A stretch of 64,000 nucleotides of DNA from positions 62,001 to 126,000 of the forward strand of contig MFFN01000002.1 in assembly GCA_001777915.1 (NCBI GenBank), written 5' to 3'. The translations under genes and the position numbers were made by a program. This document shows positions 1-64,000 of the stretch, piece after piece. The notes below the pieces were generated by a model. That model worked only from the letters and a program-made list of their open reading frames with translations. It was not told the DNA's origin and searched no databases. Origin of the DNA: Candidatus Edwardsbacteria bacterium RifOxyA12_full_54_48. Lineage in GTDB: Bacteria; Edwardsbacteria; AC1; EtOH8. Position 1 is the stretch's first letter. Every line of letters starts with the position of its first letter.

Positions 1-44
1 TATTATTTATGCCATATGAAACGGTTATAGGGTTGAATTTAAGC

Positions 45-52
45 AAGGAGGT
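45..52 (+). promoter_or_regulatory. Strong Shine-Dalgarno of the Xre-type gene
   Basis: AAGGAGGT lies only three bases before the ATG at 56, closer than usual. No better in-frame start is visible, so the ATG at 56 is kept. Confidence 0.6.
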
Positions 53-55
53 CAT

Positions 56-427
56 ATGAATGATTTTATCGGGTTGGTTGGAGACAAAGTAAGGAAGCTT
101 CGCAAAGCCCAGGGATTAACCCAGGGACAGCTGGGAGAGAAGGCCGGCTTTGATTATCGGTATATCGGCTTTATCGAACAGGCCCGGGTAAATCCAACAA
201 TCAAGACTCTGGAGAAAGTTGCCAATGCCCTTAAGTTGACGGTGCCGGATTTGTTTCCCGGCAATAAGGAGATTGAGACAGCCAAGAAGGGTGCGCCGGC
301 CAAGGTTGTTGAACGGGAAAAAATAATGTCTAAGATCATGAAAGACTTAAATAAGGTCGATAACAGTAAGCTGAAAAGCATTGCTAAAATTGTAAATATT
401 TCGGCGAGTGGAGAGGGTGTTTCTTGA
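56..427 (+). CDS. Xre/Cro-type helix-turn-helix transcriptional regulator
   Basis: A 123-residue protein with an HTH_3 (Xre/Cro) domain at about residues 8-68: the run VRKLRKAQGLTQGQLGEKAG is followed by a recognition-helix segment and the usual N-P-T-I-K-T-L-E-K-V-A-N-A-L signature. The last 50 residues are a Lys-rich helical tail of unknown role. It is probably a dimeric DNA-binding repressor; its target is unknown. It stands alone and ends in a clear rho-independent terminator. Family assignment is confident, biological role is not. Confidence 0.88.
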   Translation: MNDFIGLVGDKVRKLRKAQGLTQGQLGEKAGFDYRYIGFIEQARVNPTIKTLEKVANALKLTVPDLFPGNKEIETAKKGAPAKVVEREKIMSKIMKDLNKVDNSKLKSIAKIVNISASGEGVS

Positions 428-481
428 GAAATAACCTGAAGCAAGCAATTTTATACGGCAGATAACCGGGCTTTCCAGCAA

Positions 482-507
482 GGCGGGATATAATATCCCG
501 CCTTTTT
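482..507 (+). terminator. Rho-independent terminator after the Xre-type gene
   Basis: Perfect 9-bp inverted repeat GGCGGGATA / TATCCCGCC with a 3-nt loop (TAA), followed by five T. It closes the 56-427 transcription unit. Confidence 0.9.
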
Positions 508-843
508 CCATATAGTGGGATTAACAAAATAGCCTATTGCAAATTGGGAGGTAAATATTGCATTACTATTACTTTGCCGTTATCTACCGAAGCCCTGAGC
601 GGCTGTAATTCCATGTAATTAGAAGGCTTACGAATGTTGCGGAAAGCAACACAAATGGCCTAAAATATGCAAGCGAAGTTATTGGGGGAACGCTAGTTTA
701 TAGGCTGTTTCTTGGCAGTATTTATGGTCTTTGAATATCTCCCATTAGGGATCACAGCCTTGTCGCTTTGTTTGGTTTCCGATTGGTTTAAATAATAAAA
801 TGGCAATTGGAACTAAAACAATAATTGATAAGAGGGGAAATCA
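508..843. other. Intergenic stretch with no recognised feature
   Basis: No credible reading frame, RNA or repeat was recognised in this 336-base gap. It must carry the promoter of the ferritin-like gene, but no consensus -35/-10 pair stands out. The only clear signal is the Shine-Dalgarno AGAGGGG just before 844. Confidence 0.5.
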
Positions 844-1329
844 ATGGAAAATAAGGAGTTGTTGAAAAACATAAAGCAGGCCGTTAAAATGGAGAACGAG
901 GCGGCGCTTTTTTATAAGCATGTTGCCCTGCTCTCTAAAGACATCCGAGCCGGTGAAATGCTGATGCAGTTTTCCCAAGACGAGGAGAAGCACCGAAGAA
1001 TATTGGAATACGTGGTGGAAAGCTACAAACACAACCACGAAAAGTTCGATTTCCCGGACATCGGGCCGCCCCCGGAATCCGGAACGCTTGAAACCAGCCC
1101 GTTATATGCCAAAAAACTGTCGGAATTGACGGGAGAGTCGAAGCCTGTTCTGCTGACATTAAGAGAGTTTATCAAAAAAGAAAATATAGCCATCGCCTTG
1201 TATTCCAAATTATCAGAGAGCAGCCATGATGTAAATATCAGGAAATTCTTCGGCTCCCTGGTCAAATGGGAACAAAGGCACCTGGATCTGCTTGAAAGAC
1301 AGGCAACGGCCTTTGCGGTGAATCGATAG
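844..1329 (+). CDS. Ferritin-like / rubrerythrin-type diiron protein
   Basis: A 161-residue four-helix-bundle protein of the rubrerythrin/ferritin-like class (COG1633 type). Both diiron half-sites are visible: Glu17/Glu19 followed by E47-E-K-H50 in the first half, and KKENIAIALY followed by WEQRH (an ExxH) in the second. There is no C-terminal rubredoxin domain (no CxxC pair), so it is not a classical rubrerythrin. Known relatives handle iron or peroxide in the cytoplasm; the exact reaction cannot be told from sequence. It has its own good ribosome site and seems monocistronic. A bacteriohemerythrin at 10.3 kb is a second diiron protein in the window. Confidence 0.85.
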   Translation: MENKELLKNIKQAVKMENEAALFYKHVALLSKDIRAGEMLMQFSQDEEKHRRILEYVVESYKHNHEKFDFPDIGPPPESGTLETSPLYAKKLSELTGESKPVLLTLREFIKKENIAIALYSKLSESSHDVNIRKFFGSLVKWEQRHLDLLERQATAFAVNR

Positions 1330-1428
1330 TGTCCGGCTTCCTAAGGGGCGATCGTATAAGAGCCGGGCTTTCCCGAATACCCGGCGGTCTGTTAACTGAA
1401 TGTTTTAAATTTTGCCGAGAGGGTTGAT

Positions 1429-1734
1429 ATGGCCAAGAAAGTGCGAAACATCAACGGAACACCGTATAATACCTGTAGTTGCGGGAGCTGGCTGGCGCAT
1501 TGGGAGAAATACAGCGGCCGCATAGCGGTGTATTGTTCCGAAGCCGGCTGTGCCAATCAAGCGGAGGCCGGCGGGCATGTATTGAGGGTGGGAGCCAATG
1601 ATGACAATTGGTATATCATCCCTCTGTGTGCCGAGCACAATTCCCTGACCGGGCGGGCCATCGAAGTGATCGATGCCACCATCTTCGTTCCGGCCAACGT
1701 GGAGGAAACCTGCGGCAGTAAAGGTCAAGGGTAA
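1429..1734 (+). CDS. Small Cys-rich protein, HNH-like zinc fold, function unknown
   Basis: A 101-residue protein with a CxC near residue 17, further Cys at about 36 and 41, and a C-A-E-H-N segment near 67. This spacing is typical of a zinc-bound treble-clef/HNH-like fold. The conserved-looking opening (NTCSCGSWLAHWEKYSG) resembles a widespread uncharacterised bacterial family. Without the full HNH catalytic triad, nuclease activity is not claimed. It is followed after 4 bases by a GIY-YIG-like gene, so the two are probably co-transcribed. Confidence 0.6.
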   Translation: MAKKVRNINGTPYNTCSCGSWLAHWEKYSGRIAVYCSEAGCANQAEAGGHVLRVGANDDNWYIIPLCAEHNSLTGRAIEVIDATIFVPANVEETCGSKGQG

Positions 1735-1738
1735 GAAG

Positions 1739-1951
1739 ATGCGTTATGCGGGATTGACCGACGATCCGGTTCGGCGGAAGCAGGACCATGGCAATTCGTT
1801 CGATTGGCATGTGATCCGTGAATTTGCCACCGAGGATGAAGCCCGGAAGTGGGAGAAAGGCATGCTGCTCCTGGGCTATCAGGGAAGAGCCGGAGGCCGG
1901 GGTTGGAGATACGGGTACACCTACACCATCACCTTATGGACCAGGCAATAG
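1739..1951 (+). CDS. Small GIY-YIG-like protein
   Basis: A 70-residue protein. The start at 1739 was chosen over an upstream in-frame ATG at 1673 because the latter lies inside the preceding gene and the extra residues do not match the fold. The opening MRYAGLTDDPVRRKQDHGN has the layout of a GIY-YIG domain: a Y-x-G-L-T strand, then R-R-K and H. The later E-A-R-K-W-E segment supplies a candidate catalytic Glu. It is short for the family (usually about 80-100 residues), so activity is uncertain. It may act with the upstream Cys-rich protein. Confidence 0.55.
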   Translation: MRYAGLTDDPVRRKQDHGNSFDWHVIREFATEDEARKWEKGMLLLGYQGRAGGRGWRYGYTYTITLWTRQ

Positions 1952-2400
1952 ACGGGCTGCACCGGTCCGATATTGTTATATAAAAGGGCCTGCGGTATCT
2001 TACTAATGCATACGCATTTAATAAATTCTTTACTACTCTATGCTTGGGAGGCCGGCCCAAGCTGGCCTTGATGAATGCCCAGCGATACCATTAATGATAT
2101 CGCTGGTAAACCATCAATGGTCATAAATGGCCATACCGTTATGTCAGTACAATTAATGCGTTTGTATAATGCATACTCCGGGCTTTTTGTTTATCGGCAT
2201 ATCTTGCCAAAATAGGGAGAATGGTTATGGCGGCCTACAAATATCCGGATTTCATCCGGCAGGTATATAACTACGCTTTTGATATTGCCGCCGGACCGGG
2301 CGAGTCGGCGCAAAATTCCGGCATAAACCGGGTGAAGGGGACATTCGGTGGCGGTTGATCGTAGCGACAGACTGATCGTCGTCCCAAGGTTAAATACTAT
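1952..2400. other. Intergenic stretch with small hairpins
   Basis: No gene is supported. It contains short palindromic pieces, such as GCGATA...TATCGC around 2082-2103 and repeated TGGCCAT-like motifs near 2120-2145. None has a T-tract that would make a convincing terminator. Confidence 0.4.
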
Positions 2401-2429
2401 TTGACAATTCTCTTTCAAAAGTATATAGT
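2401..2429 (+). promoter_or_regulatory. Sigma-70-type promoter ahead of the defence block
   Basis: TTGACA (2401-2406), a 17-base spacer, then TATAGT (2424-2429). This is close to consensus and 42 bases before the ATG at 2471. It probably drives the nuclease fragment and perhaps the methyltransferase unit downstream. Confidence 0.7.
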
Positions 2430-2470
2430 TGTTACTAAATAACTCGCAATAATATTTGTAATTTTATTTT

Positions 2471-2728
2471 ATGTCTCAACTCAAAGCCGCCCTCCAGGAA
2501 CTGGCAACACAGGCCAAAGCCAATAAGATCCATAAGATGGCCGAAATGCAGGTGCAGTCCAGCTATGTAGTCAAAGTGTTGGAACTTTTAGGCTGGAGAG
2601 ATAGCGACTGGAAGCTGGGCTCCGGCCAGGGTGTAAACACCGGCAAATTTCCGGACATCAGCCTGCATGACAGGAACAAGCATACCGTGCTGGTGGTGGA
2701 ATGCCCGCCGCAGGTGCCGAAATGGTGA
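2471..2728 (+). pseudogene. Truncated restriction-type endonuclease N-terminus
   Basis: The 85-codon frame starts like the N-terminal nuclease domain of HsdR/type IIG-like restriction proteins: LLGWRDSDWKLGSGQG, then GKFPDISL (the PD part), then TVLVVEC. In PD-(D/E)xK nucleases the last strand continues as E-x-K. Here it reads E-C-P, because a 21-bp tandem repeat array begins at that codon and brings a stop at 2728. All downstream domains are missing. The most economical reading is a broken gene disrupted by the array. A functional short peptide cannot be excluded but seems unlikely. Confidence 0.6.
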
Positions 2729-2834
2729 TCACAAGGAGTGCGAAGCCCACCGCAGGCGCGGAAATGCTCTTCCCGGGTGTTGAAATGCTCTTCACAGGTA
2801 GTGCGAAGTGCTCCGCAGGCGTGGAAATGTTGAC
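2709..2834. repeat. Six-unit 21-bp tandem repeat array
   Basis: Six contiguous degenerate 21-base units start at 2709, 2730, 2751, 2772, 2793 and 2814. Two alternating styles occur: CGCAGG(C/T)G..GAAATG and CACA(A/G)G.AGTGCGAAG. There are no spacers, so this is a minisatellite, not a CRISPR. On the minus strand it gives an open 7-residue repeat rich in Cys, Gly and His, most likely fortuitous. It replaces the catalytic end of the upstream nuclease fragment and lies 40 bases before the methyltransferase. Confidence 0.85.
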
Positions 2835-2874
2835 CCCGCAACTGTACAAATTATAAAACAATCGATTAAAAATC

Positions 2875-4095
2875 ATGGCAAACAGTAATCTTACAAACGC
2901 AAAAAGGGCAAAGAACGACGAGTTCTATACACAGTACGATGATATTCAAAAAGAGATTGAAGCATATCTGGAATACAACCCCAAGGTGTTCAAAGGCAAG
3001 ACAGTGTATTGTAACTGCGATGATCCGTTCGAGAGCAATTTTTTTCGTTATTTCGTGCTAAATTTCGATAAGCTTAGACTGAAACAACTTATCACTACCA
3101 GCTATAAGCCATCACCAGTGGCCAACACGCAACTGGAGTTAATAGGCGTTGATAAAACTCACACAAAATCAAAAGGCCGACCCAAAATAACCGCCAATAA
3201 ATTTATTATCAACGAAGTTCAAGACATAGATGGCGACGGCGAATTCAACTTGAAGGATGTTGCCAAGCAGTTAAAGGCAAACAAACACAACGAATGGACA
3301 CCGATAAACGGCGACGGCGACTTTCGTAGCGATGAATGTATAAAGCTGCTGAAACAATCTGATATCGTAGTAACAAATCCTCCGTTTTCGTTGTTTCGCG
3401 AATATGTTAAACAGCTTTTTGATTATAATAAAAAGTTTGTGATTATTGGCAACTTGAATGCGATTACCTACAAAGAAGTTTTTCAAAAGATTAAGGAAAA
3501 CAAGATGTGGTTGGGGCCAAGTATCTCTAGTGGCGATCGTGAGTTTCAAGTTCCAGATAGTTATCCAATTACTGCTGCTGGGTGGAGAGTAAATGATGAA
3601 GGGAAAATATTTTTACGCATAAAAGGTGTCCGTTGGTTCACCAACCTTGACCACGGTAGAAGACACCAACCCCTAAAACCTATGTCAATGAAAGACAATT
3701 TAAGATTTAACAAAAAACTGAAAGGTAAAGAATTTTATGACCGCTATGACAACTACGATGCTATAGAAGTTCCATTTACTGATGCCATTCCGAGCGATTA
3801 CAAAGGCGTAATGGGGGTGCCGATTAGTTTTTTGGATAAATATAATCCTGATCAATTTGAAATAGTAGGCTTGACTTCAGGCAGAGATGAGTTTGAATGT
3901 CGGCCCTCCAAAAAATATATAAACCCAACCCAACATAACACAGATGGTAGTGTAATTAATGGGAGTAAATCCAACACTCGTGCAACTATTAAACTTGATA
4001 AAGTGCCAGCAGATATTTATTACACCGCAGACAATGCAGATGGACCCCTTTTAATCGTTTATGCTAGAATCTTAATTAAACACAAGAAGAAGTAA
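2875..4095 (+). CDS. EcoRI-family adenine-specific DNA methyltransferase
   Basis: A 406-residue protein of the M.EcoRI-type N6-adenine methyltransferase family. The N-terminus [20 protein letters not shown] and the [17 protein letters not shown] segment are typical of that family. The catalytic NPPF motif is at residues 168-171, preceded by DIVVTN. It should methylate adenine in a short DNA site to protect it from a partner nuclease. The next gene, a DUF262-HNH protein, begins one base after its stop, so the pair is probably translated together. Base composition is more AT-rich than the flanks, in keeping with horizontal acquisition. Confidence 0.9.
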
Positions 4096-4096
4096 C

Positions 4097-5266
4097 ATGA
4101 AAACAACATTAAAAACAGACATTACTGTCAAAGATATTTGCGAAGGGTTCGTCTATAACGAACTGGAGGGCAAGGGGCTTTTCGGCCTGTCCGGCAAGCT
4201 GACAATCCAGCCGGAATACCAGCGTAATTATATCTATGCTTCCGACGGCGGCAAAAAAGAAGTGGCCGTCATCGAATCCCTACTCAAAGAGTACCCGCTA
4301 GGTTTGATATATTTTAACAAAGTAAGCGATGAAAAACTGGAAGTCTTGGACGGTCAACAGCGCATTACCAGTTTCGGGCGCTTTATCGCTGGGAAATTTG
4401 CCATCAAAGATGACGATGGGAATGAGCAATATTTCAGTGGCATGGCAAAGGACAAGCAAACTAGAATATTGAAAACAAAACTGACCATTTACGAATGCGA
4501 GGGCAAGGAAAGCGAAATAAAGGAGTGGTTCAAGACAATCAACATTGCCGGGGTCCCGCTCAATGAGCAGGAGCTTTTGAATGCAATATATTCTGGTCCG
4601 TTTGTGACGCTCGGCAAGGCAGAGTTCAGTAACAGTCAAAATGCCAACATTCAGAAATGGAGCGCCTATGTAAAAGGCAGCGCCAATCGTCAGGATTTTA
4701 TGGAAAGGGCTTTGGATTGGGTGAGCAAGGGCAATATCAGTGACTATATGAGCCAGCATCGCAAGGATGAAAACATCAACGAGCTTAAAACATACTTCAA
4801 TAGCGTTATTGAATGGGCGTCTAGCGTATTTAAAGATGTCCAAAGGGAGATGTGTGGTATTGAGTGGGGACGGCTGTATGAAGAGTATCATAAAAAATCG
4901 TATAACCCTGCTAAAGTATCAGCAGAAGCCCAGGAGCTTTACGCTGACCCATATATCAAAAACCGAAAGGGAATCTTTGAGTATATACTTGGGGGTTCCG
5001 TAGATACAAAATTGCTGGAGGTCCGGGTCTTTGATGAGGCAACCAAGAAAACTGTTTACGCAGCACAGACTAAAAAGGCTGAAACCAAAGGAAAATCAAA
5101 CTGCCCACTTTGTGCAGTGGGGCATGATGCCAACAAGAGCAAGATATGGAAATTAGACGAAATGGATGCCGACCATGTAACAGCATGGAGCAAGGGTGGC
5201 GGTACAAATGCCAAGAACTGTCAAATGTTGTGTAAGACCCATAATAGAGCAAAAGGGAATCGATAA
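4097..5266 (+). CDS. DUF262-HNH putative endonuclease
   Basis: A 389-residue protein. The N-terminal DUF262 (ParB/GmrS-like) domain is at about residues 10-220 with its D-G-Q-Q-R motif at 85-89. The C-terminal HNH domain is at about 336-389: C336-x2-C339, D-A-D-H360, Asn374, C375-x3-C379 and H382. The DUF262 motif is known in GmrSD-like modification-dependent enzymes, where it binds or hydrolyses nucleotide, and the HNH would cut DNA. It sits one base after the EcoRI-family methyltransferase, so it is likely the nuclease of this restriction-modification unit. Whether it cuts unmodified or modified DNA cannot be told from sequence. Confidence 0.85.
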
Positions 5267-5417
5267 TTTAACATTGAAATCTCAAAGCGTATTTTCATCA
5301 TAGGCCAAATGTACTGCGGGTGTTCGGTGGCCGGGGCCATGCCAAAGACCTAAGCGGTGTTCGCCCTGGTGATGACGTTTATTATGAAATAATTGTGTAT
5401 AGCGTATTTAAAAGAAA

Positions 5418-7778
5418 ATGATAACAAAAATAACAAAACTCAAGAATTTCGGCATATTTCACGACTATTCTTGGACAGCGGGCTTCCCCGAATTCAAGAA
5501 GTATAATTTGATATATGGCTGGAATAGAAGTGGGAAAACTACAATTGCGCGTGTTTTTGCGAGTTGTGAGAAAAAATGTATTTATGACAAGGATAAATTT
5601 AAACAGTATCCGGAAAATGGGGAATTTGAAATTAAGACAGACGATGGTGTAATTGTTAATAATACAAATGTTACTACTAACATCTTATCAATAAAAGTTT
5701 TCAATCAAGATTTTATTGATGAGCACATTTCTTTTAACCCAGCAGAGTCGTGTGCACCTATTTTTTATCAAAGTAAAGAAGATTACGAGTCTGAAAAACG
5801 ACTTACCCAACTTAAGCTAGATAAAATTACGTTTGGCAAAACATACGAAGAAGCTAAGAAAACTAAGTTAGCAAAGGAAGAAACGAAGAACACCTTTTTG
5901 ACTGGTTTGGGAAGGGAAATTGCGAATATTCTCTTTGATAAGAACTACAATAAAAAGAAGGTGGAGAGCAATATAAACACTATCGGGATTGATAATTATT
6001 CAGGCAAGATTCTTTCTGATGAAGACAAGAAAAAATACGAAGCAATAAGTAAAAGCACAGCCGGCGTAGTTCAAAACCCCCTTGCTGATTATCAATTCTC
6101 ATTTCCATTTGAGGGGGTAATTGTTAATAGTTTTCAAATGTTGTTCGATGAGGTTAATAAACTGCTTAGCAAAAATGTTATTTCCGAAACGTTGGATAGA
6201 TTAAAAGACGATCATAGTTTAAACAATTGGGTTAAGCAGGGATATGATTTACACAAGGCCAAAAACGAAAAAGGCAAATGTTTGTTTTGCCAAAAACCAC
6301 TTGATAATGACTTCTTAAATTCTCTTTCAAGGCATTTCAGTAAAGATTATGAGGATTTACAAAATACGATTAGTTATTTAAGAAACGATATTATAAAAAT
6401 AAAGAAAAATGAATTTGCTTTGAAAAACGACGATCTTTACCCCGACTTAAAGGTTAACTACGAGACAAAAGCAAAGGAATTAAATGAATGTATTGGGAAA
6501 ATAAATGCTTGGATTGATGGGGTTTTAAAGAAATTAGAAGAAAAGCACAATAATCCGCTGTCTGTCGTCATAAATTCCAAAACACCAGAAGACTTTTTGA
6601 CTTCATATAATCAAATTATTGAGGAACTTAATAAAATTATCACGGATCATAATGAGAAAGTAATCAATCATGATAAGGAAGTAACAAAAGCAAGAGATAA
6701 ATTGGAGCTTAATTCAATTGCCGCTGCTTTGTCTGAACAAGATTATAAAAAGATGGTAAACGACTACATAGAAGCAGCGAGAAATGAAGATGTAGCACTT
6801 AAGGCATTAAATAATAATGACTCTGAAATATTAGACTTGGAAAAACAGACTTCAAATATCGGCAATGCAATTAATGAAATAAACAAACATTTAAAGGAAT
6901 TTTTTGGAAGAGAAGAAATAAAGCTTGCACTAGACGCAGATAAAAAAGGTTATACTATAGAAAGAAATGGACATCCTGCGATAAATTTGAGTGAGTGTGA
7001 GAAAACGGCAATCGCTTTTTCGTATTTTGTTGTAAAGATTGGTGAGGGTTCCTTTGATAAATCAAAGGGGGTTGTTTTTATTGATGATCCGATTTCCAGT
7101 TTTGATTCAAATTTTATCTATCATTGTTTCTCAATGATAAGCACACATTTCAAAGAAGTGGGCCAACTTTTCATTTCCACTCATAATTTTCAGCTTTTTA
7201 ATCTTACCAAAGACTGGTTTATAAATAAAAACAATACGACAAAGAGAGATAACGAAAAAGCAAGGGCGGAAAGTAAGGTGGGAAAACCAATCCCTTGCGA
7301 ATATTTTATGGTAGAGAATTTTACTGAATCAGATATCCGAAAAGCAAAAATTGTCGAACTTGATAGAACGCTTCGCAATTATAAATCTGAATATCATTTT
7401 TTATTTGCCAAACTCAAAGAGTTTTCAGATAAACCTAATACCGAGTACGAGGACTTTTATACAATTGGTAATATGGCAAGGAGATTATTTGATATATTCG
7501 CAGACTTTAAGATACCAACAACAGGAGATCAGAAATCTAAAATGGATGTGTTGCTCAATAATATCAATGTGCCGGATGAAAAGATAAGCAAAATAGATGC
7601 TGGCAAAGCATACAAATTAGTTAACGAGTTTTCACACAACTCAGACCCAACGAGCACAATAGAACACAAAGATAAAAGTGAAAGTAAAGAAGCTATAAAA
7701 GTACTTTTGAATATTATAAAAGAGTCAGATCCAAAGCATTATGAAATATTGTTGAAAATACTTCACTCTAAGAGCTAA
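5418..7778 (+). CDS. AAA_13 ATPase with zinc-hook CxxC (RloC-like)
   Basis: A 786-residue SMC/Rad50-like ATPase. Walker A is G34-W-N-R-S-G-K-T41, and a long charged coiled coil is interrupted by a CxxC (Cys288, Cys291), the mark of a zinc hook. Walker B with D556-D557 lies in VVFIDDPISSFDS, and the switch His589 in STHN. RloC and PrrC anticodon nucleases share this ATPase family. However, the classic R-x3-E...H nuclease triad is not obvious in the C-terminus, which instead has SEYHFLF and NMARRLFDIF segments and a possible R653-x6-H660. The gene is strongly AT-rich, follows a restriction-modification pair, and its TAA overlaps the ATG of a DUF2971 gene. An anti-phage role is likely; the effector reaction is unknown. 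Confidence 0.8.
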   Translation: MITKITKLKNFGIFHDYSWTAGFPEFKKYNLIYGWNRSGKTTIARVFASCEKKCIYDKDKFKQYPENGEFEIKTDDGVIVNNTNVTTNILSIKVFNQDFIDEHISFNPAESCAPIFYQSKEDYESEKRLTQLKLDKITFGKTYEEAKKTKLAKEETKNTFLTGLGREIANILFDKNYNKKKVESNINTIGIDNYSGKILSDEDKKKYEAISKSTAGVVQNPLADYQFSFPFEGVIVNSFQMLFDEVNKLLSKNVISETLDRLKDDHSLNNWVKQGYDLHKAKNEKGKCLFCQKPLDNDFLNSLSRHFSKDYEDLQNTISYLRNDIIKIKKNEFALKNDDLYPDLKVNYETKAKELNECIGKINAWIDGVLKKLEEKHNNPLSVVINSKTPEDFLTSYNQIIEELNKIITDHNEKVINHDKEVTKARDKLELNSIAAALSEQDYKKMVNDYIEAARNEDVALKALNNNDSEILDLEKQTSNIGNAINEINKHLKEFFGREEIKLALDADKKGYTIERNGHPAINLSECEKTAIAFSYFVVKIGEGSFDKSKGVVFIDDPISSFDSNFIYHCFSMISTHFKEVGQLFISTHNFQLFNLTKDWFINKNNTTKRDNEKARAESKVGKPIPCEYFMVENFTESDIRKAKIVELDRTLRNYKSEYHFLFAKLKEFSDKPNTEYEDFYTIGNMARRLFDIFADFKIPTTGDQKSKMDVLLNNINVPDEKISKIDAGKAYKLVNEFSHNSDPTSTIEHKDKSESKEAIKVLLNIIKESDPKHYEILLKILHSKS

Positions 7779-8521
7779 TGTGTCTGATGTCGGAAAAACC
7801 TAAATATCTTTATAAATACCATCAAATGAATCTTCATCTGATGGAGATGTTGACTAATGCAAAATTTTATATGTCAAAAAGGTCAGATTTAAATGATCCT
7901 TTAGATTCAACATTCGCAATTAGTTTAGAAAGCTATTTAAAACTATATTATGAGAAATATCCATCTTTAAAAAGTAATAAAGAACATGTAGAACTTGTTT
8001 CCTCAATCTTTAAATCTGAAATTGAACGTGGAGAAAGTTCTTGGATAAACACAATAGATGAATTATACTCTAAACTAAGAGTTAGTTGTTTTACAGAAGA
8101 TGGGAATAATCCATTAATGTGGTCACATTATGCACAAAACCATACAGGTGTTTGTCTAAAATTTGAGTTATCTAAGGACCCAAATTTAGAAAAAGCCATA
8201 AACCCTGTTTCGTATATAGATGAGTTCATCGACATTAACGGTGCAGAAGATTTTCGTAAGTGTTTATTGTCAAAGGTTAAAACTTGGAGTGTCGAGAAGG
8301 AATGGAGAATAATATCCGAAAAAGAAAGATTCCCATTTAAGCAAGAGGCATTAATACAAATTATATTTGGGCTAAAGGTGCCAGATTCAACATTGACTTG
8401 GTTTACACAATTTAGAGAAAATGTATATTATATGCATGCTCCAATATATAGATTAAAGGTAAGAAAAAATAAATTAATATTAATTGATGAGTGGGACGAA
8501 GTTGTTGTAGATGATTTGTAA
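7778..8521 (+). CDS. DUF2971 family protein
   Basis: A 247-residue protein with the DUF2971 layout: LYKYH near the N-terminus, SDLNDPLDSTF at about 37-47, then CFTEDGNNPLMWSHYAQNHTGVCL in the middle and W-S-V-E-K-E-W-R-I near residue 175. The family has no settled biochemical function. The start overlaps the ATPase stop by one base (TAATG), so the pair is translationally coupled and probably one functional unit. A second in-frame ATG three codons later (7787) is also possible. The gene is as AT-rich as the ATPase gene, suggesting joint arrival. Confidence 0.8.
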   Translation: MCLMSEKPKYLYKYHQMNLHLMEMLTNAKFYMSKRSDLNDPLDSTFAISLESYLKLYYEKYPSLKSNKEHVELVSSIFKSEIERGESSWINTIDELYSKLRVSCFTEDGNNPLMWSHYAQNHTGVCLKFELSKDPNLEKAINPVSYIDEFIDINGAEDFRKCLLSKVKTWSVEKEWRIISEKERFPFKQEALIQIIFGLKVPDSTLTWFTQFRENVYYMHAPIYRLKVRKNKLILIDEWDEVVVDDL

Positions 8522-8660
8522 ATAAATTCTGTCAAATAGTTGCCAATAATAGTCCAAAAAAACGTAGGCAGTTTGGTCTTCAATATTTGGTAACTAAATA
8601 ACAGCGAAAGTTACAGCTATAACGAACAATTATCAGGTTGGAAAATACTGAACGATTTAT

Positions 8661-8894
8661 TTGAATAGAGGCCCATCTCTGTACCCGCTGCCAAATTCAA
8701 CCCGCAATACCGGCAAGCCCTGGACCCCGCAAACAGTGGCACAACTAAAAGACTCGGCCAACCATAATACCCCCACCAGGGTAATAGGTCTAAAACTTGG
8801 CAGAACGGCGGAGGCCGTAGCTTCAAAAGCAAGCGAAAAGGGCATATCATTAAAACCCAACAACCAAAGACCGTATAACCGCACCAAGAAATAA
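8661..8894 (+). CDS. Small conserved hypothetical protein
   Basis: A 77-residue basic protein. The core runs from RNTGKPWTPQTVAQLKDSA through TPTRVIGLKLGRTAEAV to SLKPNNQRPYNR, a pattern I recognise from a short, widespread uncharacterised family with a predicted helix-turn-helix-like core. The only plausible in-frame start is TTG 8661 (or ATT 8655), because a stop lies just upstream. No strong ribosome site is seen. Function unknown; DNA binding is a guess from its Lys/Arg content. Confidence 0.5.
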   Translation: MNRGPSLYPLPNSTRNTGKPWTPQTVAQLKDSANHNTPTRVIGLKLGRTAEAVASKASEKGISLKPNNQRPYNRTKK

Positions 8895-8970
8895 AGCCCT
8901 GGCTGCTACCGTGCTTTTAAAAGCAGACAAAAGGAACCATACAATAAACAGTAAGCTAAGGAACCGAATC

Positions 8971-9345
8971 ATGGCTTCTCAGACGGTAAAATTCGAATAC
9001 AATGAAAGTAAAAACATCCTTTTCGTCGAGGATGATTATGTGATCAACTCAGAGGGTGAGGTTGACGCATTTTTAAAATTATACGCTGATAAGTTCAAAG
9101 TGATCGGCCGGAAGGTGCGCCTGGTTGCCTGCATAGACGGTTTGAAGATCAATCACAAGGTCCAGGATTATTACGGGGAACAGGTCAAAAAGCTTCTGGA
9201 CGGGACGATCATTTGCTTCGCCCGGTACGGCAGGGACCCGATGTCCAGGATGAACGTGCGTACATCATCCCGCAAGGTCAATTTTGATATAAACATTTAT
9301 GACACCAAGGAACAGGCAATAGAGGCGGTCGAGAGAATAAAGTGA
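8971..9345 (+). CDS. SpoIIAA/STAS-like small protein (first of two)
   Basis: A 124-residue alpha/beta protein. The ATG at 8971 (ahead of MASQTVKFEY) was chosen over a start at 8911 because AAGGAA lies just upstream of it. The alternation of strands (NILFVEDDYV, KVRLVACIDG, GTIICFARYG, VNFDINIYD) and helices fits a SpoIIAA/STAS-like fold, as in SEC14/STAS-like stress proteins. A phosphorylatable Ser cannot be named with confidence. It opens a short run of signalling genes that ends with a hybrid kinase at 13,470. Fold assignment is moderate; role unknown. Confidence 0.6.
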   Translation: MASQTVKFEYNESKNILFVEDDYVINSEGEVDAFLKLYADKFKVIGRKVRLVACIDGLKINHKVQDYYGEQVKKLLDGTIICFARYGRDPMSRMNVRTSSRKVNFDINIYDTKEQAIEAVERIK

Positions 9346-9387
9346 AACCCGAGCATTTCTTTTTAAAACAAAGTTGGAGGATGAATC

Positions 9388-9762
9388 ATGGATCTTGATT
9401 ATAAAATCTGGACCGATCTCGTCAAGAACCGGTTGTATTTGGTGATCAAAGGCTCCATCTCGGATGAAACGGCCAAAGCCGCGGCCGATAAGACCATGCA
9501 GGAGGCCAAAAAACTGCAATCCGGTTTCACCGTAATAACCGATATCTCCCAGGCCCATCCCACCGGCTCCAAAGGCGGTATCGAGATCAAACGGGCTCAG
9601 GCTTTTTTGGGATATATGGGAGTAAAGCGTATCATCCAGGTCATACCACGATCCGATAGCGGGGCGGCCCAACAGCAGGGAAACCCGCCGCAGGGATATT
9701 CTGCCGTCAATACGGCATCTTCGATAGAGGAGGGCGACGCCATATTGGACAGATCGGCATAA
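9388..9762 (+). CDS. SpoIIAA/STAS-like small protein (second of two)
   Basis: A 124-residue protein with the same strand-helix order as its upstream neighbour: NRLYLVIKGSIS, then a helix, SGFTVITDISQAHPTG, a helix, and VKRIIQVIPRS. This suggests two tandem SpoIIAA/STAS-like proteins of the same length. The segment VITDISQA resembles the strand before the phospho-Ser in anti-sigma antagonists. It has a good ribosome site (GGAGGATGAATC then ATG). It may act as a partner-switch element with the adjacent hybrid kinase; this is inference. Confidence 0.6.
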   Translation: MDLDYKIWTDLVKNRLYLVIKGSISDETAKAAADKTMQEAKKLQSGFTVITDISQAHPTGSKGGIEIKRAQAFLGYMGVKRIIQVIPRSDSGAAQQQGNPPQGYSAVNTASSIEEGDAILDRSA

Positions 9763-9800
9763 GCCGGTATCAAACCATAATTATGAAGGAGGGAACCAAA

Positions 9801-10001
9801 ATGTGGACTCCGATCATAGGCCGTAATGCGGGCGCTTTATGGAAGGTCCTTAATGCCAAGGGGGAACATAATCTCAGCGCCCTGAAAAAACAGGCCAAGC
9901 TGGACGACAAACAGCTTTACCTGGCCCTGGGCTGGCTGGCCCGGGAGGATAAGATAAAATTCACCCAAAATAAAAACCAGATCACAATTTCCCTGAAATA
10001 A
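9801..10001 (+). CDS. Small winged-helix protein (DUF2582-like)
   Basis: A 66-residue protein. The start at 9801 is set by AAGGAGGG at 9786-9793; an ATG at 9783 would precede that site. The sequence GALWKVLNAKGEHNLSALKKQ, then DDKQLYLALGWLAREDKIKF, then an ITISL strand matches the small winged helix-turn-helix family PF10771. Those proteins are presumed DNA-binding or protein-interaction modules. It is embedded in the SpoIIAA-like/hemerythrin/kinase operon. Confidence 0.7.
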   Translation: MWTPIIGRNAGALWKVLNAKGEHNLSALKKQAKLDDKQLYLALGWLAREDKIKFTQNKNQITISLK

Positions 10002-10019
10002 CCTTATGGAGCCTTTAAT

Positions 10020-10319
10020 ATGTACGCTACGGTAATTACCGAACGGGAGAGACAGCTGGGTTTCGTTGTGGCTGAAATGCCCCATCCCAAAAACCAGTAT
10101 TTGGCCGAGCCGGAAATAGTATCCGCAGTACTGTTCAGACTGGACGAAAATAATGTGGTTACCAAGGTTATTGACCCGGTAGGCGGGTATCGTTATTATC
10201 ATAAGCATCGGCTGGAGGACGGCTGGGTAACAGTCAGCAATGTTGAAGTAGAACCCCAGGAGGCCATCTTAAAGACCAGGGAATATCTTTCCAGCCACAA
10301 GGCAACGGAGATTTGCTGA
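10020..10319 (+). CDS. Hypothetical protein of the hemerythrin operon
   Basis: A 99-residue soluble protein with no family I recognise. It has alternating strands (YATVITERERQLGFVVAEM, VVTKVIDPVGGYRYYHKHR) and a C-terminal helix, and no signal peptide. Its stop is separated by one base from the bacteriohemerythrin start, so the two are co-transcribed. Its place between a winged-helix gene and an O2-binding protein suggests a signalling or redox accessory role, but nothing in the sequence shows it. Confidence 0.6.
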   Translation: MYATVITERERQLGFVVAEMPHPKNQYLAEPEIVSAVLFRLDENNVVTKVIDPVGGYRYYHKHRLEDGWVTVSNVEVEPQEAILKTREYLSSHKATEIC

Positions 10320-10320
10320 C

Positions 10321-10728
10321 ATGACGTTGATAAAATGGGCCGACCAATACAAGGTAAATATCGAGGAAATAGACGAGCAGCATATAAAATTGATTGATCT
10401 GGTCAATAAACTATATACTGCCCTGAAAAACGGAGGGGCCAGGGTCATTTTGGCTGGAATTTTGACCGAGATGATGGATTATGCCGAATATCATTTCGAA
10501 ACGGAGGAAACATTGTTCGGGCTTCATCTGTACCCCGAGACCATGCATCATATTCAGGAACATAATATGTTCAAGAAAACCATTATTTCCTTGAAGGAAA
10601 AGCACGAAAATGAAGATTATTCTGCCAGCATAGAAACCATGTGTTTTCTTAGGGAATGGCTGAAGAAACATATACTGGATGAAGATAAAAAGTATGCGCC
10701 CTTTTTCATCGGCAAGGGGGTGTGTTAA
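10321..10728 (+). CDS. Bacteriohemerythrin
   Basis: A 135-residue single-domain hemerythrin. The diiron ligands are visible in order: His in IDEQH (about 21), His and Glu in YHFETEE (about 58-62), the His cluster in MHHIQEH, and His and Asp in KKHILDED near 120. Known bacteriohemerythrins bind O2 (sometimes NO) reversibly in the cytoplasm. It begins one base after the preceding stop and lies about 50 bases before a hybrid kinase gene. This makes an oxygen- or redox-linked signalling unit plausible. Confidence 0.92.
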   Translation: MTLIKWADQYKVNIEEIDEQHIKLIDLVNKLYTALKNGGARVILAGILTEMMDYAEYHFETEETLFGLHLYPETMHHIQEHNMFKKTIISLKEKHENEDYSASIETMCFLREWLKKHILDEDKKYAPFFIGKGVC

Positions 10729-10779
10729 AACACCTTTTGAACCAGACCGTTCAGGTTGAGGCGGCGACGGGAGCAGGCA

Positions 10780-13470
10780 ATGTGGAATAAAACCCCAAAA
10801 AGAACCCGGCGGGAATTGTTTTATATGACAGGCTTTCTGGCCGTCATTATTTTATTCATTACCGCAGGGGCGACGCTATTTTATGCAAGGCAGAGCCGTG
10901 CCCTGGCGGAGGAACAAAAGGAAAATCTTTCGGCGATAGCGGACCTGAAATCATCCCTGATAGAGTCATGGTATCAGGAGCGCATCAATAACGCCTGGGG
11001 AATTGCCGACAGCCGTTCGTTTGCGGAAGCCACGGCCGGATGGTTCGAAAATCCGAAGGACGGACGGTTGAAAGAGGCGGTAGCCACACGCCTGAGATCA
11101 TTGCTCCGCTACAATCAATACGAAGCCATTCTTTTACTAAAGCCCGACGGCACGGTAATGATGGCGATCAACGATACATCCAAGCATGTCGGCCCCAAAG
11201 TAACCGGTTTTATAACCCAGGCCCTTGGCTCGGGCCGGGTTTTGACCAGCGATCTTTACTACTGTCCCGAAGCCAAACGTCCGCATATGGATTTTGTTGC
11301 GCCGATTGCATATCAAGGCAGGCGGACGGGGGCTTTGATCCTCCGGGTCGATCCCAGCAGGTTTTTTTATCCCCTTATTCGGAGTTGGCCGGCCCCCAGC
11401 CGCACTTCGGAGACCCTGCTGGTCAGGCAGGAGGGAGATTCGGTGCTTTTTTTGAATGACGTCCGGCATCGTGAAAATACCGCCCTGAAAATGAAAGAGC
11501 CCCTGACCGACACCAAGCTTCCGGCGGTGATGGCGGTAACCGGCAGGACCGGAACGGTCGAGGGATATGATTATCGGGGCCAGCCGGTTCTGGCGGCCTT
11601 GAGGAAGATATCCGGTACTTCATGGTTCATGGTTTCCAAGGTCGATGCCGAAGAGGTGTATGCCCCCGTAAAAAAACTTTTCATTACGGTAGCCTTGCTG
11701 GCCTTTTTTCTAACCGGGGTGGCGGCCGCAGCGGTGGTCATTGTTTGGTATCAGCGCAGGAACCAATATCTGGAATCGTTAATGTCGGCCGAGGCGCAGC
11801 TTAAGGAATCCAATACAAATCTTTTGGATAGCAACCAGGAGTTGGCGGCGACGGTGGAGGAATTGACGGCATCCGAACAGCAACTTAAGGCGGCCGAGGA
11901 GGAACTGCATCAGCAGCTGGATGATTTAACCAGAAACCAGGTGGAATTACTCCAAAGCAAACAACAGTTCCAGCTTCTGGCCGACAGTGCGCCGGATGCC
12001 ATTTTCATACAGATTGACGGGAAATATGCTTATGTCAACAAAGCCTGTCTGTCTCTTTACGGGGCGAAAAGACCGGAGCAGCTGATAGACAGCCCGATTA
12101 TCGAACGAATTCATCCCGATTTTCAGGAAATGGTTACTGAGAGAATCAGGACGATTAACCGGGAAAAGAGTGATCTTCCCGCGGTTGAATATAAGCACCT
12201 TAAACTGGATGGGACTCCGGTTGACGTCGAGGTTTCGGTAGTGCCCTTCGAGTACCAGGGGGATAACGGTGCATTGGTGTTCATGCGGGATGTTACCGAG
12301 CGCAGAAAGATCGAGCAGGAATTGCGGCACTCCCAAAAAATTGAGGCTATTGGTCTATTGGCCGGGGGTATTGCCCACGATTTCAATAATATGCTGGCCG
12401 GCATCATCGGCAATGTAGAATTGTTGGCTATGAAGCTGTTGGGAAATCGGGAATTATCCGCTTATGTCAATAATATTGCCAATGCCGCCGATCATGCGGC
12501 AACCCTCACCCGGCAATTGCTTACTTTCGCCAGAAAAGGGCGAGTGATATGGCAGCCAACCGACATCCACAATTTGATAGACGATACCTGCGGGATCTTG
12601 GAAAAAACCATTGATCGCCGCATAACGGTGAACCGTCAATTGGATGCTGTGCTGCCGGCAGTAAACGGTGATCCGTCCCAGCTGGAAAATATGTTATTAA
12701 ATCTCGGAGTGAATGCCAGGGATGCTATGCCCGAAGGCGGTTTGCTTACCTTTTCCACCCGCGATGAGGTGTTGAATAGCGATTTTATAAAAAACCATGG
12801 CTATCAGATAGAGCCAGGGAAGTACTTGCTTATATCGATATCCGATACCGGTGATGGGATGGATAATAATACATTAAAACATATATTTGAACCGTTTTTT
12901 ACAACAAAGGATCCCGGGAAAGGCACCGGCTTAGGATTGGCCAGCGTATATGGGACGATCATGAATCATAAAGGAGCGATAGAGGTTAAAAGCGAACCGG
13001 GGAAAGGGGCTCTATTCAATATCTGGCTTCCTTCAGTAATGAGCGTGGCACCTGAAAAAAAGGCTGCGGGACCCTTGGCGGATGATCTAACCGGCCAGGG
13101 CCGGATTTTGCTGGTAGATGATGAGGAAATGGTTCGGGAGGCGGCTCAAAATCTACTTAAGCACCTCGGGTACGAGGTATACACTTGTTCCGATGGCGCA
13201 GAGGCGGTAGGATTTTATGGCGAGCACCAGAACGAGATCGACCTGGTGATCATGGATATGATTATGCCTGTGATGAACGGTATGGATGCTTTTATCAAGC
13301 TTAAAAAAATCAATCCGAAAGTAAAGGTGCTGATTTCATCGGGCTTTAGCGCGGGGCGGGATTCAGATGAATTGTTTAAATTGGGGCTCAAGGGTTATTT
13401 AGGCAAGCCGTATCATTTGGCTGATCTGGCTGCGAAAATAAAGAAGGTTATAAATGAAGAGCCAGGCTGA
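10780..13470 (+). CDS. Membrane hybrid sensor kinase (sensor-PAS-HisKA-ATPase-receiver)
   Basis: An 896-residue protein; the ATG at 10780 (preceded by GGGAG) is preferred over an in-frame TTG at 10756. Order: membrane helix about 15-37, extracytoplasmic sensor to about 300, second helix about 305-330, coiled coil to about 400, PAS about 400-515. The HisKA phosphoacceptor is H533 in GGIAHDFNN. The ATPase has an N-box (LGVNARDAM), DTGDGMD and GKGTGLGL, and the C-terminal receiver carries D826 (VIMDMIMP). The sensor domain is clearly paralogous to that of the kinase at 31,277, sharing [11 protein letters not shown] and DYRG blocks. It probably closes the hemerythrin operon. Confidence 0.92.
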   Translation: MWNKTPKRTRRELFYMTGFLAVIILFITAGATLFYARQSRALAEEQKENLSAIADLKSSLIESWYQERINNAWGIADSRSFAEATAGWFENPKDGRLKEAVATRLRSLLRYNQYEAILLLKPDGTVMMAINDTSKHVGPKVTGFITQALGSGRVLTSDLYYCPEAKRPHMDFVAPIAYQGRRTGALILRVDPSRFFYPLIRSWPAPSRTSETLLVRQEGDSVLFLNDVRHRENTALKMKEPLTDTKLPAVMAVTGRTGTVEGYDYRGQPVLAALRKISGTSWFMVSKVDAEEVYAPVKKLFITVALLAFFLTGVAAAAVVIVWYQRRNQYLESLMSAEAQLKESNTNLLDSNQELAATVEELTASEQQLKAAEEELHQQLDDLTRNQVELLQSKQQFQLLADSAPDAIFIQIDGKYAYVNKACLSLYGAKRPEQLIDSPIIERIHPDFQEMVTERIRTINREKSDLPAVEYKHLKLDGTPVDVEVSVVPFEYQGDNGALVFMRDVTERRKIEQELRHSQKIEAIGLLAGGIAHDFNNMLAGIIGNVELLAMKLLGNRELSAYVNNIANAADHAATLTRQLLTFARKGRVIWQPTDIHNLIDDTCGILEKTIDRRITVNRQLDAVLPAVNGDPSQLENMLLNLGVNARDAMPEGGLLTFSTRDEVLNSDFIKNHGYQIEPGKYLLISISDTGDGMDNNTLKHIFEPFFTTKDPGKGTGLGLASVYGTIMNHKGAIEVKSEPGKGALFNIWLPSVMSVAPEKKAAGPLADDLTGQGRILLVDDEEMVREAAQNLLKHLGYEVYTCSDGAEAVGFYGEHQNEIDLVIMDMIMPVMNGMDAFIKLKKINPKVKVLISSGFSAGRDSDELFKLGLKGYLGKPYHLADLAAKIKKVINEEPG

Positions 13471-13496
13471 AAATAGTTTGGAGAATGCCGAATATC

Positions 13497-13967
13497 ATGA
13501 TTGGCGCCATAGCCGGAGGCATCATCGGCTCGGTCCACGAATATACCAAGAATAAATCCCCGGATTTCCCTTTGTTTGTGGCTGGATCGCATTCCATCGA
13601 TGATACCGTGCTTACCGTTGCGGTGGCTGATTGTTTGCTGAATAAAAAGGACTACGTCAAGACCTTTAGAGAATATGCCCGCCGATATCCCAATGCCGGA
13701 TATGGCGGGCCTTTTTATGATTGGGCGTTTCCCCCGGATCCCAAACCATATAATAGTTACGGCAATGGATCGGCCATGGGGGTCAGTCCGGTCGGTTTCT
13801 TCCGTAACAGCCACAAGGATGTCCTGAGGGCGGCCCAGGCCAGTGCCGTGGTCACCCACAACCATCCTGTGGGAATAAAAGGTGCCCAGGCCACGGCCGT
13901 CGCGGGCATTTTGCCGGGGCAGATCCGATACTGGAGATGGATGGTGGCCTGGGGAGAACCGTTCTGA
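13497..13967 (+). pseudogene. Truncated ADP-ribosylglycohydrolase-family gene
   Basis: About 156 codons match the N-terminal half of small ADP-ribosylglycohydrolase-like proteins: MIGAIAGGIIGS, SIDDTVLTVA (the usual TDDT metal motif), PNAGYGG, PYNSYGNGSAM, VSPVGFF and THNHPVGIKGAQATA. Similarity then stops abruptly, and the C-terminal half with its second metal-binding acidic motif is absent. Positions that are normally fixed have changed (T to I before DDT, R to G after GNGSAM, E to V in the THNHP block). These point to a decaying gene. The start at 13497 fits the family better than 13485. A terminator follows at once. Confidence 0.7.
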
Positions 13968-13990
13968 TGATAAGGTGATTGGATCATGAA

Positions 13991-14019
13991 AAAAAGCCGC
14001 AGCTTAGCTGCGGCTTTTT
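13991..14019. terminator. Bidirectional rho-independent terminator
   Basis: Perfect 9-bp stem AGCCGCAGC / GCTGCGGCT with loop TTA, flanked by five A on the left and T on the right, so it can work on both strands. It lies between the truncated ADP-ribosylglycohydrolase (+) and the only minus-strand gene. Confidence 0.92.
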
Positions 14020-14039
14020 ATGTTTGGCGGTAAAGAGCT

Positions 14040-14459
14040 TCAAGCAGTCAGGGTCTTTCTGATCCAGGGGTGCGGCGGCGGATCCTTGGCGACCGGAGCA
14101 GCGGAGATGACTGGTTCATTCTGGTATCTGGTAGTGGTCTTCGGGTCTATGGGGCCGGGCGCTGATGGCGGGAGAACTGTATTGCGCTTGGCGATTATGA
14201 TCTCGCCCTGATACGAGGAGGTCAGCTCGATGGGGGATGAAAATCCGGCGGAATCGACCGGGATCACAATGGGCCGGGGAAGATATTTCCGGAAATCGAT
14301 GGCGGCAATTGTGATATCGCTGCTTAAGGAAGAAGAGTCAACCGGAATGACTATCGGTCTGGGCAAAAATCTTTCCCAGTTGGGGCGGGCGTAACAGGTG
14401 GTGGTTATCCCGGCGAAGATGATTCCGCACAGGGCTGCGAAGATGGTTACTTTTTTCAT
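14040..14459 (-). CDS. Secreted hypothetical protein with an internal repeat
   Basis: A 139-residue protein and the only convincing minus-strand gene. A signal peptide is clear (MKKVTIFAALCGIIFAGITTTCYA, cut near 24). A strong ribosome site (AAGGAGA on the minus strand) precedes the ATG at 14459. The mature part contains two copies of a short motif with core LPRPIVIPVDS, about 25 residues apart, then a Pro-rich tail. No family is recognised. It ends at the bidirectional terminator. Likely periplasmic or surface-exposed. Confidence 0.7.
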   Translation of the reverse strand: MKKVTIFAALCGIIFAGITTTCYARPNWERFLPRPIVIPVDSSSLSSDITIAAIDFRKYLPRPIVIPVDSAGFSSPIELTSSYQGEIIIAKRNTVLPPSAPGPIDPKTTTRYQNEPVISAAPVAKDPPPHPWIRKTLTA

Positions 14460-14889
14460 TTTAGTTCTCCTTGGATTTATTTAGTTTATTTTGTTTGTTT
14501 GTTTGCGTTCAGGTATTATATACAAGCACTTATCATGCCAAGTCCGGCTTTGCCGCGTAATCGCTGTCATTGCAGCATATTGGTCGAGCAGACTGCTCTG
14601 GGTGAAATAAGAGGAAGCGCCATAAATATTGGACAGGTGCCGCAATGCGACTGCTATTGGAGGGTTTTAAAACAGGCATTGCTCCTTCCAGGCTATATAT
14701 GGTTAACTGAAATAAACCGGGAAATTATTATTCCTGGCGGGAATACCGATGGCCCTGAGCAAGGCATGAATTTTAAAAGACATGTATTTCCAACCATTGT
14801 CGTTTTAAAAGGACAGATATAGCATGATCGTTTTTTGGCACTGATCGGCAAAGCAAGCAATCCCAAGGCCTTGATCAAAATATTTAACT
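14460..14889. other. Divergent intergenic region
   Basis: This separates the divergent genes at 14459 (-) and 14950 (+). A + frame at 14499-14822 is open but has no ribosome site and no recognisable protein features, so it is not called. The only supported element is the sigma-54-type site at its right edge. Confidence 0.5.
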
Positions 14890-14905
14890 TGGCATGCAAT
14901 CTGCT
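14890..14905 (+). promoter_or_regulatory. Sigma-54 (RpoN) promoter
   Basis: TGGCATGCAATCTGCT matches the -24/-12 consensus TGGCACG-N4-TTGCW at the key positions, with GG at 14891-14892 and GC at 14903-14904 correctly 10 bases apart. It lies 45 bases before the ATG at 14950. An NtrC-type sigma-54 activator is encoded 4 kb downstream (18,739), a plausible cognate regulator. Confidence 0.65.
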
Positions 14906-14949
14906 ACATTATTCAGGTGAACCGTAAATGGAAATAAAGGAGAAACTAA

Positions 14950-15582
14950 ATGTCCCCCGCATCAGTAAAAAAAGCAGGTTTGATAGCAGCAACAGTATCA
15001 TTGATGTTCACCGGCATACAGTGCTCCCTGCAGAATCCGGTGGCACCTTCATGGGAGGCCGATATTAATGTCCCGCTTTTAACCAGCAACACTTATATCG
15101 GCGATTTTCTCGGTCTCAAGAACTCCGGCAGCAAAGACCCCTTTGTTCCGGTCATCCTGGGAGCCACCAGCATCACCGGCCAGGTCAGGGAAGTTGACGT
15201 TTCGGCATTAAGCGGAATGGTAAGCAACGGGGCCGTCAATTACGATCTGGAAAACCGGCTGGCCATCGGGTTGGATACGGCTGTCATATATATCAGCCGT
15301 GACCCCGCCACTGTTTATCAGGCGCCGGAAGTGGTCATTGGCCCGCTACGTATAGAGGCCGCCGAGGTTGATGCCAATGGAAATGTAATTCAGTCCAGGA
15401 CCACCAAGATAAATATGACCCTTACCGAAAAGGAGATGGCGGTGTTAACCGATGAGTCGGGGACAGTATATGTAGGCTATTACCTGGTCACCAGCGGCAC
15501 CAACGGGCTGTCGGTAAATATCCAGCCCACCGATTATCTTAAAACAGCGGTACTGATCTCGGTCAGGACCAAGGTCAACTGA
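14950..15582 (+). CDS. Secreted/lipoprotein-like protein of unknown function
   Basis: A 210-residue exported protein. The N-terminus is basic, then hydrophobic, ending in MFTGIQCS, where Cys26 could be a lipidated residue although the lipobox is not canonical. The rest is beta-rich with repeated VDV/VYI strands and no family I recognise. It begins 45 bases after a sigma-54 promoter and is followed after 16 bases by an outer-membrane barrel gene, so the pair is probably one transcript. It may be a periplasmic or outer-membrane-tethered partner of that barrel. Confidence 0.65.
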   Translation: MSPASVKKAGLIAATVSLMFTGIQCSLQNPVAPSWEADINVPLLTSNTYIGDFLGLKNSGSKDPFVPVILGATSITGQVREVDVSALSGMVSNGAVNYDLENRLAIGLDTAVIYISRDPATVYQAPEVVIGPLRIEAAEVDANGNVIQSRTTKINMTLTEKEMAVLTDESGTVYVGYYLVTSGTNGLSVNIQPTDYLKTAVLISVRTKVN

Positions 15583-15598
15583 CCGGCAGGACAGGGCG

Positions 15599-16897
15599 AT
15601 GAAACTTTCAATAAAAATAAACCTGGTGTTTTTAACGGCATCGATGGCGGCATTAAATGCGTATGCTTTCGACAGTTTCGAGCCCCGGACCATGGCCCAG
15701 GCAGGGGCCACCCTGGTAAGATCCCGCGGAGTGGAGGGCTCACTGGCCAATCCGGCCAACTTGGGGATGGAAAATAACGGCGGCCTCAACATCAAACTGT
15801 TCCATTTTGGCGCGATGGCAGGCAATAATTCATTCAGCCTGAAAGATTACAACCGGGCCTCCGGGGATTTTCTGGACGAAGGGGAAAAAGAAGCCCTTCT
15901 TCGGGCCATTCCCTCTTCGGGTTTCCGGGCCTCAGCCTCGGTGGATGCCATGTTGCTGGGGCTGGCTGCCGGGCGGATGGCCCTGACTGTCAACCTGCGT
16001 TCGGCCGAGAGCGTCTGCATACCCCGGGACCTTTTCGATCTGGCCCTTTTCGGGAACCAGCTGGACAGAACCTACAGCCTGGCGGCCAGCGATATGGGGG
16101 ATGCCTGGACCGTTGCGGCCACCACCCTATCCTATGGCCAGCCAATAAAAATCGGGGTATTCAAAGGATTGGCCCTGGGGATAGGGATCAAACACCTGAT
16201 GGGCATAAATTACGGGAAAATGGGCGGAGAGTTAAGTTTTACCACCAGCGGATCGGGCTTTAATAACACCGGGCTTATCGAGATCCTGTCCGCCGGGGAA
16301 AATGATTTCGATACCAGAAGGCTTAACATGAACGGGTCCGGCTTTGCCGCCGACCTGGGCCTGGCCTGCCAGCTGAACCATCATTGGTCCCTGGGAGCCT
16401 CGCTGATGAATCTGAGCAATGGAATAACCTGGAAGAACGACACCAGAAAAAGAGTTTTAAATATGGAAGTAAATGAACTGCCCCTGCTGGGGGACAGCCT
16501 TACCGGGATGCTTTCGGGCAATCAGATCATTGACCGGACCGATACCCTGGGAGGGATCTTCCGGTCGCGGTACCCGGCCGCCTTCAATGCCGGCATCGCC
16601 TATGACTCAAAATACTTCTCCGCCGAGCTGGATGTGAGGAAAGGCTTCTATAACGGCGCCGGCAGCGCCGCCCGATGGCAGTTGGCCCAGGGGTTTGAGT
16701 TAAGGCTTATCTCCTTTCTTCCGCTTAGGGCCGGACTGGCCGTATGGGATAATCGGACCATCGTCTACAGCGCCGGCAGCGGGTTGAAACTGGGCTTCAT
16801 CAGGTTAGACGCGGCAGCCACCAGCCTGGGGTTTCCCGGCTATAATTCCCAGGGATTTGGGGCGAGCGTTTCGGCAGGCCTGGCATTCGGCAGGTAG
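15599..16897 (+). CDS. Outer-membrane beta-barrel protein (DUF5723/FadL-PorV-like)
   Basis: A 432-residue protein with a signal peptide (cut near residue 24, after AYA) and the opening FEPRTMAQAGATLVRSRGVEGSLANPANLG. The mostly-G-A...NPA motif is typical of PorV/FadL-like barrels of the FCB group. The rest alternates Gly/aromatic-rich strands and ends in a short strand with terminal aromatic residues (LAFGR). It is downstream of, and probably co-transcribed with, the exported protein at 14950. Substrate unknown. Confidence 0.8.
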   Translation: MKLSIKINLVFLTASMAALNAYAFDSFEPRTMAQAGATLVRSRGVEGSLANPANLGMENNGGLNIKLFHFGAMAGNNSFSLKDYNRASGDFLDEGEKEALLRAIPSSGFRASASVDAMLLGLAAGRMALTVNLRSAESVCIPRDLFDLALFGNQLDRTYSLAASDMGDAWTVAATTLSYGQPIKIGVFKGLALGIGIKHLMGINYGKMGGELSFTTSGSGFNNTGLIEILSAGENDFDTRRLNMNGSGFAADLGLACQLNHHWSLGASLMNLSNGITWKNDTRKRVLNMEVNELPLLGDSLTGMLSGNQIIDRTDTLGGIFRSRYPAAFNAGIAYDSKYFSAELDVRKGFYNGAGSAARWQLAQGFELRLISFLPLRAGLAVWDNRTIVYSAGSGLKLGFIRLDAAATSLGFPGYNSQGFGASVSAGLAFGR

Positions 16898-16936
16898 CAT
16901 ATAGCCTTAAGTTAAAAATAAATATAACCTTGCACA

Positions 16937-16980
16937 ATATGTCATATTTATATGACCACAGTCATATAAATATGACATAT
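16937..16980. promoter_or_regulatory. Nested palindrome, candidate double operator
   Basis: A perfect 20-bp inverted repeat with a 4-nt centre (CACA). Each arm contains its own palindrome: GTCATATTTATATGAC at 16941-16956 and GTCATATAAATATGAC at 16961-16976, each 7-2-7. The centres are 20 bp apart, about two helical turns, as for two dimers bound side by side. There is no T-tract, which argues against a simple terminator. It sits 40 bases after the barrel gene and about 265 bases before the receiver-kinase gene. Confidence 0.6.
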
Positions 16981-17245
16981 ATTTGTTATTCTGTAAACTC
17001 TTGATAATAGTTACCCTTTTATCGATAATGGGTTAGGTCTTATAACATAAAAAGGCACATTAAATGCATATTTATTCTTACACTGGCATGATGTTTTGTC
17101 TTTACTTGCAACAATAATCGAAAAAATCCGGCTGAATGGGGAACAATAAATATATGTCAGCGTATTGACACGTTGTGGCTGCGGTGTTACCATGAAATAA
17201 GGACTGTTTCGGGTCTTCCAAATAAACACTAACCGGAGAGATAAA
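16981..17245. other. Leader region before the signalling genes
   Basis: AT-rich with no credible gene. A weak TGGCAT...TTTTGT sequence near 17086 resembles a sigma-54 site but lacks the -12 GC, so it is not called. The ribosome site for 17246 is CCGGAGAG. Confidence 0.4.
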
Positions 17246-18709
17246 ATGGCCGACGATAAATTAAAGATCCTGGTGGTGGATGACGAGGATCAGCTGCGGG
17301 ATTTCTTAACCGCTGGACTGCGGTCTTTGGGCTGCCAGGTGAAATCAACCGGCGGAGCCGCCCAGGGTTTGGAGATGATCCGCCAGGGCTTGCGGGAAGA
17401 CCGTTGGGATGTTCTGGTGACCGATTTGAATTTGGCCGATCAGGACGGAGTCTGGCTGTTAAAGGAGAGCAAAAAGCTGGACCCGGAGCTGGTGGTCCTG
17501 ATCATCACCGGCTACGGCTCCGTCGAATCGGCGGTGGAGGCCCTTCAGCTGGGGGCGGCCGATTATATCCAGAAACCGTTCAAGTTGGAGACCTTGAAGC
17601 TTAAACTTGATAGGTCCTGGCAGGCTCAGCAACTGGGCCGGGAGAACCGCCTTCTGAAGCGGGATCTGGCATTGTACCAGATCTACGACCTGTTCATGGG
17701 CAGTCCCGACCGCGAGAAACTGCTGAACATAGCCCTGCAGTCCCTGAATCATATAACCGGGAATACCGCAATTAAGATCAAGCTGAGTGACGGCACCCAT
17801 AAAAGCAACCCAGCCTGGCAGGACGAATTCGAACTGTATGCCCTCCAGGCCTCGCTGGAATCCAAGGGGACCGCCTACGGGATGATCTATCTCAAGCCCC
17901 TGGAGGGGGAACTGGGCCCGGACCAGCGCACCGGGCTGGCCCTGCTGGCAAAGAACGTATCCCTGGTATTGGAGAATCTGGACCTGGTGACCAATTTAAA
18001 GGGAAAGATGGAACAGCTGGAGGCCCAGCGGTCCGACCTGCTGGATTCCTTCAAATATGCCATTCTGGGGGAGATCGCCTCCAGCCTGGTGCATGAGATG
18101 AGAAATCCGCTTTCGGCCATCACCCTGGGCGTGGAATATTTCGGGATGTGCATCGCCAGCGATGACAAATTACAGAAAGCGCTGGGAAGCATCTCCAAGT
18201 CGGTGGAGCGTCTCAATATGGTCCTGGACAACCTGTCCCTTTACAGCCGGGATTCCTCGGACATCAAAAGCACCGCTCTGCTTTCGGACATCGTTAAAAA
18301 AGCGGCGGGGCTGGTCAACTATTACCTGGCCGGGAAAAAGGTCAAGATCGAGGTCGACCACGGCGAGTATGAAAACCCGGTGATGGTCAATCAGGGGCAG
18401 ATCCAGCAGGCGCTGGTGGGGCTGCTGGTCTTTCAAGGCAAAAAGCTGGGAAAGGGGGGCGACCTTAAAGTAACCGTCAAACATCAGGATGATGAAATGG
18501 CCGTCACCATGCACAGCCCTTCACTGGTGATCGACCAGGCGGAGCTGGCCGGGATGATGGAGGCGTCGCTGGCGTCCTGGAAGCCGGGGCGGGACCTGTC
18601 CGTCAATCTGGCCCGAAGATTGCTGGAGGAGAATAATTGCCGGCTTCAGATCAAAAGCAGCCCCGACCGGGGGACCGAATTTGAGCTGAACTTCACCCAG
18701 CGTCATTAA
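17246..18709 (+). CDS. Receiver fused to a degenerate histidine kinase
   Basis: A 487-residue protein. A complete receiver domain occupies residues 1-120 (VVDDED, D60 in VTDLNL, ITGYGS, IQKPF). A GAF-like middle segment (about 145-240) follows, then a HisKA-type dimerisation helix with H283 in LVHEMRNPLSAI. The ATPase part (about 350-487) has lost its hallmarks: the N-box position reads GLLVFQGKKL, the D-x-G-x-G position reads MHSPSLVID, and no G-x-G-L-G-L loop is seen. It may therefore be a pseudokinase that transfers phosphate or scaffolds rather than autophosphorylates. It lies 29 bases before an NtrC-type gene, a likely partner. Confidence 0.85.
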   Translation: MADDKLKILVVDDEDQLRDFLTAGLRSLGCQVKSTGGAAQGLEMIRQGLREDRWDVLVTDLNLADQDGVWLLKESKKLDPELVVLIITGYGSVESAVEALQLGAADYIQKPFKLETLKLKLDRSWQAQQLGRENRLLKRDLALYQIYDLFMGSPDREKLLNIALQSLNHITGNTAIKIKLSDGTHKSNPAWQDEFELYALQASLESKGTAYGMIYLKPLEGELGPDQRTGLALLAKNVSLVLENLDLVTNLKGKMEQLEAQRSDLLDSFKYAILGEIASSLVHEMRNPLSAITLGVEYFGMCIASDDKLQKALGSISKSVERLNMVLDNLSLYSRDSSDIKSTALLSDIVKKAAGLVNYYLAGKKVKIEVDHGEYENPVMVNQGQIQQALVGLLVFQGKKLGKGGDLKVTVKHQDDEMAVTMHSPSLVIDQAELAGMMEASLASWKPGRDLSVNLARRLLEENNCRLQIKSSPDRGTEFELNFTQRH

Positions 18710-18738
18710 ACCACAGATCATAATATAGCGAGGGAACC

Positions 18739-20136
18739 ATGAACAAACCGCCTGATATCCGGGTTTTGGTGATAGACGACGAGGAACCCATTCGGGAGAT
18801 ACTCAGCCAGATAATCTCCCATGTCGGTTACCAGATAACGGTGGTGCCGGACGGCAACTCCGGCCTTAAAGCCATGAGCGAGGGCGATTACGATGTGGTG
18901 CTGCTGGACATGCATCTGCCGGATATCTCCGGCCTGGAGCTTATCCCCCGGCTGAAAGAGATCTCGCCGGAGAGCTCCCTGATCATGATCACCGGGCATG
19001 CCACCGTGGAGAGCGCGGTCAAGGCCATCCGTTCCGGGGCCTATGATTATCTGGAGAAGCCGATACACACCGACGCAGTGCTGCTGGCCATCAGCCAGGC
19101 GGCGGAGCGGAAAAAGCTGCTGGATCAGAACCGGTACCTGCAGCAGACCCTGGACCGGCGTTACGGTTTTGAGAACATCGTGGCCAAGAGCAAGAAGATG
19201 CTGGCCATTTTCGACCTGATCCGCAAGATCGCCGACACCAGCACCACGGTGCTGATCCAGGGCGAGTCCGGCACCGGCAAGGAACTGGTGGCCCGGGCCG
19301 TTCACTTCAACAGCCGCCGGAAAGGCGGCCGTTTCGTGGCCCTCAACTGCGGCGGCATCCCGGAGGCCCTGCTGGAATCGGAATTGTTCGGCCACACCAA
19401 GGGGGCCTTCACCGGGGCGGCCGCCTCCAAGCAGGGCCTTTTTCAGATGGCCGACAAGGGGACCATCTTCCTGGATGAAGTGGCCACCATGCCGCTGAGC
19501 ACCCAGGTCAAACTCTTAAGGGTCCTGCAGGAGGGCGTCTTCTATCCGGTGGGGGCCACCTGCCCGGTGGAGGTTGACGTCCGGGTGCTGGCCGCCGCCA
19601 ACCAGGACCTGGAGCAGGAGGTCAAGAAGGGCGTCTTCCGGCAGGATCTTTTCTACCGCCTGAACGTCATTCAGATAAACCTGCCGGCCTTAAGGGAAAG
19701 GCCCGAGGACATCCTGCTATTGGCGCATCATTTTTTGGACAAATATTGCGCCGAGCAGTCCCGGGAGGCCAAGCAATTCAGCCCCGAGGCCGCCGAGTAT
19801 CTGACCCGTTATAATTGGCCCGGCAATGTCCGGGAGCTGGAGAATGCCGTAGAGCATGCCGTGGCGCTATGCCCCGGAAAAATAATTAAGATCGGAGATA
19901 TGCCGCGGCGCAACCAGGCGGTGGAGCTGGATCAGGTGATACTGCCGCTGGACCGGAGCATGAAGGAGGCCCGGGACATCTTCGAAAAACAGTATGTCGA
20001 GGGATTGCTGAGGATCACCGGGGGGAATGTCACCAAGGCCGCAGTGATGGCCGGCATGGCCCGCCAGAATATGCAGCTTAAGCTTAAGGATTACGGCATC
20101 AGCTCAAGAACCTTCTCCTTAAAGAACGGAGAATGA
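18739..20136 (+). CDS. NtrC-family sigma-54-dependent response regulator
   Basis: A 465-residue protein. Receiver domain 1-120 with D57 (LLDMHLPD) and K in EKPIH; AAA+ domain about 150-385 with Walker A G175-E-S-G-T-G-K-E182, the sigma-54-contacting GAFTGA at 222-227, Walker B FLDEV and NWPGNVREL; Fis-type helix-turn-helix at the C-terminus (GNVTKAAVMAGMARQNMQLKL). It is expected to activate RpoN promoters when phosphorylated. A good sigma-54 promoter lies at 14890. It is in a tight run with the upstream degenerate kinase and downstream receivers. Confidence 0.95.
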   Translation: MNKPPDIRVLVIDDEEPIREILSQIISHVGYQITVVPDGNSGLKAMSEGDYDVVLLDMHLPDISGLELIPRLKEISPESSLIMITGHATVESAVKAIRSGAYDYLEKPIHTDAVLLAISQAAERKKLLDQNRYLQQTLDRRYGFENIVAKSKKMLAIFDLIRKIADTSTTVLIQGESGTGKELVARAVHFNSRRKGGRFVALNCGGIPEALLESELFGHTKGAFTGAAASKQGLFQMADKGTIFLDEVATMPLSTQVKLLRVLQEGVFYPVGATCPVEVDVRVLAAANQDLEQEVKKGVFRQDLFYRLNVIQINLPALRERPEDILLLAHHFLDKYCAEQSREAKQFSPEAAEYLTRYNWPGNVRELENAVEHAVALCPGKIIKIGDMPRRNQAVELDQVILPLDRSMKEARDIFEKQYVEGLLRITGGNVTKAAVMAGMARQNMQLKLKDYGISSRTFSLKNGE

Positions 20137-20140
20137 CCTG

Positions 20141-20518
20141 ATGGACATCCTGATAGTGGACGATGAAGCGGTGCTGGCCGCAATGGTGTTGATGATGCTG
20201 AATGGCCGGGGCTACCATGCCTCGGTGGCCGGGGATGGCCGCCGGGCAGCCGAAATGATAAAAATGGACCCGCCCGATCTGGTGATCTCCGATCTGGCGA
20301 TGCCAACCATGGACGGCCTGCAGCTGCTGGAATGGCTGAGGAATCACCGCAGCCTGGACAAGGTAAAATTCATGATAATGACCGGCAAGCAAAATGTGCT
20401 GGGCCCGTTGAAGCGCCATTCCATCGAGGCTGACGATTCCATAGCCAAGCCGTTCACCGAAGAGCAGCTGCTGGCCAAGGTGATAAAACTTATCGGCCAT
20501 CCGGCCAAAAAGGAATGA
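20141..20518 (+). CDS. Single-domain response regulator (CheY-like)
   Basis: A 125-residue stand-alone receiver: the acidic pair is in ILIVDDEA, the phosphoacceptor Asp in LVISDLAMPTMDG, and the conserved Lys in IAKPF. There is no output domain, so it acts by protein contact or phosphorelay. It starts 4 bases after the NtrC-type stop and ends 4 bases before the HD-GYP gene, so all belong to one transcript. Confidence 0.93.
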   Translation: MDILIVDDEAVLAAMVLMMLNGRGYHASVAGDGRRAAEMIKMDPPDLVISDLAMPTMDGLQLLEWLRNHRSLDKVKFMIMTGKQNVLGPLKRHSIEADDSIAKPFTEEQLLAKVIKLIGHPAKKE

Positions 20519-20522
20519 CAAA

Positions 20523-21620
20523 GTGGAACCTGGAGCCAAAATATTAGTGGCTGACGACGAACCGGTCAATTTGGAGCTGATGGACGCGATCCTGTCAAGG
20601 CTGGGCTATAGCGTGTTGCTGGCCAGAGACGGCGACCAGGCCTTGTCCCTGTCCCTGGACCAGATGCCGGACCTGGTCCTGTTGGATATAGTGATGCCGG
20701 GCCTGGACGGGTTTGAGGTGACCAGAAAACTCAAGGAAAACGACCGCACCAAGATCATACCGATAGTGATAGTATCCGGCAAATCGGAAGTACGGGACCG
20801 GGTGAAAGCCCTGGAGGCCGGGGCCGACGACTTTTTGAACAAGCCGGTGGATCCCACCGAACTGCAGGCCAGGATCCGCTCCCTGCTCAAGGTCAAGGCC
20901 TACAACGACCACATGGTCAATTATCAGAAAGCGCTGGAGGAGGAGGTCTCCAAAAGGACCCTGCAGCTGAAGGCTTCGCTGGATAAGATAAAATCGGCCT
21001 CTTTGGAGGCCATCTACCGGCTGTCGCTGGCCGCCGAGTACAAGAACAAGGAGACCGGGGACCACATCAAGCGGGTCAGCCATTACGCCGAGGCCATCGC
21101 CGTGAAAATGGGGCTCAATCGGGCCACCATCGAGGCAATTCTATACGCCGCGCCCATGCACGACGTGGGCAAGATCGGGATACCGGACCACATCCTGCTG
21201 AAGCCCGGCAAGCACGACGAAAAGGAATGGGAGATCATGAAGCAGCACACCACCATCGGGGCCAGGATCATGGAGGGCTCCGAACACGGCTTTATCCGGC
21301 TGGCCTCGGTGATCGCCCTGACCCACCACGAACGGTGGGACGGAGATGGATATCCCCGCGGGCTTAAGGGCCGAAAGATCCCGCTGGCCGGGAGGATAAC
21401 CGCCCTGGCGGATTTCTTCGACGCCATGACCTCTGAGCGGCCGTACCGCAGCGGGATCCACAGCTTGGAATATACCGTTGATACCATCAGGCAAAACAGA
21501 GGCAGCCATTTTGATCCGCAGGTGGTGGATTGTTTTGTGCAGTCGCAGGACCGGATCTGTCAAATAAAAGAGACCTTCCGCGATGAGATGTCGTCGCCGG
21601 ATAGAGGAGGGGTCGAATGA
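20523..21620 (+). CDS. Receiver-HD-GYP protein (probable c-di-GMP phosphodiesterase)
   Basis: A 365-residue protein with a GTG start. Receiver 1-120 (VADDEPVN, D55 in LLDIVMPG, NKPVD), a coiled-coil linker, then an HD-GYP domain: H213-D214 in HDVGKIGIPDHIL, H268-H269 in HHERWDGDGYPRGLKG, and ADFFDAMTSERPYR. All metal and GYP residues are present, so hydrolysis of cyclic di-GMP controlled by phosphorylation is likely. Its stop overlaps the next start (ATGA at 21617), showing translational coupling to the multi-PAS protein. Confidence 0.93.
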   Translation: MEPGAKILVADDEPVNLELMDAILSRLGYSVLLARDGDQALSLSLDQMPDLVLLDIVMPGLDGFEVTRKLKENDRTKIIPIVIVSGKSEVRDRVKALEAGADDFLNKPVDPTELQARIRSLLKVKAYNDHMVNYQKALEEEVSKRTLQLKASLDKIKSASLEAIYRLSLAAEYKNKETGDHIKRVSHYAEAIAVKMGLNRATIEAILYAAPMHDVGKIGIPDHILLKPGKHDEKEWEIMKQHTTIGARIMEGSEHGFIRLASVIALTHHERWDGDGYPRGLKGRKIPLAGRITALADFFDAMTSERPYRSGIHSLEYTVDTIRQNRGSHFDPQVVDCFVQSQDRICQIKETFRDEMSSPDRGGVE

Positions 21621-24600
21621 ACAACCAGACGGAAGGCAAGAAATCATTTTTCAAGACCTATTTGAGCATCTTCGTCAGCCTGGGGCTGGTGCTCTTGTTC
21701 TGGGCGCTGGAGTATTATATCCATTTCCGTTTAAGCCCCGGTTTTTCGGCCTACCAGCATTTTTTCGGGGCCGAGCCGATGGAGCTGCACATGCGGCTGC
21801 TGGTGACATTCATGCTGCTGGCTTTCGGGACCTACGCACATGTCCTGATAACCACCAGGAGATCGGCCGAGGTTATAGCCAACAACCAGACCAGGCAATA
21901 CCAGGCGCTTTTGGGCAACATGCTGAATGGCCTGGCCCATTATCAGTTGTTGACCGACGAACTGAACAATCCGGTGGATTTCATTCTGCTGGAGGCCAAC
22001 CATGCCTATTATGACCTTACCGGGCTGGCCGCCGACCGGGTGTTGGGATGCAAAGCTTCGGAGGCCACCCCCTGGATGCTAAAAGGGGACATCGGCTGGC
22101 TGGAAATATACGGCCGGGCGGCCCTGGCGGGCGAGACCAGCAAAACCGAGATCTACTCGAAGCATCTGGACAAATGGCTGCTGGTCTCGGTCTACAGCCC
22201 GGAGCAAGGTTTTTTTGTGACCCTTGTCGAGGACATCACCGAACGGAAAAAGATTGAGGGCATCAACCGCGAGAACCAGGAACGGATGGAGGTTATATTT
22301 GAGGCCGTACAGGCCGGGGTCGTGGTGATAGACCGTGAAACCCACGTTATTGTGTATGCCAATAAACAGGCGACCCAAATGATAGGCGCCCCGGTTAGTG
22401 ATATTCTCGACAGGAAATGCAACAAATTTATCTGCCCGGCCAGTGACGGTGCCTGTCCCATAACCGATTTGCATCAGACAGTGGATAATTCGGAAAAATG
22501 TGTTATCAATGTTAAAGGCGAAATGATCCCCATTCTTAAAACCGTAACACCAACCATAATGGGCGGGCGTGAAGTGCTGGTGGAAAGTTTTGTGGATATA
22601 ACCGAACGCAAGCGGCAGGAGCAGGCTCTCAATGCCGAGGCAATCCGAAGGCGTATCCTTATCGACCAGTCCCGTGACGGCATTGTCGTCCTTGCCAAGG
22701 ACGGCAGCGTATACGAGTCCAACCGGCGGTTTGCCGAAATGCTTGGTTACTCCCCCGAGGAAATCAAACAACTCCACGTATGGGATTGGGAGTTTCAGTA
22801 TACACGTGAGCAGACGATGGATATGATCAGTAATGTTGACGAGGCCGGTGATTTCTTTGAGACGCGACACCGTCGTAAGGATGGCACCACCTATGACGTT
22901 GAAATAAGCACCAATGGGGCTGCATTTGAGGGTGAAAAGCTGATTTTCTGCGTGTGCCGGGACATCACTGACCGTAAAAAAACCGAAGATGAGTTGAGAA
23001 AACTGAACATCGCCTTGGAGCAAAGCCCCAGTGCGGTGGTCATCACCGATCTTGATGGCCGGATCGAATACGTGAACAACGCCTTCGTAACTATGACCGG
23101 ATACCCCAAGGCCGATGCAATCGGCGAGAACCCCCGGATACTGAAAACGGGCGAGACCAGTGAAGAGGAGTATCAGGTTTTATGGAAGACCATAGCTGGG
23201 GGCGGTGAATGGAAGGGGGAATTTCATAATAGGCGAAAAGACGGCAGCCTGTACTGGGAGCAGGCGGTAATAGCGTGCATCAAGGACCAAAACGGCGCTC
23301 CGGTAAAATATGTGGCCGTCAAGCAGGACATCACCGAGCGGAAACGGGCGGAAGAGGATCTGCAATTTAGGAATGTCATTTTATCGACCCAGCAGGAAGC
23401 ATCGACCGACGGGATCCTGATAGTTGATGAAGATACCAATATCGTATCTTCCAATCATCGATTTGCTGAGATGTGGGGAATACCGCAGGATTTGATCGGC
23501 CAGAAAGAAGATAAACAATTATTGGAGTATGTAACAAGTAAAATGGCTGATCCTAAGTCGTTTCTCCAGCGTGTACAATACCTGTATGAGCACAAAGGGG
23601 AAACAAGCCAGGATGAAATTATTCTAAAGGATGGATGCATCTTTGAACGCTACTCAGCGCCCATGATTGGAATTAATGAACGGTATTACGGTCGGGTCTG
23701 GTATTTTCGCGATGTTACCGAGCGGAAGCGTTCGGAAGAGATGTTGCGGGCAAGCGAGGAGAAATTCCGGAATTTAATTGAAAACCTAACCGAGGGTATA
23801 GGGGTAACCAACGAAGAAGAAAAGTTTGTGTTTGCCAACCCGGCAGCGGATAGTATCTTTGGTTTAGGAAAGGGGTTGCTGGTGGGCCGATCACTTAAGG
23901 AATATTTAACCCCGGCAAGTATACAACAAGTGGCGGAAGAGAGTCGGCAAAGAAAAGACGGCAAAAAAGGATTTTATGAACTGGAGATAAGCGCCGAAAC
24001 AGGTGAAAAGAAGGTCATATTCGTTTCGGCCATTCCCCAGACTGATTCAGCGGGAAAGTGCATCGGAACTATGGGACTGTTCCAGGATATCACCGAGCAG
24101 AAGAAAGCCAGGCAGGAAATCGAGGACACTTCCCGCCGCATGGACCTGATCCTAAGCAGCGCCGGCGAGGGCATCTACGGGTTGGATGATAAGAGGAGAA
24201 CCATATTCATGAACCCAGCCGCCGCAAACTTACTGGGTTATTCGGTCGAAGAAATGATAGGCCAGGTCCAGCACGAAGTCTCGCATCATACAAAACCAGA
24301 CGGCTCGCATTACGACAGCAAAGATTGCCCAATTAATGCCAGCATAACAGACGGCCAGATTCACCATGTAACTGGTGAGGTTTTTTGGCGCAAAGACGGC
24401 AGCAGTTTCCCGGTGGAATACACCAGCACCCCAACCGTTGAAAACGGCCGGACCATCGGATCGATGGTGGTGTTTCGCGATATCACCGAGCGCAAACAGA
24501 ACGAGGCTCTGCAGTCGGCCATCTATAAGATCTCAGAGATATCAACTTCGTCCGAAAGCCTGCTTGAACTGTATGCCGGGATACACATGGTAGTTGACGA

Positions 24601-25246
24601 GATGATGAACACGGCCAATTTCTATATTGCCCTCTACAACGAAAAAGAGGATCAGCTTGAATTCCCCTATTTTGTTGACGAACGGGATCCGTCCCCAGTC
24701 TCCCGTCCCTTGAAAAAAGGTTTGACGGAATATGTGCTGGGAATTAAAAAGCCCCTGCTGGCCCCGCCCATGGTCCAGAAAAAACTGGCCGATGCCGGGG
24801 AAGTTGAGATAGTGGGCACTCCCTCGGTGGACTGGGTGGGGATTCCGCTTAAAAACGGCAACCAGGCCTTCGGCGTGCTGGTGGTCCAATCATATCGCGA
24901 GAAGGTAAGGTTCGGAGCCAGGGAACTATCTATACTTAATTTCGTATCGGATAATATTGCGGCGGCCATACAACGGAAAAAGGGGGAGGACGAAAGAAAG
25001 AAGCTGGTTGCAGAGTTGCAGGAATCGCTGAACAATATAAAGACCCTCAAGGGCCTGGTGCCCATCTGCTCCTCCTGCAAAAAGATCCGCAACGACGGGG
25101 GTTACTGGCAGCAGGTGGAGGAGTATGTTTCCGAGCACACCGAGGCCGACTTCTCCCACGGCATCTGCGACGAGTGCGCCCACAAGCTGTATCCCCAGTA
25201 CTTCAAGGACAAGAAGAACAAGACCAGGGGCGACGAGGTGGGGTGA
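21617..25246 (+). CDS. Seven-PAS, GAF membrane sensor without a kinase domain
   Basis: A 1,209-residue protein. Two N-terminal membrane helices (about 12-35 and 58-80) are followed by seven PAS/PAC units, each closing with a D-I-T-E-R-K-type signature, between about 88 and 975. A GAF domain follows (about 975-1140), then a Cys-rich tail LVPICSSCKKIRNDGGYW...SHGICDECAHKLYP, a CxxC...CxxC motif often seen at the end of such sensors and probably zinc-binding. No HisKA, ATPase, GGDEF or EAL is seen, so output is presumably by protein contact. It is translationally coupled to the HD-GYP gene. Confidence 0.88.
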   Translation: MNNQTEGKKSFFKTYLSIFVSLGLVLLFWALEYYIHFRLSPGFSAYQHFFGAEPMELHMRLLVTFMLLAFGTYAHVLITTRRSAEVIANNQTRQYQALLGNMLNGLAHYQLLTDELNNPVDFILLEANHAYYDLTGLAADRVLGCKASEATPWMLKGDIGWLEIYGRAALAGETSKTEIYSKHLDKWLLVSVYSPEQGFFVTLVEDITERKKIEGINRENQERMEVIFEAVQAGVVVIDRETHVIVYANKQATQMIGAPVSDILDRKCNKFICPASDGACPITDLHQTVDNSEKCVINVKGEMIPILKTVTPTIMGGREVLVESFVDITERKRQEQALNAEAIRRRILIDQSRDGIVVLAKDGSVYESNRRFAEMLGYSPEEIKQLHVWDWEFQYTREQTMDMISNVDEAGDFFETRHRRKDGTTYDVEISTNGAAFEGEKLIFCVCRDITDRKKTEDELRKLNIALEQSPSAVVITDLDGRIEYVNNAFVTMTGYPKADAIGENPRILKTGETSEEEYQVLWKTIAGGGEWKGEFHNRRKDGSLYWEQAVIACIKDQNGAPVKYVAVKQDITERKRAEEDLQFRNVILSTQQEASTDGILIVDEDTNIVSSNHRFAEMWGIPQDLIGQKEDKQLLEYVTSKMADPKSFLQRVQYLYEHKGETSQDEIILKDGCIFERYSAPMIGINERYYGRVWYFRDVTERKRSEEMLRASEEKFRNLIENLTEGIGVTNEEEKFVFANPAADSIFGLGKGLLVGRSLKEYLTPASIQQVAEESRQRKDGKKGFYELEISAETGEKKVIFVSAIPQTDSAGKCIGTMGLFQDITEQKKARQEIEDTSRRMDLILSSAGEGIYGLDDKRRTIFMNPAAANLLGYSVEEMIGQVQHEVSHHTKPDGSHYDSKDCPINASITDGQIHHVTGEVFWRKDGSSFPVEYTSTPTVENGRTIGSMVVFRDITERKQNEALQSAIYKISEISTSSESLLELYAGIHMVVDEMMNTANFYIALYNEKEDQLEFPYFVDERDPSPVSRPLKKGLTEYVLGIKKPLLAPPMVQKKLADAGEVEIVGTPSVDWVGIPLKNGNQAFGVLVVQSYREKVRFGARELSILNFVSDNIAAAIQRKKGEDERKKLVAELQESLNNIKTLKGLVPICSSCKKIRNDGGYWQQVEEYVSEHTEADFSHGICDECAHKLYPQYFKDKKNKTRGDEVG

Positions 25247-25290
25247 ATAACGACCTTAGTTTAAAGTTCAAAGTATAAAGTTTAAGACCT

Positions 25291-25384
25291 GTCACACTGA
25301 GAAGGCTTGCTTGCCCGACAGGCTGAATGTGTGAATACGAAAGACCGTCACCCGTTCGGCCTGCTATGCGGGGAGAGACCTCAG
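25291..25384. repeat. 94-bp interspersed repeat, copy 1
   Basis: It begins GTCACACTGAGAAGGC and ends GGGGAGAGACCTCAG. It matches 25541-25634 at 93 of 94 positions. A shortened relative of its 3' half occurs near 27315-27345 and 34967-35000. Confidence 0.9.
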
Positions 25385-25540
25385 AGCCTGCACTGAGGTT
25401 GGCAAAAAACAAACTTTCGAAGTGGTGACAATGACGTTGAATTAAAAACACTTTGTGTCTCTGTGTCTTGGTGGTTAAACTACTGGATTCCCGGTCAAGC
25501 CGGGAATGACACACAGGGTAGTTGAAAGAAAATAAAGCTT

Positions 25541-25634
25541 GTCACACTGAGAAGGCTTGCTTGCCTGACAGGCTGAATGTGTGAATACGAAAGACCGTCA
25601 CCCGTTCGGCCTGCTATGCGGGGAGAGACCTCAG
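25541..25634. repeat. 94-bp interspersed repeat, copy 2
   Basis: Direct repeat of 25291-25384, 250 bp downstream in the same orientation, with a single C/T difference. Such near-identity implies recent duplication or gene conversion. Confidence 0.9.
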
Positions 25635-25928
25635 GGTGACAACGCTCGAAGAATAAAAGGCGCGTAATCCTGAGAGCGGCATGTATTTTGGCTAGCGAAG
25701 GATCTGCGCCGGGGAAGTTTTACCGGGGACTGCCCGCTAAAACCACGAAAAACCGCTAAAAATAACCTGGTAATTATTCGTGTATTTCGCGTGTTTCGTG
25801 GGAAAACCCTTTGCGCCTCTGCGGTTAAGTAGATTCTTCGGTTTGGCGGGCAGGAGCGCCAGACTCAGAATGACGAAAGCAATGAAATACGCCCAGAAAA
25901 GATCCGTGAAAACCGTGTCCTATTAGTC

Positions 25929-26020
25929 CCTGGATTCCTGCCGGAAGCCTGCCCTGAGTAAGGCAAGCAAGCCCTGCTGGCTCAGGGTTTATCCCGCACT
26001 TGATGCGGGGCAGGAATGAC
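25929..26020. repeat. 92-bp interspersed repeat, copy 1
   Basis: Starts CCTGGATTCCTGCCGG and ends GGGCAGGAATGAC. Identical over all 92 bases to 27406-27497. It contains an internal CCCTGAG...CTCAGGG inverted pair. Confidence 0.9.
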
Positions 26021-26341
26021 AGTACGTTGGTTATAAGTTTAATGTCTAAAGCTGAAAGCAAAAAAATGAAAAGTCCTTTGTGCTCCCTTCGACAAGGCTC
26101 AGGGCATGCTTTGTGTGCTTTGTGGTTAAAGAACCTGGATTCCCGAAGTCTCGGGAATGACCAGCCTTCGCCAAGGCTACGGCTGGCAGGCAAAAGAATA
26201 ATTAATAATCTTCTTTGCGTCCTTTGCGTCTTTGCGGTGAAAAGAAGCCTGAATTCCTGGTTAAGCCGGTTGAGTACAATAGCCTGGATTCCCGCCTTCT
26301 CGGGAATGACATAAAGAATAAGTATAAAACAGGAGAGAGCC

Positions 26342-27223
26342 ATGCTGCAGGAGAAAGAAACGGCCCGGATACTGGTGGTGGACGACGATGCCAACATCAT
26401 CAACTTCTTCCGGGCGGTGCTGGAGGAGCAGGGCCATACCGTGGCCACCGCCGAGAACGGCGTCGAGGCCGTCAAAAAGGCCAGGGAATTCAAACCCGAG
26501 GTGATCCTGCTGGACGTGATCATGCCGGAGATGGACGGCTACGAGGTCACTGAGGAGCTTAAAGGCGATCCGGAGACCAGCAACATCTCCATCATCCTGG
26601 TGACCGGCATGGACACCCTGGAGGACAAGGTCCGGGGCCTGGAGTGCGGGGCCGACGACTTCATCACCAAGCCCTTCAACTTCGACGAGCTGGTGGCCCG
26701 GGTGCGCTCCCTGGTCAAACTGAAAAGACTCCAGGATCAGTTGAGCAAACTGCAAAAGGAATGCACAGCCGACTTTTTGCTCAAACAAAAGAAAAGCCTG
26801 AGCCCGAACATGGTGCTGATCGTGGAGGATGATGAGCGGATATCCAGGATCATGTCCAACGTTCTGGGCACCGGGGGATACCTGACCCATACCATAATGA
26901 ACGGACTGGAGGCAGTGGAATTCATGAAGGACAACACTCCGGACCTGATAATACTGGACCTGATGCTGCCCGGCCTGGACGGCATGGAGGTGTTGAAAAG
27001 GGTCCGGGAGAGCCCCCTGACCATGGAAGTCCCGGTGATAGTGGTCACGGCGCTGGATGATTTCAAGACCAAGATCAAGGGGCTGTACATCGGGGCCGAC
27101 GATTACCTGGTCAAGCCGGTCAAATCCCTGGAACTGCTGGCCCGGGTCAAGGCCAACCTGAGGAAATACCAGGCCAACAAACTGATCCGGGACGTTTTGA
27201 AAGGCGGCAAAACGCAAGCTTAA
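26342..27223 (+). CDS. Tandem double-receiver response regulator
   Basis: A 293-residue protein with two complete receiver domains and no output domain. The first spans residues 8-125 (VVDDDAN, Asp in LLDVIMPE, TKPFN). The second spans about 160-280 (IVEDDER, Asp in ILDLMLPG, VKPVK), joined by a helical linker rich in Lys and Gln. Both phosphoacceptors are intact. It probably serves as a phosphorelay connector between the island's kinases. A good ribosome site (AGGAGAGAGCC) precedes the ATG, and repeat regions flank it on both sides. Confidence 0.93.
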   Translation: MLQEKETARILVVDDDANIINFFRAVLEEQGHTVATAENGVEAVKKAREFKPEVILLDVIMPEMDGYEVTEELKGDPETSNISIILVTGMDTLEDKVRGLECGADDFITKPFNFDELVARVRSLVKLKRLQDQLSKLQKECTADFLLKQKKSLSPNMVLIVEDDERISRIMSNVLGTGGYLTHTIMNGLEAVEFMKDNTPDLIILDLMLPGLDGMEVLKRVRESPLTMEVPVIVVTALDDFKTKIKGLYIGADDYLVKPVKSLELLARVKANLRKYQANKLIRDVLKGGKTQA

Positions 27224-27627
27224 AGAATGTGCCAGTTAAGGCAGGCAAGTTTACACGATGCGTTCTGTCATCCTGAGTAGACTTTTATGTTTGCTGGGCG
27301 TAGGATGACAATTGTCACCCGTTCGGCCTGCTATGCGGGGAGATATCGCAGGGTGACAAGAGTGTTAAACTAAAACCCTTTGTGTCTTGGTGTGAGGCAA
27401 AGAAGCCTGGATTCCTGCCGGAAGCCTGCCCTGAGTAAGGCAAGCAAGCCCTGCTGGCTCAGGGTTTATCCCGCACTTGATGCGGGGCAGGAATGACACG
27501 AGAGGCTTACTCCACCAAACACACGAAATGACGCTAAAATATTAAAAGAAATAATCTTTGTGTCTTGGTGGTTCAAAGAGCCCGGATCCCCGGTAAGGGA
27601 ATGACAAATACCTAAAAGGAGAACGGT
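27224..27627. repeat. Repeat-filled intergenic region 2
   Basis: No gene. Contains a repeat starting TCTGTCATCCTGAG at 27264 (core to about 27357, related copies at 31009 and 34915), the exact second copy of the 92-bp unit (27406-27497), and TTTGTGTCTTGGTG runs at 27380 and 27558. Confidence 0.85.
27406..27497. repeat. 92-bp interspersed repeat, copy 2
   Basis: Identical to 25929-26020 over 92 bases, same orientation, on the opposite side of the double-receiver gene. The gene is thus bracketed by direct repeats. Confidence 0.9.
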
Positions 27628-30600
27628 ATGCCCAAATATCGCATTTTGGTGGTGGAGGACGAGGCCATTGTGGCCAGGGATATCTGCAAACGGCTGGAGG
27701 AGCTGGGATACCAGGTGGCGGCCACAGCCGATAACGGCGAATCCGCCCTGGCCCAAGCCCGGGAGCAGAAGCCCGACCTGGTGCTGATGGACATCGTCAT
27801 CAAGGGGAAGCATGACGGGATCTATGTGGCCAATATCATAAAAAACGAAATGGGCATACCACTGATCTACCTGACCGCCTATGCCGACGATGCCACCGTG
27901 GAGCGGGCCAAGGTGGCCGAGCCCTTCGGCTACATCATCAAGCCTTTCAACGACCGGGATCTCAATGTGACCATCCAGATGGCCCTGTACCGGAACCGGA
28001 TGGAGAAAAAGCTGGCTGACCGCGAGGAGCGGTATAGGGATCTGTTCGAGAATACCAGCGACATTATAATGCTGCTGGACGAAAAGGGCTGCTTCAAATA
28101 CGTGAATCAGAGATGGCACCATGCTCTGGGCTACGGGCCGGAGGAGATCGGTTCCCTGAATATATTTGATGTTCTGGATCAGGGCTGTTTGGATAAATGC
28201 CGGCTCAGTTTTGCCAGGGTATTATCCGGCCAGGAGGTGTTGGTAGAGGCCGTGTTCCGGACTAAAAACGGCAAGGCAATCATGGTCAAAGGAAACTGCA
28301 ACAGCTCGCAGGCACCGGGCAAGCCCACCTGGGTGCGGGGCATCTTCCGGGATGTTACCGAAAAGAAAAGATCCCAGCAGCTGCAGGAGGCCATGTACCA
28401 GATCGCCAACGAGACCGCCCTATCCAGCAATCTGAACGACCTGTACCGGAGCCTGCATAATATACTCGGCCGGCTGTTGGACACCACGAATTTCTACATC
28501 GCCATATACGATAATAATACCGAACGCCTGTCCTTCCCTTATTTTGTGGACGAATATGACCCCGCGCCTCAATCCCGGCCGATGGGATCCGGCATCACCG
28601 AATACCTGATCCGTTCAAAAAAGCCGCTGCTGGCCACCCCGGAAGTGTACCAAAAGCTGATGGATTCCGGCCAGGTCCGCATGGTGGGCAAAGCCCCGCT
28701 GGACTGGCTGGGGGTGCCGCTGCTGGTCTCGGACAGATACTCCGGGGCGCTGGTGGTGCAGACCTACGACCAGGGCATCAGGTTCGGGGAGAGGGAGAAG
28801 GAGATCCTGACATTCATCTCCGAGCAGGTGGCCTTCGCCATTCATCGCAAACAATCCGAGGAAGAACTGCGGGGACGCGAGGAGCAATACCGCACCCTGG
28901 TGGACCAGCTGCCGGCGGTGACCTTCAGGCTGGCCTTGGACCGGGAGAACTCAACCACATTTATCAGCCGGCAGACGGAGCAGATATTGGGATTCACCTC
29001 CCGGGAGTGGATGGACGATCCAAAACTTTGGATCAAGCAGGTTCATTCCGATGATCGAACAAAATGTTCGGAGGGGCTTAAAAAAGTTGCGACCGGAAAC
29101 GGGCCGGTCCAGCAGGAATACCGGATGCACACCAAGGACGGAAAGTTGATCTGGGCCTATGAGCATCTCGAACAGATAAAGGATGGCGAGGGGAATTCGT
29201 TGTTTATTCAGGGGGTGATGCTGGACATCACCGACCGCAAGCAGGCCGAGGAGGCCCTTAGGATGAGCGAGGAGAGATACCGGACCCTGGTGGAGCAGAT
29301 CAGCGATGTGATCTTCCTGCTGGACCCCTCGGGCATCGTTCAGTATATCAGCCCGGCCGTAGAAAGGATGACCCAGTTCACCGTGAAAGAAATTACCGGC
29401 CAGCCATTCTCCAGATTCATCCACCCCGACGATCTGCCGGACCTGACGAAGGTTTTTCAAAACAGGCTCCAGGGGCCCGGTGATCCTTATGAATGCCGGC
29501 TCATTGATAAGAACGGGGGGGTCGTATTCGTCCGCAGCGCCAGCCGTCCATTATCGGAGGGAGGTGGAGATCCCCTGGGATTGATCGGCTCCCTGACCGA
29601 CATCACCCAGGCCAAGCAGATGGCCGGGCAGCTGCAGCAGGCCCAGAAGATGGAGGCCATCGGCCAGCTGGCCGGGGGCATCGCCCACGACTTCAACAAC
29701 CTGCTGGCCGGGATCATCGGTCAGGCCGAGATGCTGCAGATCAAGCTGATCAACCAGCCGTCCCTGGCGGCCCTGGCCGAAAAGATACTGACCACCGGGG
29801 AGCACGCCGCCTCGCTGACCAAACAGCTGCTGACCTTCGCCCGCAAGGGGAACTACCAGCAGGTGCCGGTGAACCTTCACCGCATCGTGGCCGAGGTGGC
29901 CGGCATTCTGGGCAACACCGTGAACAAGAACATCAATGTCCGTCAGGCGCTGTCCGCCAATCCCTGCACCGTGCTGGGCGACCCGGCCGTGCTGGAGAAC
30001 GCCATATTGAACCTTTGCCTCAACGCCCGGGATGCCATGGCTGAAGGCGGCAACCTGACCATAACCACCCAGGTGGCCGAGCTGGACGAATCGTATGTCA
30101 AGAATCACTCCTACAAGATCCCGGTGGGCAGATACATCAAGATATCGGTCAGCGATACCGGGCAGGGCATGTCCCGGGAGATCCAATCGCACATCTTCGA
30201 GCCATTCTTCACCACCAAGGAACAGGGCAAGGGCACCGGCCTGGGGCTGGCCAGCGTCTACGGCTGCGTCAAGGCTCACAACGGGTCCATCGAGGTCTAC
30301 AGCGAGGAAGGGCACGGCAGCACCTTTAACATCTACCTGCCGCTGGCCGAACTGGGTCCGGAAAAAAACGGGGAGGCCGCAAAACAGCCGGCTCAAAAGG
30401 GAACCGGGAACATCCTGCTGGTGGACGACGAGCAGACCATCCGGGACATCACCAGCCAGATGCTGGGCGACCAGGGATATACGGTGATCATGCTAGCCAA
30501 CGGGCAGGAAGCGGTGAATTACTACCGGGAACATTTCAGGGAAATTGACCTGGTGATACTGGACATGATCATGCCCCTGATGAACGGGCATGACGCCTTT

Positions 30601-30774
30601 CTTAAGATGAAGGAGATAAATCCCGGCATCAAAGCCCTGCTGTCCTCCGGCTACAGCATGGAGGAGGAGGCCCAGGACCTTATGAAAAGCGGGGTCAGGG
30701 ATTTTTTACAGAAGCCCTACCGGCTGGCCGAGCTGACCCAGAAGATAAACCAGGCGTTGGCGACGGAAGTTTAA
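27628..30774 (+). CDS. Receiver-PAS-GAF-PAS-PAS hybrid histidine kinase
   Basis: A 1,048-residue soluble kinase. N-terminal receiver with D55 (LMDIVIKG) and KPFND; PAS about 135-250; GAF about 255-415 ([18 protein letters not shown]..., closely similar to the GAF of the protein at 21617); two further PAS domains to about 675. The HisKA phosphoacceptor is H687 in GGIAHDFNN. The ATPase has [14 protein letters not shown] and GKGTGLGL, and the C-terminal receiver carries D979 (ILDMIMP). No membrane helix is seen. The kinase and C-terminal receiver parts are paralogous to those of the kinase at 10780. All catalytic motifs are intact. Confidence 0.93.
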
Positions 30775-31276
30775 AGCTGAAAGTTAAAAGTTTAAAGTGT
30801 GTCACCCTGAGACAGGCAGGCAATGTGGCAGACCGAATGGGTGAAGGATATGTGGATTTAAAATTAAAAGTTTAAAGTTAACAATTGCCAGTATACAGTA
30901 TACAGTAGACAGTGGGAAAACGGGTTGGATCGTTTGAAGGGCCGAGAATGTATTGAATGTAGGGGCGGAGCATGAACCGCCCAGGGCCTTCAAGGTTACA
31001 CGATGCGTTCTGTCATCCTGAGAAGACTTTTATGTTTGCTGGGCGTAGGATGACAATTGGCACCCGTTTAGCTTGCCGGGAAGAATCCACAGGGTGACAA
31101 AAACAATGAAATTGATCCTTAAAGTAAAATCCTTTGTGCCTTTGTGTCTTTGTGCCTCTGTGTGAGGAAAAGCCGGGATTGCTTCGTTTGAAATTAAAAA
31201 AGTCTCCACGCAATGACGAAAGCCTCTCTCCTGACGGGGAGCGGCAGGGAGAGGGGCCAAACCTAAGGAGGGGAAT
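30775..31276. repeat. Repeat-filled intergenic region 3
   Basis: No gene. It holds AGTATACAGTATACAGTAGAC near 30890, a 55-bp repeat at 30933-30987, and a TCTGTCATCCTGAG-type repeat from 31009 to about 31100. A TTTGTG-rich run (31134-31165) precedes the AGGAGGGG ribosome site of the next kinase. Confidence 0.85.
30933..30987. repeat. 55-bp interspersed repeat, copy 1
   Basis: Matches 34663-34717 at 50 of 55 positions and includes a GGGGCGG...CCGCCC stem. The two copies bracket the large kinase gene 31277-34588. Confidence 0.85.
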
Positions 31277-34200
31277 ATGGTGTCCGAAAAAAACAAGGCA
31301 TATCCCAGGGGGCTGATATTCGCAGCCCTGATACTATTCATTGCCCTGGGCGCTGGCCTTTATTTTCTGCTTCATTCTCATGCCGAGGAGCACAAACGGG
31401 AGAAAATTGCCGAACTGCAGGCGGCCCTGGATTATAAAATGGCCCAGATCGACCACTGGATCAAGGCTCAATCTGCCAATGCCAGCCTTATATCCGACAG
31501 CCCGTTCCTGGGCCAGGCGGTGCAGCGATGGCGGGAGAACCCGGGCGATGTAAAACTGCGGGCGTCCATTCGATCGCGTCTCAATGGCTGGCAGGAACAT
31601 TTCGGCTATTCCGACGTGCTGCTGGCAGATCAAAACGGAAACATCCTGCTGGAGGCCGATGGCACGGTGGACGTGCTGTCCCCGGAGACCAAGGCCTATC
31701 TGCAAAAGGCCCTGGCCGAGGGCAAGCACCTGTTGGCCGATTTCTATATGTGCACAGTCCATAATACGCCCCACATAGACGTCATCGCTCCGATCAACAC
31801 CGGGGCCAGGGGAAAAGCGGGAAAATCGGCGGTAATTCTCCGGGTCTCTCCCGGGGATTATCTGTACCCCTTGATGAAGAACAATGCTTTTCAGGGCCTG
31901 ACCTTCGAAACCCTTTTGATACGCCGGGACGGCGATTCGGTGCTGTTTTTGAACGATGTCCGGTTCGCCCAGGACGCCGCCCTAAAACTAAAGATCTCCC
32001 TGTCTGAAAAAGATGTCCCGGCGGTCAGGGCGGTGCTGGAGGGGAGGACGGTGGGTGAGGGAAGGGATTACCGGGGGCAAAAAGTGCTGGCTGTTACCGG
32101 AGCCCTGGCCCGATCCAGCTGGTTTATGGTGGCCAAAATTGACCTGCAGGAGGTCAATGACGCCAATCGGGCCAATGCCTTGATCTGGAGCCTGGCCGCC
32201 CTGCTGATCTTTGCCGGCTCCGTCTCGGTTCTGAGCATCTTATTCCTTAACCAGCGCAAGGATTATTTCAAAAAACTCTACGCCCTGGAGAATGAGCGGC
32301 AAGCCCTGGTAAAGCATTTCGATTATTTAACAAAATACGCCAACGACATCATTTTTTTGATCGACGATAGTCTCAAGGTGGCGGAGATAAACGACCGGGC
32401 GTTGGATATCTACGGCTACACCCGGGAAGAATTCATTGGAATGGAAGCCGATCGGTTGAGAGCCGACGACCAAAAAGCGCTGTTCAAAACACAAATGAGC
32501 CAACTGGTGCTTCAAAAAGGCCTGATCTACGAGACCATGCACCGGCGCCAGGACGGCACCACCTTCCCGGTGGAGATCAGCGCCCGGTCCATTGAAATAG
32601 AGGGCAAAAAATACCTGCAGGCCATCGTCCGGGACATTACCGAGCGCCGGCTATTCGAGCAGAAGATTCAGGAACGCAACGAGGAACTGGAGTCCGCCAA
32701 CCAGGAACTGCTGGCCGCCGAGGAAGAACTGAGGCAGAGCAACGAAAAGCTGGAGAGCAATTATGCCGAGCTGGAGTCGGCCAATGTGGAACTCAAGTCC
32801 GCCGAGGAGGGACTTCAGCACAATCTGGAAGAAATCCAAATAACCAAAAAGCGCTATACCGAGCTGTTCCAGGGCATCAACAGCGGGGTGGCGGTTTACC
32901 GGGCGGTGGACGACGGAAACGATTTCGTGTTCGTGGATTTCAACCGGGCCGGGCAGAGGATAGAGAAAACATCGGCCGACCAGGTGATCGGCCGGAAAGT
33001 GACCGAGGTCTTTCCGGGAATAAAACCCATGGGGCTGCTGGAGGTGTTCCAGCGGGTGTGGCGGACCGGGAAAGCGGAGCAGCACCCGGTGTCGGTTTAC
33101 CAGGATGAACACCTGACCGGCTGGAGGGAGAATTATGTTTACAAACTGCCGGACGGGGAGGTGGTATCCATCTACGATGACATGACCGAGATCAAGCAGG
33201 TCGAAGAATCATTAAAAGCCTCGGAAACCCGCTACCGCCGGCTGTTTGAATCGGCTAAGGACGGGATATTGATCCTGAACGCCGATAGCGGCATCATCGA
33301 TGACGCCAACCCCTTCATCAAGGACCTGCTGGGGTATCCCCGCGAGGAACTGATCGGCAAGGAACTTTGGGAGATCGGCCTGTTCCGGGACATCGTGGCC
33401 AGCCGCGACAGCTTCATGGAACTGCAGAAAAAGGGGTACGTCCGGTACGAGGACCTGCCGCTGGTGACCAAGAACGGCCTGAAGAAAGAGGTGGAATTTG
33501 TCAGCAATGTTTATCCGGTGGGCGACCACAATGTGGTTCAGTGCAACATCCGGGACATCACCCAGCGCAAACTGGCCGAGGTTAAGCTGCGGGAAAGCGA
33601 AATAAGTTATCGGACCTTGGCCGATTCCGGCCAAGCTCTGGTCTGGACCGCCGGAACCGACAAGTTATGCAACTATTTCAATAAAGTCTGGCTGAAGTTC
33701 ACCGGCCGCCCATTGGAACAGGAGCTGGGCAACGGCTGGGCCGAAGGAGTGCATCCGGATGATCTGCAGTATTGCCTGGAAATATATACCAACGCCTTTG
33801 ACCGGCGGGAACCCTTCAGCATGGAATACCGCCTGCGCCGCCACGATGGGGAATACCGCTGGTTGCGGGATGATGGGAGCCCGCGTTATAACGGCGCCGG
33901 CGAGTTTGTCGGGTATATCGGCCATTGTTTGGACATCACCGGGCACAAGCAGGCGGAGGAACAGATCAAGGACTCCCTGAAAGAGAAAGAAATCCTGCTC
34001 AAGGAGATCCACCACCGGGTGAAAAACAACCTGCAGATAATAGTCAGTCTGCTGAACCTGCAGACCGGATACGTGGAGGATCCGCGTTATAAGAAGATGT
34101 TCCTGGAGAGCCAGAACCGGGTGCGCTCCATGGCCCTGGTCCATGAAAAACTTTACCAGTCCAAGGGCCTGGCCGGCATAGATTTTTCCGAATACGTCAA

Positions 34201-34588
34201 GGGCCTTATGCACGAACTGTATCTTTCCTACGGGATTACCCAGGGCGATGTGGAACTGACGACTGATATCATGGAAGACAAAATACCGGTGGACATAGCC
34301 ATCCCCTGCGGGCTGATCGTAAACGAGCTGGCCACCAACAGTATCAAGTACGCCTTTAAGGACCCCCAGAGAAAAGGCAAAATAAAAATATCCTTCAAAA
34401 AGGATGCTGCCGGCATATGCACCCTGGAGATGAGCGACAACGGCCCGGGGATCAGCGAAGAGGTGGTCCTTAAAAACTCACCCACCCTTGGTCTGCAACT
34501 GGTGGATTCACTGGCGGGCCAGCTGGATGCCGAGATCAAGATGACCAACGATGGCGGGACCAGGGTGACCATAAAATTTAAGGCATAA
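31277..34588 (+). CDS. Membrane sensor kinase with HisKA_2 module and several PAS domains
   Basis: A 1,103-residue protein. Membrane helix about 12-33, extracytoplasmic sensor to about 290, second helix about 300-320, PAS (about 345-455), coiled coil, then three further PAS/PAC units to about 895. The kinase is the HisKA_2 type: [11 protein letters not shown] with H912/H913, then an ATPase with [10 protein letters not shown] and DNGPGIS. There is no receiver. The sensor half is clearly related to the kinase at 10780 (both carry [16 protein letters not shown] and SSWFMV-like blocks), yet the kinase modules differ in class. This suggests domain shuffling. Good AGGAGGGG ribosome site. Confidence 0.92.
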
Positions 34589-35195
34589 AAGCGGTATGCG
34601 TATTTAGCATACAGTATACAGGAGACAGGGGACAGTGGTCAGTAGGGGCGGAGATTGAATAGTTTGAAGGGTCAAGAATATATTTAATGTAGGGGCGGAG
34701 CATGATCCGCCCAGGGCATGCATACCTTGTCACACTGAGAAGACCGGCTTGCCCGGCAGATTGAATGTGTTCCTGGGTTTCGGTCATAGAATAATATTTA
34801 AGATTGTCACCCGTTCAACATGGCGGGCGGGAAGAGACCTCAGGGTGACACGACAGGCACGTCATCCTGCAATGACCCCGGTTTTCACAATGGAAGGATC
34901 TGCGCCGAATGCTTTCTGTCATCCTGAGAAGACTTTTATGTTTGCTGGGCGTAGGATGACAATTGTCACCCGTTCGGCCTGCTATGCGGGGAGAGACCTC
35001 AGAGCCTGCACTGAGGTTGGCAAAAATAAAACTTTCGAAGTGGTGATGATAACGTTAAAATAAAACCCTCTGTGCCTTAGTGCCTTTGGGGCAAGTAAAG
35101 CCTGGATTCCTGCTCCCCGCCTTCGCGAGGACAAGCTTCGCAGGAATGACCTATGGTGTATTTAATTTCATAATAATCAACACCATAATCTGAAG
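34589..35195. repeat. Repeat-filled intergenic region 4
   Basis: No gene. Contains an ATACAGTATACAGGAGACAG run (about 34610), the second 55-bp unit (34663-34717), a TCTGTCATCCTGAG-type unit at 34915 running into the CCCGTTCGGCCTGCTATGCG block, an AGAGCCTGCACTGAGGTTGG block shared with 25385, and a TTTGTGCC-type run. Confidence 0.85.
34663..34717. repeat. 55-bp interspersed repeat, copy 2
   Basis: Same orientation as 30933-30987, 50 of 55 bases identical. It lies directly after the kinase gene. Confidence 0.85.
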
Positions 35196-36926
35196 ATGAA
35201 AAATATAATCAAAAATGTTTTGCGCCGGATAAAACCGGCCAAGATCAAGAACCGGGTCCAATACATGGACCACAAGACCACCATCCTGATAATGCGCTGG
35301 CTGATAGTGCTGCTGGTGATCCTGCTGGCCGGGTTCAGCGAGGGGGGGCTGAACTTCGGCAGCAAGAATTACCTGCTGGCCATATTCTTCTTCGTTTCAA
35401 ACCTGATCCTGACCTTCGTCCCGGCCCGGCTGTTCGAGAAGCAGTGGCTCAACTATGTGATATTCCTCTCCGACATCTGCTTCGTCTCGGCCTCGGTCTA
35501 CTTTGCCGAGGGTATCAACACCGATTTCTATCTGATCTACTTCCTCAGCATCTTCATGTCCAGCGTGGGACAGAACGTCAAGGGCACCATCCCGGTGGCT
35601 TTTGTGGCCTCGATCTTTTACGGCTGGCTGGTGTATCACAACTCCGGATCGGAAGTGTTCTCCACCCCGTCGTTCTGGATCCGTCTGCCGTTCTTCTTTC
35701 TGGTGGCCCTGTTCAGCAGTTACTGGGCCAGCCAGGCGGCGGGGGAGCGCAAGCAGAAGGAGGAGGAGGAGAGGATCAATCAACGCCTGAAAAGGGAGAT
35801 AGAGCTGGCCACCGATGAGATCGTCAAGACCAACCAGAGCCTGAAATATTACAAGGAATACAGCGAAAACATCATGGCCAGCATCAACAGCGGGGTGATA
35901 GTGGTGAATGTGGACGGCACCGTCACCACCTTCAACCGGGGGGCCAGCGACATCTTTCATCTGATATCGGCCGCGGTGATGGGAAAACCCCTGAACGAAT
36001 TCCCCCGCTTTAAAACCATCAACGATCTGCTGCAAAGAACCATGGAGACCGGGAAAAGCGTCCACCGCAACGAAATGACCATCACCACCTTCAGCGACCA
36101 GCAGATCACCATCGGGATCTCCACCTCGCTGCTGCACACCCAGACCGCCAGGACCAACGGCGCCATCGCCATCTTCAGCGACCTGACCAGGACCAAGTCG
36201 CTGGAGGAGAGGGTCAAGCACTCCGAGAAGCTGGCCATCCTGGGCGAGATGGCGGCGGTGATGGCCCACGAGATAAGAAATCCATTGAACTCCATTGCCG
36301 GTTTCTCCCAGCTGCTGCAGTCCCGGGTGGGGGAGGACGACAAGAACCGCAAGTATGTGGACATCATAGTAAACGAGGCCTTCCGGGTGGACACCCTGAT
36401 ATCGGACATCCTGGACTTCGCCCACCAGAAGAAGACCATCTGGTCCGAGGTGAATCTGGCTTCGCTGATAGATAAAGTGATGGACGCCAAAAAGGCCAAG
36501 GCGGCGGAAAAGAACATCCAGCTGGTCAAAAATATTGCCGGGGCCCTGCCGGCCATACAGGGCGATGCGGTCAGGCTGGAAAGGGTGATCCTCAATCTGA
36601 CCAATAACGCCATCGAGGCCATCAATGACGGCGGCCGGATCGAGATAGCGGCGGCCGAAAAGAACAACTCTGACGGCCTGGGGGTCGAACTGACCGTATC
36701 CGACGACGGCTGCGGCATACCGCCGGAGAATCTGGGCGCCATATTCAAGCCGTTCTTCACCACCAAGCAGGCCGGCACCGGTTTGGGGATGGCCATCATC
36801 CAAAAAATCATAGAAGAGCATCAGGGGACCATAAACGTGGAAAGCGAGATAGGCCGGGGAACAAAGTTCACCATCTTTCTGCCGCTGAACAAGCAGTTGG
36901 ATACAGCCGAGGCAACGCCAAAATAA
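35196..36926 (+). CDS. Membrane PAS-histidine kinase (AtoS/NtrB-like)
   Basis: A 576-residue protein. About six hydrophobic helices fill residues 30-185, then a short coiled coil, a PAS domain (about 225-340), HisKA with H358 in MAHEIRNPLNSI, and an ATPase domain with NLTNNAIEAI, DDGCGIP and GTGLGMAI. This layout is typical of kinases that partner NtrC-type regulators, so the activator at 18739 is a candidate partner. The N-terminus is basic and begins directly after a repeat region; the ribosome site is weak. Confidence 0.93.
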   Translation: MKNIIKNVLRRIKPAKIKNRVQYMDHKTTILIMRWLIVLLVILLAGFSEGGLNFGSKNYLLAIFFFVSNLILTFVPARLFEKQWLNYVIFLSDICFVSASVYFAEGINTDFYLIYFLSIFMSSVGQNVKGTIPVAFVASIFYGWLVYHNSGSEVFSTPSFWIRLPFFFLVALFSSYWASQAAGERKQKEEEERINQRLKREIELATDEIVKTNQSLKYYKEYSENIMASINSGVIVVNVDGTVTTFNRGASDIFHLISAAVMGKPLNEFPRFKTINDLLQRTMETGKSVHRNEMTITTFSDQQITIGISTSLLHTQTARTNGAIAIFSDLTRTKSLEERVKHSEKLAILGEMAAVMAHEIRNPLNSIAGFSQLLQSRVGEDDKNRKYVDIIVNEAFRVDTLISDILDFAHQKKTIWSEVNLASLIDKVMDAKKAKAAEKNIQLVKNIAGALPAIQGDAVRLERVILNLTNNAIEAINDGGRIEIAAAEKNNSDGLGVELTVSDDGCGIPPENLGAIFKPFFTTKQAGTGLGMAIIQKIIEEHQGTINVESEIGRGTKFTIFLPLNKQLDTAEATPK

Positions 36927-37310
36927 TTTTAATTTCGGCGTTCAATTGGCCAATAATCCATATTGTCATGCCCGTGAAGACGGGTATCCAGAAAAAACCT
37001 GGATTCCAGCCGGAAGCCTGCCCTGAGTAAGGCATGCAAGCCCTGCTGGCTCAGGGTTTATGCTGAATGCAATGAAGTGCTGAAATGACAGGTGGGGCAA
37101 ATGAAAAGCCAAAAAGCGCGTCATCCTGAGGACGGCATTCCTCAGTACAGGCTCCTGTCGGGCAGGCTGTCTGGCTCAGAATGACGAAAGCAAAACCCTT
37201 TGTGCCTTTGTGTATTTGAGTGAGGGAAAAAGTCTGGATTCCCGGTCAGGCCGGGAATGACATATGACAATATTTGATCATTGAAGTAATAAACATATAA
37301 AGGAGCGGAC
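36927..37310. repeat. Repeat-filled intergenic region 5
   Basis: No gene. A partial copy of the 92-bp unit (36998-37060) is followed by different sequence. Further TTTGTGCCTTTGTG and CTGGATTCCCGG...CCGGGAATGAC pieces precede the ribosome site AAAGGAG of the receiver at 37311. Confidence 0.8.
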
Positions 37311-37682
37311 ATGAAAAAGATCTTAGTGGCGGACGACGAGGCCAATATCCGGCTGCTGTTGGAGGAGGTGCTGGGCGAGGAGGGCTACCAGGTCACCACC
37401 GTGGCCACCGGCCGGGAGGCCCTTCGGAGGATATTAAAAGAACAGTTCGACCTGCTGATATTCGACATCAAAATGCCGGAGATGAACGGCCTGGAGGTGG
37501 TGGAGAAGATCCGGGAGCTTAAAAAGACCACTCCGGTCATAATCTGTTCGGCCTACAAGCATCTGCAGGACGATTATGTGGTGGGAACCTCCGATATCGC
37601 CGCCTATATCACCAAACCGGTCAACCTGGCCGAGCTGAGGGAGAAGGTTAAAACGGTACTGGACGGCGGAAACCCGGCTTGA
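37311..37682 (+). CDS. Single-domain response regulator (Spo0F-like)
   Basis: A 123-residue receiver without output domain: acidic pair in LVADDEAN, Asp in LIFDIKMPEMNG, Ser/Ala switch in ICSAY, and Lys in ITKPV. Well-placed ribosome site AAAGGAGCGGAC. Its position after a membrane kinase suggests it is that kinase's partner or a relay intermediate. Confidence 0.93.
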   Translation: MKKILVADDEANIRLLLEEVLGEEGYQVTTVATGREALRRILKEQFDLLIFDIKMPEMNGLEVVEKIRELKKTTPVIICSAYKHLQDDYVVGTSDIAAYITKPVNLAELREKVKTVLDGGNPA

Positions 37683-37858
37683 TAAAATTTAGAGAACTCT
37701 ATTCATTTTATTCTATAAGGAAGCCAGGAATTGCAGGAATCAATAGGGGTTTCCCTGGTTTATGGTATTCGTGGTTTTATGGATTCCTGATAAAAAACGC
37801 AACTTAGATACTGCCCCCAGTAACAACTGAACAACCTATAACTCAATAAAAGTGATCT

Positions 37859-38230
37859 ATGGATGAGATGAAAAAAATACTGGTGGCCGATGACGATAAC
37901 AACGTTCTGTTCCTGATCACGGAACTGCTGACCCGTCAGAACTACCAGGTTTATCAGGCCGTCAACGGCGACCAGGCCCTCCGGGAGGCCGGGTCGCTCC
38001 ACCCCGACCTGATGGTGCTGGATATAATGATGCCGGGGATAGACGGCATAGAGGTCTGCCGCCGGGTCAAGGCCTCCCCGGACACCAGGGATATCAAGGT
38101 CATAATGCTGACCGCCAAGACCAGCGGAAGGGACATCGAAGCGGGACTGGCGGCCGGGGCCGACCATTATCTGACCAAACCCTTCCGGATAAACGAACTG
38201 ACCAATAAGATAAAAGAGCTTATCGGTTGA
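37859..38230 (+). CDS. Single-domain response regulator
   Basis: A 123-residue receiver: VADDDNN, Asp in LDIMMPGIDG, and Lys in TKPFR. An alternative ATG at 37868 (after GGATGAG) would remove three residues, and neither start has a strong ribosome site. It is followed by a hairpin and then a TPR gene. Confidence 0.92.
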   Translation: MDEMKKILVADDDNNVLFLITELLTRQNYQVYQAVNGDQALREAGSLHPDLMVLDIMMPGIDGIEVCRRVKASPDTRDIKVIMLTAKTSGRDIEAGLAAGADHYLTKPFRINELTNKIKELIG

Positions 38231-38294
38231 ACCGGATGTTTGGAGTTTCACTCCGGATATGGGATGTCACCATTGGCGAAAGGGGGGAGATGGG

Positions 38295-38314
38295 GCCGGG
38301 CGGCAACGCCCGGC
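38295..38314 (+). terminator. Stem-loop after the last receiver gene
   Basis: Perfect 8-bp stem GCCGGGCG / CGCCCGGC with a GCAA tetraloop, followed by TGTTGTTATTT. The T-tract is poor, so it is only a possible terminator for the signalling island. Confidence 0.5.
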
Positions 38315-38400
38315 TGTTGTTATTTATCTTGATATTTATCGGTGGAATTGATATCCTTGTCATTTGAAAGGTGATTGACAATGCAATCAAACATACCTGA

Positions 38401-39873
38401 ATGATCGATCCCAAACATCCTTTGGATCATGCCCGAGTGGTCCACATCATGCTGAATCGCGGCCAGGTTTTGTCCCTGGTGGGCCAGAATGAGCGGGCGC
38501 TGGCCGACTTTCAGAGGGGCTTGCTGATATCCGGGGTGATCCAGGACAAGAAATGCCAGGCGGACTGCCATCTGCAGTCAAGCGATATCTATGGTTCCGT
38601 GAACAGATATGCAGATATGCTGGACTCGGCGGAGAAATCCCTTTTATTATACCAATCGGTTGATGATGAAAAGGGCCAGTCGGAAAGCCTTACCAATATC
38701 GGCCATGTGCACAATAGCCTGGGGGATTATTCCTCGGGGCTGGAATTTTATGAAAGATCCCTGAATATCCAGAAAACAAATGATGATCAAACCGGACAGG
38801 CCAACAGCCTGAACAATATCGGCACCATCTACAACAAGCTGGGCGATTATGCCCGGGCCCTGGAATGCCACGCCAGCTCATTGAAGATACGGGAAGAGGC
38901 CGGCGATCTTAAGGGACAGGCCAACAGCCTGAACAATATCGGTTCGGTGCATTATAGCCGCGGGGATTATGCCCGGGCCCTGGAGCATCATCCCAGATCA
39001 TTGAGGATCCGGGAGGTGATCGGCGACCGGAAGGGTCAGGCCTTGAGCTTGAACAATGTCGGCACCATCTATGACAAACTTGGCAATTACCCCCAGGCCC
39101 TGGAGCATTACGGCAAAGCAATGAAGATCCAGGAGGAGGTGGGCGACCGGGAGGGCCAGGCCCGCAGCCTGAACAACATCGGCGCGGTGCATTCCATCCT
39201 GGGCAATTACCCCCGGGCCCTGGATTGCCATGGCCAGGCCCTGAAAATACGCCAGGAGATAGGGGACCGCCAGGGATATGCCGTCAGCCTTAACAACCTC
39301 GGCACGGTGCAGTACAAACTCGGCGCTCATGTTCCGGCCCTGGAATATTACGGCCGATCACTCCGGATCCGGGAGGAGATAAAGGACCGGCGGGGCCAGG
39401 CGATAATTCTCAATAACATCGGCCGGGTCTGCCTGGAACAAGGCCGATTTAGGGAGGCCCGGGAACATCTGACCCGGAGCGAAAAGCTGGCCCGGGAGAT
39501 AAAGGTGAATGATATCTCGCGAAGGGTCTGTCTTTCATTGGCCGAGCTGGAGATCTGGGAGGGATCGGCTCCCGCTAAGGCCGCGGATCTTGCCGAAACC
39601 GCACTGCAACTGGCCGGGGAATTGAATTCCCAGGACGGCAAAGCCGAGGCGCTTCTATTGCAGGCCAGAATAGAAAAGAATGATGATAAATTCATCGAGG
39701 CCGCAGCAATATTCGACGGACTGAACCAGCCGATGGAAACCGCCCGGGCCTGTTTTTATCATGGACAGGCCATGGGAAAGCCCGACAGGGTGATGGAAGC
39801 CCGGAATATATTCCAGCGGCTGGGCCTAAAGAACTGGGTGGAGAGGATCGATCGTTTGAAGATCGTCCGCTGA
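38401..39873 (+). CDS. TPR repeat protein, possibly N-terminally truncated
   Basis: A 490-residue protein built almost wholly of tetratricopeptide repeats of the 40-residue type. At least seven units start with G-Q-A-x-S-L-N-N-I-G between about residues 90 and 350. The DNA repeats itself every 120 bp, so units have been duplicated recently. No signal peptide or enzymatic domain is present. The frame opens at ATG 38401 directly after an in-frame TGA, with no ribosome site. The first residues resemble the inner part of longer TPR proteins, often fused to kinase or ATPase domains, so this may be a relic of a larger gene. Probable protein-interaction scaffold. Confidence 0.75.
   Translation: MIDPKHPLDHARVVHIMLNRGQVLSLVGQNERALADFQRGLLISGVIQDKKCQADCHLQSSDIYGSVNRYADMLDSAEKSLLLYQSVDDEKGQSESLTNIGHVHNSLGDYSSGLEFYERSLNIQKTNDDQTGQANSLNNIGTIYNKLGDYARALECHASSLKIREEAGDLKGQANSLNNIGSVHYSRGDYARALEHHPRSLRIREVIGDRKGQALSLNNVGTIYDKLGNYPQALEHYGKAMKIQEEVGDREGQARSLNNIGAVHSILGNYPRALDCHGQALKIRQEIGDRQGYAVSLNNLGTVQYKLGAHVPALEYYGRSLRIREEIKDRRGQAIILNNIGRVCLEQGRFREAREHLTRSEKLAREIKVNDISRRVCLSLAELEIWEGSAPAKAADLAETALQLAGELNSQDGKAEALLLQARIEKNDDKFIEAAAIFDGLNQPMETARACFYHGQAMGKPDRVMEARNIFQRLGLKNWVERIDRLKIVR
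38673..39460 (+). repeat. Tandem 120-bp repeats inside the TPR gene
   Basis: In-frame 120-base units recur with high similarity (for example GGCCAG at 38674 and GGACAG at 38794, exactly 120 apart). They encode 40-residue TPRs. The high DNA identity between adjacent units suggests ongoing expansion or contraction by recombination. Confidence 0.8.
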
Positions 39874-39985
39874 TGGTTTGCCCGGTTGCGAGGACATGGC
39901 CCAGCCGCCCTTTCATCAAGCTTGAAATACGGCCAGGGTTTTGTTATAATATGACCAAATTTGAAATCCCGGATGGATATTATGT

Positions 39986-40016
39986 GCCCTGTAGCTCAGT
40001 TGGAAAGCAGCATCGG
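39986..40016 (+). pseudogene. Fragment of a tRNA 5' half
   Basis: GCCCTGTAGCTCAGTTGG followed by AAAGCA resembles the acceptor and D-arm of the tRNA-Arg 110 bases downstream, but no anticodon or T-arm follows. It looks like a broken duplicate. Confidence 0.55.
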
Positions 40017-40098
40017 GGAGGAGAGTGGACACTATATGGACACCAAGTCCAAAATGCATAAAAAGATAATTCACATAACCCCATGAACCACAAAGTGT

Positions 40099-40175
40099 GC
40101 CCCTGTAGCTCAGATGGATAGAGCAACGGTTTCCTAAACCGTGTGTCGGCCGTTCGAATCGGCCCAGGGGTACCA
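40099..40175 (+). tRNA. tRNA-Arg (anticodon CCU)
   Basis: A complete 77-nt cloverleaf. The acceptor stem GCCCCTG pairs with CAGGGGT, the D-arm is GCTC/GAGC, and the anticodon stem ACGGT/ACCGT has loop TTCCTAA, giving anticodon CCT. The T-arm GGCCG/CGGCC has loop TTCGAAT. Discriminator A is followed by an encoded CCA. CCU reads the AGG codon. Confidence 0.95.
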
Positions 40176-40354
40176 TTTTATTTGCCGGTTGCTCTGTTCG
40201 ATTGATATGGATAGAGCACCCCGATAAATCGGGGGTGTCGGCGTTCTCCTCCTGCTGTCGTGAAATGTGCCCAGCGGCGGCGGACCAGCCGTCGCACGAC
40301 TGTAAAGAGTTGCTGCCGGCGGGGAATCGGCCCAGGGGTACCATTTTATTTGCC
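40156..40354. repeat. 31-bp direct repeat of the tRNA-Arg 3' end
   Basis: A 31-bp sequence beginning GAATCGGCCCAGGGGTACCA and running on into flanking DNA occurs at 40156-40186 (the real tRNA 3' end) and again, perfectly, at 40324-40354. Between them a degenerate tRNA-like piece (GATAGAGCA, then a CCCCGATAAATCGGGG hairpin, about 40203-40243) can be seen. This is either a decayed tandem tRNA copy or the remains of an att-flanked insertion. Confidence 0.75.
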
Positions 40355-40646
40355 ATTTAGATCTACTTTCCCACGAAACACACGAAACGGCTCGAAATAG
40401 GTTTCAGGGTTTGTGCCCACGCTTGTCCGTCTCTGGCGGGAAACACACGGGAGACAGGCAAACCTGCTGATTGCAGCAAAATACCGCATACGGTATCCAT
40501 TTGCCTTGCTTACCACAATATTTGGTGTCACCTGTTGAGATTATGAAATTAAATTTCACCCATTCTTAACTTGACAAACCGCATAAAAAGTGGCATAATA
40601 AACTTCGAAAAAACAAATCTATAATAATGAACAAGGAGTTTCGGAA
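40187..40646. other. Intergenic region after the tRNA
   Basis: Besides the repeated tRNA 3' end, no gene is supported. Frames on the minus strand here are antisense of the tRNA pieces. A good promoter lies at 40571-40599. Confidence 0.5.
40571..40599 (+). promoter_or_regulatory. Sigma-70-type promoter of the lamin-tail protein gene
   Basis: TTGACA (40571-40576), a 17-base spacer, CATAAT (40594-40599). The ATG at 40647 follows 48 bases later with an AAGGAG ribosome site. Confidence 0.75.
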
Positions 40647-42131
40647 ATGAAAAGAACATTGTTGGCTTTGATCTTAGTGCTGGCGGCGGTCTCGGTCAAT
40701 GCCCAGGTGGTGATCAACGAGGTGCAGTATGATCCGATCGGTGGCGGCACCGACACCAAGACCGAATGGATAGAGCTTTACAACCCAACCGGTGATGACG
40801 TAGATCTTACTGGCTGGATCATGTGTGATAACACGGATAGCATCGGGGAGGCATTTCCCAGCACAGTGCTGGCGGCCGGGGAGTATCTGGTGCTGGCGGC
40901 CGTGGTTGACAGCTTCCACCTGAACTTCCCGGCGGTCCCTGCCATACAGTGGCCGGATAGCAGCTTCGGCGCGGGGCTGGCCAACGGCGCCGACATGCTG
41001 ATCATATTGAATGCCGCCGACAGTGTGATCGACCAGATGAACTGGGGAACACCCACCCTTACCTGGGCCAGTTGGATCAGGTTCGGCGGCTGGAATCCCG
41101 GGTGCATAGATGCGGCAGCCGGCCACTCGATCGGACGGAGTCCCAACGGGGTTGATACCGACCTGGCGGTCGATTGGGCCGACATGGTGGTGCCCACCCC
41201 GGGGGCCACCAACGGCGGGGCGGTGGTCTATACCCCGCATACCATCTATGACATTCAGAACGGCGGCGCCCTGACCGATTCGGCAGTGAGCGTAGTGGGC
41301 ATCGTCACTTCCAAGAACTATGTTGATTTCGACGGGTTCATGCTGGCCGAAGCCTCAGGCCCCTGGCACGGCATAGTGGTCTATTCCAACGCCAACGTGG
41401 TGGTCGGAGATTCGGTCATCATCACCGGCACGGTCACCGAATACAACGGGCTGACGGAACTTTCCGCTTCCCAGGTGACGGTGCGCGGCACCGGAACCGT
41501 CCCGGCAATTACCAACCTATCGCTGGCCGACGTCAAGACTGGCTCGCCCACGGCGGAATCCTATGAAGGGACGCTGGTGCGCGTTCCCAAGGCTCTGGCC
41601 TGCGACACCACCTGGATGAGCCCCACCTACGGCGAGTGGGCCGTCTGCATCGGCCCCGACACCCTGCGGATCGACAACTCCAGCAATTCCAACGGCATCT
41701 ACTATGCCAAGCCCAATTTCGGGGTGGACAGCGTCACCGTCACCGGGGTGATGACATACAGTTTCAGCCATTTCAAGCTGCTGCCCAGGGATTCGGCTGA
41801 TGTCATCAACCACGGTCCGACCGGGGTTGCCGGCCAGCCGCCGATTGCCAAGCCGGTCTTCAGCCTGATGCCCTGCTCGCCCAACCCGGCCGGCCGCGAG
41901 GCCCGGTTCTCCTTCAGCCTGGCCAATCAGGGCAGGGTCGACCTGTCGGTGTTCAACGTGCTGGGGCAGAAGGTGGCCACCGTCTTCAGCGGCCAGATGT
42001 CGGCCGGACAGCACAGCCTGGCCTGGAACCTGAAGGGGCAAAATGGCCAGCAGCTTTCCAACGGGGTCTATTTCTATAATTTGAGCGACGGCAGCCGCAG
42101 TTCCACCCGCAGAATGCTGATTCTAAAATAA
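40647..42131 (+). CDS. Secreted lamin-tail / OB-fold protein with T9SS-like C-terminal domain
   Basis: A 494-residue exported protein. Signal peptide 1-19; a lamin-tail domain at about 20-150 (VVINEVQYDPIGG, EWIELYNPTGDDVDLTGW); OB-like strands at about 215-395 (VSVVGIVTSKNYVDFDG, VTGTVTEYNGLTEL) as in YhcR-type extracellular nucleases. The C-terminal about 80 residues form a FlgD-Ig/T9SS type A-like domain (PNPAGREARFSFSL, VFNVLGQKVATV, SNGVYFYNL). No nuclease catalytic motif is obvious. Likely surface-anchored or released. It has its own promoter and terminator, so it is monocistronic. Confidence 0.85.
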   Translation: MKRTLLALILVLAAVSVNAQVVINEVQYDPIGGGTDTKTEWIELYNPTGDDVDLTGWIMCDNTDSIGEAFPSTVLAAGEYLVLAAVVDSFHLNFPAVPAIQWPDSSFGAGLANGADMLIILNAADSVIDQMNWGTPTLTWASWIRFGGWNPGCIDAAAGHSIGRSPNGVDTDLAVDWADMVVPTPGATNGGAVVYTPHTIYDIQNGGALTDSAVSVVGIVTSKNYVDFDGFMLAEASGPWHGIVVYSNANVVVGDSVIITGTVTEYNGLTELSASQVTVRGTGTVPAITNLSLADVKTGSPTAESYEGTLVRVPKALACDTTWMSPTYGEWAVCIGPDTLRIDNSSNSNGIYYAKPNFGVDSVTVTGVMTYSFSHFKLLPRDSADVINHGPTGVAGQPPIAKPVFSLMPCSPNPAGREARFSFSLANQGRVDLSVFNVLGQKVATVFSGQMSAGQHSLAWNLKGQNGQQLSNGVYFYNLSDGSRSSTRRMLILK

Positions 42132-42147
42132 GCCGTATTGCGATAGA

Positions 42148-42183
42148 AAAGAGGAGAGAAACCATTAGGCTCTCCTCTTTTTT
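42148..42183 (+). terminator. Rho-independent terminator after the lamin-tail gene
   Basis: Perfect 11-bp stem AAAGAGGAGAG / CTCTCCTCTTT with an 11-nt loop, running into a T-tract. Confidence 0.9.
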
Positions 42184-42190
42184 ATGTATA

Positions 42191-42219
42191 TTGACAGGGG
42201 TGCTTTTATAGGTTATCAT
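42191..42219 (+). promoter_or_regulatory. Promoter of the sugar ABC transporter genes
   Basis: TTGACA (42191-42196), a 17-base spacer, TATCAT (42214-42219). The ATG at 42234 is only about 14 bases past the -10, and no Shine-Dalgarno is seen, so the transcript may be nearly leaderless. Confidence 0.65.
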
Positions 42220-42233
42220 CTATAAATTATATT

Positions 42234-43190
42234 ATGACCAAAGCGCTTAAAAAAATATCCCGTCTCTCCCCCTGGCTGTTCCTGCTGCCGGCCCTGGTGA
42301 TCGTCGCGACATTCCGGATGGCGCCCATGCTGTACGCCCTGTGGATGAGCCTGTTCGACTGGGGTTTGGCCGGGGCCAGGAAATTTCTGGGGCTGGGGAA
42401 TTATATCTATCTGTTCAGCGACAGCCGGTTCGGCCAGAGCCTTTTGAACACCCTGTTCTACGTGCTGGGGGTGGTTCCGGCCAGCCTGTTCATAGCCCTT
42501 TTCATTGCCGTCCTGATAAACCAGAAAATAAAAGCCACCGCCCTGTACCGGACGGCCCTGTTCCTGCCGGTGATAACCTCCACCGTGGCCATCTCCCTGG
42601 TCTGGAAATGGATATTCAATCCCAGATTGGGCCTGGCCAACCAGGTGTTATCCTTCATAGGGATCAAACCTTCCCTATGGCTGGAGGAGCCGGCCGGAAT
42701 AATGAACATCCTGCTGGGCCCTTTGGGGGTCAACCTGCCGGGGATCCTGGCCGGCCCCAGTCTGGCCCTGGTCGCCATCATAATAATGAGCATCTGGCAT
42801 TCCCTGGGATACAACATTATCATCTTTCTGGCCGGGTTGCAGTCCATTCCCGAACATTACTACGAGGCGGCCTCGCTGGACGGGGCGGGGAAGTGGGCCT
42901 CGTTCCGCCATGTAACCTGGCCCATGCTCTCTCCCACCACTTTCTATGTGCTGCTGATGAGCACCATCACCTCTTTCCAGGTCTTCATCCAGATCTACGC
43001 CATGCAGGGGCCGGTGGGGGGGAACCCGCTGGGCACCACCCGCACCCTGGTCTATTACCTCTATGAAAAGGGCTTCTCCGACTGGCAGATGGGCTACGCC
43101 AACGCGGTGGCTTTCGTGCTTTTCCTGATCATCCTGGCCCTGACCATCATCCAGCGGAAAGTGCTGGAATCGAAAGTGCATTATCAATAA
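42234..43190 (+). CDS. Sugar ABC transporter permease (MalF/UgpA type)
   Basis: A 318-residue inner-membrane protein with six predicted helices. The cytoplasmic EAA loop is clear (YYEAASLDGAGKWASFRHVTWPML), the site where the ATPase docks. The N-terminus LFLLPALVIVATF...MLYALWMSLFDW is typical of carbohydrate-uptake (CUT1) permeases. It works with the second permease at 43545, the binding protein at 44527 and most likely the ATPase at 60217. The ATG has no ribosome site and lies just behind a promoter. Confidence 0.93.
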   Translation: MTKALKKISRLSPWLFLLPALVIVATFRMAPMLYALWMSLFDWGLAGARKFLGLGNYIYLFSDSRFGQSLLNTLFYVLGVVPASLFIALFIAVLINQKIKATALYRTALFLPVITSTVAISLVWKWIFNPRLGLANQVLSFIGIKPSLWLEEPAGIMNILLGPLGVNLPGILAGPSLALVAIIIMSIWHSLGYNIIIFLAGLQSIPEHYYEAASLDGAGKWASFRHVTWPMLSPTTFYVLLMSTITSFQVFIQIYAMQGPVGGNPLGTTRTLVYYLYEKGFSDWQMGYANAVAFVLFLIILALTIIQRKVLESKVHYQ

Positions 43191-43544
43191 AGCCTGCCAG
43201 CCGGTATGCGCATATGGCATGCCGGAGACGGTATGTTTTCTCCTACTTCAGTGATTTATTGAAAAAACTAAAGCCGATCAATCTGCCGGGCCAAAATGAT
43301 CGGCCGGGATCTGGGGGCGATCGGCGGCATCGGACAGTGGATAAAAGGACAGGCCACTAATAAAGGATCCTGATATTTCGCATTCAGATCAATAGACATC
43401 AGCTGGAGCGCCCCAGGACTTCTCTTTGTTACTTTCTTTTGGTCACAAGAGAAAGTAAGGAGAAATGGGTTTTCCTCACTTGCTGGACATCGTTGCTTTC
43501 TCGCGACGTGTCGGCGTAAAAATAAATTTATTAGCATATAAAAA
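43191..43544. other. Gap between the two permease genes
   Basis: A 354-base gap, unusual inside a transporter operon. It contains a repeat-like element around 43425-43520 (CTTTCTTTTGGTCACAAGAGAAAG and following). Its minus-strand reading is a repetitive frame found in many environmental genomes rather than a real gene. No promoter is evident. Confidence 0.55.
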
Positions 43545-44366
43545 GTGAATAGGACCAAAGTCAAAATAATCATCTATATCCTGCTGACCGTCATTTCGCT
43601 GGTGATGATCTTTCCCTTCGTCTGGATGATCCTGACCTCGCTCAAGACCCAGCCGGAATCCCTGCTGATACCGCCGCGGATATTCCCGGCCCGGCCCCAG
43701 CTGGTGAATTACCTGGAGGTGTGGCGCCAGATACCGTTATTGCGGTATTTCCTGAACACCATCATCATGACGGTGCTGACCCTGGCCGGGGTGCTGGCCA
43801 CCTCCACCCTGGCGGCCTTCTCCTTCTCATTCAAAAATTTCAAGGGGAGGGATCTGACCTTTCTGGCCCTGCTGGGGATGATGATGATCCCCCAGCCGGT
43901 GTATCTGGTGCCGGCCTATGTGATCCTGGCCAAGCTGAGGTGGCTGGACACTTTTTACGCCCTGATCGTCCCCTGGACGGTGAACATCTTCTCCATCTTT
44001 CTGGTGCGGCAGCATTTCAAGAGCGTGCCCTGGAGCCTCTATGAAGCTTCCAAGATGGACGGGGCCAATGATCTTAAATTCATCTGGCACATCCTGCTGC
44101 CGATCTCCAAGCCGGTGCTGGTGACCATCAGCCTGTTCTCCATCATCGGCAGTTGGAACAGCTTCTTGTGGCCGCTGATCGTGACCAACAGCGAAAGCAT
44201 GCGGCCCCTGCAGGTGGGGCTGGCCTATTTCTCGCAGGAACAGGGATCGATGTGGCCCCTGCTGATGGCCGCCTCCACCATGATCATCCTGCCGCTGGTG
44301 ATCTTCTATATCTTCGCTCAGAAACAGATCAACCAGAGTTTCGTCTCCAGCGGGCTGAAAGAGTAA
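43545..44366 (+). CDS. Sugar ABC transporter permease (MalG/UgpE type)
   Basis: A 273-residue protein with six helices and a GTG start. The EAA loop is YEASKMDGANDLKFIWHILLPIS. The opening ILLTVISLVMIFPFVWMILTSLKTQPE is typical of the second CUT1 permease. It forms the membrane channel with the product of 42234. A weak ribosome site and a repeat-containing gap upstream suggest its expression may be uncoupled from the first permease. Confidence 0.93.
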   Translation: MNRTKVKIIIYILLTVISLVMIFPFVWMILTSLKTQPESLLIPPRIFPARPQLVNYLEVWRQIPLLRYFLNTIIMTVLTLAGVLATSTLAAFSFSFKNFKGRDLTFLALLGMMMIPQPVYLVPAYVILAKLRWLDTFYALIVPWTVNIFSIFLVRQHFKSVPWSLYEASKMDGANDLKFIWHILLPISKPVLVTISLFSIIGSWNSFLWPLIVTNSESMRPLQVGLAYFSQEQGSMWPLLMAASTMIILPLVIFYIFAQKQINQSFVSSGLKE

Positions 44367-44461
44367 GCCGTTGCCCGCGAAATACACGAAAATATATTAT
44401 ACGAGTTTCCTGAATTCACCGCTGGTCTGCATAAATTATGCGACAAAGATACCCGATCATT

Positions 44462-44484
44462 CCCTTCTCTTGCCAAGAGAAGGG
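44462..44484. repeat. Small palindromic element
   Basis: CCCTTCTCTT, GCC, AAGAGAAGGG: a 10-bp perfect stem. It resembles interspersed hairpin elements common in environmental genomes. Similar hairpins lie near 43431 and at 59820. Confidence 0.6.
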
Positions 44485-44526
44485 TGGGGTTGAGGTACCA
44501 GTCATTAATCAATCACTGCCGATAAT

Positions 44527-45888
44527 ATGAACAAATATATATTCCCGATACTACTGCTGATGCTGGCGTTGGCAGGATGTCAGCCGCGATCATCCGACCA
44601 GGTGGTGATGTGGCATGTGATGGGCGGGCCGCTGGGCAAGACTTTGGACTCGATGGTGGCCGATTTCTCCAAAGAAAATCCCGGCCGGAAGATAGACCCC
44701 ATCAGCATGGGAAGTTATACCGCCCTGTCCCAGAAGCTGATGGCCTCGGTGGCGGCCGGCAACGAACCGTTGCTGGCCCAGTCGTACGAGGCCTGGACCA
44801 GCCAGCTGCTGGAAAAGGATGCGGTAAAGCCTTTCGGTGATTACATTGCCGAAATGGGAGATACCAGTTATCTGTCCGACTTTTTCCCGGTGATGCTGGC
44901 CGAATGCTCCCGGAACGGAAAACTTACCAGTATGCCATTCAACAAAAGCGTCCCGGTGTATTATTATAATAAGGATCTGTTTGCAAAAGCCGGGCTGGAT
45001 CCGGAAAAATTCCCGGCCACCTGGGACCAATTCATAGAAGCCGCCAAAAAACTCACCCTGGACAGCAACCAGGACGGCACCCCGGAACAGTGGGGCACCG
45101 CTTTCACCACCGGTGCGGCCTGGATGTTCCAGTGTCTGGTGCTGCAGAACGGGGGGGAGATATTCTCGCCCGATGGGAAAAAAGTGGTGTTCGACAGTCC
45201 GGAGGGGATCGAAGCCCTGCAATACCTGGTGGATCTGGTATATAAACATAAGGTGGCCTTCCTGACCACCGGATACGAACATCAGAACGACTTTTTGTCC
45301 GGCCGGGTGGCTATGATCCAAAGTTCCTCGGCCTCTTTGGCTTATATGGCATTGCAGAAGATACCCTTTAATATGGGGATAGCCCCTTTGCCGATGAAAA
45401 AGAGGCCGGCGGTGGTGCTATCCGGCACCAATATAATCATGTTTCGCAAGCCCAGGGAAGATTTGATGGCCCGCGGTTGGGAGTTGGTCCAATGGATGAT
45501 GGAGCCAAAAAATACCGCCCGCTGGTCGGCCGAGACCAGCTATCTGCCGGTCAGAAGATCCGCCCTGAATGAGAAAAGTTTGAAAGAGAAATTTGCCCGA
45601 TACCCCGGGCTGGAGAACGCCTACCGGCAATTGGAATATGCCCATCCCGAGCCCAACGAGGTGGTCTGGAACATCGGCCGCTCCATAATGGATGAGGATG
45701 GCCTGCAGCCGGCTCTGAAGGGATTCAAAACTCCGGCCCAGGCCCTGCACAAGGCGGCCAAAAAAATAAACCTGCAACAGGGGGGGGAAGCCGGCAGTCC
45801 CTGGATGGCACTGATCCTGCTGATAGTCATTGTGGCTTTGTCGGCGCTGGGCTTGATCGCTAAATTTCGCAAGCCCAAACATGAATAA
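44527..45888 (+). CDS. Extracellular sugar-binding lipoprotein with a C-terminal membrane helix
   Basis: A 453-residue solute-binding protein of ABC family 1. The lipobox LALAG-C18 gives a lipidated N-terminus. Typical motifs are VVMWHVMGGPLG, NEPLLAQSYEAW, VPVYYYNKDLFAKAGLD and the long C-terminal helix region. Unusually, it ends in a hydrophobic segment (about residues 422-444: WMALILLIVIVALSALGLIA) followed by a positive tail KFRKPKHE, predicting a second membrane anchor. It follows both permease genes and should deliver a carbohydrate to them. The 3' end overlaps the next gene by 8 bases. Confidence 0.88.
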   Translation: MNKYIFPILLLMLALAGCQPRSSDQVVMWHVMGGPLGKTLDSMVADFSKENPGRKIDPISMGSYTALSQKLMASVAAGNEPLLAQSYEAWTSQLLEKDAVKPFGDYIAEMGDTSYLSDFFPVMLAECSRNGKLTSMPFNKSVPVYYYNKDLFAKAGLDPEKFPATWDQFIEAAKKLTLDSNQDGTPEQWGTAFTTGAAWMFQCLVLQNGGEIFSPDGKKVVFDSPEGIEALQYLVDLVYKHKVAFLTTGYEHQNDFLSGRVAMIQSSSASLAYMALQKIPFNMGIAPLPMKKRPAVVLSGTNIIMFRKPREDLMARGWELVQWMMEPKNTARWSAETSYLPVRRSALNEKSLKEKFARYPGLENAYRQLEYAHPEPNEVVWNIGRSIMDEDGLQPALKGFKTPAQALHKAAKKINLQQGGEAGSPWMALILLIVIVALSALGLIAKFRKPKHE

Positions 45889-46381
45889 AAGCATACCATT
45901 ATATGCTTGCGCGCTATTTTTGTGCCTGGTATTATTTTTGGCGGGGAAAGCCATGCATCCGCATCATTACCGGCACATCATCAAGATAGCCATTAACGCA
46001 ATCTCAATTATTCTGGTCTTTGCCTGTACAATTTCATTCAGCAGAAATGTTAATAAAATTTCTTACGGCAATTATATCGCATTGTATTTAATCGTTTTCA
46101 TGGCTTCCTGGTTATGTTTTTTTTCCAGCAGGCTGACCCCAACCGGCATCAATTATATTTATGATTATAACGCATCGGTACCAGCGTTGCTCTTGCTTTT
46201 GGGTTCATGGGCTACAATATATATAGGTTTTCGGGGTTTTGAAATAATAAGGGTCCAGCAGCGGACAGAATACAAGGTACTGGGTTATTTGTTATCGGCC
46301 TTTTTTTTAGCGGTTTCGGCCGCGATCGCTTGGCTATTCGGGCCAATAATATTCACCGTTGATTGGTTCCGCTGGTTATGA
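45881..46381 (+). CDS. Integral membrane protein of unknown function
   Basis: A 166-residue hydrophobic protein with about five transmembrane helices and no family I recognise. The start at 45881 overlaps the end of the binding-protein gene by 8 bases, so it is translated from the same message. It is more AT-rich than its neighbours. The link to sugar transport is by position only. Confidence 0.6.
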   Translation: MNKSIPLYACALFLCLVLFLAGKAMHPHHYRHIIKIAINAISIILVFACTISFSRNVNKISYGNYIALYLIVFMASWLCFFSSRLTPTGINYIYDYNASVPALLLLLGSWATIYIGFRGFEIIRVQQRTEYKVLGYLLSAFFLAVSAAIAWLFGPIIFTVDWFRWL

Positions 46382-46444
46382 TACGGAAATTTCACAGGCC
46401 AGAAAATTAAAAAAATATTATTATAAATCAGGAAGGGAAACAAC

Positions 46445-49400
46445 ATGGCCTTAACTAAGACCTGGCAAAGAGCGCTGCTGACCCTGCCGCTGCTGTTTTT
46501 GATGGCCGCCGGATCGGGAGCCACTTTGCTGATGGAGGAGAACTTCAATTATTCAACCGGCCAGCTGCTGACAGCCAGCGGTGGCAGTTGGATAAACTTT
46601 TCCGGCCTGGGGTCCAATCCGATACTGGTCTCCAGCGGCAGTTTGACCTACGCCGGCTATACCTCGTCGGGCATAGGCAATAAGATCGACATCATCAACA
46701 CCACGGCAACCGCCGAGGACGACGGCCGCGCCTTCAGCCAGAACCAGCCGGTCGGCACGACCGTGTATTTTTCGTTCCTGCTCAACCTGACCGATACCGC
46801 CGGCCTGGCGGCCAGCAGCAGCACCACCGGGGATTACTTCGCGTCACTGGTGCCGGTAAGCAGCATCTCATATATCGGCCGGGTGTCCATCCGAAAGGGC
46901 GCGGCGGCCAACAGCTACAATCTGGGCCTGCGGTCGTCGACCACCAATGCGGCGGCCGTCTGGGCCTCGGCCGATCTGGCACCCGGAACAACCTATCTGG
47001 TTTTGGTGCGCTACCAGATGATAACCGGCAGCGCCAACGATGACGCCGCCCTGTTCATCAATCCCTCCCTGGCCGGAGCGGAGCCGGCGCCGGACATCAC
47101 CCAGATCTCGGCTTCGACCAGCGAGCCGGACAGCATCGGACGGATCGCCATCCGGCAGGGCAATGCCGGCACGCCCAACGCTTCGATCGACGGAATACGC
47201 GCCGCCAACACCTGGGATGACATCAGGGGCGTCTTGCCGGTAAACCCGGAGGTGCTTTCCGTCAGTCCCGTGAACAATGCCTCCAACGTCAATACCCAAG
47301 CGGTGATCTCGGTGACCTTCGACCGGCTGATGGACGCAGCCACCCTGGATACCGCCAGCTTCGCGGTGGCGGGCCTGAAACAGGCGCGCTATTACCCGGA
47401 TTCCATCCGCCCGGCGGCCAATAGCGCCGCCTATACCTTTTATGTCCAAGACAGCCTGCGCAAAAGTGACACCGTCACGGTGACCCTGACCACGGCCATC
47501 GCCGACACCGGCGGGAACCATCTTCTATCCCCCTATGTTTGGACCTTCCATACGGTTTTGCCGGATACCGCCGCCCCTCGGATAATCAGCACTGCCCCGG
47601 CCGAGGGGCAGATCAATGTCCAGGTCAATTCTTCGGTGGAGATCAATTTCAGCGAGGCCCTGCTGCCGTCCACCGTCGACACCGCTGCCTTCAGGCTGAC
47701 CGGACGCCGCATAGCCAGCTATGGAATAATGGCCCCGGTGCTTTCCAACGGAAACACCCGGGTCACCGTTCAGCCGTCCGACAGCTTTGCCTACGGCGAC
47801 ACGGTGACGGTGGAGGTCAGGAGCACACTGGCCGACTCCGCCGGCAACCCGGCCGTCGGCGACACCTTCTCCTTTCAGACCAGGAGAAATGCCAACCTGA
47901 CCATATTCGACATCCAGTACACCAGCGATCCCTCGGGCAATTCGCCCTACAGCGGGCAGAACATCACCGTCAGCGGGGTGGTCACCGGTGTGGTGCGGGT
48001 GGGCAACAGCAAGGGGATGTATTTCATCCAGGACGGCACCGGCCCCTGGAACGGGGTCTACTGCTACGACCGGGACCGTTTCCCCGAGGAGGGTGATTCG
48101 GTGCTGGTCAGCGGCACGGTCATCGAATATTTCGGACTGACAGAGATCTCGCCGGTCAGCGGCTTCCAGCTGCTCAAGAAAGGCACCCTGGTGCCGGAGC
48201 CGGTGGTCCTGCCCACCGACAGTTTCTCCAGCAACAATCCCAATGCCGAGGCCTACGAGGGGGTGCTGGTGGCCACCAACCGGGTGAGTGTCACCAGCCT
48301 GCCCAACAGCTATTTTGAATGGAATGTCACCGACGGCAGCGGCCCCTGCATCATGGACGATTTCCTTGATTCTCTTTCTCACATGGGCTATACCCCGGCC
48401 ATCGGCGACAGCCTGATCCGGGTACAGGGCATCCTGCATGCCTCTTTCGGCTGGAAGATCGAGCATCGCTTCCCCCGGGATATCGTACAATTCAAGCCGG
48501 TTAAGATGCTTTCCTCGCTGCCGGCCCAGGGCAACATCAATGTTCCCACCCAGGTGGGCATCCGGTTGAATTTCGACAAGCCGCTGGATCCGGCCACGGT
48601 AGTTGCCGCAAACTTTTCGGTTAACGGAAGCAGTTCGGCGGCCCATGATCTCTCCTTAAGTTACAACAGCGCCGATTATTCCATCAGGCTAATCCCCACG
48701 GCCGCCTTCTCGGCGGGTGAGACGGTATCGGTCTGGATAGCGCATTCCCTGCGCGACACTCTGGGCTATTATCTGGACGGCGATCAGAACGGTATTGCCT
48801 CCAATGACAGCCTGGACGATATCCGCTTCAGTTTTGTCACCCTTCTCAACCCCACCAGGATCTCCCAGGTGCAAAAACCGGGCGCTGACGGTTTCACCCC
48901 GCTATTGGAAGGGCAGACGGTGACGGTGGAGGGGATAGTCAGCGGCCCGGACATGTATTTCACCAGCTCCACCGCCAGCACCGCCAGCTGGTATCTGGAC
49001 GACGGCACCGGCGGAGTGAATGTTTACGGCGGCACCAAGGGCCAGTTCGTGCTGGGCCGCCGGGCGGTGGTCACCGGCCGGGTGACGGAATACAACGGGG
49101 TCACCGAGGTGGCCAGCACCGCAGCCCAGATCGCAATGTGGGACTGGGCCGACCAGCCGGCCACCCCCCGGGCCATGGTCTACAACCAGCTGCTGGGCGA
49201 GAGCATCGAGGGCCACTTGGCCTCGGTGGAGGGCACCATCAGCGGCATCCCGGCCTATGCCGGAGGCGGATATAATATGGTGGTCCGCAACGGCAACGCC
49301 CCCCTGGCGGTCCGGATCGCCGAGATCAGCGGATTTGACATGAGCCCGATGACCTACGGCGCCAAGGTCAGGGTTACCGGGATAGTCTCGCAATACGACA

Positions 49401-49831
49401 AGGAGTCCCCTTACAACAGCGGCTACCAGCTGGTTCCCAGGTTCGCCCAGGATTATTATTACAACGGGGTGCTGTATCCGCCCGACATCGAGATCCTGGT
49501 TGATTCCACCGCGGCTTCGGCTTCCTCCCAGATCGTTTCGGTCAAGCCCAACCCGTTCTCGCCGGAATGGGGGGAGGTGGGGGTCATCGAAATCAACGCC
49601 CCGGATACCGATCACCTGACTCTGCGGATATACGATCTGAAGGGACGGCTGGTGAAGACCTGCCTGAACAATGTCCCCGGCGGGCATCAATACTATTACT
49701 GGAACGGGACCGATAATTCCAACCGCCGGGCCGACATCGGTATGTATATCGCCCACCTGAGAAGCGTCACCGCCCAAGGGGCCATCTCCGACAAAACCAA
49801 GATAGTCGTGCTGGGCACGCCATTGAAATGA
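46445..49831 (+). CDS. Giant secreted Ig/OB-fold protein with T9SS-like C-terminal domain
   Basis: A 1,128-residue exported protein. Signal peptide 1-26; a beta-sandwich N-terminal region (to about 250). Three SbsA/Big_5-type Ig domains begin near 266, 375 and 700 with the signature S-P-x-N...V...I-x-V-x-F (for example VLSVSPVNNASNVN). Two OB-fold blocks with VTVEGIVSG-type strands lie near 485-600 and 810-930. The C-terminal FlgD-Ig domain (VKPNPFSPEWGE, LTLRIYDLKGRLVKT) is near 1040-1128. It is related in its OB and C-terminal parts to the product of 40647. Its stop overlaps the ATG at 49828. Likely a surface protein with a ligand or nucleic-acid interaction role. Confidence 0.85.
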   Translation: MALTKTWQRALLTLPLLFLMAAGSGATLLMEENFNYSTGQLLTASGGSWINFSGLGSNPILVSSGSLTYAGYTSSGIGNKIDIINTTATAEDDGRAFSQNQPVGTTVYFSFLLNLTDTAGLAASSSTTGDYFASLVPVSSISYIGRVSIRKGAAANSYNLGLRSSTTNAAAVWASADLAPGTTYLVLVRYQMITGSANDDAALFINPSLAGAEPAPDITQISASTSEPDSIGRIAIRQGNAGTPNASIDGIRAANTWDDIRGVLPVNPEVLSVSPVNNASNVNTQAVISVTFDRLMDAATLDTASFAVAGLKQARYYPDSIRPAANSAAYTFYVQDSLRKSDTVTVTLTTAIADTGGNHLLSPYVWTFHTVLPDTAAPRIISTAPAEGQINVQVNSSVEINFSEALLPSTVDTAAFRLTGRRIASYGIMAPVLSNGNTRVTVQPSDSFAYGDTVTVEVRSTLADSAGNPAVGDTFSFQTRRNANLTIFDIQYTSDPSGNSPYSGQNITVSGVVTGVVRVGNSKGMYFIQDGTGPWNGVYCYDRDRFPEEGDSVLVSGTVIEYFGLTEISPVSGFQLLKKGTLVPEPVVLPTDSFSSNNPNAEAYEGVLVATNRVSVTSLPNSYFEWNVTDGSGPCIMDDFLDSLSHMGYTPAIGDSLIRVQGILHASFGWKIEHRFPRDIVQFKPVKMLSSLPAQGNINVPTQVGIRLNFDKPLDPATVVAANFSVNGSSSAAHDLSLSYNSADYSIRLIPTAAFSAGETVSVWIAHSLRDTLGYYLDGDQNGIASNDSLDDIRFSFVTLLNPTRISQVQKPGADGFTPLLEGQTVTVEGIVSGPDMYFTSSTASTASWYLDDGTGGVNVYGGTKGQFVLGRRAVVTGRVTEYNGVTEVASTAAQIAMWDWADQPATPRAMVYNQLLGESIEGHLASVEGTISGIPAYAGGGYNMVVRNGNAPLAVRIAEISGFDMSPMTYGAKVRVTGIVSQYDKESPYNSGYQLVPRFAQDYYYNGVLYPPDIEILVDSTAASASSQIVSVKPNPFSPEWGEVGVIEINAPDTDHLTLRIYDLKGRLVKTCLNNVPGGHQYYYWNGTDNSNRRADIGMYIAHLRSVTAQGAISDKTKIVVLGTPLK

Positions 49832-49842
49832 AGGATGCAGAT

Positions 49843-50673
49843 ATGAAAAAGATTCTTTCGCTGACATTTATCCTGGCCCTGGCCCTGGGAACCGCCCGGG
49901 CGGCTTTCGAGGACTGGCAGGTGGGCATTCGGCCAGTCGGCATGGCAGGGGCCTATACCGCAGTGGCCGATGACATAGACGCCGTGAGGTGGAACCCGGC
50001 CGGGCTGTCCAGCCTGGACTCATGGCAGGCCTCGGTCTATGCCAAGCGGCTGTGGGGGGTGGCCGGCCTTACCAACCAGACGGCCAGCATCGGCCGCAGC
50101 TTCGGCCAATGGGGCGGGGCGGCCATTTCGGCCCAGCAGGTGGGATGCGACCTGGAGACCGACCAGACGGTGACCCTGTCCCACGGCTTCGACCTCAACA
50201 GCCAGCTGGCCTTCGGGTATAATTTCAATTTCTACCGGCTGTGGCAGGACCGCTTCGGCTCGGCCATGACCGTGGGGATCGACATCGGCCTGCTGGCCAA
50301 AGTTTACCGCAGCTGGAGGATCGGCTGCTTCGGGCATAACCTTAACCATCCCAGCCTGGGGAAATCATACCAATACGACCTTCCCAGCGGAGTGAGCATC
50401 GGGCTTTCCTATGCCCCGTTAAGCGGGGTGCTGGCCTCGGTCGAGGCCGGGAAGGATGCCGGCAAGATTACCAGGTACAAGGTGGGATCCGAATATGAAC
50501 TGTGGCAGGACAAACTGGCCCTGCGGGCCGGCATTCTCAATGAAGGCCAGCTGACCCTTTATTCCATGGGACTGGGGGTGAAGGCCAGGGGGATACTGGT
50601 GGGTTATGCCTTCGAGGGCGGCCACCAGGCCCTGTCCGGGACCCATCAGTTCGCCCTGGGCTATAAGTGGTGA
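49843..50673 (+). CDS. PorV/PorQ-like outer-membrane protein
   Basis: A 276-residue protein. The ATG at 49843 is preferred to 49828 because AAGGATG precedes it and a signal peptide (MKKILSLTFILALALGTARA) then starts cleanly. The mature N-terminus FEDWQVGIRPVGMAGAYTAVADDIDAVRWNPAGL is the PorV/FadL-like hallmark. The rest is an amphipathic beta barrel ending in F-A-L-G-Y-K-W. PorV proteins shuttle type IX cargo in Bacteroidota; several proteins here have compatible C-terminal domains, so such a role is plausible but unproven. Confidence 0.85.
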   Translation: MKKILSLTFILALALGTARAAFEDWQVGIRPVGMAGAYTAVADDIDAVRWNPAGLSSLDSWQASVYAKRLWGVAGLTNQTASIGRSFGQWGGAAISAQQVGCDLETDQTVTLSHGFDLNSQLAFGYNFNFYRLWQDRFGSAMTVGIDIGLLAKVYRSWRIGCFGHNLNHPSLGKSYQYDLPSGVSIGLSYAPLSGVLASVEAGKDAGKITRYKVGSEYELWQDKLALRAGILNEGQLTLYSMGLGVKARGILVGYAFEGGHQALSGTHQFALGYKW

Positions 50674-50678
50674 TATCT

Positions 50679-53213
50679 ATGAAATTAAATTATAAAATGA
50701 TAATTTTCATTTTGCTGGCGGTGCCGGTTCTGATATGCTCCGCCCCTGCCCAGCAGGTGGATTTTTATCAGGAAACGCAGGTCAATATTTTGCCGGATGA
50801 CACCCTGGCGGCGGCCTCCGGGGCACAGCTGGACCTGAACCGGGCCACCCGGGAAGAGATATTGGGCCTGCAGGGCATTCCGCCAAAGCTGGCCGAGGAC
50901 ATCCACACCTACCGCTTTGAGCGCGGGGCCTTCACCAGTTTCTACCAGTTGATGGAGGTTCCCGGGATGACCCCGGCCGAGCTTAAAAAACTACGCCAGC
51001 AGGTGGCCGTATTTCCCTCCTCTGATACCTCCAAGGTCACCAGATATATCGCCGAATTACAAGATAGGCTGGCCTCCGAGGAATCGCCGGGCTACGGGGC
51101 CGTCAACGAGTGGGAGGAGCTGCTGCTCCATCCCATGGACATCAACCGGGCCTCCATCGACCAGCTGCTGACCCTGCAGAATGTGTCGCCCATCGACGCG
51201 GCCGCCGTGGCCAGGCATATCAAATACTCCGGCCGGATCAAGGACTGGCGGACCCTGCAGCGCAACATAGACGGTCTGTCCCATTACGGCTTCACCAATA
51301 TGAGGAACTATGTGACCGTCTCGCCCCCAGAGGAAAATTTTTATTTTGACGGCAATTACCGGGTCCGGCTGACCTCGGACGACCGGCTCGATCCGGGCGA
51401 CGAGGATGACTTCCGCTACCAGGCGGCCTCGCTGAATTCCGCCCTGCTGGCCTTCGTCCCCGGCTCCGCCATTTATGATACCGTGACCACCGACAAGATC
51501 TTAAGCCAGCACGGCTGGACCGAGCCGGAGATAGCCCAGCTGAAAAGCCGGCTGCAATCCGAGTACGACCAGCTGAGATATGCCCGGAACGATCTGGCGG
51601 TACAGCACCGCTTGAGGATGGACCTGGGCGGGGATTTCAAGCTGGGGTATTATCATCAAAAAGAACCCTACGAGACCGAGGGCTTCACCAAGGCCTATGT
51701 TGCCCTGTATGACATGGCGCCAATAGACAAGCTTTTCCTGGGCAACTACCGTCTGACCTTCGGGCAGGGGCTGGCCATGGATAACCGCTGGTCGGCCGAC
51801 GAATCCATGGTGCGGCGTTTCTCCCGCGGAGCCGGGGTTTTCGGAGACATCACTTCCAACGAGGAATTCGCCCTGCGGGGCGCCGCGCTTCAGTCCAGCC
51901 TCTGGAACATCACGCCCTCCGTTTTCTTTTCCTCCGACCAGAAGGACGGGATACTGAACCGGGACGGCACGGTCAACACCTATTTCTCCCCGTCCCCCCG
52001 CTACCCCTGGTACCGGGACGTGTTCAACGAAAAGACCTACGGGATGAACCTGAACTGGGACCTCTCCGGCGCCATGTCCCTGCCGGTGGGCACCAGCCTG
52101 GGCTTTACCGCCTTTGAATGCAAGTACGACAAGCCCTTCCGGCCCGACCCCTATGAGCTGGACCTGCCGGGGGACGTGAACGACCTGTCGGATCCCAATT
52201 TCACCCAGCTGTGGTCGGGAAACGTTCGGGGCGTAAAATCCGGCAATTTCCGGACGGTGGTGGACAATCTTTCGGTGGAGGGGGAGCTGGCCCATCTTAA
52301 CGGTGGCGGTTGGGCCTATCTGTGGAAGACCCATCTGCAATACGAGACCCTGTACCTGCTGCTGCTGCGCCGCCATTACGACGTGGACTACGATAATCCC
52401 TATTCCCGCGGTTTTTCCGAGCAGACCAAGTTCGACGACACCATCCTGGAGAAGGAATACCGCCTGATCGACCCGGTCTACAAACAACTGGTCAACTATC
52501 CGGCGCCCAAGGCCGAGGACGGCACCTATATCGAGACCCGGTGGCAGATCAGCCGCCAGTTCACCATAACCCGGGCCTATATAGACTTCTGGAGAAACCT
52601 GGCCTACGGGCTGGATAATGTCCGTTTCCAGGGCGAGCTGGAATACCGTCCGGTTTTTCCCCTGCGCTTCAGGCTGAAACAGAAATACCAGACCAAATAC
52701 CTGCCCAAGAGCGCCGAGGCCACCAGATCCAACACCCGGGAGACCACCCTGCGAACCTTCTGCACCCTGACCGACCGCGATTATTTCAACGTGGAGCTGC
52801 GCTACGGCGAGGTCCGGCTGACCCCCTCGACATTGTACGGCAGCAACACCCTGATGAGCGGGGTCTATGTGGCGTCGAACTGGCAGCATAATTTCTCCCC
52901 CAACTGGGACCTCAAGGCCGGGATCGCCAGCTGGAGGACCGATGCCATGTCCCAGTGGATATTCGAGGACGCCGGAATAGACTTCCTGGACGGCGACGGT
53001 ACGAAATATTTCATATCGGTGTCCGACCGGCTCTCCGACAATCTCCAGGCCCGGCTCAGACTGCGGGGCAAGGATAGCCGGTATAACTTCAACAACATCT
53101 ACGGCCCGGATTATGCCTATTATTACACCGAATCGCCGGCCGAGGCGGTGCAGGATTTCACCGACCGGCGCGACCTGTGGAAGGTGGACCTGCAGCTGGA
53201 TTTCAGATGGTAA
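50679..53213 (+). CDS. Helix-hairpin-helix outer-membrane barrel protein
   Basis: An 844-residue exported protein. The start at 50679 is chosen so that the signal peptide (MKLNYKMIIFILLAVPVLICSAPAQ) opens the frame; it overlaps nothing essential upstream. Two ComEA-like helix-hairpin-helix modules follow: LDLNRATREEILGLQGIPPK near 50 and MDINRASIDQLLTLQNVSP near 150. About 600 residues of aromatic-rich strands then form a probable beta barrel ending in LQLDFRW. Helix-hairpin-helix motifs are known to bind DNA backbone, so this barrel could capture nucleic acid at the cell surface. The family is common in the FCB group but uncharacterised. Confidence 0.8.
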   Translation: MKLNYKMIIFILLAVPVLICSAPAQQVDFYQETQVNILPDDTLAAASGAQLDLNRATREEILGLQGIPPKLAEDIHTYRFERGAFTSFYQLMEVPGMTPAELKKLRQQVAVFPSSDTSKVTRYIAELQDRLASEESPGYGAVNEWEELLLHPMDINRASIDQLLTLQNVSPIDAAAVARHIKYSGRIKDWRTLQRNIDGLSHYGFTNMRNYVTVSPPEENFYFDGNYRVRLTSDDRLDPGDEDDFRYQAASLNSALLAFVPGSAIYDTVTTDKILSQHGWTEPEIAQLKSRLQSEYDQLRYARNDLAVQHRLRMDLGGDFKLGYYHQKEPYETEGFTKAYVALYDMAPIDKLFLGNYRLTFGQGLAMDNRWSADESMVRRFSRGAGVFGDITSNEEFALRGAALQSSLWNITPSVFFSSDQKDGILNRDGTVNTYFSPSPRYPWYRDVFNEKTYGMNLNWDLSGAMSLPVGTSLGFTAFECKYDKPFRPDPYELDLPGDVNDLSDPNFTQLWSGNVRGVKSGNFRTVVDNLSVEGELAHLNGGGWAYLWKTHLQYETLYLLLLRRHYDVDYDNPYSRGFSEQTKFDDTILEKEYRLIDPVYKQLVNYPAPKAEDGTYIETRWQISRQFTITRAYIDFWRNLAYGLDNVRFQGELEYRPVFPLRFRLKQKYQTKYLPKSAEATRSNTRETTLRTFCTLTDRDYFNVELRYGEVRLTPSTLYGSNTLMSGVYVASNWQHNFSPNWDLKAGIASWRTDAMSQWIFEDAGIDFLDGDGTKYFISVSDRLSDNLQARLRLRGKDSRYNFNNIYGPDYAYYYTESPAEAVQDFTDRRDLWKVDLQLDFRW

Positions 53214-53251
53214 CCGGAAAATATAAAAGAAATCATCCAAAGGAGATATAG

Positions 53252-54469
53252 ATGAAAACAAGAGGAAGAATAAAGCTGCTGCTGGCGTTAAGTTTTTTCA
53301 CCGCATTGGGCAGCGCCCGGGCCGGGCTGTTGGAATACACCCCCTATGGGTCGCCGGCGTCAAGTTATAACGCCCTGGGAACAGCTCTGAACCTAAAGGG
53401 GGTAGCCCTTCCCGGACAGGGGCTGCTGGCCAATCCGGCGCTGATGGCCGAGACCGACGGTCTGGAGGCCCAGCTTACCGCCGGCATCAACTGGCGGCGG
53501 GAATACCGTTCCATCGAGGTGTTCGACTCCTACGCCAATTCGGTCGGCCTTAGGACCACGGCCATCAATGATCAGACCGATTACAACCTCCAGGGTGCAG
53601 AGGTATCGTATGCCGCCAAATTCAGACAATTTCCCAAGACGGCTTTGGGTTTCGGCATCAGCCGGGAATACGATTTCAACTACCGGTTAAAGGCGGAGGA
53701 GCGTGATGCCTTTTATTACCTGACCAGCCTGTATGAGCAGGTCCAGGAGGGAGCAGTTTACGGATACAGCGGGGCCCTGGCGGTGAAACTGCTTTCCTTT
53801 TTTTCCGCCGGGCTGGGGTTGACCAGGCTGTCGGGTGATCCCAAACTCACCATCACCGAAAATTTTGAAGACCCGACATACACCGACATCGCCATTGGTT
53901 ATCAGCATAATTACCAAGGCTACCGTTTTTCGGCCGGGGCTTTTGGACAGTTGACCCCGCGGATCAACCTGGGGATAAGCTGGAAAAGCAGCGCCCGGGT
54001 GGAGGGCCTATTGTCCTACAGCGATAACGACACTTCCATCAGCCAGACCCAGAGGGTGGGGCTGCCCAGCAGTTACGCCATGGGTGCAACCTACCGGCCG
54101 TCCAACGAATTTCCGGCCACCGTCAGCCTGGAATATGAGCATACTCCCTGGCAGAATCTGGAGGATAACCTGTTCTCCTACGAACCGCTGGTCCCGGTGA
54201 ACAAGTATAGCTTTGGAATATCCCACCGCATGAAAAACAATCTGCCCCTTTATTTTGGAGTGTCCTTTGCCAACTCATATCGTTCATCGTCCATCGGGCT
54301 GGCCCGGGCCGGGTTCGGCACCGAGATATCCGTCTCCCAGGTCAGGACCGGGATCTCGGCCGGAGTGGGGCGCCGGACCTATAATTACGGCCAGGCCTTC
54401 GGCACCTCCAGCGGAACCACGGTTTCCGAGACCATGGCCGACCTGATGTTAACCTTTTCGCTGAAGTAA
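53252..54469 (+). CDS. PorV/FadL-like outer-membrane barrel
   Basis: A 405-residue exported protein with signal peptide (cut near 24, SARA-G). It has the LGTALNLKGVALPGQGLLANPALMAE block and a strand-rich body (GAEVSYAAKFRQFPKTALGFGIS, LGLGLTRLSG-type segments) ending LMLTFSLK. It has a good AAGGAGAT ribosome site and sits four bases before the nucleotidase gene. Substrate unknown. Confidence 0.8.
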   Translation: MKTRGRIKLLLALSFFTALGSARAGLLEYTPYGSPASSYNALGTALNLKGVALPGQGLLANPALMAETDGLEAQLTAGINWRREYRSIEVFDSYANSVGLRTTAINDQTDYNLQGAEVSYAAKFRQFPKTALGFGISREYDFNYRLKAEERDAFYYLTSLYEQVQEGAVYGYSGALAVKLLSFFSAGLGLTRLSGDPKLTITENFEDPTYTDIAIGYQHNYQGYRFSAGAFGQLTPRINLGISWKSSARVEGLLSYSDNDTSISQTQRVGLPSSYAMGATYRPSNEFPATVSLEYEHTPWQNLEDNLFSYEPLVPVNKYSFGISHRMKNNLPLYFGVSFANSYRSSSIGLARAGFGTEISVSQVRTGISAGVGRRTYNYGQAFGTSSGTTVSETMADLMLTFSLK

Positions 54470-54473
54470 GATT

Positions 54474-56024
54474 ATGTTCAAGAACCTCAAACTTATATTT
54501 GCGTCCCTGACCTTTCTGATAGCTGGGACCGCCCAGGCCAAGGAATGGCAGCACCTGATAATTCTGCACACCAACGACATCCACGGCCACCTGCCCCAGG
54601 AGGAGGCCTGGTGGATCAACCCGAACTTTCCGCCCCCCATCGGCAATGCCGCGGCGGTGGCCACCATCATCAAGGAGGAGCGGCAGCGGGCCGAGCAGAA
54701 CGGCTGGGGTTTTCTGCTGGTGGAGGGCGGGGATATCTTCCAGGGGACGCCGCTGGGAGAGTTCACCAAGGGCCAGGCGGTGATAGATTTCATGAACCTG
54801 ATGGGCTATGATGCTATGACGGTGGGCAACCACGATTACGACAAGGGGCAGGAGGTGCTGCTGGACCTGATCGCCGGAGCCGGATTCCCGGTGCTGGGCG
54901 CCAATGTGGTGGATTCTTCCAGCGGCCGGACCGTCGACTATCTCAGGCCCTACGTCATCCTGGAACGGGGCGGATTGAGGATCGGCCTCTTCGGCCTGCT
55001 GACCCACTACATGAGGGGCATGTCTACCCCGGAGCATGTCCGGGGCTTGGATTTTGCCAAGGAGTCGGCCACCGCCAAGCAGATGGTGGATTCCCTCAAG
55101 GCCCAAGATGTCGACCTGATCATCGGTCTGCTGCACACCGGCTTCCGGCACGACAAGGCCATCGCCGACACCGTGGCCGGCATCGACGTGATCATCGGAT
55201 CACACAGCCATACCGGGCTGCGAACCGCCTACGAGGACCCCAGGCATCACACCATCATCGTCCAGACCTTCGGGCATCTGACCACCATCGGGAAACTGGA
55301 CCTGATGATAGACCCGGACACCAAGCGGATCGTGGGATACAACAGCGAACTGAAGGAACTGTTCACCGAGGCGGTCCCCCAGGATACCATGGTGGACCGG
55401 ATAGTGTCCGAAAGTGCGGCCCGGGCCGAAAAGGGGTTTGACGAATCACTGGGAGAGGCTCTGGTGGACATAAAACGCGGCGGGGGCGATAAGGAGAGCT
55501 CCATCGGGAACTTTGTATGCGATGCCATGATGGACGCTACCGGAGCCGACATCGCTTTCCAGAATTCGGCCGGCATCAAGGCCGACATCATGAAGGGCGA
55601 GATAACCTACCGCAACATCTACAAGGTGGACGCCTTCGGCAATTACCTGGTGACCATGGATATGACCGGCAGCCAGGTGATAAGGGTTTGCGAGACTAGC
55701 GTGCTGGGCTACCATGCCATCTTCCAGGTGGGGGGTCTGCAGATGACCTACGACACCAAAAAACCGGTCTGGAAAAGGGTGGTCGGGGTTGCCGTAAACG
55801 GCCAGCCCATCGACACCGCCAAGGTCTACAAAGTGGTCACCAATAATTTCCTGGGGGCCGGCGGCGGCAATTACAAGATCTTTCAGGAGGGGGGCAATCG
55901 TTCGGATACCTATATCCAGCTGAGACAGGCCATGGTCGACTATGTCAAGAAAAGATCGCCCATAGAGGCCAGGATCGAGGGCCGGATAAGAAAAGCGGAA
56001 GGAGGCGGAGAGTTGCTCAAATGA
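54474..56024 (+). CDS. UshA-family 5'-nucleotidase (secreted)
   Basis: A 516-residue exported metallophosphoesterase. Signal peptide about 1-21. The catalytic dimetal motifs are complete: HTNDIHGHL (about 29), EGGDIFQGTP, VGNHDYD (about 119), LLHTGFRHD and GSHSHTGL. The C-terminal 5'-nucleotidase domain (about 320-505) carries NFVCDAMMDATGADIAFQNS and the FGNYLVTMDMTG block that binds nucleotide. Expected to dephosphorylate nucleotides in the periplasm or outside. It overlaps the next gene by four bases (ATGA), within the long secreted-protein operon. Confidence 0.93.
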   Translation: MFKNLKLIFASLTFLIAGTAQAKEWQHLIILHTNDIHGHLPQEEAWWINPNFPPPIGNAAAVATIIKEERQRAEQNGWGFLLVEGGDIFQGTPLGEFTKGQAVIDFMNLMGYDAMTVGNHDYDKGQEVLLDLIAGAGFPVLGANVVDSSSGRTVDYLRPYVILERGGLRIGLFGLLTHYMRGMSTPEHVRGLDFAKESATAKQMVDSLKAQDVDLIIGLLHTGFRHDKAIADTVAGIDVIIGSHSHTGLRTAYEDPRHHTIIVQTFGHLTTIGKLDLMIDPDTKRIVGYNSELKELFTEAVPQDTMVDRIVSESAARAEKGFDESLGEALVDIKRGGGDKESSIGNFVCDAMMDATGADIAFQNSAGIKADIMKGEITYRNIYKVDAFGNYLVTMDMTGSQVIRVCETSVLGYHAIFQVGGLQMTYDTKKPVWKRVVGVAVNGQPIDTAKVYKVVTNNFLGAGGGNYKIFQEGGNRSDTYIQLRQAMVDYVKKRSPIEARIEGRIRKAEGGGELLK

Positions 56025-57367
56025 GGATGATATTCAGGATACTGTTTTTATGCCTTTTGTGTATCTGGGTCGGCGTCAGCCAGGCGGAGTACAGATGTTT
56101 TTACGGCAACCTGCATGCCCACACCAGCTATTCCGACGGCGAAAGCACCCCCGACACCGCCTACGCCTACGCCCGGGATGTGGCCCGGGTGGATGTTCAG
56201 GCCCTGACCGAGCACAACAACGGCGGGAGCTTCGGCGGGGTCAGCTATTCCATCACCCCCGAGCATTACCAGAACCTGAGGCTGATCGCCGACACCATGA
56301 CCGCGCCGGGCCGGTTCGTGGCCCTGTCCGGACAGGAGGTGGGCAGCATCGGCAGCTCCGGTTTCGGCCATATCAACATCTGGGAGGCCCCCGGCCTGTG
56401 GCCCTACAACAACACCGACCTGCTGGGCTGTTATTCCTGGATTTTGGGGCAAGGCTACCCGGCCATGTACTGCCATCCCGATTCCTCCTGGAACAGCAAT
56501 TTCAACGATCTGTACTACTATCAGGATTACGACCGGGCCATGGACCTGATCGAGGTGATCAACAGCAGCTCGCTCTACGAGGATGCCTATTTCAGGGCCC
56601 TGGAGAAGGGCTGGCATGTGGGGGCCTCGTCCAACCAGGACAACCATCACCGGGACTGGGGCCACCGGGTGAATTACTACGGCAACATCCCGCTGACCGG
56701 GATCTGGGCCGACACCCTCACCAAACCGGCCATTCTGGAGGCCCTACAGGCCCGGCGCACCACCGCCATGGAGGTCAGCCCGGCCGATGACCGGATAGAG
56801 CTGCTGCTTTCGGTGGACGGCCGCTATCAGGGTCAGCATTTCATCCGGCAGGAGGGGACGGCAAAGATCAGGATCGAAGCCCGGGCATCCACCAGCTTCG
56901 CCAGCCTGCTGCTTTACAGCAACGGCATTCCATCCGATACTTTCAATCTGGTCCCGGCCTCCAACCAGACGGTATGGGAGCTGGAGAAGAGTATTGGATT
57001 GGGCACGGTGTATTATTTTGTCAAGGCCCTGCAGACCGACGGCGACCGGGCCTGGACCAGCCCGGTGCACATCGACGGGGTGGCCGAAAAGAGTCCGGTG
57101 GTAACCTGGCCCACCCCCATAAGGAATTTTTCCCGGATCGTTTTCACCCCTCTGCCTGGCGCAATCTCGGTCAAAGCTGTCATCTTCGACCTGTCCGGGC
57201 AGAAGATAAAGGAGATAACCGGAAGCCAGCCCGATCAGCCTATCGGCTGGGACGGAAAGGATGCCAGGGGCCGCCAGGTCATGAACGGCGTTTACTTCAT
57301 CCGGCTGGAACAGAGATCCGCCACCGAAACCAGGACCTCCCTGGGGAAAACGATGGTGTCCCGATGA
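56021..57367 (+). CDS. Secreted PHP-type (CehA/McbA-like) metallohydrolase
   Basis: A 448-residue exported protein. Signal peptide 1-22, then a PHP domain: YGNLHAHTSYSDG (about 30), ALTEHNN, LSGQEVGS, MYCHPDSSW and GASSNQDNHH, the His/Asp/Glu set expected for a trinuclear metal site. The C-terminal about 75 residues are a FlgD-Ig/T9SS-like domain (VIFDLSGQKIKEI, NGVYFIRLEQ). Such proteins hydrolyse phosphoesters or related bonds; the substrate is unknown. It is coupled by ATGA overlaps to both its neighbours. Confidence 0.88.
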   Translation: MRMIFRILFLCLLCIWVGVSQAEYRCFYGNLHAHTSYSDGESTPDTAYAYARDVARVDVQALTEHNNGGSFGGVSYSITPEHYQNLRLIADTMTAPGRFVALSGQEVGSIGSSGFGHINIWEAPGLWPYNNTDLLGCYSWILGQGYPAMYCHPDSSWNSNFNDLYYYQDYDRAMDLIEVINSSSLYEDAYFRALEKGWHVGASSNQDNHHRDWGHRVNYYGNIPLTGIWADTLTKPAILEALQARRTTAMEVSPADDRIELLLSVDGRYQGQHFIRQEGTAKIRIEARASTSFASLLLYSNGIPSDTFNLVPASNQTVWELEKSIGLGTVYYFVKALQTDGDRAWTSPVHIDGVAEKSPVVTWPTPIRNFSRIVFTPLPGAISVKAVIFDLSGQKIKEITGSQPDQPIGWDGKDARGRQVMNGVYFIRLEQRSATETRTSLGKTMVSR

Positions 57368-58248
57368 AAAGATTTATTATCATTTTGGGCGCCGTGGTGC
57401 TGGCCCAGACAGTCCAGGCCCAATTACTTTACTGGGGCCTGCCCACCACCGCGGAACAGGTGGCGTTCGGCCAGGGATGTCTGCTGCAATCCCGGGAACC
57501 CCAGGGGTTGATGCATAACCCCTCATCCCTGGGCTTCATAAAATACCGGACGCTGGCGGCCTCGGGGATCCAATGGTGGCAGGAGGTATACGGGGGCTCG
57601 GCCAGCGCCGTGCTTCCGGTCAGAGGATACGGCACGGCTTCCCTCGGCCTGGGCTATTGGTCACTGGGGACCATGGCCGGGTATTCGGAGGACGGCCGGC
57701 CGATGGGAACCGTCCAGTCGCAGGCCACCAACCTGGGGCTGGGTTACGGGCTGGTGCTGGACGATGCCTGGGGGCTGGGTCTGGCCTTGAAATCCTCCCG
57801 GTTGAACCTGCCGGACCGCTACGACTGGGGCTGGAGCTCGGATATCGCCCTGAGCTATAAAAGGGGCCTGATCACCGGCAGCCTGATGGTCAAGGACCTG
57901 GGGCCGGATTATCCCAAGAACAACGAAATCAACTATCCCCTTAATACGGTATATCTGGCCGGGGCCGGGGCGGCATATTTTGAAGGAAAGGTCAGCGGCT
58001 CGGTGCAGTATAACATCAGAAAAGAGGAGGGCGGCTATCCCTCCCTTTCCCTGGAGGTCGCACCGCTGTCAGGCCTGGACCTGAAAATAGGGTATGAAAA
58101 AGTTCCCGAGCTGGCCGACCGATCTCCCCTGGGCTTTGGGATCGAGATAGATAAGCTGGGGCGCCGGGACCTCAGCGTGACCTACGGTTACCGTTCCTAC
58201 GGTGATCTGGGCCATATCCAGGCCCTGACCATGGGGATCAGCTTCTAG
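57364..58248 (+). CDS. PorV-like outer-membrane barrel
   Basis: A 294-residue exported protein. The true start is ATG 57364, overlapping the previous stop as ATGA; the longer open frame upstream is a shadow of the metallohydrolase gene. Signal peptide MKRFIIILGAVVLAQTVQAQ, then AEQVAFGQGCLLQSREPQGLMHNPSSLGF, the PorV-like N-terminal signature. The rest alternates strands and ends in ALTMGISF. Ends one base before the DHH gene. Its small size suggests a PorQ-type relative. Confidence 0.82.
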   Translation: MKRFIIILGAVVLAQTVQAQLLYWGLPTTAEQVAFGQGCLLQSREPQGLMHNPSSLGFIKYRTLAASGIQWWQEVYGGSASAVLPVRGYGTASLGLGYWSLGTMAGYSEDGRPMGTVQSQATNLGLGYGLVLDDAWGLGLALKSSRLNLPDRYDWGWSSDIALSYKRGLITGSLMVKDLGPDYPKNNEINYPLNTVYLAGAGAAYFEGKVSGSVQYNIRKEEGGYPSLSLEVAPLSGLDLKIGYEKVPELADRSPLGFGIEIDKLGRRDLSVTYGYRSYGDLGHIQALTMGISF

Positions 58249-58249
58249 C

Positions 58250-59743
58250 ATGCCGGAGAACCATACCACGCCTAGGCCGGCAAACCCGGCTGATTGGGCT
58301 TCGCTGCAAAAAGCGGCGGCGATCATTAACCGGGCCTGCCGGGAGAAACGGGGCATCGCCATTTGGGGCCATGATGACATCGACGGCATTGCCAGCGTCG
58401 CCATCATGCTGGATGCCCTGCGGGGCAAGACGGAGGTGATCTATTACATCCCCCCCAAGTCCGTCACCCATTACGGCCTGGACCGGGAGGTGATCGATCA
58501 GCTGCTGGCCCGGGGGGCCTCGCTTTTGATAACCGTGGACTCCGGCATCTCCAGCATAGATGAGGCGGAATATGCCGCAGCAAAAGGGCTGGAACTTATC
58601 ATCACCGACCACCACGAACTTCCTCCCCGGCTGCCGAAGGCTGTCTGTCTGCTCAACCCCAAGATCCCGGAGGAGGGGCGTCCCACCCCCCATCTGGCCG
58701 GAGCCGGTGTGGCCCTGTATCTGGCGGCTGCAATGGACGGTGAATCCCGGGAAGACTGGCTGAACCAACATCCCCAACGGACAGCCTGGGCGGCACTGGC
58801 CACCGTCACCGACCGGGTGCCTATGACCTCTGAGAACTGGCATATAGTCCGGAGCGGATTGGGGTTCATCGACGGCAACGAAGTGATCGGCAGATTGAAC
58901 GATCTGCTGGGAATATCCAGCGAACAGGGCCTGTCGCCCAGGATAATTTCCCAGACCTATGTGAGCCTGCTGTCCTCGGGCATCTCCCAAGGGTTTCGCC
59001 ATGAGACCCTGGAGCTGCTGCAGGGTGATTTTGATCCCCAGCATTGGCAGGAGCTGTACTCGGAGGAACAGCTGTGGCTGAACCGGATGGAGGAGCAGGT
59101 GGCGGCCAAGACCGAAAAGGCCCTGGCCGACCCCAATCCCCTTAAAGTGCTGGAGGATGATCAACTGCCCTGGAGCCTGGTGGGGCCGGTGGCCGGCGGG
59201 GTCCGGGACCGGACCGGGCTGCCGGTGATAATCCTGGGCCGCAAGAACGGCCTGACCGCCGGGGAATGCCGGGGGTTCGAACCGTTCGATTTCGTCGCCC
59301 TGCTTAATGAACTGAAAAGGTTTTTTCTCCAGCATGGCGGGCACAAACCGGCGGCCGGCTTCACGGTCCTGGAGGGCCGGGAGAAGGAGCTGATCGAGGC
59401 CCTGCGAAAATACGGAACTAAAGATCCAGCCCTGATCCTGAAAGCGAAACCATCAAAAAAAACCGACCATAAACTTGTCCGGCTGTCGGAGATCGATGCG
59501 GCCCTGCCGGAGATACTTTTGCGGGCGCCGTTCGGTCCGGCCAACCAGCCTCCGGTCTGCGAATTTGATAATTTGCTTTTGCCCAAATACAGCCAGCCGG
59601 GTGACCGTTATTGGCTGAGATATCTTATGGCCAGCCAGAAAAATCAGGATTTTGTAAGCTGCAAATGCCGCTGCACCCTGGATGTCACCCATAAGGACAT
59701 TTTCTATTTGGATATTTTAGAGCTCAAAGCAAATAAATATTGA
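58250..59743 (+). CDS. DHH-family phosphoesterase (RecJ-like)
   Basis: A 497-residue cytoplasmic protein (no signal peptide). DHH domain motifs: GHDDIDGIAS (about 40), TVDSGISS (about 88), ITDHHELP (about 120). The DHHA1 motif is near 365 (HGGHKPAAGFTV). A C-terminal OB-like portion ends near 497. This matches RecJ-type single-strand DNA exonucleases, though it is shorter than classic RecJ (about 570 residues). It begins one base after the upstream barrel gene, an unusual place for a repair enzyme. It could act on nucleic acid taken up by the neighbours. Function inferred. Confidence 0.88.
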   Translation: MPENHTTPRPANPADWASLQKAAAIINRACREKRGIAIWGHDDIDGIASVAIMLDALRGKTEVIYYIPPKSVTHYGLDREVIDQLLARGASLLITVDSGISSIDEAEYAAAKGLELIITDHHELPPRLPKAVCLLNPKIPEEGRPTPHLAGAGVALYLAAAMDGESREDWLNQHPQRTAWAALATVTDRVPMTSENWHIVRSGLGFIDGNEVIGRLNDLLGISSEQGLSPRIISQTYVSLLSSGISQGFRHETLELLQGDFDPQHWQELYSEEQLWLNRMEEQVAAKTEKALADPNPLKVLEDDQLPWSLVGPVAGGVRDRTGLPVIILGRKNGLTAGECRGFEPFDFVALLNELKRFFLQHGGHKPAAGFTVLEGREKELIEALRKYGTKDPALILKAKPSKKTDHKLVRLSEIDAALPEILLRAPFGPANQPPVCEFDNLLLPKYSQPGDRYWLRYLMASQKNQDFVSCKCRCTLDVTHKDIFYLDILELKANKY

Positions 59744-60216
59744 GTTCTTAATAAGTAATCTTCGTGAATTGCTGTATCGCAAGGGAAGAAACCTGGTATT
59801 TTGTATCTATATCCATGTTTCCTCTCCACTTTCTCTTTATAGAGAAAGTGGAGAGGAGAATCGCCGCCTACACCGGTGCTTTGACGGAATGATGTCCGAC
59901 GGACTGAATTTGCTGAACACGCCAAGCTCATTTGTGTAACTCACAGCAAATTCCGGGCGTCCGCCTAAGCCTAACCAGCACCGCTGACTGCGGCACATTG
60001 GGGAACCCAGGTAAAAGGCCGCTTCAGCTGACGGGGATGGCAACAGTGGCCGGTAAGATTTATTTGCAGAGCACGGGTTTTATTTATCTCATCAAGAAAT
60101 TTAGGCCCCGTATATCTTTACCCACCCGGGAGGTGTGCGGCGAGCTCTTAACATCTCCCCGCCTTGCGGTACTGAAAGTAGCATTAAACAGTTTAATATA
60201 TAATAGGATAGAGGGC
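59744..60216. other. Intergenic region with palindromes, no gene
   Basis: A 473-base gap. It holds a 17-bp perfect hairpin (59820-59857) and GC-rich structured sequence at 59940-60060. Minus-strand frames here are repeat artefacts, and the in-frame extension upstream of 60217 has no ribosome site or conserved start. The promoter for the ATPase gene is not obvious. Confidence 0.5.
59820..59857. repeat. 17-bp perfect hairpin
   Basis: TCCTCTCCACTTTCTCT, loop TTAT, then the exact complement AGAGAAAGTGGAGAGGA. No T-tract follows, so it resembles a palindromic interspersed element rather than a terminator. Confidence 0.7.
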
Positions 60217-61296
60217 ATGGCTGAAGTATTACTTGAGAATTTGACCAAGGTATATGACAAAAAGGTCACGGCGGTAAGCCGGGTGGATCTGAAGATCAAG
60301 AACGGGGAATTCCTGGTTCTGGTGGGCCCGTCGGGCTGCGGCAAGACCACCATCCTAAGGATGATCGCCGGATTGGAGGAGATCACCGAAGGTAAGGTTT
60401 ATATCGATAGTGCTGTGGTCAACGATGTCGCCCCTAAGGACCGCAACGTGGCCATGGTCTTTCAGAATTACGCCCTTTATCCCCACATGACGGTGTTCGA
60501 CAACATCGCCTTCGGGCTGAAGATGGCCAAGATGGACAAGGCCCTGATCAAGGAGAAGGTGGCCCGGACCGCCGAGATGCTGGACATGGGAAAATACCTG
60601 GACCGCAAACCCAAGGCCCTGTCCGGCGGCCAGCGCCAGAGGGTGGCCCTGGCCCGGGCCATCGTCAAATCGCCCAAGGTCTTTTTGTTCGACGAGCCGC
60701 TGTCCAACCTGGACGCCCAGCTCAGGACCCAGACCCGGGCCGAATTGAAGCGGCTCCAGCAGCAGCTTAACACTACCGCCATCTACGTCACCCATGACCG
60801 CACCGAGGCCATGACCCTGGGCGATAGGATAGCGGTGATCAAGGACGGACGGCTGCACCAGGTGGGCGAGCCCCTGGCCATCTACAACGACCCGGCCGAC
60901 CTGTTCGTGGCCAATTTCATCGGCACCCCGGGGATCAACCTGATCCCGGGAGAGCTGACGGCCGCCGCCGGCAAATTAGGCTTCAAGAACAAGCAGCTAT
61001 CCAAGGAGCTGCCGCATATCTCCGCCGGGGCGGAGAACGGCACCCCGGTTTTGCTGGGAGTACGGCCGGAGAACGTATCGCTGGTAAAGGAAGGGGAGGG
61101 ATTCAAGACCGTGGTGGACCTGGTGGAGCAGCTGGGGGGTGAATCGCTGATCTACACCACCTCGCCAGACGGATACAAGGTCATCGCCCGGAGCTTCGGC
61201 AATGTCAAGCTGGAGCAGAACAGCCACATCAGCCTGGATTTCAAATCTTCCGAGGCCCATCTTTTCAGGGAGTCCGACGGGCAGAGGGTAAGATAG
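60217..61296 (+). CDS. Sugar ABC transporter ATP-binding protein (MalK/UgpC type)
   Basis: A 359-residue protein starting at ATG 60217 (GAGGG just upstream). Walker A G37-P-S-G-C-G-K-T-T45, signature LSGGQRQRVALARAI (about 134), Walker B FLFDEPLSNLDA, and H-loop VTHDRTEAM. A C-terminal TOBE-like regulatory domain follows (VLLGVRPENVSLV, HLFRESDGQRVR). This is the generic ATPase that serves CUT1 sugar transporters, and the two permeases and binding protein at 42-46 kb lack a local ATPase, so it is the likely partner. It ends in a stem-loop. Confidence 0.93.
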   Translation: MAEVLLENLTKVYDKKVTAVSRVDLKIKNGEFLVLVGPSGCGKTTILRMIAGLEEITEGKVYIDSAVVNDVAPKDRNVAMVFQNYALYPHMTVFDNIAFGLKMAKMDKALIKEKVARTAEMLDMGKYLDRKPKALSGGQRQRVALARAIVKSPKVFLFDEPLSNLDAQLRTQTRAELKRLQQQLNTTAIYVTHDRTEAMTLGDRIAVIKDGRLHQVGEPLAIYNDPADLFVANFIGTPGINLIPGELTAAAGKLGFKNKQLSKELPHISAGAENGTPVLLGVRPENVSLVKEGEGFKTVVDLVEQLGGESLIYTTSPDGYKVIARSFGNVKLEQNSHISLDFKSSEAHLFRESDGQRVR

Positions 61297-61322
61297 ACTG
61301 CGGTATGGTCCATAATTGCATT

Positions 61323-61366
61323 AAAGCCCCTGTTCGTAGTTTACTGATTACGGGTAAGGGCTTTTT
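61323..61366 (+). terminator. Probable rho-independent terminator
   Basis: AAAGCCC at 61324 and GGGCTTTTT at 61358 pair with further imperfect inner pairing, and a T-tract follows. Closes the ATPase transcript. Confidence 0.65.
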
Positions 61367-61380
61367 GTGTTCTTAAATAT

Positions 61381-61692
61381 GTGTATGCCAACGGAATGCT
61401 TTTGGCCAGGTTAGACAGCACCGGGAGGAAGTTCTACTACCACCACGATGCCCTGGGAAGCACCATAGGCATAAGCGACAGTAATTACGCTGTTTACAAG
61501 AGTTACCTTTACGACGAGTTCGGAGACAGCCTTGGCGCGTGGGGTCCTACTCCTTATAACACTTATAGGTACACAGGCCAAGAGTATGATGGAAAGCCTG
61601 CGTATGCGTATAACCTGAGAGCGCGGGAGTATTACCCCAAGCTGGGCCGGTTTGGCCAGAACGACCCGATAGGGGACAAGGGCGGGAGCTAA
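61381..61692 (+). pseudogene. Orphan RHS-repeat core fragment
   Basis: About 103 codons match the C-terminal RHS core: FYYHHDALGST, YLYDEFGDSLG, YRYTGQEYDG and YNLRAREYYPKLGRFGQNDPIGDKG. This segment normally ends the conserved part of a very large RHS/YD-repeat protein and is followed by a variable toxin. Here the frame opens at GTG just after a stop, has no signal or YD repeats upstream, and stops within a few codons of the DPIG motif. It is a displaced fragment of an RHS cassette, probably not functional. Confidence 0.7.
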
Positions 61693-61729
61693 CCGGTCAG
61701 TCCTGCCGCATATTATCCGTTCATTCGGC

Positions 61730-61759
61730 TTGACAGTCCCCGGTCAATTCATATATAAT
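61730..61759 (+). promoter_or_regulatory. Sigma-70-type promoter
   Basis: TTGACA (61730-61735), an 18-base spacer, TATAAT (61754-61759). Both boxes are perfect. It drives the gene at 61811, which starts about 45 bases beyond the expected transcription start. Confidence 0.8.
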
Positions 61760-61810
61760 CATACATTGACGGAATAAAAACATTCTAGAACTTAAGGGAG
61801 AATTTTAAAA

Positions 61811-62485
61811 GTGTCGCATAATATCAGCAAGCACCGGCTGAAACACGATGAGTTCGCCGAAGACATGGCCAAGACCATAAACCTGTTCCGGAAATACAGC
61901 ACCGAGATCCTGGCCGTCCTGGTGGGGGCCCTGATCATCGTGATCGGATTATTCTTCGTGGCCCAGAACCGGACCAAGAACGAGCGGGAGGCCAACCTGC
62001 TGCTGGGATCGGCCCATGCCGCCCTGTTCAGCGGCGACGCCCAGCAGTCCCGCCAGGGATATGAGGACATCATCAAGCGTTTCGGCAGCACCGAATCGGC
62101 CAAGGAGGCCATGATCAACCTGGGCAATCTGAATTTTCAGATGCGCAACCAGGAGGAGGCCCTGAAAAATTACCAGCGGGCGGTCCAGGCCAAGCCCAAG
62201 AGCTACCTGCTGATGTCGGCCGCCATCGGCGGGGTGGCCGCCTGTTATGAGCAGTCGGGCGATTTCAATAAAGCTGCCGAGGAATATATGCAGATATTCC
62301 AGCGCTATCCCAAACAGAACTATATTTCGCTTAACGCCATGCTGTCAGCCGGCCGGTGCTATCGGGCGGCCGGAAACAATGCCAAGGCCCGCGAGGTTTA
62401 TCAGGGGATCCTCAGCAAATATCCCGATGACCAGAACGCCCAGAAGGCCCGGTCGGCCCTGGCCATGCTTCCGACGGCGGAATGA
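61811..62485 (+). CDS. Membrane-anchored TPR protein (YfgM/TolA-binding-like)
   Basis: A 224-residue protein with a GTG start. A single membrane helix (about 34-54, TEILAVLVGALIIVIGLFFVA) follows a basic cytoplasmic tail. The rest is TPR repeats (LGNLNFQMRNQEEALKNYQRAV, GVAACYEQSGDFNKAAEEY, AGRCYRAAGNNAKAREVY) facing the periplasm. YfgM-type proteins help periplasmic chaperone traffic at the Sec translocon. Its promoter is near-perfect, suggesting high expression. It lies 10 bases before the GH57 gene and is probably co-transcribed with it. Confidence 0.82.
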   Translation: MSHNISKHRLKHDEFAEDMAKTINLFRKYSTEILAVLVGALIIVIGLFFVAQNRTKNEREANLLLGSAHAALFSGDAQQSRQGYEDIIKRFGSTESAKEAMINLGNLNFQMRNQEEALKNYQRAVQAKPKSYLLMSAAIGGVAACYEQSGDFNKAAEEYMQIFQRYPKQNYISLNAMLSAGRCYRAAGNNAKAREVYQGILSKYPDDQNAQKARSALAMLPTAE

Positions 62486-62495
62486 GAAAGGAACC

Positions 62496-64000
62496 ATGCC
62501 TGCCCTGAACGTCGCATTTCTGTGGCATATGCACCAACCCTGTTACCGGGAGCCGGATAACAGGGTTTTTCGCCTACCGTGGGTAAGGCTGCATGCCCTG
62601 AAGGATTATTACGACATGGTCTCCATCGCCCAGCAGCATCCGGATATCAAGCTGTGCTTCAATCTGGTGCCGGTGCTGCTGGAACAGCTGCAGGATTACG
62701 TATCGGGAAGTTGCAGCGATCTGCATCTGGAGGTCAGCAAAAAACCGGCCGCCGACCTGAACAACGAAGAAAAGCTCTTTGTGCTGCGGGATTTTTTCAT
62801 GGCCAACTGGGCCAACATGGTGGAGGTCCATCCCCGGTACCGGGAGCTGCTGGGCAAGCGGGGCCGTAATCCCAAGCCCGGGGATCTGGCCGATATCGCC
62901 AGACGGTTCAGCGTCCAGGACATCCGCGACCTGCAGGTCTGGTTCAATCTGGGCTGGACGGATCCGGTCCATTTCCAAAATGACCCCCAGCTGGCCCGGC
63001 TTAAGGCCAAGGGCAGCAACTTTACCGAGGAGGACAAGGGGCTTTTGTGGAACAGCCAGCAGGCCATCCTGGCCTCGATCATCCCGCTGTATAAACAGGC
63101 CTGGGATTCGGGACAGCTGGAGATATCCACCACCCCCTATTATCATCCCATCCTGCCGCTGCTGTGCGACAGCAATATCGCCCGGGAATCAATGCCGGGA
63201 GCCCCGCTGCCTCCGGCCTTTGTTTTCCCGGAGGATGCCCTGGCCCAGATCACCCAAGGGCTGGATTACCTGGAGAAGATATTCGGCCGGAGGCCGGCCG
63301 GGATGTGGCCCTCCGAGGGCAGCGTCAGCCGGGAGACGGTGGAGCTGATGGACCGGACCGGGGTCCGCTGGCTGGCCAGCGACGAGGGCATTCTGGAACG
63401 GTCGCTGGGACGGCATCTCCGCAGGGGGCACGAGCTGGCCCATCCTGAGATCTTATATCGTCCTTATCGCCTGGGCAGCTGCAGCCTGTTCTTCCGGGAC
63501 CGGGTGATCTCGGACAAGCTGGGCTTTGATTATTACAACTGGGACCCGGCCCAGGCGGCCCGGGACCTGGTGGCCAGGCTGGAGCAGTCGGCAGAAAAAC
63601 TGGGGGCCGAGGCCGCAAAACATATCGCCCCGATAATACTGGACGGCGAGAATGTCTGGGAATTCTTTCCGGATGACGGCCATGAATTCCTTAACCAGCT
63701 GTACGGCCGCCTGTCATCCAGCCAGAAGCTGAGATGCTGCACCTTCAGCCAGTATCTGGACGAACAGCATGATCTGCCCGGCCTGACGAAACTGTTTCCC
63801 GGCTCCTGGATAAACAGCGATTTCCGGATATGGATCGGGGCCGAGGAGGATAACGAGGCTTGGGAGCAGCTGCTCCGGGCCCGCCAGGCGGTCCAGCAGA
63901 GTCAGAAAACCCTGGAGGGAGATCCTGAGAGATACCGCCAGGTGATGGAGCAGATCTACACCGCCGAGGGCAGCGACTGGTGCTGGTGGTACGGCGGCAA
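62496..64000 (+). CDS. Glycoside hydrolase family 57 protein (3' end beyond window)
   Basis: Open from ATG 62496 (ribosome site AGAAAGGAA) to the window edge: 501 complete codons, no stop. GH57 motifs are visible: AFLWHMHQPCYRE at the N-terminus, TTPYYHPILPLL (about 210), GMWPSEGSVS (about 270), and ILDGENVWEFFPDDG (about 380), whose Asp is the usual acid/base. WINSDFRIWIG and a C-terminal WCWWYGG follow. No signal peptide, so cytoplasmic. This family acts on alpha-glucans (amylase, branching or galactosidase activities). It fits the adjacent sugar ABC transporter as an intracellular glucan-processing enzyme. Confidence 0.93.
   Translation, partial: MPALNVAFLWHMHQPCYREPDNRVFRLPWVRLHALKDYYDMVSIAQQHPDIKLCFNLVPVLLEQLQDYVSGSCSDLHLEVSKKPAADLNNEEKLFVLRDFFMANWANMVEVHPRYRELLGKRGRNPKPGDLADIARRFSVQDIRDLQVWFNLGWTDPVHFQNDPQLARLKAKGSNFTEEDKGLLWNSQQAILASIIPLYKQAWDSGQLEISTTPYYHPILPLLCDSNIARESMPGAPLPPAFVFPEDALAQITQGLDYLEKIFGRRPAGMWPSEGSVSRETVELMDRTGVRWLASDEGILERSLGRHLRRGHELAHPEILYRPYRLGSCSLFFRDRVISDKLGFDYYNWDPAQAARDLVARLEQSAEKLGAEAAKHIAPIILDGENVWEFFPDDGHEFLNQLYGRLSSSQKLRCCTFSQYLDEQHDLPGLTKLFPGSWINSDFRIWIGAEEDNEAWEQLLRARQAVQQSQKTLEGDPERYRQVMEQIYTAEGSDWCWWYGG

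Follow-up and report, generated by a model that had tools for sequence, protein, structure and literature searches.

Introduction

Defence genes in bacteria cluster and turn over fast, and how an island holds its place has mostly been described through core genes, phages and integrases. The gene of a small basic protein adjoining repeats of about two helical turns is familiar from plasmid iterons and par centromeres. Two further systems come close to the locus described here. In BrickBuilt, a minisatellite-MITE of Porphyromonas gingivalis, a 23-nt unit of one sequence is described together with a leader, a tail and inverted-repeat ends (PMC4596501). In RptR, for which binding was measured, the sites are three 9-bp repeats in the protein's own promoter, upstream of the rptR gene (PMC12255303).

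Here, we examine a 64,000-nt stretch of Candidatus Edwardsbacteria DNA (the window; G000:C2:62001-126000 of a 2.74-Mb genome), compared within a set of ten genomes of the phylum, all from one family. At one point in the window, what is left of a type IIG-like restriction gene (its 78 5' codons), together with the promoter-like region ahead of it, runs into an array of 21-bp units that precedes a methyltransferase/GmrSD-HNH system.

Results

A restriction gene is truncated at the edge of a 21-bp array

The junction comprises the following features.

2401–2429, forward strand: sigma-70-like promoter (TTGACA-17-TATAGT, by position and spacing) ahead of the truncated gene
2471–2704, forward strand: codons 1–78, the PD-ExK N-terminal part, of a restriction-methylation gene of type IIG-like kind, by homology to G002
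2471–2728, forward strand: truncated reading frame of 85 aa, from reading of the ORF
2698–2704, forward strand: junction microhomology GGAATGC, resembling the unit ends GAAATGC, by direct reading
2704–2829, forward strand: six degenerate 21-bp units, an orphan array without a leader, by lag-21 scoring and direct reading

The 78-codon stub shares 86% amino-acid identity with an intact 988-aa protein of G002 and 60–73% with six other long homologs, and its assignment to the type IIG family rests on this homology to full-length members. Intact relatives are open over 969–1067 aa at seven places in G001, G002, G003, G006 and G008 and carry an N-terminal PD-ExK motif and an NPPY methylase region in one chain; the lost gene would have encoded about 990 aa. 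All six aligned intact relatives read VVECK, whereas the window frame ends in VVEC-PPQVPKW-stop, such that the PD-ExK lysine (K79) is a proline and the methylase region is missing. DNA identity with the intact G002 gene extends to GTGGTGGAATGC and ceases exactly at 2704. Comparison with intact relatives, which the original prediction had proposed, thus bears out its claim of a nuclease cut off at the E-x-K lysine. Its further claim that the remainder of the enzyme is gone also holds: a whole-genome search with the full G002 protein returned only the stub and one distant relative on another contig (40% and 27% identity).

Two origins had been suggested for this junction. Insertion of a mobile minisatellite that silenced the nuclease is not supported, as no downstream half of the gene exists. 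A deletion scar fits an array that starts where the gene is cut off and a gene whose remainder is gone, and it is the best reading of the sequence because the junction falls on GGAATGC, which resembles the GAAATGC that closes the units. The simplest history would be a deletion between the IIG gene and an array already standing before the methyltransferase.

The array itself is weak yet well above chance. Within 2702–2834, lag 21 yields 56 matches in 112 positions (50% identity), and the local peak of 56/105 compares with maxima of 41–47 in 30 first-order Markov sequences of 64 kb each. An equal score occurs at only one other place in the window (32646–32844), which resembles a coiled-coil coding stretch, and the array is absent from Tandem Repeats Finder output at score 40. 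The six units predicted at the truncation point are therefore real, and a degenerate seventh stretch follows them, with the methyltransferase start codon 45 bases 3' of the array end. The proposed alternation of two unit styles holds only in part: the order reads A B A C B A, but across six family arrays the unit next after one ending in GCGAAG is of the CCGCAGG..GGAAATG style in five of six cases, and the sixth, in G006:C101, is interrupted. The window also contains a 120-bp tandem repeat at 38794–39224, by its consensus probably within a TPR protein gene.

A search of the genome for the same unit, as had been advised, places the array at this site and nowhere else, and a pattern for two adjacent units gave no match in the genome contigs database. 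The array has no leader and no dyad, its folding is unremarkable (z +1.0 versus column-permuted controls), and Rfam gave no match in window positions 1–12000. Dyads in its own array family likewise fail the column-permutation control at 0.05 (fractions 0.88 and 1.00).

The downstream operon appears to be an old partnership

Beyond the array lie four genes, and the locus is bounded by two flanks shared with G003.

2875–4095, forward strand: intact EcoRI-type adenine methyltransferase (PF13651, E 4.4e-131)
4097–5266, forward strand: GmrSD_N (DUF262)-HNH protein (PF03235, PF01844; PADLOC REase_II, E 4.7e-81)
5418–7778, forward strand: AAA_13 ATPase, defence-associated (PDC-S06), by domain and PADLOC matches
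7778–8521, forward strand: DUF2971 protein, defence-associated (PDC-S31), by domain and PADLOC matches
56–2013, forward strand: left syntenic flank, 84% identical in G003
8942–11916, forward strand: right syntenic flank, 87% identical in G003

The methyltransferase is found in two of the ten genomes searched, and the GmrSD-HNH gene adjoins it in both. An intact methyltransferase with an adjacent nuclease-type partner, conserved as a pair, is the make-up of a type II restriction-modification system, and the GmrSD_N-HNH protein is likely the restriction partner. It had been suggested that the methyltransferase was left over from the lost nuclease and then paired with the DUF262-HNH protein. This does not agree with the lost IIG enzyme having had its own methylase (NPPY), nor with G006:C56, where the same two genes are adjacent and the 16-kb stretch read contains no IIG gene. 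Because of this second occurrence, the pair is likely an old partnership rather than one formed in rescue once the IIG nuclease had been lost. In G006:C56 the pair has further genes for company, and two genes that by eye resemble those of V-type ATPase subunits A and B enclose the set; at L196 8949–12030, genes of this appearance flank the methyltransferase, the GmrSD-HNH gene, a gene for a small helical protein (H243, see below) and a 21-bp array.

The G003 ortholog retains the promoter-like hexamers of the truncated gene, and the gene content between stub and right flank differs from that of the window. Its IIG stub does not share the short protein of the window: it is shorter still, at 26 codons, and at GGGATGC it runs on into the 3' end of another gene, which encodes a small helical protein and resembles the one at L030 12050–12439, itself the neighbour of the L030 array. 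Behind this fusion lie a hydrolase-like ORF, an unassigned ORF and a 1108-aa P-loop ORF (named by eye). As stub length, fusion partner and downstream genes all differ, the locus by its sequence is rearranged in both genomes, the IIG start being kept and what follows replaced. Separately, a MITE-like element of about 170 bp at window 2006–2175 is missing from the G003 ortholog; its two ends match (ATGCATACGCATTTAAT / ATTAATGCGTTTGTATAATGCAT), and it is predicted to fold into a long hairpin (-55.5 kcal/mol).

Relatives of the window array carry a leader

Relatives of the window array occur in G006, G007 and G008, and weakly in G005. Five family copies in G006, G007 and G008 have in common a leader of about 70 bp that is absent in the window. 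In each, leader and array stand between an upstream gene and a downstream gene on the same strand, which differs from place to place.

G006:C22: leader and array, then a IIG gene
G006:C108: leader and array, then Cas12f (PADLOC, E 1.7e-149)
G008:C136: leader and array, then an Mrr-type nuclease
G007:C11: leader and array, then a DUF2130-OLD-HsdM set (DUF2130 by eye)
G006:C101: leader and array, then TPR genes

At one junction, between ptsI and an aminotransferase gene, the two genes are uninterrupted in six of ten genomes (G000–G005), G008 has leader, array and Mrr gene between them (names by eye), and three other genomes have different ORFs there. By eye, the leader contains no clear pair of sigma-70 signals, and the right flanks of the family arrays differ. 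At L035 12868–14677, a Cas12f gene stands right behind leader and 21-bp array.

Arrays recur directly 3' of genes for small basic proteins

Several arrays in Candidatus Edwardsbacteria start just past genes for small helical proteins, which are multicopy and which we call H genes. Searches with two of these proteins led to further loci. Arrays of unrelated 21-bp units recur directly 3' of these genes, and defence genes often begin just beyond. With an array defined by a lag-21 score of ≥47/84 within 600 nt of the gene, 19 of 26 H genes have one downstream, as opposed to 6 of 1251 controls; in two of these six, the control gene lies ahead of an H gene. Upstream, the count is 1/26, and one H248 gene (L038) has its array there instead; lags other than 21 are at background in the 26. 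Since eight of the H genes had been reached via arrays or the IIG search, the non-circular set is the 18 found by protein search alone, and 13 of these have arrays. Among the seven without an array within 600 nt, two have one at 558–648 nt, one ends near a contig end and two are fragments. Two candidates were left out of the 26: L162, a 32-aa match, and L163, the second piece of L180. In the window and G000:C2:40001-64000, five profiles found no H gene; the pairing seen at 19 H loci is absent there and the window array is an orphan. An intact H117 gene at L170 7014–7379 has no 21-bp array and a CCAGA pentamer run upstream; it shares 84% DNA identity, up to the stop codon, with one in another genus.

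Profiles unite three H groups, with the H117 profile matching H122 at 7e-6 and H248 at 1e-4. A further group, H243, lies beside the G006 methyltransferase pair with an array scoring 61/84. It has three relatives in IMG/VR contigs (35–43% identical), all three with an array directly downstream whose top lag is 21 or 42 (lag-21 scores of 58, 67 and 47; lag-42 scores of 77, 62 and 56). If these contigs come from Bacteroidota, which is a guess, H gene and array would occur together in more than one phylum. Plasmid and phage searches returned no H relatives, and viral contigs none of H239 or H117.

All 27 H proteins computed are basic (pI 9.3–10.2). The H groups scanned correspond to no named family in Pfam, NCBIfam or PHROGs (weak single matches, with library coverage varying by group), and none has a close PDB sequence. 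The H243 model, built from three sequences, is helical (pLDDT 87), and Foldseek found nothing significantly like it in PDB or BFVD. H239 folded alone gave a poor model (pLDDT 51). Among the papers that literature searches listed, titles and abstract openings gave no account of 21-bp arrays 3' of helical-protein genes.

Unrelated arrays share a period of 21 bp

Neighbouring loci contain quite different units with the same 21-bp period, which corresponds to two helical turns. In 270,518 bases of array- and nuclease-selected sequence plus the window, lag 21 is found at 15 places and lags 20 and 22 at none. The arrays examined were selected at lag 21, and their neighbouring lags are at background. 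A sample chosen by place (81 stretches, 1,649,022 bases) avoids this selection: outside coding sequence, lag 21 leads with five places over lags 12 and 18 with two each, and lags 19, 20, 22 and 23 have none. By eye, two of the five (L077, L108) are 7-bp repeats, and L074 was masked as coding.

Dyads exceed column-permuted controls (0.05) in only 11 of 21 arrays. Folding beyond such controls (z below -1.65) is seen for 10 of 25 arrays in sense and 11 of 25 in antisense orientation, and this equality of strands favours DNA over a strand-specific RNA. The dyad argument does not extend to the window array, because its own family is without dyads. We also considered that the arrays encode a 7-residue repeat and set this aside: some arrays have open frames, yet by our own arithmetic chance alone leaves a given frame of a 21-bp unit open in about 7 of 10 cases.

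Homology ends at the array in two orthologous pairs of H loci

Two orthologous pairs of H loci were compared, L060 (G000) with L165 (G003) and L031 (G006) with L032 (G007). In the first pair, homology spans the H gene and array and ends at about the array's far edge; the genomes become syntenic again after 9 kb in G000 and 6.5 kb in G003. The G003 block contains a gene for a GajB-like helicase and, by eye, an NTPase gene and a methylase-like gene, and the G000 block a Cas3c-led CRISPR-Cas set with a CRISPR array (type I-C by eye).

This Cas3c-led locus, its CRISPR array included, occupies L060 14536–20000 and extends into L217; on one side of it stands the H117 array, and on the other synteny with G003 returns.

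In the second pair, about 10 kb of upstream homology ends at the array, behind which lies a IIG gene in L031 and a DUF2130-OLD-HsdM set in L032. A duplicate pair within G006 (L169/L172) has in common just the H gene, some 300 nt and the array. Conversely, G006 and G002 carry IIG genes that are 86% identical in DNA, each behind an array unrelated to the other. When ten proteins downstream of nine H loci were scanned with PADLOC, defence matches appeared at five (L165, L166, L167 with Hachiman, L171 and, weakly, L178) and at none of the other four; the scan covered neither earlier-known loci nor L172, L174, L175, L176, L179 and L180.

One array is itself orthologous between G000 and G003. It is identical at 200/231 positions (86.6%) with its unit order kept, and the sequence on either side aligns poorly. 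Its GAACGGG arm is identical at 70/73 positions versus 130/158 elsewhere (Fisher P 0.0035, for columns picked after seeing the data).

Discussion

In its most cautious form, our description of the window is a restriction-gene stub joined by a deletion scar to an orphan array of the 21-bp class, with a restriction-modification operon that looks complete following behind. We propose further that the junction formed by deletion at the 7-bp microhomology, and that H gene and array constitute one element. The array would be a multi-site DNA docking track for the basic H protein encoded next door, and also an edge, beyond which defence genes may be exchanged by recombination while H gene and array remain in place. 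The window would have lost its H gene and array leader along with the rest of the IIG gene, leaving the array as an orphan 5' leader of the restriction operon, probably transcribed from the captured IIG promoter. We regard this composite reading, of deletion and of an orphaned docking-and-exchange-edge element, as evenly poised between right and wrong. That H gene and array form an undescribed element beyond one lineage, with private two-turn sites that anchor the edge of a defence island and maybe also control genes, is a tentative extension that we would sooner doubt than assert.

The arrays could instead be plain minisatellites with a leader, non-autonomous mobile elements resembling BrickBuilt, whose link to H and defence genes reflects safe intergenic landing sites. 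The conserved leader of the window's family at five dispersed places speaks for this, as does the ptsI-aminotransferase junction, contiguous in most genomes and occupied by leader, array and Mrr gene in G008; in the P. gingivalis element, too, 23-nt tandem units come with a leader and a tail (PMC4596501). Most of the arrays, however, share only their 21-bp period and no unit sequence, their placement at H genes is one-sided (19/26 downstream versus 1/26 upstream), unit order is kept between species in the orthologous array, and inspection by eye found no tail or terminal inverted repeats. We consider a mobile minisatellite unlikely, though a serious contender. Conservation of the orthologous array also weighs against regarding stub and array as a functionless, decaying remnant, with the fixed period produced by slippage in open reading frames (7 codons). 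The window array is indeed degenerate, with half its positions matching at lag 21, and unique in its genome, as such decay would predict; the lead of lag 21 in non-coding, unselected sequence (five places, two of them 7-bp repeats, versus two each for lags 12 and 18) runs against it, and we hold decay to be very doubtful.

Arrays lying mostly between an H gene and a same-strand next gene could also act as RNA, as the 3' tail of the H mRNA or the leader of the downstream operon, with the H protein, basic as it is, binding the repeat RNA. The repeat RNAs of type III toxin-antitoxin systems offer a loose parallel. Sense folding is nevertheless no stronger than antisense folding (10/25 versus 11/25 arrays), and Rfam is silent over the first 12 kb of the window, which makes an RNA element quite improbable in our estimation. 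If the docking-and-exchange-edge reading is correct, a repeat element whose geometry is fixed and which has a protein of its own, placed at an island edge, would be a new handle on defence-gene exchange, bearing on how and where such genes are exchanged and perhaps switched on.

Comparison with known systems

The window gene differs from type IIG enzymes in extent, as relatives keep the N-terminal PD-ExK and NPPY over 969–1067 aa and it keeps 78 codons. Some loci resemble CRISPR in having leader and repeats beside cas genes (L035 with Cas12f, L060 with Cas3c); unlike CRISPR arrays, the 21-bp units stand back to back without constant-length spacers, and the L060 locus has a separate true CRISPR array apart from the 21-bp array. 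In contrast to plasmid iterons and par centromeres, H-linked arrays are chromosomal and many per genome. With RptR they have in common a small helical-protein gene beside short palindromic repeats next to restriction-modification genes, there a type I island (PMC12255303). They differ in that the H gene is followed, on its 3' side, by mostly 5–16 units of 21 bp, to which H binding is putative. BrickBuilt is likewise an intergenic, spacerless tandem array with a conserved leader, as at five of our loci, and with dispersed copies within one lineage; the arrays here have units of 21 bp rather than 23 nt, with many unrelated sequences, and are linked to H genes and defence blocks, whereas the account of BrickBuilt, so far as consulted here, names no linked protein gene (PMC4596501).
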